Source of the DNA: Antedon mediterranea | Taxonomy: Eukaryota > Echinodermata > Crinoidea > Comatulida > Antedonidae | Direction: 5' to 3' | Length of the DNA: 64,000 nt | Assembly: GCF_964355755.1 (NCBI RefSeq) | Contig: NC_092675.1 | Location: forward strand, 23,600,412 to 23,664,411 | Shown here: piece by piece, positions 1 to 64,000 of the stretch | Numbering within the stretch: the stretch's first letter is position 1 | Layout: every line of letters starts with the position of its first letter | Position numbers and translations under genes: made by a program | Notes under the pieces: model-generated | The model's database searches: none | Told to the model about the DNA's origin: nothing | The model's input: only the letters and a program-made list of their open reading frames with translations

Positions 1-494
1 TGGATCATTTACTTTTTAAAAACCAATAAATGTAATATGTTTCCAATTTAATGACATCATAACATACTGTCCACATTAGACGTAAACAAATGAATAATTA
101 GAGTAATATATCAAGAATCAATGATGGCGTCTATATTGGGTGGGGGAGTACTGTAGTCCTATCTTTGAATACAACTGTAAGTCGGGGAGGCGAGGCTAAT
201 CATGTCTATTCATCAACTACTACTGGCGTACGATATAACTCCATTAAAGTAGGCTATACTTTTCTCTCTCTAAAAATAATGTGGGAATGTGCGTTTTTGT
301 GGAATAAGAATACCCGCCGATGAAAAAATAATTATGTTACTCAATTATGTTACTACAAATTCATTATATAAATGTCACAACAGGATAGGTAATACCTTAA
401 CGAATGCATTATCAATACACTAAAGGTAACTTAAATGTGCAAAACATTTTATTATACAGATTTAAAATAATTAAAAATCAAAGCAAAAGCTTAC

Positions 495-2205
495 CAGGTA
501 TGGTGAATGTATGGGAGCAACCATGTTGAAGGCGAACAATGGGAGTTACCGACGAAACTGGAGATGAATTGGGCCTTCCAGTATCTTGCCTTACCGTCAG
601 ATCAACACTCATTGGAAGTGCCCAATTACCATTACTACCAATATGTAGGCCCCCAATCCAGTTACCACCTGTAAACCTTTAAAATACAAATTGCATGATA
701 TTGACTGGAAAAGTATTGAATCATCATTTTCGAAATAAAAAATCATACACATGAAATTGGTGAAAACGAATTAAGGCTAGATAATTAAAACCAGTAATAA
801 CTTACGGTACATAATTATGATTTTCAACATACCGTATACCGTATTTATTATTCGCCAAAATAAACGCCCGCAATAAATACGGTATTATATTATGGTTTTT
901 GTTGATTTTTGGTTTTATTTCTCTTTCCCTTTCTTTTAACTAATAATTTTTGTTTTCATTATTTAATTTAATTAATTATTTATAAATTCTATTTATTTTG
1001 AATGTTATATTTAATTGTTGTCAACTGCAGTTATTTTTTCATGTAATTGTTCCTGTCAAATTGTATTGCACTTTTGCATTGCAAGGCAAAATTATATTAA
1101 ATGTTTGACTTACGACATGACAAATGTCTTGTTTCCTGAAGAACTGAATAAGACAGACCTAACACCAGTCGTCCAATCTTCAGTTGTGCTAAAATCGGTA
1201 CAATAGAAGCTCAGACTAACACTTCCAGAACATCCATTGGTGCAACTTAGTGATCCTCCTCCCAGTAACTGTTGATTTGCTATTGTAGTCTCATTACAAT
1301 ATTGGGAACTTCTTCGCCAAGATATCCTCCATGAAATTTCAATCTAAAGTAATTAACTGAGGTACTAATAATTACAATAGAACGTGTAAACGGTTATTTG
1401 ATATGTAAGAAAGGCTACATACTTCTTTGGCTAAAAGCATGGCAGTACAGAAAGGTGTAAAACGAAAATCACACTGTAAAGTATTTCTTTCTCAAATTAA
1501 ATTTACAGTGTAAATAAAAATCAAAGTAATAGGTAGATTTTAACAAATCCATGATAAAAGAGGCAAATCAAAGTAGAGCAGAAATAAGATGGAAAGAGAC
1601 CCAGCTATCTCAATTAAATGTTTATAAAGTGCAAAGAGCCTAATGATACGCAATTGCAAAAATCATCATCATACACAAAAAAATGTGTAATTTCAATATA
1701 CACTTCTCCGTAATAGTGATACAGATGTATTGACCTTTAAGCTTAATTTGAATTTTTTTGAGAAAGTAAAGTTTCTAGATTGAACCAGTAGAGTTTACCC
1801 GTCGTGTTCCGGATGGTATTAGTAAATGAAATAGCTGAGGCGTCAGAATAAAACTCCGTTGTACAATATGTAAATATTTTAAAAAATTGCCTCTTTCTTT
1901 CACCCGAGAAACCTGATTCAGTCTGTCAGAGAAGATAGATTAGAATGTATATTTATGTGCATGTATTACAATGTAATAATAACAAACAAAGATCTCATAA
2001 TTCGACATTAAGCTGTGGAAGTGGAAAAAAGTTTAGAACTTTTACAATAAAACTGTTCTATATTCACATAATAATGAACTCTAACCTGATTTGGTAGTGA
2101 AGTGGGTTTCCATGTAAAAATTGCACCTCGAAAATGAGACGAGTATCCAAAGTGAAATACTCCGATGAACACCAACAACCCGTAAGAAGCAAATTGACTC
2201 ATCAT
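495..2205 (-). CDS. Secreted/extracellular protein, 5' part (partial, runs off left edge)
   Basis: Three minus-strand exons join in phase: 2086..2205 (start codon chosen at 2205, followed by a second Met), 1114..1343 and 495..676. The first exon encodes a hydrophobic signal-peptide-like start (MMSQFASYGLLVFIGVF) and then FRGAIFTWKPTSLPNQ. The second encodes IEISWRISWRRSSQYC, a GGGSLSCTNGCSG stretch and FYCTDFSTTEDWTTGVRS. The third encodes FTGGNWIGGLHIG, VDLTVRQDTGRPNSSPVS and VTPIVRLQHGCSHTFTIP. Donors are GTTAGA, GTAAGT and GTAAGC. The pattern (SWRISWR, C..GCSG, TEDWT.G.R, F.GGNW, DTGR.NSSP, P.VRL..GC) is one I recall from many uncharacterised extracellular proteins of marine invertebrates, where it usually continues into a DPDGD..RCRW segment; that continuation is not seen in the leftmost 490 bases. 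An in-frame upstream Met at 2253 is possible but would put a charged stretch before the hydrophobic core. No function is assigned. Confidence 0.72.
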
Positions 2206-2253
2206 TCCGTGTTCTTGCTTCAAGACTTTGGTTTGATTTGGGTAAAGCTTCAA

Positions 2254-5200
2254 ATTCAGAGCTATTTATACTGCTTCCAGTGAGTTTGAACTTTTGTAAC
2301 AGAAGTCTATTATGGTGCTGTTTGAACTTGCAACTTTAGCAGTGTAAATTAGTACGGTTAAATGAATGTCAACAGATTTCTGCAACACCATTAGTTTCCT
2401 CTTAGGACCATGGCAGACAGTGCCTAACTCTTTCAACTCATTTCAACTGAACCTTAGTGATAAAGTAAACACTGTTTGTCATGCATACATTGTTCTGTAC
2501 TATTGTCATTATAACTATCGTTATATCTTTTTGACCAATCACAGGCGATGGATTATTCGAACAATTGCTTCTCATTGGTCAACTCGCTTGTTCTTGCGTT
2601 TCGTCTCTAGTGAAAACCATGCTTTACAAATAATCCGGATTGAATTTAGGAGTAAGTGAGTGATCACAATCAGTTCAATCGTCACAGACAAATTCTATAG
2701 GCCTAATGTTTGTTTTTTATAACTGTTTAAACTTTACTTTTCACAAACACATAATTGTTGGGGAAGGTGCCAACAGTTCATTAAAACCTTAGGCCTAATT
2801 TAATTCACTCCTTTATTAATAAAAGTAAATATGACTGTGTATACAATCTAAGGATAGCGTGCTAGATTGATTTGGATTTTTGGATCATATTTCCTGTCAT
2901 AATAACAGATGATATTGTTAAATTGTAAAATGAAAATTCATTATTCAACTTATTTTACAAAAAGAACAAATAAAAATTTAAAAAAAAGCTTCTCTTGTCT
3001 AAGAATTTGACTTATAAAGTATAATTTTACTTGATTATTTAACAGACACTAGATAGTTAAATGAATAATAGCACATAATGTTATCAAAGTAGACTTAATT
3101 TTAGTACTTAATTGGGATAATCTTGTAATGATATCTAAAAGTTACCAGGATAAACTCAATTCTTTGTTTTTGTCCAATCACAAACGAGCCAACTACTGTA
3201 TCAACTTTCCAGGCTGGTGTTACCATTGCAATGTTTTCTGGAAGTCTCCACACGCTAATGGGTTGCCTCTCTTTGCCATGTGTTGGTTGTTTTGATCTCT
3301 TTTAGACGCATTGTTGATTAAATTACCAATTTTCATTATGATTAATTTTGTTACATTATCTTTAACATCTTCATATATAAAAATTTAACAGGTAGGCCTA
3401 CAGGAACCTGTCTCGTAACAAGAAGAAATCTCCCATGGAAAATAATAAGGGGAAAGGAATTGTGTTGCAGAAAATCTCTTGACATTCATTAAACTTTACT
3501 AATTTTTACACTTCTAAAGTGCTAGATTGTAGTTTTAAAACTGTGGTCCTAGAATGATTGTTTGCCCATTGTTGGATGCGTTCAAGCATATTATATTCAA
3601 ACTGAGTGAGACCAGAATGCTACCCAGGGGCAGCGTATTCAATAATAGATCTGAGATATAACCATTATTAATAGTAAATGGAATAGTAATACATCACAAA
3701 TATACTTGGTGTTTTATATAACACCATTTATTTACATAGAAAAAGTTGTAGTGTGTATCATGTCTTATTTATAGTTCTAGTATTACAGACGGACAGTGGT
3801 GTCTTTTTATCTATCGAGACTTGACTCTTATTTAATATGTACAGAGTAGGACGTTGGTCTGACAGTATATAACACCTATAAATGTATCTATGATTGATAT
3901 AATTCGTATCGCATTCCTTTGGTTACTTTTATTTCTATACAGTAAAATTGAAGGAAGGAAAGATACACTTTCTGTAAATAATAATGTAAAAATGTATGGC
4001 AAACCCAATGGAAAGAGCGACTAAAAACCAACATGTAGTTGGTCATGAGTCTTATGTCTATATTAACTGTTCTGCTTGTCGGCCACAATTATAGCAGCAA
4101 CACTGTTATAATGCTGTATTTGATATAACATTACTGCCAGCTAGTAAAGCTTGTGTCTTATTAATAGATGAAGTAGAAAGAAAAAGGCATAGCCTAGTGA
4201 TATTAAACAAAACATAGGCCTAATAAAAAGCAAACTATTAGCCACAAATTGAAGTTTCCTGGAATGTTTAGGCGTGTAATGTATCATGCAACAACTAGTT
4301 TATTTTCATTATTGTCAAACCAATATGTCCATACGCGATCGAATGTATCTGGACATTTAATTTATTAAAAAAAAAGTTTCTTATAGCTAAGTGAATATTT
4401 ATTTGGTGACCGGAGGTGCTAAAAAAAAACTATATGAAAATACGGACCTGTATGCCAGATTAATATCCAGTTTTAAACGATACTGGTGTCATTTAGAAAA
4501 TTGCGCGTGTTTATTCAGCCTCTTTAGCTACTACGTGTTTTAAGATTATCAAGCAAGTTTCAAACTCCCTATATATGGACAGGAGAGTCAGCAAAAGGTA
4601 AGACATTAGGTTTAGTTTAGTCATTAACCTTTTTCGGACCTAGGCCCTCATCCAAAAATTCCTGGATCCGCCATTATGTAGGCCTACCGTTGAACTCATG
4701 TAATTGTAAGCTATTTCCTATTTGAAATTTGGTATTTAAGTTGAAAGCTTTTTCTCAAGAAAAGTTTTATAATTTGATCCGAACAAACGTTCACCTTTCA
4801 TAAATGATGCGACAAATTCACAAAGAGTAAAAAAACAGCATTATGTAAGTTATATAAACAATAGTAGGCCTACACAATTTATCCGGGAATTGAGGTACCT
4901 CTATTATTAAAGGAAACTTTTGCGTGCTTCGATGATGCCGTGAAAAATCAAACACAAAACAAGATGTAAAAAAGCAAACATACGTACAGTAATACTAGAA
5001 AATGTAAATACAATTTGATAACCTATTGTAAATAGAGAGATATTTGATGTTAGATTGTGCTATATTTAAAATGTAGGTCTTCAACCAATGAACTCGTTAA
5101 GAAATGTAATATGACTATAGGCCTATAGCGATATTTTGTTTATAGGTTTTAGAGTCTCAAAATTAAATTATGTAAGTGTTACAAAAAGGCACGCAGATTC

Positions 5201-6390
5201 TTCGACGACAATAGGCCCTAGGCCGTTTTTCCGTACGTTTTTGTTACTTTGTAAAATTACGATTTCCTTATTTGTTTTCAATTTTCATTTAAAGCGGTGA
5301 TTGCCTTTTATAGAAATGTTATTCAAAGTGCAATGCCTTCAAGTCATAACCCTACTGCTGTTATCTGAACACTACGAGTTTTATATATACATATCGGTAT
5401 CTTTATTTCCATAAAAAAAAAATACAATACAATAGGCCTATAAAAAATATAAATGCCACGGTCACCATAAAAGTTGAATTGGGGCACCCACACAATTTGT
5501 TAAAGATGTATTATCCTCCCAAAAAATTAAAATGACAGATTAATTAAACCAGACTTTGAATATGTTATCTTGTAGTTTTAATAAAGTTAATCACTTCCGT
5601 AGAAAAATTAACCGATAAAAAAATAATAATGTTTTAACATATAAAACTTATTGGCAAAATGAATGGTTATATTCAACCAAAACCCATTGGCTGGCAGTCA
5701 ATTTGACCATTTTTAGTCGCGTAGACGCGACTCTATAGTTCACTATGTCGGTCGGTCTGTCTGTCTGTCTGTATGTCGGTATGTCGGTCTGTCGGTCTGT
5801 CTGTCGGTTCGGTATCACTATGCGTTTTAGCACGCGACTTATGGCTGTTGGCTTTGTTCCCCTTTAAATTACAGCTTTTTCAGGTAAATACATTTTTTTA
5901 ATCCAGTTTTTGGTAGAAGTTGATAATTATTATGTTAAAATGGCATATTAATAAATAAATAATATAATAGATTGATCATGTTGTTGATTTATTGCATAGC
6001 GCCGCGAACGACCATATAAAATAATTGCAATAATTATAACAACAACTAAACAACTGAGCTGTTTTTTTAGGCAGCCTCCATTTTGATCCTTGCTAAGTCG
6101 TAAAATCTCAAGTTATGATCTGGGTTTGAGTAAGTTTTTCTCTCCATGTTCCTATTTTCTGTTTCTGACTATAAACTTGTGATAAATGATTAAGTCAGGA
6201 TTATAACATAAGGCATAACCTAGGTGTAGGCCCTACTGTACAGGCCTACCCGCAGTTATGCATACAGGCCCAGCCAGGCAGGGACGATTCTGTCCGAGAC
6301 GTTTCGCCCCATGAAAGGGTACAAATAAATATAAACGATTGGATAGATAGACGGATAATTGTCCTTTTTTTAGTTTAATTAGTAGGCATA
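2254..6390. other. Intergenic region, no supported gene
   Basis: AT-rich sequence with scattered TAGGCCTA words (for example near 2700, 3393, 4217, 4680, 4867, 5126 and 5213). The segment 2525..2605 resembles the interior of the TTGGTTCCCACT inverted-repeat family (GACCAATCACAGGCGATGG). Short open frames here show no family features and no splice-site support. Confidence 0.5.
5717..5840. repeat. Interspersed repeat with GTCG/CTGT microsatellite core
   Basis: A palindromic GTCGCGTAGACGCGACTC is followed by CTATAGTTCACTATG and then an imperfect (GTCG/GTCT/GTAT)n array at about 5743..5815. It ends near CACGCGACTTA, which echoes the starting GTCGCG. It looks like a short mobile repeat carrying a tetranucleotide array rather than a gene. 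Confidence 0.5.
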
Positions 6391-7328
6391 GGCCTGTCAC
6401 GATAAATATGGTCCGGGGCCAAAATCGGTCCGGCCGGACCAGTTTTGGCTCTAAAATTTTGGCCAAAAGCAGTCCGCCACTGCCTAAATCGGTCCGGGCT
6501 TTTCTTCTGTCGATTTTAATTGAATTACTAGGCCTATGATGCTGTTTTAAGTTGTTTATGGCTAGAAAAATATCCCATGATATATGTTAGTAAGTTATCT
6601 TGTCGGATAAATACTATAAATAAATGTATTTTATCTACAAACATGACTTAGGTGTTCACTCATATTTCGGCCTGCCACACACTCACATGAACGGGTATGA
6701 GATGCTGATATTGCCAGCTAGATTTTATTTATGATTGAGGCTTTTTTCCTTCCTCAGCCTAATCAATATTGGATAATTGTTTTATAATAATTGTATTGAA
6801 TTTATATAGTGATTGATTAACCATAAATAGTTAATAATAATAATATTTAATAATTAAATTGTTTTTACTGTAACATCATGGGGAAACGAAGATGTTAAAA
6901 AAGAACAAAATAGATTAAAAACAGGCAGAGATACATATTGTATACAAAAAGCCTAACAATTAGTACTAATTATTGATGAGTTACTACTACTAATGATAAT
7001 AAAAAAAACAGGCTTAATTTATAATATTAAAATAACAAATAAAACCGTAGTTTTCAATATAATGACTAATCATGGCCTTTTTTTAATGATATATACATTA
7101 TGACTCATTTTGCGCACCATATATTTGTAAGACCGGACCATATTTGGCGGCCAAAAACAGTCCTACTACCCGGACCGATTTTATCCTGGCCGGACCAGTT
7201 TTGGCGGCCAAAATTGGTCCGGCCGGACAGGTTTTGGCAGCCATAAATGGTCCCCCGGACTGATTTTGGCAGCCAAAACTGGTCCGCCGGACCGATTTTG
7301 GCCCGGACTGATTTTGGTGTGACAGGCC
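6391..7328. mobile_element. MITE-like element with CCGG-rich inverted ends, TA-flanked
   Basis: The element begins GGCCTGTCAC and ends GTGACAGGCC, an exact 10-bp terminal inverted repeat, with TA on both sides. The subterminal parts (about 6410..6505 and 7130..7320) are made of repeated GGTCCGG / CCGGACC and TTTTGGC words. The middle (about 6540..7100) is ordinary AT-rich sequence without a transposase frame. A TA duplication and absence of coding capacity fit a Tc1/mariner-type non-autonomous element, but no autonomous partner is visible. Confidence 0.6.
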
Positions 7329-7965
7329 TATAGACATTGGAAATCCGATTTTGAAATCATCTATACTCATCATGCAAGTTTATTTTTTTTATATAGAATA
7401 GGCATATGCATAGCCTAGCCCTAGTAGGCTAGTTATTTAAGCCTAAGCCTATATTTAGTTTTATTTTACTTGATGACGATAACACAAACAATGTACAATT
7501 GAAGAAATTAAATGTTTATGAATAATGTAAAATAGGCGAAATTGAGTTTTAGTTAAACTAAATACATTCATATTTATTTTAATTGTTAATTTATATAAAT
7601 AAATATGGTAGTAGTATACAGTATATATAGTACATTTGTGTCATATCAAGTTTAAATAATATGTTTTAATATTAATAACTATTTTTTGAAAACTTGATAA
7701 AGATAACACAAATGTTATTATCAATTGATCTGAATTTGGACATTACGTGGTGAGTTGTTTCAGCCTAATTTTGGACATACAGTATTGCTGGATATCATTT
7801 AAAAATCTTTTTTTTTAATGCAGACATCAAAGCCACCAAACTTGATTGTTAAATCAACATTCTGACAATGTCAGCGGCTGACATAACATTACACTGTGAT
7901 GCGCCCAACTATATTTCTATCATCTGCGAGCATTTAAATTGACTGTGAATACATACAGTATTAGA

Positions 7966-10900
7966 ATGAGCGGATGCTGTGCATGTATTTTTCGTAGGCG
8001 TCGCCATCGTGATGCCCATGGTGGTAGTCGAGATTCTATTGTACCTGTTGATCGGGACAGTTCCTTTCACATCTTTCCGAGGGGCCAGGAAAACAGAGCA
8101 GTTGAACTTGATGAGGTCAGATTTTGATTTTTTATGAGGGATGAAATATGTCCGATATTAATAGAGATACTGTAAGATAAAGCGAATTATGTTCTGTAAT
8201 GTTGATAGTATTATTAGTACTGTAGTATGAAATATGTGTTAAAATAATATTGAAGAGGATACAAAAACAGAATATCATGAAGAAAAAAAAAGATAGAAGA
8301 TGTGTAAAAAATTTTATTGAAAAAGAAAGAATGAATAAAGGTGGTGGTTAACGATGGGTGATATAAAAAAAAAGATAAAACGAATTTAGTCGGGCACCCC
8401 TTTTCTTTTTATATAAAACAGTTTTTATTAGTAATAGTACATATATTTTTGTTATATTATTAGATGGGCCTTAATTCATAATAAAGTATTAAGACTGTTT
8501 AATCTATTGCATTATTGTCAAAAATGCCAGACTGACTTAGATCTTTGTGTTCCAACATGTTCTTTTTTTCTTGACAGTCTGATATGATGGGAGTTCGCAG
8601 TACACAGCTTTCTAGCAATGGAAAAAATGGTAAGAAATATATCAATTATGATAATTTGAAAATATAAAATGTTGATATTGCTTTACGCTGCAGTAACCAA
8701 TTGGGTCAACCGGCTCAGCTACAGTGATTAAGTTCATTTAGATTGACCCTGGTCTCCCCAATTTTAGTTTTTTTTTTGTTATGTATACTGAAATAGACCG
8801 AATAAATAATAAAATGAAATTAACAGGATGAGGCAACTTGAAAGCTAATTACTTAAATCCGAGAGTGAATGGCACTCGTTTACAGGTATAAGTACATTTT
8901 GATTAATTGTTTATGAGTTCAGACATGTTAGTAACTTGGTGCAAGCCAAAATTGATGTCATAGGATCAACAGTCGATATAGTGGACATGCAAATCTAATC
9001 CCAAATAAGTATAAAAGAAATCAAGTTGATCATATTATTGATTTTACTGTATATTAATATGATTAATGAATTTATTTGTATAGGTGTAAATCCCTTAGAA
9101 TTGAAAGCTGATTTTAGTGTATGTTTCATCGGTATGCTGAATGATACACATGGACTACCACCATCACAAGAAGATGATATAGATCTTGTTCAAGTCCTTG
9201 ACACTGCTCAGGTAGGCTTCAATGGTTTCAAGATACTAAAAAATGAATACATGTAAAACCTATTTATACAAAACAATTTGGATATAAAAGAAAATGAGAA
9301 CAACAAAGGCAACTACAGTACATGCCTGTAGAGATCAACTTCAGATATGTTTAGTTGTATCAGGGAAGCTGTAATTTCACTCTCTCTCACACTCAAAATA
9401 ATGGCAATTGTTAACATACATATAAGTCCTTCTCTTCTGTATCATAGAGCTGGAGTCAAAATCCTATTCAGCACTAAGTAGCATATACTAAAGTGTTTGT
9501 TATGGTGTGTATTTTGTATAAATGTACGAGATACTCACTATAAACAGTCATTCAATGGCGATGTTCCAATAATTTCACATTATCATTTCATTGTTTTCAC
9601 TTGTTCATCTTGACACAAATCAATTGTACTGTCCATTTATAATTACATTTCTTAAAACCTGTAGAGATATTTTGAATTCCGTTTCTATTGTCAGGTGTTA
9701 AAATTAACAATTATATTGACAGAAATGTTTTATTATTGTTTTATTTTATGTTTCACGTTTTCAGATGGAAGGAAAGTTCAAATCTGCTACAGATGAAGTG
9801 GATCCTGTTAGTCTCACCTTGTCCAAATATGGTATTAAAGTTAGTGACGGTCACCCCCACACTGATCAGGTTAGTCTTATGACTTATTTAATAAGCTATG
9901 AAACTTATTGATGCTCAACACACACCCCCCCCCCCTTTTCCTACTGATCAGGTTAGTCTTACGACTTATTTAATAAGCTATGAAACTTATTGATGCTCAA
10001 CACCCCCCCCCCCTTTTCCCACTGATCAGGTTAGTCTTATGACTTATTTAATAAGCTATGAAACTTATTGATGCTCAACACCCCCCCCCCCCCTTTTCCC
10101 ACTGATCAGGTTAGTCTTATGACTTATTTAATAAGCTATGAAACTTATTGATGCTCAACACCCCCCCCCCCCCCCTTTTCCCACTGATCAGGTTAGTCTT
10201 ATGACTTATTTAATAAGCTATGAAACTTATTGATGCTGAACACCCCCCCCCCCCCTTTTCCCACTGATCAGGTTAGTCTTATGACTTATTTAATAAGCTA
10301 TGAAACTTATTGATGCTCAACACACACCCCCCCCCCCTTTTCCCACTGATCAGGTTAGTCTTATGACTTATTTAATAAGCTATGAAACTTATTGATGCTC
10401 AACATCCCCCCCCCCCCCTTTTTCCTACTGATCAGGTTAGTCTTACGACTTACTAGTTATAGCTTAGTAGTTGTAGTTGCATTGGACTACTCTGCTCATG
10501 CTCTGGAGGCCTTGAGCTGGGTTAAGCCAGTGACTACTCATAGCCGTTACACCACTTAAAAAGATATTAACAAACTTACAATAAAACTTTCAAATCAAAA
10601 TACAAAGACAGACAATATTTACAATATTTTTAAAAGGAGTAAAAAATTAAAGGGATACATACATAAAATGACAAGTTTGTTTGTTAATGTGTTTTTTTAG
10701 CTTGTACGCAATAGATTTCGACTTGCAGATGTTATACGTGTTGTACATTATGAAGATGATATTGGCAGGCAATTACTAGCATTCAAAGTTGATAAGCACT
10801 TTGACAATATCTATGATTGTATGGTATTTGAATGCGATTCTCATGTGAGTAAACAATGATTAATTTTTTAGTAAACGCTTTCCAAATTTTTTGTTTACAT

Positions 10901-11445
10901 CCGAATACATAAACTTTTTATTTGAATGTTTTTTCCCAACAAATACTTGTAAGCTCCTCCAAATTGTAAAACAAATTAGTCATAGTTGCGTACGTCGAGA
11001 AACTTATTTTTATTAAAAAAAAGAAAGAAAAATAACCAAACTCAATTTATCAAAACATGGAATAATCATTAATTCTCTGCAGAATAATTAAGAAAACAAA
11101 ATGGTAAATTCAAAAGTATTTTAATATTTAATCCAAACATTAACAATAGTGGTGTAGGTCTAGGCCTTAAATGAATTGGTTTTGTATACACTTCCCCCTT
11201 CATTCGAATGTTAACAGTGTTGTTGTGTGTTGTTTATGTGTTCATGCAAAAACTCCCTAAGTGGTCCTTTTATATAATTTCCAGACTGTTTAAAAGGTTG
11301 GTATCTCTACAGCTGATAGTTTTGTCTTGTTTTCTAGGCTCAAGCCAAGGCGATTTGTAGTACCTTGAATGTGATATTCGATGCTGTCTGCAATATGAAA
11401 TTATCTGCTTTGAATTATTCTCATCTCAAATTCCAAATGATGTAA
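7966..11445 (+). CDS. ITGB1BP1: Integrin beta-1-binding protein 1 (ICAP1), PTB-domain adaptor
   Basis: Six exons: 7966..8115, 8578..8629, 9084..9211, 9765..9869, 10701..10844, 11338..11445; total 687 nt, 228 residues. The PTB domain covers about residues 70 to 220. It shows ADFSVCFIGML, DIDLVQVLDTAQMEGKF, LTLSKYGIKVSDG (cf. human VSKYGIKVS), DVIRVVHYEDDIGRQLLAFK (cf. human IRMVCYDDG...LLALK), MVFECDSHAQAKAICSTL (cf. human VYQCNSLEQAQAICKVL) and FDAV near the end. In vertebrates ICAP1 binds the membrane-distal NPxY motif of integrin beta-1 tails, antagonises talin, and binds KRIT1; that role is inferred here by orthology. The N-terminus differs from the vertebrate one: MSGCCACIF followed by RRRRHR. 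The intron after exon 4 holds a tandem array copying that exon's end. The stop lies in ATGATGTAAGTAGG, which also resembles a donor, so a further 3' exon in an alternative form cannot be excluded. Confidence 0.9.
9861..10455 (+). repeat. About 80-bp tandem array containing a repeated 5' splice site
   Basis: ACTGATCAGGTTAGTC recurs at 9861, 9943, 10021, 10101, 10183, 10263, 10345 and 10427. The first copy is the true end of ITGB1BP1 exon 4 (donor after 9869). Each unit continues with TTATGACTTATTTAATAAGC, GAAACTTATTGATGCTCAAC and a C-run of varying length. Copies differ mainly in C-run length and single bases, so the array is recent. Reading on from any copy meets an in-frame TGA (ACT TAT TGA), so use of a downstream donor would truncate the protein. 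Confidence 0.9.
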
Positions 11446-13249
11446 GTAGGAGATTAGAGAGCTTTTGTGATGAGAAGAACTGATGATGTCATCATATAGA
11501 GGCACTGTTCACATTCTGTACGTTGAGTTTTTTTGACAATTTTTGTGACTTTTTGGACACTAGTCAATTCTACTAAGATGAGGTGATAACCATGGAGTGT
11601 AATTTATGTATGATGTTTTAATTGAGAGCTATGACAATGGATAATGCTAAAAATGCTATAAATAAGAACAGTTTTGTTGCAAAACGAAAGCTCTCTATTA
11701 TCACTCATTCGACTTGTCACATCAACCAGACAAATCCTAGTTATTGAAATGGAGAAAACTAGCAATGTATGTTTACTTTTTTTTATATTGAGTTTTATTT
11801 TTATATATTTGCATTGCTGCTGAAACAAAATGTAGGTCACGCTCTATTTAACTGGTTATTTGTTAACAGTAGAAACAGGCCTGTGTTGATTTCTGGGAAT
11901 AAGTTAACTCGCCACAGCTGTGCAATACATAAAGACGATAAAAATATATTTAATAATTAGTTAGTAATTCACAGATGAAAGCATTGTAATGAATTGTGGT
12001 GGAATTTAATTTAAAAGCTATTTAAAAGGAATAATAACATCCCTATATTGTGCATTGTAAGGACTGAGGACTTAAACCCCATTAAACAATTTAGAATATT
12101 CTGATAAAGTTCAATGCAATCGTGCGTGATGCTTTTTATCTACAGTACGAACAGCTCCCAGTGTTTATGAATAATACAGGTAGTTAAATAGAAAAACAAA
12201 ACAAAAAGAATTTTTCAGAAAGCTTGGTGTTGGTTTTTCAAAACAATTTTGTATCTTTTTAGACTATAATATAAAATGTTGGTTTTAGGAATATTTCTGT
12301 ATTAAAAACAAGTACAAATGTATTAAAGAAAAATGAACAAGTCTGTTTTAATATGAAAGATAATTTAATAATAATATCTAAAATATTTTTTTTTATATTA
12401 AAATACCATTATGTTTGATAATGTTGGGACAATTATGTACTGTTTACTGTTGATTTAATTCAATCAATTTCTGGGAATGTTATACTCGGGGTATAATAAT
12501 CTCAACCTACCCTTGTTGAGTTGATTCTACTTCTTTCAACAGTATATTATGTGCAATTTATGTATTTTTACATGATAATAGGTATTTAATTATTATTAAT
12601 GCAGCACATGTTTGGGCCACACCCTTTTTGCTTCAGTTGCTTTGTTAATGGATTCTAATCTAATGTATATCCATAGGGTAAGATGTCAATCCACAAGTTA
12701 TGAGTAATTTTGCAATCCTACAATCCTACTCAAAATACACATGTTGCCTGTAGAATTAAACATATGAGAAAAAAAAGTGAAACTTACTGTACCAACGTCC
12801 TACCATCCATTCTTTGGCACAAACCCTATACAGTGATACACAAATTTAAGGAACTATTTCTAAATTTCATGAAATTAATGTGAGGAAAATATCTTAATTT
12901 TAAAAGGTCACTTTGTTGGGGCTCCAAAGTGACCCAGGAGTGCTACAGCATAACATATGATTATGTGTAGTTTGATCTTGTGCACTTGACATTAATCGTT
13001 TCAAATTAATTAATTAAATTTCAGTATATCACCGGGCGGTTTAGAATTAATGTTCTTTGCCTGTTGTGTTCATATATATATATAAATCCAAAGGCAAATT
13101 ACTGAAAAAAAATGACAATGCTGTGGGTATCAGTGGCTGGATCTCAATGGAGATACAAAAATAAAAAGCGAAAAGCTAAATCAAAACGATAAAGTAAACA
13201 GCCAGAAAAGTTAGCAGAGCTTTCGGGCAACACTAGCCCTTCATCAGTG

Positions 13250-13292
<43 letters not shown>

Positions 13293-14650
13293 ATTTTATT
13301 ATGGTATAGCATTTAGGGGCACACACGATACCCTCTTTGACAGCAAATAAAAAATTACGAACTTTTTACATCTATAGTTAATGTTTGTCCATAATAAAGT
13401 AAACAAAATCCTTGATCTGCCCTGTAATGATTAGCAATATAAAAATATCCTCAGATGGTGGCTAATTGATACTGCATCAAGAAAAATTAGTTGGGTCCAA
13501 ATATTGAACATTATTACTGTAGTGCAAGGTATAACAACTTTTACTTCTTGTGTCAATCAAAAAAAGTGGATTATTAATTGTATTAGTAGTAGGAAGAAAT
13601 GCTAGCATGAGTGCCACACCTCAAATATTGACTCATAATAGTAAGCTTTAGTCATGGATAACCTTACACCTTCATACAGTATTCATATTATTTCCTCATA
13701 ATAAAAAAAAAAATCATTACAAATATGTGTATACTGTGTACATTATATAATGAATATATTCATAATAAAATACAGGTTAAATAGCAGTGTACACATTTAA
13801 ATTATGGTGTTAAATTCTTGTGTATATTTATTAGATCATAGACTGTACTGTAGTTAAAACAATAGATCTCAACTTCTATTGTGAGGTACATTAGAATAGG
13901 AACATATAATGTAACTATTGATGGAACTTGCAATATAAAATAAAGTTGAAACTGTAGATATAATACAATAATGGAGTAGATCTTGCTGCAACTCATGTGT
14001 GTAAATTATTCATGCATCTATGATTGGTATAATGACATAATAAAATTGTTTATGCTTGCGTTGTTACAATTGTACCATATTGAAAGTTGTACCATACTTT
14101 TCTGTCCTAAACCTTGATTTAGTTAGGGTTTTTTTTCTTCAGGTTTATGTAAATTTAATTGTAATGCCCAATAAAAACATTTCAGTGTTTGTAGTATATT
14201 TGTAAATGTTGCACATTTTCCTATTTTAATTAATTATTATTGATATGTATCAATGTTTATTTTTGGTGTAGTAAAATATGTTTTTTTTTAATAAATTAAC
14301 AATTTGAATGTTACATTTCATGATTATACCTTATTCTCATGTACTAGTAGCACTGCTTCTGTATTTTTAAGGCCCTCCCCATATCCACTTTTATGATGGG
14401 TCTGGGCTTTCTGCATTGTCACTCCGTCCTGAGAACGATCAAAGCATATTGATCGAAATGTTGAAAAAACAGTTCTTTTCAGAACTAATATACGTGGTGT
14501 ACGCAAATGTAGATCAACAGAAAATAAAATTAGTTACTGTTTGATACACTTTTAACACACTATATGATATGTTAGAGCTCCACAGTTTAAAAATAATCCT
14601 GGATCCTTCCATGGATCTGATGTAGTGTGTCTTGTTTGTTACATGAGATC
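11446..14650. other. Intergenic / ITGB1BP1 3' flank
   Basis: AT-rich sequence after the ITGB1BP1 stop, presumably including its 3' UTR. The only structure noted is the repeat at 13088..13290. No coding exon is supported. Confidence 0.5.
13088..13290 (-). repeat. Interspersed repeat copy with (TA)n tail
   Basis: Shares AGGCAAA-TACTGAAAA, ATGCTGTG, TCTCAATGGAGAT, AAGCTAAA, AAAGTAAA and GCAGAGCTTTCGG with 60048..60205. Here it reads on to a CCCTTCATCAGTGCA-like end and a TA dinucleotide run at about 13251..13285. The reverse strand (CTGATGAAGGGCTAGTGTTGCCCGAAAGC, broken here into CTGATGAAGGGC and CCCGAAAGC parts) is reminiscent of ends of invertebrate retroelements; the class is not assigned. 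Confidence 0.5.
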
Positions 14651-14652
14651 AA

Positions 14653-15193
14653 AGTACAGTACTGTAGTCCCTTAATAGGGGTGTCCCGGAGGATGGGTTC
14701 TAGTACAGTACTGTAGTCCCTTAATAGGGGTGTCCCGGAGGATGGGTTCTAGTACAGTACTGTAGTCCCTTAATAGGGGTGTCCCGGAGGATGGGTTCTA
14801 GTACAGTACTGTAGTCCCTTAATAGGGGTGTCCCGGAGGATGGGTTCTAGTACAGTACTGTAGTCCCTTAATAGGGGTGTCCCGGAGGATGGGTTCTAGT
14901 ACAGTACTGTAGTCCCTTAATAGGGGTGTCCCGGAAGATGGGTTCTAGTACAGTACTGTAGTCCCTTAATAGGGGTGTCCCGGAGGATGGGTTCTAGTAC
15001 AGTACTGTAGTCCCTTAATAGGGGTGTCCCGGAGGATGGGTTCTAGTACAGTACTGTAGTCCCTTAATAGGGGTGTCCCGGAGGATGGGTTCTAGTACAG
15101 TACTGTAGTCCCTTAATAGGGGTGTCCCGGAGGATGGGTTCTAGTACAGTACTGTAGTCCCTTAATAGGGGTGTCCCGGAGGATGGGTTCTAC
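14653..15193. repeat. 49-bp tandem repeat, about 11 copies
   Basis: Unit: GTACAGTACTGTAGTCCC, TTAATAGGGGTGTCCCGG, AGGATGGGTTCTA. Successive units start 49 bases apart (14653, 14702 and so on) and are almost identical; one unit reads GGAAGATGGG. Each unit contains the perfect palindrome ACAGTACTGT. A diverged single unit in reverse orientation is suggested near 21218..21258 (CAGTGGACACCCCCATCCC). It lies in the gap between convergent ITGB1BP1 and CCM2. Confidence 0.92.
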
Positions 15194-17100
15194 TGTATTG
15201 TCTTCAATGGAAACAAAAAAAAAACTCAATTATATTTTATTATTTAAAACCAATTTATATTTACACTTTATTAAAAGTTTTAGCTATTGAAACCGTACAG
15301 TAAATAGTTTACATGTAATTTAAGTTATCATCATATGCCTACCAATACTAGACATAGATCTATATATATAAAATATACAATATATATTATTGTAAAAATA
15401 GTTTCCACAGCAATTTCATATGAAATGTATACAGTACCAAACATCCATTTTAAAATGTTGATCTATAGCAGGAGCAGATTATTGTTGAATAGTGCTCCCC
15501 CATTAACAAATCCTGGATCATCAGTTCTACCAAACCAAACGTTTTCAGACCTAATGAGCATGGCTGGCATTTTTTTGCTTAAGTCCAGATAGGCAAGTGC
15601 TTAAGTGAAAAAACCGATGCTTTATTCTTATCAAACCAGTTCTTTTAACTTATGGAATGGACTTTGTCATCTAAGATTTAAGAACACAATATTGCCTAGG
15701 TTATTTTTTTTATTTTCATAATTTACAAAATCATTGACTTAAAACAAAGTTTATATTATATTTTTGCTAAGAATATTAAATGCATGACTTATTTTTTTTC
15801 CATTCTGTCCTTTTCTGTGCTAGATTTCATAATGTAGTATTACAGATTATAATCTTTTGCTTTTATAGGCTGGTACTTGGGTACATTAAAATAGTTCTGA
15901 CTAGATATAATGAGAATAACAGTTAAATTTTTTATTGAAGTAAATAAAAAAAAATATAAATAGATTTATATGTTCAAACACAGTCATCGACACTTACATT
16001 TAATGTTGTTTTTAATTTTATCAGTTTAAAACATACTGAAAAAATACAACATTGTGTATAGTTTAAAATGTGTTATAAAATATTGTACCCAATTGTAAAA
16101 ATATTTTCCACCATAGCACGACTAGAACAGCTATTTCTTACACAATTTGGTTTGTTCTTTTCGAGTAAAGTATTATTCATTGAAGACCGATTATACATAT
16201 TTTACTGAAACTATGTAAATGCTATAATATTAAAAACAAACAACATGAAAGACGTTGGACTAAACCGGTACTTTAGTATTATAACCATCAACATGATGGA
16301 TCTGTATGCACTTTCTATTGTTTAACACAAAATACCAATGTAAATTACATCTTATTAGAAACATGAAACAGATAGTTAGATCTGTTTTACTAATTGTATA
16401 CATTTAAATTACTGTACCAATACATAGATCTCCTAGTCCGTTCTTTCGGAAGACAATCATATATAAAACCTAGAAAACTAGGCCTAAACAAGATGAGTAC
16501 ATGGATGTATAAATAAAACATTAATATAGCTAGTCAGTATACAACACATTGTCTGCATAATAAATTATCATCATCGATTCGTTGATCATGCTTTGGATGT
16601 ACAGTTGGGATGGGTATTAACTAATACAGTAATATCAAGCCTTCAGTCAGGATGTATTAATATGTGTTAATTTTTTCTCCAAAAAAAGAGCAAGTGCTAG
16701 TTTATTTTTTTGAAGAAAATATTTTATTAGGCCTACAGTAAGGTCTCTAGTATGAAAAGAACACATCAAGAAAACCCTCTGACTAACAGGCTTGCTAGTG
16801 TGTGTGTTACTCAGTGTATGCCCATCTGTGCAGAGCTTTGAAAATATAATGTAGAAGTTTGATTTTGAATGAACTTCTTAATGTCACGGTTCTGAATCAC
16901 AATCAATTGTTAATAAACTTTTGTCAAGGTTTCAAATATTATAAAGTGAAAATTCAACTAAAAAATACATAGGAAAGTAATTTTAAATCGTGACAGTTTC
17001 TAAGTGCTTCCACATCAGAAATTTGTTTCTCCAAGATATGAATGCCAGCTGAACAAATGATGCCAGGGAAATATTGCCTTTTTCAGTGAATATAATTTCT
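15194..17100. other. CCM2 3' flank / probable 3' UTR, no other gene
   Basis: AT-rich sequence lying downstream of the minus-strand CCM2 stop (17101). The most likely content is the CCM2 3' UTR plus spacer. No open frame here shows domain or splice-site support. Confidence 0.4.
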
Positions 17101-20100
17101 TCAGCTGTCGTCAATACTCTTTTCAAGTTGGGTAACATCGTTAAATGCATCTCGCAGGGCACGATCTAATTCATCCATCTCGGATGGGATGGATTGTGTA
17201 TAAGGTCCATTATCTGCTAATATCGTTGATGATGATCCGTCACTCAGTGTCCGCGTTTTCCTTCTTCCTGCAGTACCGCTGTATATGCCATCCCCATTAG
17301 CACTACCTATTCCTCGTTTATCTAAGTATTCTTCAAATGAATCACTATCTCGTTCCGGAATGAAAGGTCGTAAACCTAGTTAAGAAAAAGTAATAGTAAA
17401 AGAATTTTGCAAAAAACATACATTTTATAGTTCTCGCCGTTTTGGTAACATTCTTCCATTATCAAACATGACACATTGACTCAAAGTTGTCAAGTGCGTG
17501 GCAGCCTAGCTAGTCCTGGCAGATTTCCAGTACGTTGAACTTTCAGTGAAAAAGAAAGTTCAAAACATTTTCATTTCCCAAAATTCTGTGGAATTTATTT
17601 TCATTAAAAAGTTCTTTTATTCTGCCAAGGAAAACAATGTTTATGTCTCTAACATTTTACATGATGAATAAAGCATTAGATTTGATTTTGATAAACTTTC
17701 AACAGAAGGAAATTTCAAACGATTAAAATATAGCCGATGTAAATGGAAAGAATTAATTAATTAAATTTAATTACCTGGAAATAAATACATTCTCTTGTCG
17801 CCATAGAGATGATGTAATCGTTGACAAAACTCTTGTATAGAAACATGTTGACGGTATTCACGCAAAATAGTGGCAAATTGTTGCAATTCATCTGCATTTA
17901 GTTTACTTCGTAGCTATAAAATTTAAAAAAAGTGGTATTTCTTTTATTATCATGAATCATGTGGACAAGAGTACCAAATACAAAAAAACTAATAGTGATC
18001 TTGCCCTTACCAGGTACCCATTTGTACACCTGGGTGGAGAGAGGCAAACGTAAGTAAAGTGTCTGCCTAAGGATATGAGCAATGCGTTGGATTCGAACCC
18101 ACAATCAGTTGTTCACCAACACACAAGACCTTACATATAAAAAACCACGACAAACATACACTTAAAAAGTCTATACTTACAACTTCTATATATTCCTTTA
18201 AAAGTAGTGTAACTGTTTTACTAAAGTCTTCAGGCTGATGTGGATGGTACATAGGATGCATAGCTCTGTAAACAATACGATAATACGACTTAATTAATTT
18301 AATTCTAAAAATAATTAAATTTGTAGTGACCTAAATCATGATTAATTAATTCCGCACGGAAAAATTTTGTACGATAGTTATTTTTTTCTGTGACCCCTAT
18401 TTAAGAAATTTATAAATATCATGTATGGTGATTTTTTTATTACCTATTGTTTCAAATTATAGTAATTTTTATAACCTTTTGTGAATTTTGATACAATTCA
18501 GTGTTATACTGCAAAATTAAAATGAGTGCTTTTAATAAATAAACCAGAAATTATAACATTTCTGGATGCCCAACACTAAATATGCAATTTTGTTTGTAAA
18601 TTTATGAACTTACGGAGATGGAATATCCACTTCAGTGGGGCTTACTGTGCTTCTCCCTGAAATAAATGTATATGTCATTATTAAGACATGCATTATTTAG
18701 GTATATCCTAAACACTAATGTAAATACAAAATTGAATTAGTATAACTGTGACAAAAAAATAGTACAAAAAAACTCAATCTTGAATGTGTCAACCAACCAT
18801 ATCACCATATAGAAAACTTTATGTAATAAAATAAATGTTTGTACACAATCCAAAGTTATTTTAAATGTACTTAAACCTCCCTCTAATCTAGACAAAACCA
18901 AAGTACTAGGGTTTTTTTTCCACTGGAAATCTGCCTTGTTTTAGACTCGTTTGTATAAATGTAATTATGTAAGAATTAAAAAATAAATATCTTCATTTTT
19001 TTATTAATTCATATATTTCTTCCCAATTTCAAACGTGATTAATAAACAATATAGAATCAATATATCTGATGACATAAGCTTCCATTTAAGGCGATTTCAT
19101 CTGGTTATAAAAGTGGTTTATAGAATAATTTAAAGCAAATCTACCTGACGTTGAATGTGACTTTGCTACATCAATTAAGGAATAATCAAAGTATTTCATA
19201 GTAAGTTCAGTGTATACAATATCAAAAATCTGATGAACAAGACTGCAAAACTGTTCTGCTTGCTCCTACAAGAATATTTAAAAGACATTATTTGGAATTC
19301 AAATACACAATGCAAATTCGAATGCAGCCAGGAAAGTGGAAATACACATGTAATATTACAATGTTTAAATAACACTCTTTTCTGAAATTCCTTGTGGATT
19401 TGTTTGTTTGTTTATTTTTATATTGGCCGACCTCTCTGTACACCGGGATAACCCCCTACTCGTCTCGAAAGATGTACTCGATTCTTTAAAGTGCACACGA
19501 GCTAGTTGTGTACACTGGACCTAGGGTTTATAGTCCTTATCCAAAAAGACTTGTTCTACCACCAAAACAATGGAGTGAGTGAGCCTCGAACCCCTGCCGA
19601 TGTTATGGCTACGGTTCCACTGTCTTAACCGCTCAGCCACCCCCTCACTCGTTTACACATTTAAACAGGGTATATATCAGTATCAAACTTACTAAAATTA
19701 TATTGTCATTGGTCTAAAAATAACTATCTGTCTCTACAGTTTCTTGTCCTAAACTATTTACAAAATCAACAGTGGATGTGTTTGTAGTCTATGAGTGCCA
19801 AAATACATGGATAAACCTCTTTCCAGGGCTATTGTCTGTTTATTCAGGTAAGCATACAATACAATATGAAAAATTAAAATACATACCTTATTTGGACTAA
19901 GAAGAACAACTAAATTACAAGATATTTGTTGGTTTTCTGAGGAAGCTGAAAAAAAAAAGAAATGTATACAATAAATTATGATAATACCTGTTCCCATTCA
20001 CACAGGTATGTGGTAACATGTTCTTCAGCAATGAAAGACATAGGGCGGATTGCTATAAGCGGTCTATAACCGGTCTTAGCGCTTAGCCGGCTATAATTCA

Positions 20101-23100
20101 TGACGTAGCAAGTAGTCTTTATTTATAGACCATTGCTATACAGCGGTTTAACCTGTAAACGGTCTTTAAAATTAAAGCCTGCTCGAAGGAGTCTTAAAAC
20201 AGTCTTAAACCTCTATTTTTGTTGCTTTTACGTATTATTTATCGTCAAAGACAACCAATTGAACGAGTTTTAAGTGTTAAATCAAATAATAATGGTGATT
20301 TTATTCTTATATAGGCCTAGAATGGATTTTCTCGCGTAGAAATGTACGTACTGTTATGATTGTGAATTGAACAAGCGTGACGAACATTACCATATTTGGT
20401 ATTCTACGCGCAAAGTACGCCCTCAATTTGTTACTTTACGTGGTCTTATTTAAGACTGTTTTATAGCAATGGTCTATCAGGAATGGCTTTAATAAGACTG
20501 TCTATCTGATAAAGCCGGCTTTAATCGGGGAGTTAAGACCATCAGTTAAGACTGTTTTATAGCAATCCACCCATGACTGTATCTAAACAGAGAATTGGCT
20601 TCTGAGGGAAGTTTCCTTTTTTTCCCTATCATTTGATGGGAACAATGACATGTGCATAGCAAACAGGATTGGCATGATGTGAGGATAGGGATAATCTCCT
20701 CAGTGTGATGATTATGGTTGTAGATGATGTACTACAGTGTATAATATAACCTAAATCATAGAGATAAAACAAAATTCATACCAGTTTTAAGCATAACAAA
20801 ATGATCAGCATCATCTCGGATATGGCTAACTGCAGCTATATTGTGTATTGCAAGCCTTTCCAATGGTTCCTACAAAAAAAGTATTTTAGGAAGAATAGCT
20901 TATTATGTAAATAATTTATAATACTGTAATTTTTATTAAATTCACATTACGGTACATCAGATTTTAATTAAACTGTCAATATGATCGCTACAATAGGCTT
21001 CTTTTCAAATTAGTATAATAAAATGATAGCTTTGTAAAATTCAGTCACTATTTTCTTCATTTTACAGTAAAACAAGCAATTCTAATTTTTCAACTTATAG
21101 TAGGACCTATGGGATCATAAATACAACTAACACTCTTGAGACAAACTATTCAGGAGACACTTTCCTGTAAAACGACCAAAGGAGATACGTTTAAACTGTA
21201 CTGGCCAATAGCTACTGTATTCAGTGGACACCCCCATCCCTAATACAGGTTTTACTGTACTAGCAACGTACAAAAAAGTCAATACAATTTAGTAATTTAG
21301 GTAACAATACCTATTTATGTTTTTATTATCTACTATGTTTGAATAAGAATTTTGTTGTCATTACTGCATGTGCCCTATAAGACAGGCAAATGACAATTAG
21401 GTGACATTATTTTTAATTTTAAAATTTATTGAATAAACAATGAAATGATTATTAAGTTTTAATACCTCTCCATCTCTTCTAGTAATTTTTATTTGCCTGA
21501 CAGACAAAGAGACAATTGCATCCAATGTCCTATCTTTTGTTTTTCTTGCCAATTTATTCTCTTTCTGGAAAAAAAAAATATAAACAAATTATATTTAAGA
21601 CTGAAAGAAATTTTAAATATATCTTTAAAAATGAACTGATGTCTTTATCTTCATCGTTATGTCTCACACAATCATCATGTTGATTATTACGGAACTAGTT
21701 GGTGTGGTGGCAGTATTCACAGCCTATTTTGGTTTTGATTGTTAGGATTTATTTCTTATTTATTTTTTAAAAATTATTTTCCTTTCATTCATTCATTCAT
21801 TCATCTTTTATTTCGGAAAAAAAAAAAAAAAAAAAAAAATGCTTTTATTTTCATTTTATATGTCTGTAGAAGCATGGAGGTTAGTAAATTTAAGTTAGTA
21901 AATTTTAAGTTTTAAAACAACAAAAAATTCGATCTGAAATAAGAGTAGCTTTAATTAATTAATAATTTTATTATTATTAAAAACATTATTGATATAAATC
22001 TTTATTATATTATAATTCTATGAACAGTTTAAACACTTGTTACAGAAATTATGAATAAATAAGTTTCTTCCTCTATCCAATTAGTAGTACTAATATGCTT
22101 TTCATAGAAAAAAACACACAATATTAAAATGATGATTTGCAATGATGGGTGTGTCTCTTTTATTTCCTGATTTATAAATGGCAACACATGTTCTTGACTT
22201 TGTAAATAACAAAGTACTAGTATTTATGACAGCATTTATTTGCAGTATTGAATGTGGTATTATTTATTATACAATACTGAACATGAATTTCCCTGATGGT
22301 GTTTTTATCAATTTCCTTACAAAATGAATGGTTGGAGTGGGTAGGGAATGGACTGGGGTAGGGAATGGATTATCAAGGCTACATTAATATACCCTTGGTG
22401 TGATCTGGAAACTACAAATTCCTTGACTTTGGCTCAGTGACCAAAAGTATGCTGTTAAATGGCAGGGGTTTTCAACAGTTTTTAACCGTGGGCTACTGTA
22501 GATTGTAATTTACAAATAATCTTGCAGGCCGGATCTTGAGTGAAGGAGAACCCCTTTCATAACATGTACTTTTATTTATTAATATTATTATTATTAAAGC
22601 ATTTCTTTTACTGTATTTTGAGGTAGAATAACACACTATACTGTACATATATGGCCAGTGGGCAACACAAATCATACCCCTCAAACCAGACAGAACATTG
22701 AACAATGCCATTTATGTTTATGGGATTGGCTTAAGTTTTAAACAAGTTAAAAGATGCTGAAGGTGCTGAGTAACCCGAGCCACGAGATAAAATGTTTACA
22801 AATTTACTTACACGGCCTTTGTCCAGATATTCTAATAAACCTACACGTTTACTTGCATCCAGGTGGCGAGGAACATCGGTTATTACTCCTAAAAACTGAA
22901 GCAAAATAATTGGCAAATTAAAAAAATGAAAAAGGTACAGTTTTTCATTGTTTTATTTTATTTCACATACATCTAAGAGCGATATCGTCAATTTCAGGAT
23001 GCCTTAAAGACTCAAATATAAATACATAAGATTAAAATATATATAACAATTCTTACTCATCAAAATGTACACAAAGTTAACGATCAGAAAATAAAAAAAA

Positions 23101-26100
23101 GAACAATTAATAACCTTAATTTTGAACATGGAAATATTGTTATAGAAAATGTTAAGTAAAATCATCAAGGGAAAGTCTATGAATGAAACCAAGTACAGTG
23201 CTCTATAGAAGATTTTAATATACAGTACAAATCAGTGATTCAGTTTAAATTTTCCTATTATAAAACGTATGTAATAGGACAAAAATATAAAAAAAAAATT
23301 ATACATTAAGATAAGAGATATAAGATATATTTATTCTTCCAATAAATTTTGGAAATTTGCATCTTTGGCATTGACACATTAAAATACAGAGCTCTTAAAA
23401 ACAGTTACCATACATAAAACATTAAAAATAATTTAAATACAAATGAGTTAAGAGATAAAATTACCGACGTACAGCCTGATTAAAATTAAATTGGATAAAA
23501 TTAATTCTTATATCTATCATGGATATGGATGCTCCATCAACAAAAGAAGCTTAAAAAAGCTTAATATCCTAGACTGCGTTTTGACTTAATATTACGATTA
23601 GTAAAAAGACTTATATTTTGGCACATGTAGCGGTACATACAGTATGTATAATATTTGTGTGTAGTTTTTAGACCAAATTGAAACGCTGACTGGTTGACTA
23701 AAATAAAAAGACAATAAATACAGACTTGTGGCAGATCTAGACACTTATCTAAAAGCTACAGTTATAAAAAAAAGTAATTGCATAAAAAAGCATTATATTA
23801 CAAAAAATGGTAACCAATTAAAATAATTCTGGTTTAGAATCAAACAAAAAGCTTAAACCGAGCTTGTAGAAACTGGAGGTCCTATAAAGTTAAGCAAATA
23901 ATGTATAAAATATTATCTTAAGTTATATTTTTTTAAATGGTCACCGATTTAATGGTGACTGTGTGCTCTACACAGAATGTATTTACTTTTAGATTGTGCT
24001 ATATCATTTAAACTCACATTAAAAAGAAAAGCAAATTTGTTTTCTATTCTTTAAGTACTACCCATTTTCTAACGACAAATTCAATTACATTTTACGTACC
24101 TGCACTGCATACTCAAATGTAATGCATTTACTAGCATCTTTTTTTTTTAAGTTCTAGTTGTTGGTTCAATTGTTAATCTTATAGTACTTAGTGATATTTA
24201 GTGTGATCAATGTAATCTCTTTTTTACATTTTGATGTTTTTCCCTCATGTGAATTAAACTCAATTCACCAATGAATAATAAAACATTTATAATAAATTCA
24301 TCATCTAACAATAGCAGTTACCAGTGTTAGTCTGCGATGGTTTACAAAATATATACTTTGAATTTTTACATGTTAAGTGGGAAAAAATAATATTTTCTCC
24401 ATTTCACTTATATTTGACCAGTGTCTTTATTTAGGAGTAAGCAACGATGAGTACTGAAAAGTGTTTTAAAATTAAATATATCATTGGTTGGTGCAGTGCA
24501 TTGGGGATCATGATTAACTTTAACTGCAGTTAACATATTTTATGCTGCAATATTGTATGATTTTATTATTTGATTTGTTTCTTCAATGTAATTCCTTGCA
24601 ATTAAACAGTGTGTGGGATTGCTTTTTGCATTAAACTTGAGTTGTGTATAGTAGTTACTGTGTGCAGTAGGAAAAATCATTTTTTGGACCAAGAATATTC
24701 AGTAACAATTAAAAGACAATTCAGCAACTGTATTACTATTATTACCTTAACTTCTAACTCTGTATAACTTTCAATAAGGATTGAAGCATCTATTCGATAT
24801 TCTGGTGGATTTAGCACCGTTGAATGTAGCCTACGTCTTTCTCCTGAATCTGACAAATCTGTTTCTTGCAAAGTAGCTGAAGCTGATGGAAGAAGTCCTT
24901 TGATACCTGACTGTGCCTAGAAATGAAAATTAACAATTTTATTTAGAACCAATGCTGACCAGGCCAATAATACTACGACTGAGCCAAGTACAGTATAGCA
25001 GTTCACACAACACAACAGCATGTAGAAAATACACAGATGGAATGGGGAAATAAAAGGTATCTCCTTTCGTTCTGACCTTGGTCATCGCGGTAGTTGTTCG
25101 TCATGTGATTCATCATGTTGTCACAAACGGCAATTGGGAAACTAGTTGTCAAATACAGTGACAAATACATTAACACATTTTGAAAAATCAAAGTATTAGC
25201 GAACTGCAAGATTGAGGGTTTAAAATAAAATATGCATGCCACTGCTGGCTAACATTGTTCATTATAAATGAAGAGAGCTTCCTCACACCAAAGTGTAGGC
25301 CTATCATATATATTATTAGTATGTTTACGTACGATTTTATGTTACTGTAGTAGAAATATAAATATAACGTTTTTAATACCAGGGTTCTAAATAATAATAA
25401 ACACGTGACACGCAATAATGGATGCTAACCAACCATGTTGTGTATAAATGTATACAAAGATATCTATACTAACATCAGCTTATGCTTATAAATAAATTTT
25501 ATAATTGGATAATATAAAAGCAATTGAATTAATTATTTAGGTGAAAGATAACATTACCACTAGCATAAAAATGTAAACTAGCAGAGCAAACATTTCTTGT
25601 AGACACTTTCTTTCCTTCATGACGACATAAAAATACCAACTTGAATAAAAATGCACCGTATATATTTCCTGTAGCTAATTTATTCAATGATTTAATTACA
25701 AAATATTTTCCAAAAAATGCTAATGTTCAACATTAGGTCTGGCAGTATAGAATATAGATGCACAAAACACTGCACTTTCAAAACAGCCCACACTCCAGAT
25801 ATAATAGTACCAGTGTCTAGTGTAGTACTACTATCTATCTAAAGTACAAAAATGCATACAATTGGTGAAATCGGGTGTGTGGGTGTGGTCATTATTTTCT
25901 AAAAATCATCAAATTTTATGAATATTTCTTTATTACTGATTCATACTAATATGTATAATGACACGATTCGTACCGTTTTAGTTATCTTATATAAAGGCAG
26001 AAACACAAAAACAGTAAAATAATACGACCGGTTTTTGCTCAGATTCCAGCGGTTGGCCCTTACCACACTGCACTGGTGGTTTTGAAAAAAAACAACAATT

Positions 26101-26169
26101 TTTATACGATTAAATTCATCCTCATACCTTTTTTGATCCTGGTTTCCTTCTATGCTCTTCCATCCCCAT
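17101..26169 (-). CDS. CCM2: CCM2 (malcavernin), scaffold of the CCM complex
   Basis: Eleven minus-strand exons: 26128..26169, 24746..24916, 22812..22895, 21466..21564, 20782..20869, 19887..19945, 19145..19265, 18614..18656, 18181..18265, 17775..17913, 17101..17375. They sum to 1206 nt (401 residues; human about 444), with phases consistent throughout. The start is MGMEEHRRKPGSKK. The PTB domain shows ELEVKFLGVITDVP, LEYLDKGR, AIVSLSVRQIKITRRDGE, LAIHNIAAVSHIRDDADHF (human PIHDIAAVSYVRDDAAHL) and FCSLVHQIFDIVYTE. The region aligned with the human CCM3-binding LD-like segment reads MKYFDYSLIDVAK. The C-terminal harmonin-homology domain shows LLLKEYIEVLRSKL, QQFATILREYRQHVSIQEFC, HHLYGDKRMYLFPGLRPFIP and a short acidic tail. 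By family knowledge CCM2 binds KRIT1 through its PTB domain and PDCD10 and MEKK3 elsewhere. Its 5' end faces TMEM68; its 3' end faces ITGB1BP1. Confidence 0.93.
18003..18130 (-). mobile_element. tRNA-derived SINE fragment
   Basis: On the reverse strand the segment has a pol III B-box-like GTGGGTTCGAATCC followed further on by the inverse of TACCCATTTGTACACCTGGG and GGAGAGAGGCAAAC. This arrangement recalls SINEs of marine invertebrates with a conserved central block. It lies in a CCM2 intron; subfamily not assigned. Confidence 0.45.
19425..19651 (-). mobile_element. tRNA-derived SINE, copy 1
   Basis: On the reverse strand it reads GAGTGAGGGGGTGGCTGAGC, GGTTAAGACAGTGG, AACCGTAGCCATAACATCGG and GGGTTCGAGGCTCACTC: a TGGCNNAGNGG-type A box and a GTTCGAGGC B box resembling a Ser/Leu-type tRNA head. 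The body shares TGGTAGAACAAGTC, AAGGACTATAAACC, TTTAAAG and ACGAGTAGGGG with 51014..51322 and 60524..60878. It lies in a CCM2 intron. Confidence 0.75.
20043..20572. mobile_element. Hairpin-type MITE in CCM2 intron
   Basis: The left end GGGCGGATTGCTATAA is matched by the right end TTATAGCAATCCACCC in inverted orientation. Both subterminal regions repeat words such as GGTCTATA, GGTCTTA, AAGACTGTTTTATAGCAAT and AAGCCGGCT. About 530 bp, without a coding frame. Confidence 0.7.
21784..21839. repeat. (ATTC)n and poly(A) simple repeats
   Basis: A short CATT tetranucleotide run (21784..21805) is followed by a run of about 21 A residues (21819..21839), inside a CCM2 intron. Confidence 0.85.
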
Positions 26170-27435
26170 TGCATGGTTTACTATAAAATAATGTGTATGG
26201 AGAGTGTACACATTTATATTATTTTTTATTGATTTTTAAAACTTTTCAGTTCCTGCGTTCTTTCTGTGTTTGTTGTTTGGCAGCAGCTCTCATTCAGATA
26301 GGCGGTGTGACCTCTATACCAATGTGTGAAATTATCATTGACATGACCTTTTGTTTTGTATCCGTTAGGTCAATGGTATCGCTTGACTGAGTATCGATTC
26401 TGGATTCGGTTATTTATTATTTATAGCCTAAATCATCCTATCAGGAGGCCAAGCCTAGGCCTAGATTTTTATCAAAAGCATTACAGCAGAACAGGAATGT
26501 ATGTACTATAGTCCCTAGCCCCAGTAGCTAGGCCTAGGCCTAATACTTATCATATAAAGTGTAGGCCTACTACTACTGTCTGTACTGTAGTTTAATTAAA
26601 TTTAATTAATATAGAAAAAAACAAAAGCAAGATGATGTAGGGCCTAGCTAGGCCTATAACTATTATAGGCCTAGCCTAGTATGGCCCTACTAGCTAGTAG
26701 GTTAGTAGTAGGCTAGTGGTATAGTTAGTAGGCCTCCCTAGGCCTCTAGGCCTAGGCTAAGCCTCTCTAGGCCTATGCCGAGTATCTAGGCTAGCTAGGT
26801 TTGGTTAGGTAGGTAGGGGCAGAAGGTCTGACGAAGGTCCAAAATGCACCTAAAACCATCACCGCAGCTGAGTGGGTGAATGCTTTTAAATTGGTGGGTA
26901 AGCTTGTGAGAGTGCAGTGGCACTACGGCCTGTTACGGTAGCATACGTATAAACTGTAAATATAATGTCGGGAGAATACTACGTTTATATACATTGATAC
27001 TACAGTATTTCATTGAGAATTCAAGATTCTTGCTGTACAGTGGATATTTACACTGAGTATATATTTATTATGCACTTGTCAATTGTATGACCCACTATAC
27101 CCAGGAGAGGTGCATCATTTGTCCGATGTGCATCATACCTTATGAATACCATGACACACCTGTGCGTAAAAAATATGACTTACCTTTAGGTGACCATGAC
27201 GCACCCATTTTGACGCATTGTGACCATGTTGATAACGATATGGTGGGTGGTAAATTGACGGACATTTGACACATTATTGTTGATTGATTTGACATACCAT
27301 TACCATCTACTGTAGGTTTTTTGACACACCCCTGCATCAATAATTATTTGTAAATGACTCTCCGACGCACTTTTTCTGGGGGTCATATAGTCCATTATAT
27401 TTACAGGACATTTGTTTCTTTTTTTTTTTCAGATA
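26170..27435. promoter_or_regulatory. Divergent CCM2 / TMEM68 5' region
   Basis: About 1.27 kb separates the CCM2 start (minus, 26169) from the TMEM68 start (plus, 27436), and the region should hold both transcription starts. It contains the dense TAGGCCTA cluster at 26440..26820 and a TGACRCA-rich stretch at about 27085..27370. TMEM68's first coding exon is preceded by a polypyrimidine tract and AG (27420..27432), so at least one untranslated exon must lie upstream, possibly ending at a donor-like GTGGGTAAGC near 26894. No core promoter element was confidently identified. Confidence 0.5.
26440..26820. repeat. TAGGCCTA-rich low-complexity cluster
   Basis: The palindromic words TAGGCCTA, AGGCCTAG and TAGCTAGG recur many times within about 380 bp (for example around 26530, 26560, 26640, 26680 and 26730..26800). 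It is the densest occurrence in the window, between the divergent CCM2 and TMEM68 genes. Confidence 0.8.
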
Positions 27436-30400
27436 ATGTGTTTTGACGCTATATCTAACCTCACCATTGTAATAGCTTTAAGTGATGTAATTGAGCGCTT
27501 TGAAATTGTTTCTTGGTTATTATGGCTAACAACTCCAGTTGCTATTACCTTCCTCCTGCCATTAGTTATACTACTGCTTGTATACGGATGTGTACTATTT
27601 CTTCACTTCTACAAATCACGTCATAAACTTGTTGATGCGTATTCCAAAGGGTATTGGGATGCGGCAAAGGTTAGCATTGCAACATTTTGGGAAGTACAAG
27701 GCAAAATATGGCATGGTAAGTTTTAGTGAAAAAGATATAAAAATGTTGTTAATGTTTTATATGTTATAATATTTCTTTTTGCAAATTAAGTGTTGTTTTC
27801 TCATATCAGCTACCATAAATAGTCTTTAAAATATCTAAACATTCTGTAATTTGAATTTTGAATAAGACAAAATGAAATTTATTTTATTAGCTAAAAAAGA
27901 GATCTGTCTGGGTAAATTTCTAAACACTTGATTGCTTAACCAGGGAGTTACATTTACCCTGCATGGTAACAATGCTTTTATTAACCTCACAGTAGTTCGT
28001 TATTAGGGAGGTTTCGCAACCTTACGAATACGATAACGAAAACGGATACGTCATACATTTGTGAAACTTTTGAGCTGATCCCCATTTCATATTCGTAAAG
28101 CGTATTCTTGTTGACGAATATCACCAGTCATATTCGTAACTACAAAATGAGTATAGTTTTTGATCTATTTTGCACATTTTGCATTTGAATCAGGAATGAT
28201 TCATGTTTATTGAAAGTAATTTACTAAAGTAATTTACTAAAATGCCAAGTCAATTTTTATAATAGCAGTTTTTAAAGTCCTCACTCGCTTTGATTTTACG
28301 CTAGGCCTAGGCAGCCAAGTACCTGCGCTTCGCTCAAATCATAGTCAATAGAAAGCTCAAATTTACCGCAGTCATATTTTGGACGCGCCTCAATATTTCG
28401 TTGCCATGCGAAACAGATTTTTTTATGGCTTACGAAAACGAATACGTGTGCGTGACGTATCCGTTTTCGTTATCGTATTCGTAAGATTGCGAAACCTCTC
28501 TATTGTTTGTACATATTGTAATAAAAATCAGTGAGCGAAGATTAGTAACTAACAAATGCGATAATTTTACAATTGTGAACTTTATAATAGAAACCCTCAA
28601 ATAGATATCCTACAGTAGTTACAATGTAAAACAGATTTGTTTTTATGATCAATATTGTCATATATTTTCTATTACAGGTTATGAGATAAGAGGCTTAGAG
28701 AAGCTCCCTACAGATTCTGGAGCTGTGTTAGTGTTTTACCATGGAGCAATACCTATTGATTTCTATTATATATTGTCTAAAGTGGTTCTTTATAAGGAAA
28801 ACACAATGCATATTATAGGTGATCGCTTCCTTTTCAAAGTTCCAGGTTAGTGCACAATAACCTACCACTATTATTATCATATTCATTCACAGGTACCAAG
28901 TTAATTTTACCAATGTAAACGCAATTATACATTATAAGTTCACTATGCAACATGCATATTAAATATGCATTTTAATAATAATAAATATATAGTTATGTGA
29001 GTCATCATATATTGGTAATAATTCTAAATTGGATAGTAATAGGCAATTATTTAATAATTCTCATCTATCTGGTTGATAAATCTGAGTATGAATTTCGGGG
29101 ATGAACATAGTAGAAAAATATACCCAATTATTTCCATGGTTTACGTACCATCATTAGTGTATGCTCTAATTAATTGTATGCAAATTCACAAATTAAGTGA
29201 CCATGAAAATTTAGAGTGTGTTCAATTTCAAATCATAATTATATTATTATAGCATATGACTATTATAGTTTGTTTGTTTAGTATCCGACGAATTGAATGT
29301 TTGTGACTTTGATGGCGAGAATAATTAATTTTTTTTGGAAAATTTGTTTTATAACATCTAAAGTAGATTTTTGTAAAAAGTAGCTATAAAAAGAGTGAAC
29401 ACATCAGTGTAATTGTAAAAGGCTTCCTACTTTCTAGGTGTTTTATGTGGTTATCAGATAGTCTATATTGTTTTGACAAATCTGTAACATGACCACAGTG
29501 CTGATTTTGCCATTTTTTCTCTAACTGACATGCACAATATGTTTGCATCCACATATTTCAATTGATTATTTATTTAATATCATATAAATCAACAATTAAT
29601 CAAGTAATCAAATGAAGTAGGATCTACTTTTGTTATCAATAGTTTTTTTTCTTTTAGGTTTTAAATTGTTAATGCAGGTATTTAACGTAACAGTTGGCAG
29701 TTGGGAGGAATGTACGGACATGTTGAAGAAGGGTCATCTACTTGCCATTTCACCTGGCGGTGTACGGGAAGCATTTTTTAGCAACGAATACTATCAACTA
29801 AAATGGAAGAATAGGATAGGATTTGCAAAGTGTGCTGTATCCGCCCAAGTGGTAATAACCCTTTTTGTTCTAACATTTTACTGCCAAGCCAAACCTCTCA
29901 AATCTCCTGTTTTGTTACTAATAGTTACTTAATATCACTCTCAATGTTTGTTAATAGTATTTAAAGAAAAAGTATAGTTCTTTCTATTGTTTGACTATCA
30001 ATCATCATCATCAATCATACACACATTTATTCAGTTATTTGACAACAACTGGGGCCAGCACTAAAAGCAGTAGCTTGTCTCATGAGGGCCCCTACAATAC
30101 AAATATGCAAAATACATAAAAAGAAATACTGTATAAAACAATAAACAATAAAATAAGTAAAAAAAATCGAAATAGATAAAATATGAAGTCTCATTTTTGT
30201 GCTAAAAGAAAAACAGAAATACGAATGCTAAAGTTTGCAATTACAATTCAAAAAGTTTGTACTGCTATTCACTTGGTTCTGAGATAGAGAATTTTCTTTT
30301 CTCAATTGCAAAAATATATGCTTTTCAAGTAAGCTATTAATTTTTTAATTATAAATGAGCATTATCTACTAAATTTGTCAATGCTCTCCAATGAAATGTT

Positions 30401-32130
30401 AAGTGTAACATTTTTTGTGTGTTTTTTTTTATTCCAGCCAATAATTCCAATTTTCACTCAAAACTGCCGTGAAGCATTCCGAGCCCTTAGTTTTGGTCGT
30501 CCTATTTTTAAATGGTTGTATGAGAAAACAAGACTTCCAATTGTGCCAATATATGGTGGATTTCCAGTTAAATTAAGGCAAGTGAATTGATATAAAAGAA
30601 GAATCATTGGGCTTGTTCAGGCTTAGTTATTAATAACTGGGTAAAGTTAGTGTAGAGATTCATCTGGATCTCTGTATAGTATTCATACATTTTTTCTCTT
30701 GGATGATGATCCAAAGGGAATAAAACCAAGCTTTACTCGAGCTTTCGCTGGTTCAATGACACATTCATGAGTGATTCCATGTCCTTGGAACTGTTACAAT
30801 GAAATCTTTTAGTTGGTGTAGCGCCATCTATAGAAGTTACATGGACTCACTCATGAATAAGCTGTGTTGTTGAACCAGCGAAAGCTAGAGTAAATACGTA
30901 TGGTTACAGTAGTTCCTACCCACTAAAGTTAGCGATAACTGTACATAAGAAACCAACTTTCTAGGAACTCAGGACTTGTTTCCGCAGCCATAACAAAATT
31001 ATCAGATAATTAATACAATAATCACATTATCAGACATTACCAAACAACCACAATCACAACGCAACGATTTGTTGTTCAGGTCAAAAGTTAATAATTATCG
31101 CATTTATTTGATAAATATCTGATTTGAATGAGTTAATTATTGGTTACCGTAAATTGTGGCTGCGGAAACATGGCCTTAGCCTAAAGTAGAACATGTGCAA
31201 TCCACGCAACTCAACTGTGCGTATGTCAACCTATTTTGTGTTACTGTGAATTGAGGTCCATGCGCCTTAAGTTGCTTGGAGCGCATATGTTTACACAGTT
31301 GAGTTCTGTGTCGACATAAGCCCACCTTTATTATGCACCATGGAGACGATTTCAAATCAAGTTACGTTTAGAACTAAAGGATGAGTTTTCTTGTATTTCA
31401 GGACATTTATTGGTGATCCAATTGTATGCAAAGCAGGAACCACCGCTGAACAGCTTGCATTAGAGGTACATTTTAAAACATAAATTATGATGCAACTAAT
31501 GAATGTTTATGAGTGCAATGGTACAAATATTTTCATTGTTTGACAAACTTTGTATAAAAAAAAAATAGAAAAAGTTATCCATTACACTACAGAGCAAAAA
31601 TATTCCATTGCACAAATAAAACATTCATTATTTTTTTATACGTGTAAATTAGATTTTTGTATTGAAACTAGATTTTTTGTCAAAGGGCATGATTGCATAT
31701 TTTTTATTTTATTTCCAAACCTAACCAACAGCAAAATTAATTGGCCAATAGCAGGAGGGTATCAACATGCACTGTACAAATGTAAATATAGTACAAATTT
31801 GCACTCGAATATATTTTAAAGTGCACTTTTGTTGATTTAGCATGGGGTCGATGGAGTATGAGTGTGACCTGCTTAGATATAATATGAAATAAAATGATTT
31901 TGAAGAAGAGAAGACTAAATGCCCATACAAAAAAATAGAAAAAGTTATCCCTTACAGAGCAAAAATATTCCATTGCACGAATAAAACATTCATTATTTTT
32001 TTCTACTGTAGATTATATTGTAAAATTGTGATTTATTTATTTTCAGTGCCGCAATGCTTTGGAACAACTCATAGTTGAACATCAAAAGATACCAGGTAGT
32101 ATACTACATGCACTGTTTGAGAGATTTTAA
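27436..32130 (+). CDS. TMEM68: TMEM68, ER acyltransferase (DAG/MAG acyltransferase-like)
   Basis: Six exons: 27436..27715, 28678..28845, 29658..29851, 30438..30577, 31402..31465, 32047..32130; 930 nt, 309 residues (human about 324). A hydrophobic membrane segment spans about residues 27-58 (WLLWLTTPVAITFLLPLVIL). The acyltransferase motif FYHGAIPIDFYYI gives H115 and D121. Other family blocks are GDRFLFKVPGF, LAISPGGVREAF (residues 179-189), RIGFAKCA, PIIPIFTQNCREAFR, WLYEKTRLPIVPIYGGFPVK, IGDP and LIVEHQKIPGSILHALFERF. Vertebrate TMEM68 (also called DIESL) is an ER protein that makes triacylglycerol outside the DGAT1/DGAT2 route; activity here is inferred. Intron 4 has a GC donor (exon end TTAAG then GCAAGT), required by the reading frame. 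A non-coding 5' exon is implied because AG lies three bases before the start codon. Confidence 0.93.
28006..28500. mobile_element. MITE with about 46-bp terminal inverted repeats
   Basis: The left end (GGAGGTTTCGCAACC, TTACGAATACGATAACG, AAAACGGATACGTCA) is repeated almost perfectly in inverted form at the right end (TGACGTATCCGTTTTCG, TTATCGTATTCGTAAG, GCGAAACCTC). About 490 bp, non-coding, within TMEM68 intron 1. Confidence 0.85.
29998..30135 (-). mobile_element. LINE 3'-end fragment
   Basis: On the reverse strand it reads TGTATTGTAGGGGCCCTCAT, GAGACAAGCTACTGC, GGCCCCAGTTGTTGTC and AACTGAATAAATGTGTATGA, matching the plus-strand element at 43893..44192. It is the 3' UTR and tail of a non-LTR retrotransposon, in TMEM68 intron 3. 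Confidence 0.7.
30732..30894. mobile_element. Short MITE with 24-bp inverted ends
   Basis: TTACTCGAGCTTTCGCTGG at the left and CCAGCGAAAGCTAGAGTAA at the right form an inverted repeat with one mismatch, extended by GTTCAA / TTGAAC. Inner TCATGAGTGA / TCACTCATGA words are also inverted. TMEM68 intron 4. Confidence 0.8.
30970..31178. mobile_element. MITE with TTTCCGCAGCCA ends
   Basis: AGGACTTGTTTCCGCAGCCA at the left is matched by TGGCTGCGGAAACATGGCCT at the right, in inverted orientation. The interior is AT-rich (TTATCAGATAATTA) and non-coding. It is adjacent to the MITE at 30732..30894. Immediately downstream (31205..31305) another inverted pair (CAACTCAACTGTG / CACAGTTGAGTT) suggests a third small hairpin element. 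Confidence 0.7.
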
Positions 32131-32763
32131 TGACATCTCAGTATCATATATTTTATATGTTATAACCTTGTTTTAATCTGAAATTAATTTTATTATTAGA
32201 TTTTAATAGAGGATTCTCGGTACTGTATCTATTTCACAGTATTTGTTTATATACAAATACAGTATGTGTCTGTGTGTTGGTTAGGTAAGCTCACATCTCA
32301 TGTTTTACATAATGTGACTCTGTATTTACAGTATGATACAGGACATATAATGCCATATATGGAGATACAGTACAGAGAGAGTGATTTGTTGATGAATCGA
32401 TATTATAAAATAAATGTACATATGTAATTTTAGCAAAATATCCCATACCTATATAATGTAAGAAACAATTTGGTAGTTTCTCATTTTAGTTGATAGGATA
32501 ATTAGTTTTAATTCAGATTTTTCTAAGCATAGATTACTATTTGTGATATATAAATATAATATCAAATTAATACATATTGTTGTTATCATTGACACATTCC
32601 AGTTTATGGGAAAGCCAACTGAATGTATGGCAATTTGCTGCATCACGCAACAACTTTACAATTTAAGAACTTTATTTAGGGTGTACTCAGGGTGTATAGT
32701 AATAAGCAACACAAGTTAAAAAATATTTTAAAATACAAATTTAAATACAGTATCCATCTAATA

Positions 32764-32914
32764 CTAAAGTTTGGTTCCCACTTTGACAAAATGTAAGGGG
32801 GTAACTACGTGAAACGCAAGTAAGATTATCACAAGGGACAGTTTGGATGATCCATTGCTTGTGATTCTGCGCTTACACCCTTGTGTTGCATCCTAGTGGG
32901 AACGGAGCCTAAAG
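32764..32914. mobile_element. MITE of the TTGGTTCCCACT family, copy 1
   Basis: CTAAAGTTTGGTTCCCACT at the left and AGTGGGAACGGAGCCTAAAG at the right form terminal inverted repeats. The interior contains TTTGGATGATCCATTGCTTG, shared with the copy at 58233..58389. It lies just after TMEM68. Confidence 0.7.
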
Positions 32915-34870
32915 TTGCAGTGCGTTCCTGTATAAATGTACATTCATATCTGTTACATTCCACAAAGTAACAACATCAAGTTAAATTCATGTGTACTTTA
33001 TTTACATCAATGATGGTCTGTTACACATGCACATTGATCCTCTCTGTATTAACAGTGAACAGTGGATACAAACTTACAACATATTTTATATCATTTTAAA
33101 TTACTTAACTTTTTTCTAAATTATCACGCATAACAACCATTACAGCGCCACTTAAGTATTTACTGTAGATACAAAAAAAAGTATATATAAATATAAATTT
33201 TGTTGAATTGTTGTTTATTAAGTGTTGCATAAAGTTATGTAATACTATATGTACTGTAGGCCACACTATTTTGTACAATTATGAATTATTTTGGTTAAAA
33301 GTGCAATGTAACAAAAAACGATGTTACAGTAAGTGATAACTAGTTAATTTTAAAATTGTTTAAGGCGTTTGTAAGAGTAGACAAACATAGCTATTTAAAA
33401 AGAAATCGTAAGAAGAACTCCTTGACTGACAGGGATTATTTTTCTGGAAAATTACTCAGAATTCTAAGATTGCTCTTAATCATTTATTCGGTATGGTATA
33501 TTCATTAAAATCATCGTAGCCGAATTGCGATAGAATTTTAATAATTTGCAAAACGGATTATAAAATAACAACTTTGATTTATACAATTTATGTTTGTTTA
33601 TAAACATATGTGATCTTTATAAAGCTTTTGAAAGATATGATTTATATAGAAGGTACACGCGATTTACTGAATTTATATACAGGTATACGTAAGAATAATA
33701 ATCGAGTATATAGCCAGAATAATCTAAACCTTAGAAATAAACCTTAAAACACAACTGAATCGACTAAACACAAATTACAGAACTTAGAATACTAATCCAT
33801 CGCTTTTGATTAGTCAATTCGCTTGCTTTGCGGCGTTGTGCGAACCAAGCTGTGGAAATGTTATAATATAGATTTATAAAATAGATAAATCATACTTTTT
33901 ATGTATGCAAGAGCTAAAAATATTGTCAAGCATTTTTTTCTTTTGTTTACGTTAAATAGGCCTATCTGTAGTAGGAAATTATATAAAATATATGCACTAA
34001 CATTTTAATTTCTACCAACATCATAATGGTACTATCTTATGATAAATAAATGTACTGTTTACAGTATATTAATAAAAATGATACATAGATTTTATATACA
34101 GTATTGTGTACTTTAACCTCCAAGATCTTTTTTTGAACACAATTGTTCCTCGATACATTCCATCTCGTTGCCTTCGCTCCTCTGAAAAATCATTGCTATC
34201 TGTTTCCAGACTATGACTTGCGTTGGATGTACCCTTTTCTTTGTTGCATCCTCTCCAACCATGCTGTAAACATTGCTACAGAAAATGAACTACATCAATG
34301 CATCAATCAGCCATATAGTCACTCAGTCTATTTATGAGAACCTGACCATTAGATTGATAAGTACGATTTTTAGATACTGTCACGAACTCCTATTACGTAT
34401 GTGACATAAAAGTATACACACAAAATCCACAAAGTTGTAAAATAACCCAAAACAAAGCTTTAATCTCAATCAACTTTCAACAATCCAGTATACACTTTAA
34501 ACATCTGCTTCACAATAACTTTTACAATCCAAAATCGAACCTTCTTCAAAATATATGCTTCAATCAAAAATCCTCCCCCTCCTTACAATTGTCATTCTTC
34601 CCCTTATATACAATATGTTCATAACCTTCTAGATCATTCCTTATACTTCTTACTCTATTGGATTACAGTTTCTATAAATAGTATACTTCTTGAATGTTCT
34701 TGATTAATTATACATTGTTTCTTAATTTTAAACATGTATACCCTTATTCTATAATGTTCATATAGATACTAACTATGTTACTAGTAATTTTATACAGATA
34801 CAAAAATTAATATGATCATTGTTTAAGGAATAGACTTTTTGATCGTGTAGAAAGAAAGGCTAAATTTTCA
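32915..34870. other. Intergenic region, no supported gene
   Basis: AT-rich sequence between TMEM68 and the Link/PAN gene. A sequence starting TGTCACGAACTCC at 34380, followed by long CA/AA-rich stretches, weakly resembles a solo LTR in reverse orientation, but no matching end was found. No other structure is supported. Confidence 0.4.
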
Positions 34871-34872
34871 GT

Positions 34873-37800
34873 TCAGAGAACCCAGCCCGTGGAACAACAG
34901 TCATAACCAGATAAAAGCGCCGCTTCTATCTGATCTCTAGTTGCCAATTCTCTCCCATAACTAGAACATCTATTCTTTGCATCTTCATACGTAAGACTAT
35001 ATCGTTCACTTCCAGTTACGGCAATCACACGATGATGGGGAAATGGATCTGGAATCGTTGTCAGGTTCAGCAAGGGGATGTAACACATACCAAAATACTT
35101 CGTTAATGGGTCGTTTAACTTAATGTAATTACCAGTCGGATAAAGCCAAAAGTCTCCAGGAGTAGGCCTATTGTCACCAGCAGAGCAAGGATATCCACCC
35201 AACCCATTTAAATACCAGCCGTTTGTACAAAGACCGACGCCCACTGAATAAGATGCGTTATTTCATTTCATTTCATTTTCATTTCTTTATTCGACAACAA
35301 GCGGTCCAGGGATTGCGACAGCAACAGAGCACCATAACACATTTGTGTCCGCAATCCCTGTAACATACAACTTAATACAAGTTAAAAATGAATATAAAGA
35401 ATACAGAATATATAAAAAATTTAATTAATTTGTATTACTGTGTTACACCATTTAAAATACTCCTATACAATTAAAATAAATTTAGCGTTGATCAAGCAGA
35501 TATTTTTTCAATTTCGACAGGAAATTTTTAAAAGGAAGAGTAACTGCTTGATCTTTGATTATGGAGGGTAGTGATGACCATATAACAGGAAAATTGTTGA
35601 TAGACGAATATTTTAAAGTATCGGTACGTGCAAAAGGGTGGACAAATGTGAGTAATTCAGGATGGCGTTGATTGATATGGATATTGTTATTTACAGTACT
35701 ACAAAAAGTTACATTATAAAAACAACGAAATAAAAAGGAAATTAAAATCATTAAACGTCTATCACGTAAAGATAACCAACCCAAAGTTATTAAACGTTCG
35801 TCGTATGATATAGGTCCGCAGTGGGGTCCCAGAATACGTCTAGAGGCCCGTCGCTGAACCTGTTCGAGGCGTTTTATGTGTCCTCCATTTCTGGGGCCCC
35901 ACGCCGGCAAACCATACTCTAGAATAGGTAGCACCAAAGTTTTGTACAGACACGAAATCGCGTCTGGAGAGCAATTTCCGGCTACAGAAAAAATAAAGCC
36001 TAACATTCGATTAGCTTTAGATATTAGATTATCAATTTGAACATTCCAATTCAGTTTAGAATCGATATGTACTCCTAAATGTTTATGGCTATCAACCACC
36101 GCAATTGTCTCACCATTAAGAAAGTACAACGGCTTAACAAAGTTACGCTTTCTGGTGATATGCATTAATTTAGTTTTGTTGACATTGAATTTCATTTGAT
36201 TCTTATCAGCCCAATTAGATAAAATATTTATATCATTTTGCAAATTAACAATATCGTTGGCATTTTGTCTGTGTCTATATAGTATTATATCATCTGCAAA
36301 AAGAAAACATTCAGAAGAAACATTATGATTAACATCGTTCACAAACATATTGAATAAAATTGGACCAAGACAACTGCCCTGAGGTATACCCGATGTGACT
36401 GGAAGTACGGAAGAAGTAGCCCCCCTGAAACAAACTTTCTGATTCCTGTCAGTCAAGTATGAAGATATCCATTTCCAGATATTACCTTGAATATTAAAAT
36501 TTACAGCAATTTTTGTTAATAAGATGTCGAATGGCATTTTATCAAATGCTTTGCTCATGTCTAAAAACAGAGTATCAATAATTGCTGGCTCACGTTTGTC
36601 AAGAATTTTTGACCAGTGATAGGTAACATTATTGAGTTGAGTTACGCAAGATTTATGTTTGACAAAACCATGTTGATTAGGGTTAAGTAAACCGTTGTCA
36701 TACGTAAAGTTATTAATGTTATTTACGATAATCTTCTCTAAAATTTTACACACCAATGAGGAAAGGGCCACTGGTCTATAATTAGTTATCGCTGCCTTAT
36801 CGCCAGATTTATGAACTGGAATAGTATTTACACATTTCCAATCATTGGGCACAGTACCAGTATTAAGAGAAGTACGATACAGCAACCAAAGGGGATAGGC
36901 AATTGAATGCGATATCGGCTTGAGTAATTTGACTGATATTAAGTCTGGTCCAGGAGCGGAATTAGACCGAAATGTAGATATGGTGTTAATTATATCATTC
37001 GGACTAAATGAAATATCAGCAAGTACAGGGAATTTAAGAGAACAGGGGGGAGGTTCGTTAAAATTAAAATGAACGTTAACATCATTAAAAATAGAAGTAA
37101 AATATCGATTAAAACCGTTTACAATGTCTTCAATGTTGGAGTAATAAGAGTTATTCGTTGGATTAATAAATTTACTGGGTAAAGAAGATGAACGTTTGTC
37201 TTTCACAAACGCAAAAAAACGTTTTTTATTGTCAGCGGATCTGAATAGATTGTTTACATAATCCTTATATGATTTCCTGATGGCATAGTGAACTTTGTTT
37301 CGCCATTTCTTGTGAGCATCCCAGTGTTCTTGTATGCCAGAGCGTCTAGATTTTTTAAAAAGTTTCTTTTTCTTCTGAATCATACGTTTAATATCCTTAG
37401 TTATCCATGGACTGCTCTGTTTACGTGCTCTGCTTTTGACCCTCGGGAAACTATCGCGAACTGCGGCATCAATAATGTCCATGAAGCCACTCCATGAAGC
37501 GTTTACGTCATTTTCGTTAAGGAACATACTCCAAGGTGCCAAATGCAAGAGATTATTTAGATGATGGAAGTCACCGCTGTTCCACTTAATAAATGAGCGT
37601 ATTGTGGATGTAGTTGGTAAATAGAGACGACAATCGATATCAAATTCAATTGCATGGTGGTCGCTCTCGACTGGATTGTCAACGACGCTTATATTTCTTA
37701 CTGAGGATCCCGTGTTTGAGAACACGAGATCTATCTGTGAGCCATCATTAGCGTTTGTGGAAGGTCGGGTATTTTGGTTTACTAATTGATCGAAACCATA

Positions 37801-40110
37801 CATGTTTAACACGTCGATGAATTTATGTGGTGCATTTGGCCAATTGATATTAAAGTCGCCCAAAACGACAACCGATTCATATTTATGGAATGAATGTTCT
37901 TGGCTAGCTAGTGCAAATTCAAATTGATCCCAATAAGAAACAGTTGAGTCTGGGGGTCTGTACACAAGGCATAACAGATGCGATTTGTTGTGACATGTGA
38001 TAGAGACCCATAACATTTCAATGTTCAGTTCAGATGCAATAACCTTTGATTGCAATGTGCTGTTTATACCAATCAGTAAACCTCCGCCAAAACTTCAAAA
38101 GGAGTCGCTAGCCTACCACCGAAGTTGGCACGGCACCTAGTCTCAGATTCATAAGCGTTCAGTTTATCTGAGTTAAAACTTGTTAGCCTTATGATTCGCT
38201 GATTTGTTGGTATATAATCAACTGAAGGTAGATTATCTCCTCTGTAACAATAATATCCACTCTGATATGGTTTGTCTGGAAAAACATTACTGCGTCGTTC
38301 GGGTGAATGTAATGTACATTTGTCTCCAGAAATTTCGGTGAATGCAATCTCGCCACTTATGAGCCAGCCCTCAGTACAGTTTTCCATACGAGGTTGGTAA
38401 GCATTGTAAAGTTGCTCATATGATGCCAGAGAACCTAAGTTAGTAGTACATTTGCCGGAGGCTACTTCGTACGTGGAATACGTTGACATATAATGGGTAT
38501 CATCTGAAGAAGACAAAGTACAACCTCAACACATTTACCACATGTCACTCTATGGCTGCTAAGAAACATGTCATAAATTTGATAAATAATAAGTCAAACT
38601 ATTGGTTACAATTAAAATAAATTAAGAAAAAGTAAAATCGTCATATATTACAATAAAAAAACATCTTTCTTTTCCAACCAATTTTTATAATCCGAATGAT
38701 AATGTGCAATTGAGACTGCAACAGGCTGCAAAAGTCTTTTTGAATAAATGTGTGTTTAAGGTTTAATGGGCCAAATTCGAACATAATATATCTATAAAAT
38801 AATGTGCTGCCATATTGTACTGCCTGATGGCATGTATATTGGCACAAGAAATTTAAATCTAAAAATCGTAAACATACATTTTACAAGGAAATCTATCTGA
38901 CGGCACTAAATCAATTAGAGGGGGAATTGGTGCTGTGTGCCCTTTGATATTGTTCAATTGAAAGATTTAATTTGATATTGTTCCTTGATATCTCAACTTG
39001 TTGATGATTTGCGTAATTGAGACAGTATTCTTATAGGGCCTATACAATTGAATTAGTTTCGATACAATTTTCCATTTATCACTAAGAACTGAGTTAAATA
39101 CAAATGCTCTGTAATGAAGACTATGACTTGTCTTTCGATAACAACAATAACAGTCATGTCTGCATGTTTCTAACCAACAAGAAGTAACCACGTGGGAAAT
39201 GATGGAAGAAATTTGCTAAATAATTTTAATCAGGTCGGTGAAGGGAAGGGAGGAGCAATATATCCCTCACTAAGCTACAACTCAAACTCCACTTCAACTT
39301 TCAGTTGAATAATGAATTAAATTATTGTATAGTTGAACATCATCATTGCCATCACCGCCGTCATCATAGTCAATTGCCTTGATTAATTGAACCATAACTA
39401 CAGTGCGTGTTTGCGTGTTTGATTCTTTGTAGGTTTTTGTGGTAATGTGTAAACCAAATTGAAATATACTCACAATTTTTGAAACTTTGATCCAACACCT
39501 ACAAATATTAAATAAATATTGTCTTTGTACATAAAGAACGATCGTAATGAGCAAACTGATATGGAGAATTATTCTTAATTAATTTCAATACCACAATAAA
39601 TAACATGAAACAAAATACTGTAAAATGTTCTGGTAGACATGATCATAATTCTAGTCATTATCACAGAGGGCCGGAACATTTAACTGAATTTTACAAACAA
39701 AAGAACTGAGAGGATTTGTTTTTACATTTACGCAAAACTTAGAATCAGTTAGAAAGTTACCGTTAAATAATAATAATAATATTAGACCTTAAGTTAAAAA
39801 ATATGAATTCAAATTCAGTTACCTTTTCTATGTATTCGAATGAATTGTCTTGCTGAAAATTTTCTTTACCTGCTTTGTCTTGTACTTCTCTGTTTATTTT
39901 ACACAAGCGATCACGTTTACTGTAATTAACCGACCAGCAGTAGACCTTTCTTGAACAAGCCAACAAGCAACCCATACGATTGATGTTAACAATTTCGTAA
40001 CTCCAACCCAGAAGTTTACGTTGCGGAAATGTTTTGTAGAGATGAGAAGTTGCCATCGAATTATCACTAAACAGTGTTAATATTGAAATGATGAGACTGA
40101 TACAATTCAT
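34873..40110 (-). pseudogene. Secreted PAN/apple plus Link-domain protein, split by a LINE insertion
   Basis: Exon 39823..40110 encodes a signal peptide (MNCISLIISILTLFSDNSMA) and a PAN/apple-like module (GWSYEIVNINRMGCLLACS, YCWSVNYS, DRLCKINREV, FEYIEK), ending at a GTAACT donor. The exon starting at 38503 encodes Link-like modules: ASYEQLYNAYQ, NCTEGWLI, GYYCYRGD, then RLTSFNSDKLNAYESETRC and FGGRLATPFEVL, where it breaks at about 38089. On the far side of a LINE (35259..38087) the same module resumes in frame with ASYSVGVGLCTNGWYLNG, FGMCYIP, then ERYSLTYEDAKNRCSSYG, ELATRDQIEAALLSGYDCC, STGWVL and a stop at 34873..34875. Link modules bind hyaluronan in vertebrates; binding here is unproven. 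The phases of exons 39823..40110 (ends 0) and 38503 (needs 1) do not match, so an intervening exon is missing from my model. The last Link module is cut short. Called disrupted because the LINE sits in coding sequence. Confidence 0.65.
35259..38087 (-). mobile_element. 5'-truncated non-LTR retrotransposon (LINE)
   Basis: One open frame runs from the truncated end (about 38087) to a stop at 35482; the first in-frame Met is at 38055 (857 residues). It lacks ORF1 and the start of the endonuclease. Endonuclease motifs: VVLGDFNINW, SQIDLVFSNT and ESDHHAIEFD. Reverse transcriptase motifs: NYRPVALSSLVCKILEKII, NQHGFVKHKSC, LFLDMSKAFDKM, VTSGIPQGSCLGPILFN and the catalytic FLFADDIILY. A conserved C-terminal block (LGWLSLRDRRL, VIWSSLPSIIK) follows. 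The 3' end is a GAAAT-type microsatellite tail (35259..35290). The frame is free of stops, so the insertion looks young. CR1/L2-like by its tail and C-terminal block, but the clade is not certain. It splits a Link-domain exon; no clear target-site duplication is visible. Confidence 0.92.
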
Positions 40111-42714
40111 AATGGTGGCGAATAGTTTTATCTCTTGTTCGGACTTAGGAGATTTGAAAACTGATTCACTTATGAAACACACACAGGTATTTTGGTAGAG
40201 TTAATATAATAATATAAGAAATCAATATCTGCAGTAAGCGTATTGGTTAAAGATGAAAGTTACTGTTTAGTAACATTATGTTCCTATCTACATTATTACC
40301 ATTGTTCGATATAATTATTGCCTAATGGTTTAATGTTATTTACTCTAAAGGTAAATTATTCTCATTGAAACATCAATATCACGAATAGATAAATGTCATG
40401 TGATCCCTTTAGGTGACAAGCCAAACCACACCACACCAAAAAGAACGTGTGCTTGTGTTCTGATATTTTGTTCTTAGGTGGATGGAGATTCTGTCTCATG
40501 TCTCAAGTTTTTAGTTAAACTAAATATCCCCCGAAAACCTTTTCGATGGGCTGACATCACATTAAAGCTAATAATCAAAAACTTTATTGAAAAGATGGCT
40601 GCAATGGATCAAATACTACAAGAAATGCCAAAATGCAATCACACCAGGCATACTATAATATTACATAAAAAATCAATAACACAGCTATATAATAATGCAC
40701 ATACGTTCTTACTTATTGTTTACATCAATATCGGTAATTGCTGATTTTTATTAGGATTTCTTGTGCATTTTAAACTAAATGTAATTGCTATTTTAGCTAT
40801 AATGCAATGCTTACTACTATAAATTGATTAAGAAATTTTTTCAATAATGATAATTGTGGTAGACTAATCAATAATAACTATTAGTTCATGAAAGCACATT
40901 CATATTCATATTCCATTGTAGATTAAATTTAAATTATTATTTATTTCAAGGTTTTTAACAAATAATTTAAAACATGTCGTAAAAACAGAGATTACCGTCA
41001 AATGGGATAACATTGGTAGTTTTTTGGGGGTTTTTTCCAATGTAACTTCTAGCTATCAATACCATTTAGGAAATTTTTCTCTTATTTTACCAATCATTGG
41101 CCAACTATTTGAATAAAAAAAAATTTATTTTATTTACGTACATGGGGTTACCCTGCGGTTTGGGGCAACTTTGGCAGGTATTAAAAAATCACAGAAACAG
41201 AGATAGATATGGGTGTTTAACAAATACAATTGCAAATTTATGTTTGTTTTAATAATTCAAACAGAGATTACGGTAACTAAAAAGAATCAACTGATGATTA
41301 TCATACGGTAAATTTAAGAAAAAACCTTCATGTTCTACAGTTACTTGTCTACCGACTGAGACCCTTTTCTACCAATACACATTCTTCTGGAATTGTGACT
41401 GTGACATTCGTGTGTTATGGATGGCCCTGTTACTTGACATGAAACAACCCCACAGTTTATTGTCTCTAGACGAGAACCGCTTTAAAGAAAAGGACTCGGA
41501 CGTTTATATTTTTTTCTGGCGACGGTGATCTGGAAATTCGTTTTGTTTTATTATTAGGCCTAATGTTTAAAAAAAATGTCTTGTCTTTTTCTCATAAATG
41601 ACAAAATAAACAGATAAAAAGATGTATTGTCCTCATGAAAAAATGTTTTTGTTAAATGTTTTTGTTGAATATGACATTTCAATGTCACATAGTTTACTTT
41701 GACAAAAAATTGGATGAAAAAAATATTTTACCTAAAAAAAAACCCCACTGAATTTAAAGCAAATTTCATAGTCAAGTTTACTGGAAGTCAATTTTGTTGA
41801 ATTGTCCCCTAAAAAATATTTTGTTGCTGAATCATACATAATAATTTACTTTGACCGAAAATGGGATCAGAAAACAAATTTATATACTGTACCTGAAAAA
41901 ACTGTAATAAAGCAAACAAATTGTCAAATTGGCTGCTAATTGGTTTTTGGTTGATTTTAACCGTTTGGTCGTTTTTGAATAAAAGTGATTTTTTCTACAA
42001 AATTGATTAATTGATTAAAACTAAAATGGCCTGATCAAAATCTGATTTTTATTAATCTTAATTTGTATGTTTTTTGGGGACGGACATTCATTTTTCTATT
42101 TATTTTGTTTGAAACCATTATTTTTTTATCACGGAAGTGATTAACTTAATTAGGCCTAAAACTCCGAAATGGCCTACCATTTTTTTTTGTAATCTTCATT
42201 TTTCATGTTTTTAAGCCTACAGCTTTAAATTCAGCCAACGACTCATTAACTGGTAGCCAATTTGGCTATTTTTTTTTGCTTTGAATTACAGTTTTTTAGG
42301 TAAATATTTTTTATTCAATGCAATTTTTGGTCAAATCAAAGTGAATAAAAATTGCATCGAATACAAAATTAATATTTAGGCCCTTGATGGCCACCTACAA
42401 ATTATTTTTTCAGGGCGAGTGTCTTTCAAGAAGCTAGCATGAAACTTGAGGGCGCTTGCGTTTTTGATCTCTTTCAATCGTCATCGAGCCTTCGATCCTT
42501 CAATCTTCTTCTCTTGGTGGTGGAGGTTCACTTCAGGAAAAATCCTTTGTTTTTGTAGGCCTATGATGCTAGGCTTCGCCTACGTTATTCCTGTGTACAT
42601 GCAAAGGGGAGTGTGCTTTCTGCTGAAAATTAAAAAATGATGTGAAAGAATGCATCATGGTTTTATAACAATTGAACACAACTTTCTTTTAATTTTCGTT
42701 ATATTTTAATTTCT
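40111..42714. other. Intergenic region, no supported gene
   Basis: AT-rich sequence between the PAN/Link gene start and the XKR 5' region. Between about 41630 and 42310 there are loosely repeated words (TTTGACAAAAAATTGGAT, TTTGACCGAAAATGGGAT, GCAAACAAATTGTCAAATTG) pointing to decayed repeats. No supported exon. Confidence 0.4.
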
Positions 42715-43000
42715 TTGACTAGGCTAGGCCTAGCCTTTAGGCCTCTCTCTAGCCTATCTCAGCTAGCTAGGCTAGTCTGTCGGGGGTAAGTAAATTGATA
42801 ACTGTTGTGCCTATCCATCCTAACTAGCTAGGCATAGGCCTAGCACATGCTACTAATACTAGGCCTACTTAAACATAGGGTTAGACCTTCTATTATAATT
42901 AGTGTACTATAGCCTAGTCTAGGCCTAGTACTAGTAGTAGGGGCCAGGGTCTAGGCTAGGCTAGTAGTAGCAGGAAGTATTATAATTAATTTAATTCCTA
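42715..43000. repeat. TAGGCCTA-rich cluster upstream of XKR
   Basis: AGGCTAGGCCTAGCC, TAGCTAGGCTAG, ATAGGCCTAGC and CTAGGCCTAG recur over about 280 bp, ending about 380 bp before the XKR start codon. A donor-like GGGGGTAAGTAA at 42782..42793 could close a non-coding first exon. Confidence 0.7.
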
Positions 43001-43383
43001 ATAAGCCTACTAAGGCAAATCTGAGTAAATAGCATGGCTGTCAGTGTCAGTGCGTGTCTGCTTCATTTGTTTTGGACTTGTGGCAGCAGTGTGGGTGAAT
43101 GTTTGTTACATTGGATTAAGCTCGAGTCGAGAGATTGAAGTGCGAATGTATGTGGAATACTGTATGTAGCATCAAGAATTCCATGATGTGGTCAATTTTC
43201 AACTGGAGACTTTCTAAACGACCATTGAATACATCACAAAGCCATATCCCAAAAAAATGTTTATAATTTGTGTATACTAGGCCTGTTCTGTAGCGATTTT
43301 CCAGCACAAGAACAGACATTTTATATTTCTCCCAAAGTTTCTAATAAAGAATTTATTTTCAATTTCTACAGGTAAACCTCAAT

Positions 43384-46300
43384 ATGGCGACTAATTTTTC
43401 ACAATGCAATGGAAACGCTTCCTCAGACAGTAATCATAAAACCCCGGTTAAAATTGTTAAAAATATGGACAACTTAAAATTCACAAGATTTGATGCCCTC
43501 TTTATATTTGGGGGTATGTGGACGTATATAGCCGATCTCGTAACAGATGTATTAGTAGGATTCAAATATCTGAAAGAACAACACTATTGGTGGTGTGGTT
43601 TAACGTTTTTCTTTGTAATTTTTCCATCATTAACATTGCAATATTTAAGTCTTCGTTGGTTTGTTACGGATGATCAGAGGAGTCGAGAAACTCCAATTCA
43701 AACATCAGAACAGACGCAAGCCCGTCATTCTAGCTTTGCAAGTAAACTCTGGGAATGGACCAGTTGGCTTCTTACTCATGTACTTCAACTTGGAGCTGTC
43801 AATAGGTACAATAACTGTTATAATTCCTTAATATAATTTGAGAATGACATATGTTCCTTTTACAAGATTAACTAGAAATCAATTTTTGTTTCAATAGCTG
43901 GACCTAAATTATGGAATGATCTCCCTGATAAAAATAAAACTTTAAAATAATTACTTTTAAAATATCTGTAAAACGTTGGCCATTTAAACAACTTACTTTT
44001 GTTGTGCTCAATATTTGATCTCTTTTTTTGACTTATTTTATTGTTTACTGTTTTATACAGTACAGTATTTCTTTATGTATTTTGCATATTTGTATTGTAG
44101 GGGCCCTCATGAGACAAGCTATTGCTTTAGTGCGGGCTCTAGATATTATTGTCACATAACTGAATAAATGTGTATGAATGAATGAATGACATACTGACTT
44201 ACACCTCTAGTACACAATGTAAGGATATACAGTAATGTAGAATACACCTTTAGTACACAAATAATACATAATGCAGCAATTTAGCCATCAGTGACATTGG
44301 ATGATCCATTACAGGTGCTTGGTCATTTTAATTGCATTGCATACAGTACGTCCAAGCAGTACGTCCAAGCAGTGCGTCCAAGCAGTACGTCCAAGCAGTG
44401 CGTCCAAGCAGTGCGTCCAAGCAGTGCGTCCAAGTGGGAACCAAACTTTACTATGCTAAGCCAAATCGTTGAATGTGCAAATAATGTGATGATGAGTGAG
44501 TTTGAGATTAACCAGAAACCTATATTGATTTCACAAGATTGAAATGTTTTTCCCTATTTTTTTCCCTTTAAATTCTACTTGATATCATACGGGTAACTAA
44601 TTCCCTTGGTATCTAATCTTGTGAGAGCTAAATTGAAGGATTTTAGTATATTTATCAAACCATTTGTTTATTGCAGGTATATTCGAACATTACGTTATGG
44701 TTTTAAGAGCCGTTTGAATCAGAAATATTATCGTAACATGGTGTATGAATATCGTGACGTGACAATGCTTCGATTAATTGAAGCATATACAGAGTCCGCA
44801 CCTCAACTTGTCCTCCAACTTTACATTATGGTGAAAGTCAAAGATCAAGGCTGGCTAACAAGTGAGTAAACAAATATTCTTAATAAAATTCATTGTCATT
44901 ACGAAAAAGTCATGTAAATTTAACACACATTCTCTTTAAAGAAAGACAATATCAAAACTTTTCATTACGAGAAAGTCATGTAAATTCAACACACATTCTC
45001 TTCAAAGAAACACAATAAGTAAGAAAACAAAATTGAACATTAAGCATTTCGGTGAAATTAATATACACAAAATCATTATAATTCTCCTAAATGTAGAACT
45101 GTTTAGTCGTTTGTCATAGCTGAACCTGGGGGTGATAGGGGAAGGGCAGCCGTCCCAGTCCCCCTGCCAACAGTGCAGAGATAGTTTAGGTCAGCACTTA
45201 ATTTCACCATTCTTAGCACGAACCCCTACCCCATCTCCTCTCCCCTCCCTATTTCAAAATTCTGGATCCGTTGCTGTCACAATTATTTTACTTTAATACA
45301 CATTTATACACACTTTCAAACCGCAATAATGTACAGTATGGTTGAAATTAAAAGGACTCTGTAATTTACAATTACATATTTCTAATGGTGTTTCTACATA
45401 ATTGAAAAGAGATTTTTATTTTCTGCTGCTATCATTGACTTGCTTTAATGACATGATATAAAATCTAAAAATAGACTTATATAAATAGATTGTTTCACAT
45501 TGACAATGAAACTGCAGATTTACTGCAATTCTTAAACAAAAGATCAAGATTTTGTGCATGTAGAAATGCACTTATTTTTTTTAATGTCGGATCCTATAAA
45601 ATGTTATTCTTGTGTGTTGCTACAGTATCTATGTATCAATCATAGGGGGATTATAATTCGTATGCTTCGCATAAAGTATTAGGGTAAAGAAATAGAAAAT
45701 CCTAAATTTAATTTAAATGGTATACGGTATGGGTTAACATTGATAAACACTATACACTATTAACATTGTTTTTAATACTAATTAACAGTAAAATGTCAAA
45801 TTAGCTATGGTGTATATTTTGACCAGTGATACTGTAGCTACAGTAGAAATTATTATTTTATAATTATTAGAAACTCCCATTTTTTAGCATTCATCGCTTA
45901 TTTATTATTTTCAAAATGTTATGAGTCCCCTCATACTGTAGATTGAAGAATGCAAGATTTCATATTCTTAATTGTAGTATTGTTAAGCTGCTGAAGTGCT
46001 ACTGTTATACAGTATTTATTGAAAAAATACACATGATTACATTGTAGTTTAGTTGTAATGAAGCATTCATTATCACCTCACTTGATAATTGTATTGTTCT
46101 ACTGTACTGTATGACCATCAGCTACGTGTATAGGATTCATCCAATGCTTGAACACGAGGCCTCCTCAACACATCTTTAGAACACATTGAATAATTAATGT
46201 TGAGAGGAAATTGATATCGGACTTTCTTGTCTGAGACTATTCAGTTCATGATGATAGTAAAGTTCCTTTACAAAGATGTAATTAATTCTATGCTGTCTGA

Positions 46301-48457
46301 CTGGCAGATGATCAAGTGTTTTTAAATGTCGTTATTCAAATTTTGTGTTTGTTGAAGGCTGTATTACTATTAAATTAAATGTACTGTAGTAATAACTAAT
46401 TGTTGAAACTGTGTATACTTAAAATATAATTCTTAACAAACTTTTTGATGAATATGCCATTTTAATGTACAGTAACATTACATAATAGTTATCCACTTTG
46501 ACTAAAATTGTATTATTCATTTTTCGTGTTTTTGGGGGACAATACATCTTTAATGCATTAAAATTTACTGTATAATAATTGCTATTATTGGTAATGGTAT
46601 GAGTGTACATTAAAACAATGGCATGTTCTGTACTGAAAAATTCTCTGATCATAAATTAATTTATGACTTTTTTAAACCCTTCACACTTGGCAATCACTGT
46701 CTCTATTCACAGTGTAAATTAAAGGGAACATCCAACATAACTTATTACAAAATACAAGAATAATATTTGCAACTTTGCAATTATCTCTGCTATGGTAATT
46801 ATATTTCTTTTCTCCATTTGAAGCTTTCCATTTTACAATATTTTCACTGCTGTTCATTTTAAATTATTGATACTGTTACATGTAACAATAAACTTGCTTA
46901 CATTGAGGAGGACTCAACTTCTCTTTTTTAGGGGGGTTTATCACACATTGGAGTGTAGGTTAATTGTCTAAAGAGAGTAGACTCTTCTATGAGAAGATTC
47001 ATCAATGTATGACTCCCATCATCAAATCATGTTTACAGTACATTAACTCCACTATTTGTAATTTTAATTATATCAAATTAATTATTAATAATTAAGCTAA
47101 TTTGTCGTAAAAATACACTACTGTATATCTATCTGTACAGTATCTCTGGTGTTACAATAAATTGAGTTTTTGCAACATCAATATAAGATTATAGTATGTC
47201 CAAACTATATTAAGGAATTGATATTGTCAAATTTCAGGCCCCGATACTGTAGGGACTAGTTATTGTCATTGTCAATGTCCAACTACAATACTGTATGTCA
47301 AAAAAAAAAAAAAAAAACTCAATTCATAATAAGAGTTTGTCTTCTATTGGACAGAGCCTATTCCAGAGGCAAAGGTGTACACTTACTGTTAAGTGTTACA
47401 ATTCAACTCACCCTTTCTGCATTTACTTGGGGAATGCTAATATATTACATTATAATACGTGTATATTTAACTGCATGCATTCATTATTATTATTACATTG
47501 TTTTCATTCCTGAGATGTGTTTAACTGTTAAACAATATTCTCAAAAATCATCTATTTATAATATATGAAATGTTTTGAAATTAATGTAAATAAAAACAAA
47601 AAACATTATTTATTTATAATTATATAATTTCATTTGCAGCTACATCAGCATGTGTATCATTAGCTTCTTTAGCATGGGCTTTAGAAGCGTATCACAAAGC
47701 TCTACGTGAAGCCCGAAGTGACAAACAAAACGTGGGATACATTGCATTGACAGTACGTATCATATGGAGGTTATTTGTCGTGGCATCTCGTGTAATCTCA
47801 CTCGGTTTATTTGCATCTGAATACGGATGGGGCGTTTTTATCGTAGTCGGCGTACATTGGGTGTACATGACAGTGTGGCTTATACATCAGAAAACTGATT
47901 TCTGTCCAACTCGATTCGAGGAAATTTTGTTTGATACTGTAATAGGTATAATATATTTATTCTCTTACTTCAACATGAAAGAGGGCCAAACCAGATTTAG
48001 AATGTTATCTTTTTATATTATTATGTTTATAGAAAATTCAATAATGTTTGCTTTGTGGTACTACAATGGCGGTAAAAAATTAATGTACGGTCTGCCAGCA
48101 TTGATTTTTGTTTGGGGAGGGTTTTTCTTTGGCATTGTTGTGATGCTTTTTTACTATAGATGTCTACATCCAAACCAGAGTATTAGGATGTGTGGAAAGG
48201 GGGCAGAAGTTGAGGAGGATGAACCAGATTGCGGCCAAGTATTAAAGTCTGAATCGGAACATTCTAACGAGAATGACGTTGAAAGGGCAAGCCAAGAGGG
48301 AAGCAACTCTAGACTCGATGAGTCGAGCATTGAGAAGAAATCTGCGGAAAAATCGGTAGATGAAGGCAACTTATTCTCTGCTAAAGGTCGAAGGTACTTA
48401 TATTGGGAGATTGGTATGTACATCAATGATACAAAGGCACCAGAAACAAGGCTATAA
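43384..48457 (+). CDS. XK-related (XKR) family membrane protein
   Basis: Three exons: 43384..43805, 44677..44861, 47640..48457; 1425 nt, 474 residues. An acceptor AG ends at 43371, 12 bases before the start codon, so a non-coding first exon exists. Family blocks: DALFIFGGMWTYIADLVTDV and LVGFKYLKEQHYWWCGLTF near the N-terminus, PSLTLQYLSLRWF, then in exon 2 MLRLIEAYTESAPQLVLQLY (the hallmark ESAPQL motif). Exon 3 carries LASLAWALEAYHKALREA and several hydrophobic helices up to about residue 375, followed by a roughly 95-residue charged cytoplasmic tail. The three-exon structure and the tail resemble the XKR4/6/7 group. In vertebrates XKR8, XKR4 and XKR9 are caspase-activated phospholipid scramblases; other members have no proven activity, so function here is inferred. 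The tail contains DEPD (residues 396-399), a possible caspase site. The convergent receptor cyclase gene ends about 1.5 kb downstream. Confidence 0.88.
43893..44192 (+). mobile_element. LINE 3'-end fragment in XKR intron 1
   Basis: Begins with sequence coding for a LINE C-terminal block (SIAGPKLWNDLPDKNKT in one frame) and ends GAATAAATGTGTATGAATGAATGAATGA (shown here as GAATAAATGTGTATG plus an ATGA repeat). The 3' UTR (TAGGGGCCCTCATGAGACAA) matches the reverse-strand copy at 29998..30135. Confidence 0.75.
44290..44450. mobile_element. Partial MITE (TTGGTTCCCACT family) with internal 13-bp array
   Basis: The right end CAAGTGGGAACCAAACTTTA matches the family terminus, and TTGGATGATCCATTACAG matches the family interior. 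Between them CAGTACGTCCAAG / CAGTGCGTCCAAG is repeated about seven times at 13-bp spacing (about 44345..44433). The left terminus is missing. XKR intron 1. Confidence 0.7.
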
Positions 48458-49978
48458 TGATGGTACAAACAAGTACACTTAGAAGGATACCGGTAATTTT
48501 TTTTTTTTCAATCCACTGCGTATATAACAAGTTTGAAATCAATAGAATCGAAAACATACTGTTTTATTATTTCCCATTGCTGCTGTTTGGGGAGGGCATG
48601 CAGTATGTACATTATTAAATGGGTTTTGATTTTACAAAGGGATGTAAAAGTTTGAGGTTATGTTGAATTAAATTCGAATACTATATGAGTACAGTGCTGC
48701 TCAAATATAAATATCTCGGTAGTATGTGTAATTCTGTACAGAGTGGATGCTGCAAGCAATAATACAAATATCATATATTATTTTTGTACCCTTTATTTAA
48801 TAACAAGAAGATAAAGTAATTATCAGCACATTTGAAATCATGGCAAATAATTATTAATAAGTTTTAACTTTTATTCAACATTTCTTCCATTTTAATTCAA
48901 AAACATTTTAATTGTCAACTTGTAGTTATGTAAATTTAAATATTTATGCAAGTATTAAACAACAATACGATTGCATAGAAAATGTATTATTAACTCTGTA
49001 CAGTAAAATAGAATTAAGTGTCAAAATTATTTTACATTTTAACGTTGTATCCAATGCCTAGACGTGCTGTACTTTCATTCATTTCATCATTTATTTGAAC
49101 TCGATATCTATTTAAAAAAGCATATTATTTTATCTAAATATCGATCTTCACTCAAAATTACAAATCAACGTAATGTAGTAATGTTTCCTACCTGTACTGT
49201 ACTTAATTTAAATCAAAACCTTTTGTATTTACCATCATATTTCTTCAGGTATATTATTGATATATAACATGTATATATTTGTATTTATTTTTATTTTGTT
49301 ATGCAGAAAAGCGATGTTAAATCTACTATAATTAAACTGCAAAATTGTCAGAATGTGGCCCTTAATTATATAAATGATTTAAATGCCTTAATTTTAAAAA
49401 ATCATTTAATAACTCGCAAGCTCCTCCACTCAGTAAAAAAAAAAGGGGCATATCACATATTAACCTAATAAGCTCTGTCTACACTATCAAATGTGATGTG
49501 CCCATATATGGACATGATGATGGCATATCACTACCATATTTTGGCACATCACACTTTCTTTATCAAACTAGTGTAGACAGTGCTATAGATTGCTCAAAAC
49601 AGCTGATGGGTATAGATTTTCATTATACATTTTACAAAAATGATGTCCATTTTGTGACCCCATAAGGCAAATACAACCATAGATTAAACATTCACCATAC
49701 TAAATACTTAATTTATGAGTTGAAAAATACCAATATAACGGTAACATATTTCCGAACATTTTAAAGTGATGTTTCTAGTGAAAATAATACTGTTTTACTT
49801 TGTGAAAACATTAAAATTGCATGCATGGATCAACTGTTGTCCTCTTCATGAACTATGGTTTTTTCTATGAAATTACTATTATTTGACAGTGTTATTCTTA
49901 ATTAAAGCATAGCATTAAATATGTTTATTGAAGCCGATTCACATTTCCATTGTTTCTGTTATTTAGTTGAGTCAGATG
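48458..49978. other. Convergent intergenic gap between XKR and receptor cyclase
   Basis: AT-rich, expected to hold the 3' UTRs of both genes. The only structure is the MITE at 49471..49583. Confidence 0.5.
49471..49583. mobile_element. Small MITE with CTGTCTACACTA ends
   Basis: AGCTCTGTCTACACTATCAAA at the left (shortened: AGCTCTGTCTACACTA) and TAGTGTAGACAGTGCT at the right are inverted repeats. Inner GATGTGCC / GGCACATC words are also inverted. About 113 bp. Confidence 0.75.
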
Positions 49979-52900
49979 TCAATCACTTTTGTCGTCTTCA
50001 CTGTCATCGGACATCAAATGTACCATGTATTTAGGATCTTGTCCAACTAACCAGTATGTCATTACATTACCCTTTCCCTACAATAAAAACCAAAATAAAA
50101 TTTGAAAGTTCAGGCATAGACAGGGAAAATAGTGTTATAAATCAACCCCATCTTTGACACTATAATCTTGTATTAATATATTAATATAATACACTAACCA
50201 ATCAAACAATAACTCAGTGATCATGTTAGAAACTGAATAAGGTTAAATAGTCACCTCTGTTCAAAACTGAATTCTTCCTGGTGGAAATTATAATACAATA
50301 ATACAATACACTAGAAAAGCTAACTTTTCCCAGTTCAAAGTTGAGAAACACGGTATGAGCAATTAGTAGTACTGTAGCTATCTTTTAAAAACTAAAAATG
50401 ACACAATGAAAAGAATGGACTCGCCTTCATTGCAACTAGCCCTCTCTGTTCTAACTGATAACCTCCCAAATCGTCCAAGATTTCCTTTGTTTCTGAACTG
50501 ACATGTATCTTTAGAGCTGCATAATACAAATAAAAATAAAATATAAGTAGGAGAATCTTTGTGATCAATTGAATTGTATTTTGTAGTAAGTAAAAATCCG
50601 AATCATTTTATGAACACACATTCTCCAACTTATTCACTCAATTCATCATTTATAATACCATAGCACAGTGAGATGGTGCTCATTTTTCATTCTAGTTTCA
50701 CCTTTTTACTAACAAATTGGCATTTATCAGTATATTATAGTGGCCGATTGTCATAAGTAGTCCCAGACCACTGTACTTTAGGCCTATCTATTATTATTAT
50801 TACCTAAGCTGTTTGATTCCATCCTGGATGCAGTGTTGATAGTATCGCCAAACAGGCAGTATCTTGGCATTGTTAAACCCACAACACCTGCAACGCAGGA
50901 GCCTAAAGAAAAGTGATGAATAATGATTAAAATTCAGACGAAGTCTAGAATAGATCTATAGAGAATTGATAACCGATTACTGTATAACCAATTCCATGGT
51001 GTTTATTTATTTTTTATTTCACCTTATTTATTATTGTGACCCTAAACAGCATATGCCGACAATCAAGGGGCCCTCTTGATGAGTGTGACAGTGGCTGTGT
51101 GCATACAAGTACACCGGGGTCACCCCCTACTCATAGAACTAGGTTCTTTAAAGTACATGAGTCAGATGTGTACTGGACCTACGGTTTATAGTCCTTATCC
51201 GAAAGGACTAGTTCTACCACCAGATCCATGGAGCGAGTGAGGCTCGAACCCTTGCCGATGTTAATATGGCAAGGTACCACGGTTCCACTGTCCTAACCGC
51301 TTAGCCACTCACTCGCTCGCTTGGTATAATCTCACCGATATATTCTAAATTCATAAATCCATTGTTAATTCCATCTTAATAATTACACCCCTAGTATCTT
51401 TTGCAGTAGGTACAATAGTTTGCAATGGAAGACAAAAAACATGTTGTGTTGTGTGACTCTAACATCATGCTCTTGTTACGGGCAGTTCATCTACAGAACC
51501 CGTATCAAAATTTAATTATTTTTAGATTGAGACTATAAATACAGGATTTAATAAAACCTAAAGTCCTAAAGAATAATAAAGTAGTAACCTATACCCCAAA
51601 TAGTCTGTATTTAATCACACCTAAATCCCTTTCTCAAATTCTCTTTTTAAATAATAAATATCTATATAAAAAGCCCTGTTGCTTTACAACAAACATAGAG
51701 TTGTAATTAAATTACTATACTACTATATATTATAATAATGGTTTTATAATATTGATTTGTACTGATCTGAAATTCACAGTCTATAGAACAAGTAAGGTGA
51801 TATTGTTGGCCTCAGACGTAAAGTTGCCTAAGCCCAGATGAATATACACAGTTTTCAATATGTTGGCTTTTTTTAATTCCTTGAATATTGATTTTCTTTT
51901 CTCCCACATAATGAATTTGAAACATATTGAGTACCAACATAAACTTATTTATAGATGTGTGAATGCGCATTATTAAAAATATATGTATATCGCTAATGCA
52001 TCATATCATAGAGAAAAAGATTCTTTATTTGATGACAGCCGCACAAATTACTGATGTATGCTAGACAGGGGTAATGACCCGAGTGAATTGTACGAACATA
52101 TATTGGTTGATTTTTTTAAAGGGCCTTCAAGATTATATACTGTATGACTGAAGTCTTAACATAATCAATATCATAACAATAAACTATTAATATCACCTTG
52201 CATATAAATCACTTACAATCCAGCTCACTCATTATAGATTATTAGGCTTTTGCATTGATGACGCTAATGTTTAAACATACTGTTTACTTTAGAATTTCAA
52301 ATACTGTAGCAATATATTGCAAACATATTCTGCAGAGTATAGAATTATATATTGTCGTCAAGACTATAGTGATATTGTAATCAAAATAAGGTCTCATATT
52401 TTGTTGACTGTATAATGTATGGTAATTGTTTAAAAACCCTGCCAACTCCTACAAGCATATGTGTACTACAGCATATATTATTTGTTCTTTATTAGCATAA
52501 TTCAACTTTAGTATATATAAACTAAAGGGCTCTCTCATTGTATAACCAAAAAAATTAATACAAAAATATAATAGTACCGGAGTGTATTCCTATACGGAGC
52601 TTCAGTACTTCATCAGGTCGATGCTGGACACGAAATGTTGATATTGATTGCAGTAGTTGCCATGCTGTTGATGCAATTTGCCCTGCGTGACGGTTACCAT
52701 TACGTACAGGAAGACCAGAGGCCAGCATGTATGCATCACCAATAGTTTCGACTTTGTAAACATCATAGTTGGCAATGATTGCATCAAAGCATGTGTACAG
52801 ATCGTTCAGCATGGTCACAACCTATAGAGCATCATCAGATTAGTTGACAATTAAAGGTGGTCATGATGAGGGCCAAGATGAAAACGATGATAACAAAATA

Positions 52901-55900
52901 AAGTTTAAAGCAAAATATTTATTCAACAACAATGTAGTGATTCTGAGTGATATGTATAGGCACCAGAATTAATAAATGACTGGGTAATTCTTAACTACAA
53001 AACATGCAGAAAGGTTGAATGTTACAATGGTACAACACATCCTGATTTACTTTCTATTGACACCAGGCATCAGAAAGGTTGAATCACCCGTGTGACTAAA
53101 TATAGTGTTTGGTCTTACCATGTTAAAAGCTAATAATTATATTCACGAGTACCAATCATTATGCCCTAGGATGATGCCTGCCACTGCATGATAACATCAC
53201 AAGTTGCATCACCTACTTTTTTCTATGACAGGTTTTCTCTGTAGTGTTGTGCACATGAAGCCAATAGCTTATACAAGTTATATACAGTATATGTATTTTT
53301 ACTTTTATAAACACAAATACAATACAGTATTGTAAAATCCCACTATCAATGTGTATGGTTGATATTAAAATTAGTTGTACTTGTAGCAACAACTATAGGC
53401 CTTAAAAGACCGTATTTTGACAGTTTGGTTGTCAGCTGTGATTTGGGACCGAACTCGCAGTTTCATTCTTTCCCTTTTGAAAGACCATAATTTCTTTATT
53501 TTTGGAGTAAAACTCCTACATAAACAAAGTTACCTGTATTGGTGTGCTGGCTGCCGACAAAGCAGTGAAGCCAATAATATCGGAAAAGAAAATGGTAACC
53601 TGCTCAAATGCTTCTGGAAGGACAGAGATTCCTTTGATCAGCTGGGCTGCTATTGACCTGTAAATCATTTTCAACATTTTTAGAACCTCGCTTGAAGACG
53701 TGTTTCAAATGCACTGTTTCAAAGCAATTTTGTAAGTATGATAAAGCACCTTTCTACATCATTTATATAATTTGTTTTTAATCCTTATGGTGTTGGCTGT
53801 GGAGCCTAACAGATTGTATTTGAGTAATTTGCTTGCTTTGTTAAAATCAACCATCTTTAGATAAACAGCCGAATACCGAATAATGTAATAAACAAGCCAG
53901 ATATAAAAAGTAAAGCAAAATATAAATAGAATAGAATAATTAGCATAATACAAACAATGTTAATGTTTGTATTATGCTAATTATTTTATATTTCTTTGAA
54001 TATTTATACAGAATATTAGATAAGCATATATAATATAGAAAGAAAATATTTAAAAGCAGTTACTATCAACTGCAAACCATTTATCAGTAGATGATCTCGT
54101 CTATCTCCTCGTTTAAACAGAGAAATTTCTCCTTATAAATATCACTTAATAACCATTACCAAACTTACGGTGGCAACATTCTGTGCAAGAGAAGATCTGT
54201 CTTTCGTTTTTCCTTTTGTAATTCACTTGTCCTTTCATCTACAAGTTCTTCTAAATTCTTTGTGTAGAGTTCCATCACAGCGATCATGTTATCAAGAATA
54301 TTTGGTTTTCTGAAATATCATAAATGAGCCATATTAGTATACGTTTGATTACTACTATCCATGTAGGCTTGTTTAAAAAAAATGAAAGTTCATGTATTGA
54401 ACAAAAAAAAAGAAATTAAAAGAACATTAATGAAAGTTCATGAATTGAACACAATGATGAAAGAACATTGATGAAAGTTCATGTATTGAATGACAGAACA
54501 TTGATGAAGGAACATCGATGAAAGTTCATGTATTGAACAAAAAAAAAAAGAAATTAAAAGAACATTGATGAAAGTTCATGAATTGAACACAATGATGAAA
54601 GAACATTGATGAAAGTTCATGTATTGAATGACAGAACATTGATGAAGGAACATCAATGAAAGTTCATGTATTGAATGAAAGAATATTGATGAAAATTCAT
54701 GAATTGAACACAACAATGAAAGAACATTGATGAAAGTTCATGTATTGAATGAAAGAACATTGATAAAAGTTCATGTATTGAATGAAAGAACATTGATGAA
54801 AGTTCATGTATAGAACATAACAATGAAAGAACATTCATGAAAGTTCATGTATTGAATGAAAGAACATTGATGAAAGTTCATATAGGGCCTATTAAATGAA
54901 AGAACATTTATGAAAGTTCATGTATTGAATGAAAGAACATTGTTGAAACTCCATGTACTAAATGAAAGAACATTGATGAAAGAACATTGATGAAAGTTCA
55001 TGTATAGAACATAACAATGAAAGAACATTGATGAGAGTTCATGTATTGGATGAAAGAACATTGATGAGAGTTCATGTATAGAACATAACAATGAAAGAAC
55101 ATTGATGAGAGTTCATGTATTGGATGAAAGAACATTGATGAGAGTTCATGTATAGAACATAATGAAAGAACATTGATGAGAGTTCATGTATTGGATGAAA
55201 GAACATTGATGAGAGTTCATGTATTGGATGAAAGAACATTGATGAGAGTTCATGTATTGGATGAAAGAAAATTGATGAGAGTTCATGTATTGGATGAAAG
55301 AACATTGATGAGAGTTCATGTATTGGATGAAAGAACATTGATGAGAGTTCATGTATAGAACATAACAATGAAAGAACATTGATGAGAGTTCATGTATTGG
55401 ATGAAAGAACATTGATGAGAGTTCATGTATTGGATGAAAGAACATTGATGAGAGTTCATGTATAGAACATAACAATGAAAGAACATTGATGAGAGTTCAT
55501 GTATTGGATGAAAGAACATTGATGAGAGTTCATGTATAGAACATAACAATGAAAGAACAATGATGAGAGTCATGTATTGGATGAAAGAACATTGATGAGA
55601 GTTCATGTATTGGATGAAAGAACATTGATGAGAGTTCATGTATTGGATGAAAGAACATTGATGAGAGTTCATGTATTGGATGAAAGAACATTGATGAGAG
55701 TTCATGTATAGAACATAACAATGAAAGAACAATGATGAGAGTCATGTATTGGATGAAAGAAAATTGATGAGAGTTCATGTATTGAATGAAAGAACATTGA
55801 TGAAAGTTCATATAGGGCCTATTAAATGAAAGAACATTTATGAAAGTTCATGTATTGAATGAAAGAACATTGTTGAAACTCCATGTACTAAATGAAAGAA

Positions 55901-58900
55901 CATTGATGAAAGAACATTGATGAAAGTTCATGTATAGAACATAACAATGAAAGAACATTGATGAGAGTTCATGTATTGGATGAAAGAACATTGATGAGAG
56001 TTCATGTATAGAACATAACAATGAAAGAACATTGATGAGAGTTCATGTATTGGATGAAAGAACATTGATGAGAGTTCATGTATAGAACATAATGAAAGAA
56101 CATTGATGAGAGTTCATGTATTGGATGAAAGAACATTGATGAGAGTTCATGTATTGGATGAAAGAACATTGATGAGAGTTCATGTATTGGATGAAAGAAA
56201 ATTGATGAGAGTTCATGTATTGGATGAAAGAACATTGATGAGAGTTCATGTATTGGATGAAAGAACATTGATGAGAGTTCATGTATAGAACATAACAATG
56301 AAAGAACATTGATGAGAGTTCATGTATTGGATGAAAGAACATTGATGAGAGTTCATGTATTGGATGAAAGAACATTGATGAGAGTTCATGTATAGAACAT
56401 AACAATGAAAGAACATTGATGAGAGTTCATGTATTGGATGAAAGAACATTGATGAGAGTTCATGTATAGAACATAACAATGAAAGAACAATGATGAGAGT
56501 CATGTATTGGATGAAAGAACATTGATGAGAGTTCATGTATTGGATGAAAGAACATTGATGAGAGTTCATGTATTGGATGAAAGAACATTGATGAGAGTTC
56601 ATGTATTGGATGAAAGAACATTGATGAGAGTTCATGTATAGAACATAACAATGAAAGAACAATGATGAGAGTCATGTATTGGATGAAAGAAAATTGATGA
56701 GAGTTCATGTATTGGATGAAAGAACATTGATGAGAGTTCATGTATTGGATGAAAGTAGCATTGAAAAGACATTGATGGAAATGCATGTATTGAACATGAA
56801 AGAACATTGATGAAAGTTCATGTTTTGAATGAAAGAGCATTGATAAAAGTTCATGTATTGAACAAAATAAACACAGACTGGGTCTTAGTTACAGTATTTT
56901 AAAATGTATGCTTTATTCAGTTTTTAATCTTTGCAATAATATACTTTAATAAGAACTTATTTATAAACTCACTTATGTGATATACAAAGAGTACTCTGGC
57001 ATAAAATGATTCTTACTCACAATCCATCCTGAAGTGGTGCAATAATTTTCTTTACTTCTAGAAAGGTTGGTCTTTCTTCTGGAATTTCTCTCCAACATTT
57101 GCGCATACATGTGATAACACATGGAGGAGCATTTTCAATTATGTCGCTAATATCTGGTCTGTAAGCTGGAAATAAGCCTGTTTCCACACGTGATATGATG
57201 ACTAAGAATAAAATTATAATTAGTATAGATTGGATTACAAGATTCTGGAACTGTTGGTTTGTAATTTTTATTATTTAAAATAATTATTTGAACAGGGTGG
57301 GGTGGTCCAATAAGTCAAACAAAGACTGGTGTCCTTTGGGGCCATGTGTATGTTATAAATGTCAAAATACACAGACAAATTACAATCTCTATGATGGTAT
57401 ATGCACATAATGATAAATTAATTTATGAGTTATAAATTTAAATCTGAACATTAATTTTCTCAAATGATTCAAAAAGCTGCCGGGGCAAAATAATAGAATG
57501 AATGTCTAATGAAGGTGAATAAGAACGTTATTTAAACTGGCAACTATATTTGTGTATTTCAAACTTGTAAAATATGTTTAAATAAGGTAATTTGGGACCA
57601 AAAATCAAAAGATAACTTTTAAGTAATATTTTATATGTGCCAATATTAAGTATGTTTTATGTATTGTAATAATTTTTTTTTATTGTCTTTTCTAAATTTG
57701 TTATTGAGGACTTTCATGGGCTATCCTGCATCTCTGTATCTGTCTTTTTAACATTTTTTAATTGTATATATCTTTCTGTATCATAAACTGTGTATGTATT
57801 TTTAATGAGATGCAAATAAATCAAATCAAACTTTGTTATATTTACTAATTGTTATAATTTATTGTTTGTTTATTAGTGTTTCTCACCTTCTGGTTCCTCT
57901 TCATTCAAATGATATGGTTCTGCTCTACTGTATATCTCATTTAATATAATAGCAAAAGAATATACATCACCACTGCATGATCCTGCTGGTGGCATCGACT
58001 CCCCTTCTTTAAGGTGTTCAGGAGCCCTCCAAAACAGATCTACAATAACATAAGAATTTTCTTATTTTTGTGGTTTACTAATTTTTATTAGAATATAGAT
58101 AAAAACATTAAAATGTAACTATAGGATATTTGTTATACTTCAGGCCTATTGCCTCATTATAACACAATAATTTGTTATTTTCAAATTACTAGCAGTTCAA
58201 TCCAGTCAATTCTTAAAGTAGTAAATTTTCTTAATAAATTTGGTTCCCACTCGAACGCAACACAACATCATAGCTACCATGCAATGCAAATGAGTTGACC
58301 AATCACAAGCAACAGTCTGGATGATCCATCATGTCGCGATGGGCCCAATTACTTGTGGTGCGTTGCGTCCAAGTGGAACCATGCCTTTGATACAGAGAGC
58401 CATCGTAAAACTACAGATTCCTAATTTTAACTACTTAGAACTTTCCTTTTTTAAGTCTAAGAAATATTAATAAAAGAGCTTTCAAATTTTGAACTTATTC
58501 GAAAAATGATGTCCATCTACTATATATTCAAATTTGTTATGCAGATATGAAAAAATAGTGTACATCCCTTTCACATTACCCCTGTACCTGTAAAGCGTGG
58601 TTCCCACTAGCAACGCAACGACGTAACGCAACGCAAGTGAATTGACCAATCACAAGCGATGGCTTATTCGTTTGTGATTGCTAACTGTCTATAACTTCGC
58701 TTGTCATTGGTTAAAACGCTTGCGTTGCGTTTATGTCCTTGCGTTACGTTCTAGTGGGAACCAAGCTTTAGTCAACGGAAGTAAATAGTGGCTTACTCTT
58801 TGACTTAATATAAAGATCATCATCATCCACATTATCTTGTCCTTTCTTGAGTTCATGTAAGCCATAATCAGTTATACTCAACACCCAGCGATTGTCCACC

Positions 58901-60628
58901 ACACAGTTACTAGACTTTAGGTTGCCATGTGAATTTATTGCTGAACTATGTAGGTAGATCATGCCTTTCACTAGATCAGCAAGCAATGATGATAAAAACA
59001 TGTTGTCCAGCTTAATGTCCTCTGCCTCTAGAATATCCTTAATACATAGTAATGAAGAAAACATGTGTATATCAGCATTCTGCAAACTTTTTATTTCGCA
59101 GCCTAAAATCCGGTTTCCTTGGACAAGTAGTGACCCAAACAGGACCAACGTTATGAAGCTAATGTAGAAGCTACCTCAGCTCCACAATGGTTGGGCTTCA
59201 GACATGTGTTCCGGCCTAAATTTTGGCCGCAGCCCATACATTAGTTAGCAGAACATCGGTATATTATGACCTAACTTTTTTAGATAGGCCTACATTTATT
59301 TACAAACATTGATAGATATCTATACTATATTTCTTTAATTTTATTTAACATTTTGTGTATGTGTTGAACCTTTTGTGAAGTTCCTGTTTAGGGCAGGTAA
59401 CTAAATAAATTAAACAATTATTTTCTGTTTTAATAATATTATGCTTTAAGAATTTCTTATGGATCTTTATTAGATCTTTTTTGTCGTACTGGAGAGATCC
59501 TACAGTATGTTCAGAACGTGTCATCTCACCTGGAGACTTCCTTTAGCAGCATATTTCATTAAAATAGCCATATTGGGACTATCAACACAAGCACCAATAA
59601 ATGGACACAGATTATCATGTCGAATATCTCTCACCTAAAAGATCAAATGGTTTATATTGTGCATTGTGCTTCCAAAATAACATCATGCGCCATAATAAAG
59701 ATAACATTCAAGATTCAAGACATTTTATTGGTCCACTTTTTAAATGGAGATTCGTTTTGCTTGGCATAATTAAGAAAATAAAAAGACAAATACAGCAAAT
59801 TGCCAAAGGAAATGTTATAATAATGATAATCAATCAGTCATAGGCTTCTAAAAAAATATATATTTATTCTTATAATAACTATTATTATTATCATTTTCTA
59901 AATAAAACATTTAAAATAATTTTTTAACAGTAAGTACTGTGAAAAGAATCTTACTATTTTAAGCTCTTTTCTTATTGATCTTGTCACCTGAATACTACTC
60001 TTGTTGAGAAGTTTAACAGCACACAATGTATCCTAAAATAATGATAAATCAAAAGGCAAAGTACTGAAAATATAACAAATGCTGTGAGTGTCAGTTTCTT
60101 AATCTCAATGGAGATGCTAAGCAGAAAGCTAAACAATAAAGTAAAACAGAACGAAAGAAATTGCAGAGCTTTCGGATAACACAAATACTTTCAGTGCATT
60201 TTTTCCGGGTGCAAAGACACAACACACCTTTCAATTATATTAAAGAACTTTCTTTCCAGATTACATGATTACATTCAAAAATAATATTCCAAAATATATT
60301 TCAACCACAACAATTGGGAACATTTTTCAGCGTGTTTGTAGCAAAATATAATAATACTGAATGCAGAAATGTTTGGCTCGATAAAAGTATGCTGCAATAC
60401 ATTTTACATTCAAAAAGTTACTGCAATTGATTACAGGTGTTCATATGATGGTAGGATATTAGAGAGTAAGAACAAACATGCTTTTCAATCTGTTATGGGT
60501 GTAGGGTCTGCAAATGGAGGTAGTGAGTGAGTGGCCGAGCGGTTAAGACAGTGAAACCGTAATTAAGTAGCCATAACATCGGCAAGGGTTCGAGGCTCAC
60601 TCGCTCCATGGTTCTGGTGGTAGAACGA

Positions 60629-60662
<34 letters not shown>

Positions 60663-61345
60663 AGTGTACACATAGCTCATGCGCACTTTAAAGAACCTAG
60701 TACATCTTTCGAGACGAGTAGGGGTTTACCCCGGTGTACTAGTCCACACAAACACAGCCACTGTCACACACAGCCACTGTGCAAATTGGGACTGGGCCGT
60801 TTCAGAGGTGTTTACCACCTGTTGGTCCAGATCCTTCACTAACTGAGTTAGTGAGAAGTCGAATAAATTAAAAAAAATAAAATAAAAATAAAAATACTTA
60901 TAGTATTGTTGTAAAAAATCAAATTAAACCTTATAATCAACCACTGTAGCATAACGTTGCATTTGGTTCAAGTTTCTTGACATTGATATCTGACTTATTG
61001 CCTAAAATAAAACAAATATATACATAACAAAATATAAGAAAAAAAAGACTGAAACTATTACGTTAAAGAGTGAAGGAAAGGCGATTGATGTTGAAACCAT
61101 TGGAATACAACATTCAGATTGTGGAGAGGACCAACGGGAACAACATACAGCAAATGGAATGATTATACCCTTATTTACAGTATAAGAAAATGAAAGCATG
61201 TGGAATCAAATATAAGATTAATCTGTTTCATCGACATACTTTTTGATAAATATTTATTTTTTAAAAAGATGCAGGAGATGTGCCTGATATTTAACTTATT
61301 CTGTGTCACTTGATTTCATCTCAATGCAGCAACTATTCAATTTAT

Positions 61346-61392
<47 letters not shown>

Positions 61393-63575
61393 ATATTTCA
61401 ATTTTTTTAGTTTCATAAATAACATATTTAAAATATACATACAGCCATACTCTGATGCCTTTGCCTTTCTTTCACATCTACCCAATCAACTTTCCAAACT
61501 AAACTGTCCAAATCTGTCTCATACTTTCTTTTTCTGCATAGGAATACAATAAAATAAACATTCAGAATGTTATTTTATTTAAGTTACTTTTCAGAATGCA
61601 TGTGTAGTAACAAACACAAATTTAAAAAGTTACAGCTAGTGATAAACACAAAATAAATTCAACTTCTCAATCCTTCCATCTAAAACATCAATTAAAACAA
61701 TTAAATAGTACAGCAGTAATAGTATTTATTTTTATTTATTTTTTACTTGAACCATATTAAATGAGGGTGACCCATCCAGTTAAATTTCTGAACATACCTC
61801 AGAACAGATACAATTACAATACACAAAATACAACAAAAACAGAAAAGTAAAAGAAAAACAAAAGCCTATAAATAAAATAAATTACATGAGAATTAAAAAT
61901 CTGACAATAACAAAATAAGACAATTTGGAAATATAAAAAATAAATGATATGTTAAATTAAACAGAAATGGGTTAGGGTTAGTTACAGCCAGTGATCAACA
62001 CAAAATAAATTCTCCATCATCCATCTAAAACAGTAGCAACAGCAGTAAAAGTAGCAGTATATTACCAGTAGCAGCAGCAGTAGTATTATCAACAGCTGCT
62101 ACACCACCAATACCAGTAGAAGTACTACTAGTACTATATAATGTTATTGTTTCATAAATTATTTTTAGGATGTGGTAACAAGCTGAATTATATATTCTTT
62201 AATGAATTTTCAGATCAAAATAAATATAACTTTATAATGAGGTTATAATGTGAATAAGCTGTCTCATACTTTGTTTAGATCATTTTGGATCTTTGGAAAT
62301 TGAAATAACTGTTTTAAATTAGTTTTTAAATTAATATTTACCTGTATATACTGACAGAAATAATTATGATGATTATCGGCACTATACACACAACTGCCAT
62401 ATGATCTAAAACAAAATAAAATGCCAATTAGAATAACTAACAAAAAAAAAACATTATCAGTTTTATTTAACTACAATATAAACAAACACGGATGTGCAAT
62501 ACTCGGGGTACAGCAAAAGAAGCTGTAATGACATCATAAGACGGGATGTGACGTCACATACACCTTGCTACCAAATAGTTTATACGGCAATACGGTACCA
62601 TCTTCGAGACGTCATATGGCTGCATCCGGTTTGAAATTTTAAAATCCGGCTCTATAGCTTTGAGTTGGGTACCCCGAGTAAAAACAGTGATTGTGATTCT
62701 GTGTATGGAAGGAATAAAATAAAGTAGTTCTTAGATATTTTCACAACCAAGTTTACAAGTGTACTTACTTGGAACTTGACAAAGTTCACCATAATATCCA
62801 CATGTCGGGTAATCTATAGGTGGGCTGGTGCGATGAGGCCAATGAATACCAGGCAACCCAGAGAGTGAATTGTACATCTACAGTAGGTGATTAAAAGTAA
62901 AACATAATTTATTCTGTCAAGTAAAACAGATAAAAAAACATACCAAACTATGATATTGAACCAAGAAGAAAGCAATAATGTAATACAATCAACCAATTCT
63001 ATTTTTTATTGTAAATGTAATGTATCTCTCCATTTCGTGAGGCTTTTTGAAATTGAACGAATTGAATATAATAAGCTAAAAAAAACGTGAAAACAAATTA
63101 ATTCAGAAGTTTAACAAATATTTGAATGTTGAGAATTAAAAACACTTGTTAATTATTTCAAAAAATTATCTAGATTTTCAGGAATTTTACTCAGACCACC
63201 TATAACTAGTATATTTAAAAGAAAATTATATGTAAAAGTACTGTACCATCTAATTCTCCCTTAGACAAAGTTTTAGTAAAATAATTCAACTGTGCTAGTA
63301 TGATTTCTTTAGTCTCAGGTCTCAGGAAACAAGATGTTCTCAACTTCTATAGGCCACCTACACTGCGACCGATTTAATAAAATATTAATTGAATAAAAAA
63401 GAGCATTAAAAATATTTTCTTACCCATATTCTATTTGTAATATTATGTTTGATCTGTGCTACTGCTAGCATTCCATTTTCACCATTTGATGGCAACTGAT
63501 TCATATCTCTGACATCATAAGCAACATAGGAATCGCCACTATCAATATCAAACTGTATTGACACTGAACTAATAC
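49979..63575 (-). CDS. Receptor-type (membrane) guanylate cyclase, 3' part of gene
   Basis: Sixteen minus-strand exons, all in phase: 63424..63575, 62769..62877, 62342..62405, 61443..61533, 60930..61001, 59955..60032, 59530..59634, 58797..59037, 57887..58039, 57021..57201, 54178..54309, 53534..53657, 52578..52821, 50804..50902, 50425..50516, 49979..50077. The membrane-proximal ectodomain has [20 protein letters not shown], like echinoderm sperm receptors. The transmembrane helix is [18 protein letters not shown]. The kinase-homology domain has [37 protein letters not shown] (HGN for HRD), ITDYG and LFWRAPEHL. The linker coiled coil ([18 protein letters not shown]) leads to [15 protein letters not shown]. 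The cyclase domain has [13 protein letters not shown] and [16 protein letters not shown], with metal-binding Asp residues, and [18 protein letters not shown]; the Glu of VETIGD and Cys of RYCLFGD specify GTP. The tail ends [10 protein letters not shown]. Converts GTP to cGMP upon ligand binding. The ligand-binding domain lies past the right edge. The last intron has a GC donor. Confidence 0.92.
51014..51322 (-). mobile_element. tRNA-derived SINE, copy 2
   Basis: The reverse strand starts with a tRNA-like head (GAGTGAGTGGCTAAGCGG, TTAGGACAGTGG, AACCGTGGTACC, GGGTTCGAGCCTCACTC) and continues with TGGTGGTAGAACTAGTCC, GGACTATAAACCGTAGG and ACCCCGGTGTAC. It ends in an AT-rich tail at about 51014. 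It lies in a guanylate cyclase intron; same family as 19425..19651 and 60524..60878. Confidence 0.8.
54385..56870. repeat. 33-bp minisatellite with a 930-bp higher-order duplication
   Basis: The base unit is GAGAGTTCATGTATTGGATG plus AAAGAACATTGAT, 33 bp, mixed with longer variants containing TATAGAACATAACAATG. Because 33 is a multiple of three, frames stay open across the array, giving spurious repetitive open frames on both strands. The block from about 54843 to 55772 recurs at exactly +930 bp (55773 to about 56702), marked by the unique CATATAGGGCCTATTAAATG at 54879 and 55809. It lies in a guanylate cyclase intron between the exons at 54178..54309 and 57021..57201. Confidence 0.95.
58233..58389. 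mobile_element. MITE of the TTGGTTCCCACT family, copy 2
   Basis: Left end AAATTTGGTTCCCACTCG, right end CAAGTGGAACCATGCCTTTG. The interior has GTTGACCAATCACAAGCAAC and GGATGATCCATCATG, shared with the other copies. Guanylate cyclase intron. Confidence 0.7.
58591..58770. mobile_element. MITE of the TTGGTTCCCACT family, copy 3 (best preserved)
   Basis: TAAAGCGTGGTTCCCACTAG at the left and CTAGTGGGAACCAAGCTTTA at the right form a 20-bp inverted repeat with one mismatch. The interior is itself near-palindromic (AACGCAACGCAAGTG / CGCTTGCGTTGCGTT; TTGACCAATCACAAGC / GCTTGTCATTGG), so the whole copy could fold into a hairpin. It ends about 27 bp from the cyclase exon at 58797..59037. Confidence 0.85.
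60048..60205 (-). repeat. Second copy of the GCAGAGCTTTCGG interspersed repeat
   Basis: Shares AAAGGCAAAGTACTGAAAA-type words, TCTCAATGGAGATGC, AAGCTAAAC, AATAAAGTAAA and GCAGAGCTTTCGG with 13088..13290. It lies in a guanylate cyclase intron directly beside the exon at 59955..60032. Confidence 0.55.
60524..60878 (+). mobile_element. tRNA-derived SINE, copy 3 (most complete)
   Basis: Head: GTGAGTGAGTGGCCGAGCGG (A-box region), TTAAGACAGTGAAACCG, CATAACATCGGCAAGGGTTC, GAGGCTCACTC (B box). Body: TGGTGGTAGAACGAGTC, AAGGACTATAAACCGTAGG, CTTTAAAGAACCTAG, ACGAGTAGGGG and ACCCCGGTGTAC. The 3' part adds TGGGACTGGGCCG and CACCTGTTGGTCC and ends in an AATAAA-rich A tail. Length about 355 bp. The head resembles a Ser/Leu tRNA but cannot fold as a full tRNA. 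Confidence 0.85.
61342..61389. repeat. (TA)n microsatellite
   Basis: About 24 TA units in a guanylate cyclase intron, 55 bp downstream (in transcript sense) of the exon at 61443..61533. Confidence 0.9.
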
Positions 63576-64000
63576 CTGAAAAAAAAAAAAAACAACAGAT
63601 AAAACAAGAACGGACATCAAGATAAAGATTTAAGTCGTTGGTAACTATTGTTATGGATATGCTATCATGTGTTAATGTTCTGAATGTCATCTTTTATTTT
63701 GTATTTATTCATTTTTTTGGAGGGTGGCGGTGGGTACATGACCGAGCAGAGGCAGGGCATCAAATTGAGGTGCCGGATTGGCTTGTTTGCGGCAGACATG
63801 TTTAAATGTTTTATTCTATTCGACATCAAGCACTCTAGTATTCAACTACTGTAGGCCTACAAATATTACAATGGAAAATACATTACTCATTCAAGTCATC
63901 TGTATTGTATTATTACAGTATATTTAAACAAGACATTCTAGTTTTCCTGTACTAATTTGCATATACTATTTCCAGACTTATTCTGCTAAATCCTAATACT
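63576..64000. other. Guanylate cyclase intron running to the right edge
   Basis: Sequence upstream (in transcript sense) of the first visible cyclase exon; a 14-residue A run (T-rich tract on the coding strand) at 63580..63593 is the acceptor polypyrimidine tract. No further ectodomain exon was recognised. Confidence 0.5.

Follow-up and report, generated by a model that had tools for sequence, protein, structure and literature searches.

Adjacent ICAP1 and CCM2 genes in a crinoid genome, a possible relic of an ancient PTB-adaptor duplication

Why do the genes for two adaptors of one complex lie side by side in Antedon mediterranea? The products of ICAP1 (ITGB1BP1) and CCM2 both bind KRIT1 in mammals (PMC6663315). 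In the window, the whole 64-kb stretch analysed here (positions 23600412-23664411 of contig C6, in a genome of 354 Mb in 18 contigs), ICAP1 on the plus strand and CCM2 on the minus strand stand tail to tail, with their coding ends 5.7 kb apart. The reading we lean towards, by a small degree, is that a PTB-adaptor gene was duplicated locally in ancient times, that the two products now work in one complex and that the adjacency was kept in this lineage. In the open-access literature, we found no paper on an ICAP1-CCM2 linkage or on a sister relationship of their PTB domains.

The plus-strand gene (7966..11445) consists of six coding exons (7966-8115, 8578-8629, 9084-9211, 9765-9869, 10701-10844 and 11338-11445), which join in frame through AG acceptors and GT donors to give a 228-aa product. 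The Pfam ICAP-1 family PF10480 matches this protein with an E value of 1.6e-17 (64.6 bits against a cut-off of 25), the PID profile scores 28.6 bits, above its cut-off of 20.9, and the top PDB matches are the human ICAP1 entries 4dx9 (E 1.2e-16) and 4dx8 (E ~1e-16). This confirms the gene as a genuine ICAP1 orthologue. Like human ITGB1BP1 (2p25.1), it encodes a PTB domain with the KRIT1 contact residues. Numbered by our own alignment onto the published human contacts (D93, Q96, L135, I138, I139, D146 and C184; PMC6663315), six of the seven are identical (D93, Q96, L135, I139, D146 and C184) and I138 is replaced by V. The gene also shares with human ITGB1BP1 the two introns that flank one exon, one ahead of the fourth strand and the other ahead of the last helix. 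The human exon between these introns is, we presume, the one skipped in ICAP-1 beta. The N-terminus (7966-8040) reads MSGCCACIFRRRRHRD; its MSGCC start and basic run are unlike the Ser-rich stretch that we take to form the human N-terminus, and the cysteines together with the basic run are suggestive of lipid anchoring. An 82-bp tandem repeat of about 7-8 copies (9860-10452) extends from the end of exon 4 into the intron. In this repeat, the exon-4 end together with its donor site (CTGATCAG/GTTAGTCTTA) occurs in eight exact copies, only the first of which is usable in frame because read-through hits a stop.

The minus-strand gene (17101..26169) has ten coding exons (26169-26128, 24916-24746, 22895-22812, 21564-21466, 20869-20782, 19945-19887, 19265-~19144, ~18263-18181, 17913-17775 and 17375-17101), with two possible splice choices at the exon 7/8 junction. 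Phase and similarity revealed the short exon 19945-19887, which codes for the seventh PTB strand. The harmonin-homology domain is recognised by CCM2_C (PF16545; E 2.3e-29, 101.9 bits against a cut-off of 27.3), a profile with one full-strength copy genome-wide, inside the window. In the PDB, the protein matches the C-terminal half of human malcavernin (E 5e-32) and its PTB domain matches that of human CCM2 (4wj7, E 9.8e-25); the generic PID profile reaches 13.6 bits, under the cut-off of 20.9. The gene is thus confirmed as a genuine CCM2 orthologue. Human CCM2 (7p13) and CCM2L (20q11.21) have the same combination of a PTB and a harmonin-homology domain and likewise ten exons, whereas the gene is single copy here. 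Exon 9 measures 139 bp in the window gene and in human CCM2 alike (PMC6825194). Both gene models proposed as complete in the initial annotation were confirmed, with coding ends at 7966 and 26169 identical to those it gave.

Past CCM2, the order is a TMEM68-like gene, link-domain genes, an XK-related gene and a receptor guanylate cyclase. The first is an acyltransferase gene (27391..30587, plus strand; joined exons match PF01553 with E 4e-11), which we take to be TMEM68; it lies head to head with CCM2, their start codons about 1.3 kb apart (26169-27436). The XK-related gene (XKR4/6/7-like; 43348..48454, plus strand) matches PF09815 in three exons (E 5.6e-59, 5e-19 and 3e-22), and the receptor-type guanylate cyclase gene (52558..59175, minus strand) encodes kinase-like and cyclase domains (PF00211 E 4e-24, PF07714 E 2e-7). 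Within a link (Xlink) domain gene, and on its strand, an open frame of 870 aa (35485-38094) encodes a LINE reverse transcriptase. A tandem array at 55075-56888 has open frames in several phases, and a stretch of ~0.9 kb is doubled in it (compare 55128-55355 and 56058-56285). To the left of ICAP1, translated segments, read without Pfam, gave an extracellular-matrix-like gene, a LINE, a Tctex-type gene, an alpha-amylase and a laminin alpha.

The order CCM2-TMEM68-XKR mirrors two mammalian pairs, as CCM2L lies directly beside XKR7 in pig (PDRG1, XKR7, CCM2L, HCK; PMC10734178) and TMEM68 lies beside XKR4 in cattle (XKR4, TMEM68, TGS1, LYN, with a tRNA listed between XKR4 and TMEM68; PMC9498432). 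On the CCM2 side, the locus therefore probably preserves an ancestral arrangement, and human CCM2 at 7p13 is probably the copy that moved. The neighbourhood of CCM2 in the window resembles that of CCM2L, not that of human CCM2, which suggests that CCM2L rather than CCM2 held the ancestral place in vertebrates. The initial annotation had set the window against the human positions 2p25 and 7p13; vertebrates do have the pair apart, but this contrast overlooked CCM2L, whose XKR7 neighbourhood matches the one found here.

On the ICAP1 side, CPSF3 and ADAM17, which we take to be neighbours of human ITGB1BP1 with CPSF3 directly adjoining, were not found beside the gene. Genes linked in mammals lie elsewhere in this genome: C7 carries a CPSF73/100-type gene, C11 carries TGS1 and C1 carries the best syndecan. 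Macrosynteny of a whole paralogon was also considered, that of the syndecan-matrilin regions, which presumably occupy 1p/2p/8q/20q in mammals. This candidate (PMC1464127) was rejected, as four markers gave it no support and only a ribonucleotide reductase small-subunit gene (RRM2) was found on C6 (C6:30.55M), 7 Mb off, with a second RRM2 at C11:19.55M.

Such dispersal bears on an alternative history, in which ancient sister paralogues were once separated and then rejoined by a chance rearrangement in this lineage. That the adjacency comes from one genome, that ICAP1 and CCM2 are apart in vertebrates and that several genes next to ITGB1BP1 and TMEM68 in mammals are on other chromosomes here would all suit this history. 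Nevertheless, we consider it unlikely: by a rough estimate, which assumes a gene every ~12 kb over 354 Mb, the chance that two named genes adjoin is about 1 in 10,000, and the CCM2 side keeps the vertebrate order, so that the locus was not freshly shuffled on that side.

To what extent the two genes are related can be judged from their PTB domains. Against a PDB set of 177,635 sequences, a CCM2 PTB profile made from this genome and human detected ICAP1 over the whole domain with an E value of 2.9e-7, the next PTB being GULP1 at 0.55. With the ICAP1 profile, GULP1 (0.09) came marginally before human CCM2 (0.17), and neither value was significant. Among the collected sequences, the CCM2 HMM scored ICAP1 at 33.5 and 24.5 bits compared with 14.9 for the next family, and the ICAP1 HMM scored this genome's CCM2 at 30.9 bits compared with 17.0; the best-control figure takes in SHC1 and control scores are thus overstated, which leaves the conclusions on ICAP1 and CCM2 unaffected. 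Comparing ten PTB families with hhalign, ICAP1 and CCM2 were reciprocal best matches (60/57 across 129 columns; the runner-up reached 43/38). In maximum-likelihood trees, ICAP1 and CCM2 together were split from the other sampled PTB families with 98-99% support in four alignments; a PTB tree had been suggested in the initial annotation. The AU test rejected the placement of ICAP1 with APBA, DAB, SHC, APPL, GULP or NUMB and that of CCM2 with APBA, DAB, SHC or APPL, at modest p-values (0.010-0.032) and on trees with long branches.

The sampling was without JIP, TBC1D1/4, RGS12, PID1, FAM43 and tensin and took in NOS1AP only in part; together with the long branches, this leaves the sister evidence short of proof. 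Still, the ICAP1 and CCM2 PTB domains are probably sisters, a relationship better supported than the retention of their adjacency. As the domains are mutual nearest relatives in the PDB profile, HMM, hhalign, tree and AU comparisons, the earlier proposal of an ancient duplication of a PTB gene gains real evidence, and on sequence grounds a duplication of this kind appears well supported.

It might be argued instead that the two are plain chance neighbours, that their PTB likeness is long-branch attraction of fast-evolving domains and that their common CCM role is coincidental. The long branches in the trees are in keeping with this, as is the PDB search with the ICAP1 profile, which does not tell CCM2 and GULP apart. 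However, direct profile similarity, which goes beyond tree position, singles out ICAP1 and CCM2, and other long-branch PTBs (APPL1 and APBB) do not join them, making this explanation decidedly unlikely.

The introns do not help in this decision. ICAP1 and CCM2 have three phase-0 introns of the PTB domain in common: one follows the first helix, one lies 14 residues ahead of the VxH..DD segment and one precedes the last helix. In the same genome, all three are also present in APBA, GULP and NUMB, two of the three in ANKS1, and the third and probably the first in NOS1AP. As ancestral features of this PTB class, the three introns do not discriminate for ICAP1 and CCM2; intron positions were accordingly rejected as a sign of a private duplication, and the intron comparison suggested in the initial annotation proved uninformative. 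These DAB-like PTB genes resemble ICAP1 and CCM2 in fold and in the phase-0 introns just listed, yet in sequence they are markedly farther from ICAP1 and CCM2 than those two are from each other.

The common partner of both adaptors, KRIT1, is encoded on C2, not on C6. Its locus was found by combining weak matches, namely two profile matches 16 kb apart that were resolved by reading the DNA, and includes a FERM part, an ankyrin stretch that matches Ank_KRIT1 with an E value of 6e-14 but misses that family's strict cut-off, and an NPFF motif, which we take to stand where human KRIT1 has its third NPYF motif. Searching the genome with the ICAP-1, KRIT1-NUDIX and KRIT1-FERM models found little because the exons are short. 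In mammals, ICAP1 docks on the first NPxY/F motif of KRIT1 and CCM2 on the second and third, and both proteins would presumably bind KRIT1 in this animal too. With KRIT1 on another chromosome, ICAP1 and CCM2 are linked, but the complex as such is not a gene cluster.

Selection for co-regulation could in principle hold two partners of one complex side by side, and the binding of KRIT1 by both products in mammals (PMC6663315) is in keeping with this. ICAP1 and CCM2 are convergent, though, and therefore have no common promoter; the region upstream of CCM2 (26169-27436), possibly a promoter region, is common with TMEM68 and not with ICAP1. Given also the position of KRIT1 and the loss of the linkage in vertebrates, we regard co-regulation as highly improbable.

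The 3' ends of the two genes are separated by 5.7 kb of intergenic DNA (11446..17100), which includes a 49-bp tandem repeat (14653-15192) of 11 copies that are 99% alike. No ORF exceeds 94 aa between 11445 and 17101, none of the segments there has a coding score above the listing threshold, and the gap gave no Rfam match. The separation of about 5.7 kb without a gene between, as first annotated, thus stands, with neither a convincing gene nor a sequence gap in this interval. That a misassembly fused two loci somewhere in this interval (11.4-17.1 kb), for example at the repeat, can hardly be credited, as neither the gap nor the rest of the window contains an N and all of it lies on a single chromosome-scale contig.

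We return to an ancient local duplication with retained adjacency. One PTB-adaptor gene would have been duplicated locally into ICAP1 and CCM2, the tail-to-tail layout arising either through inverted duplication or through tandem duplication followed by inversion. This event would predate the split of this animal's lineage from vertebrates. Afterwards, CCM2 would have carried or gained the harmonin-homology domain, while both duplicates kept their binding to NPxY/F motifs on KRIT1. The block ICAP1-CCM2-TMEM68-XKR would have stayed together here, and vertebrates would have broken it after their genome duplications. That the present adjacency is a relic of the duplication is the best reading, although not a proven one. 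It resembles conserved tandem or inverted duplicates kept as microsynteny in that adjacent sister paralogues are found here too; it differs in that the age of the ICAP1-CCM2 pair would exceed the vertebrate split, and in that the adjacency is known from one genome. Whether the halves of a pre-vertebrate, possibly early animal, duplication still adjoin, the CCM complex having grown by duplication of an adaptor beside itself and the ICAP1-CCM2-TMEM68-XKR block being ancestral and dismantled in vertebrates, we regard as evenly balanced.

CCM2 and ICAP1 have so far been studied as separate partners of KRIT1 in a vascular disease of humans. Should the two be sister duplicates, the division of the KRIT1 NPxY motifs between them would represent subfunctionalisation of paralogues, and their use of the same surface would be explained. 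Overlapping binding would then be predicted in early-branching animals.
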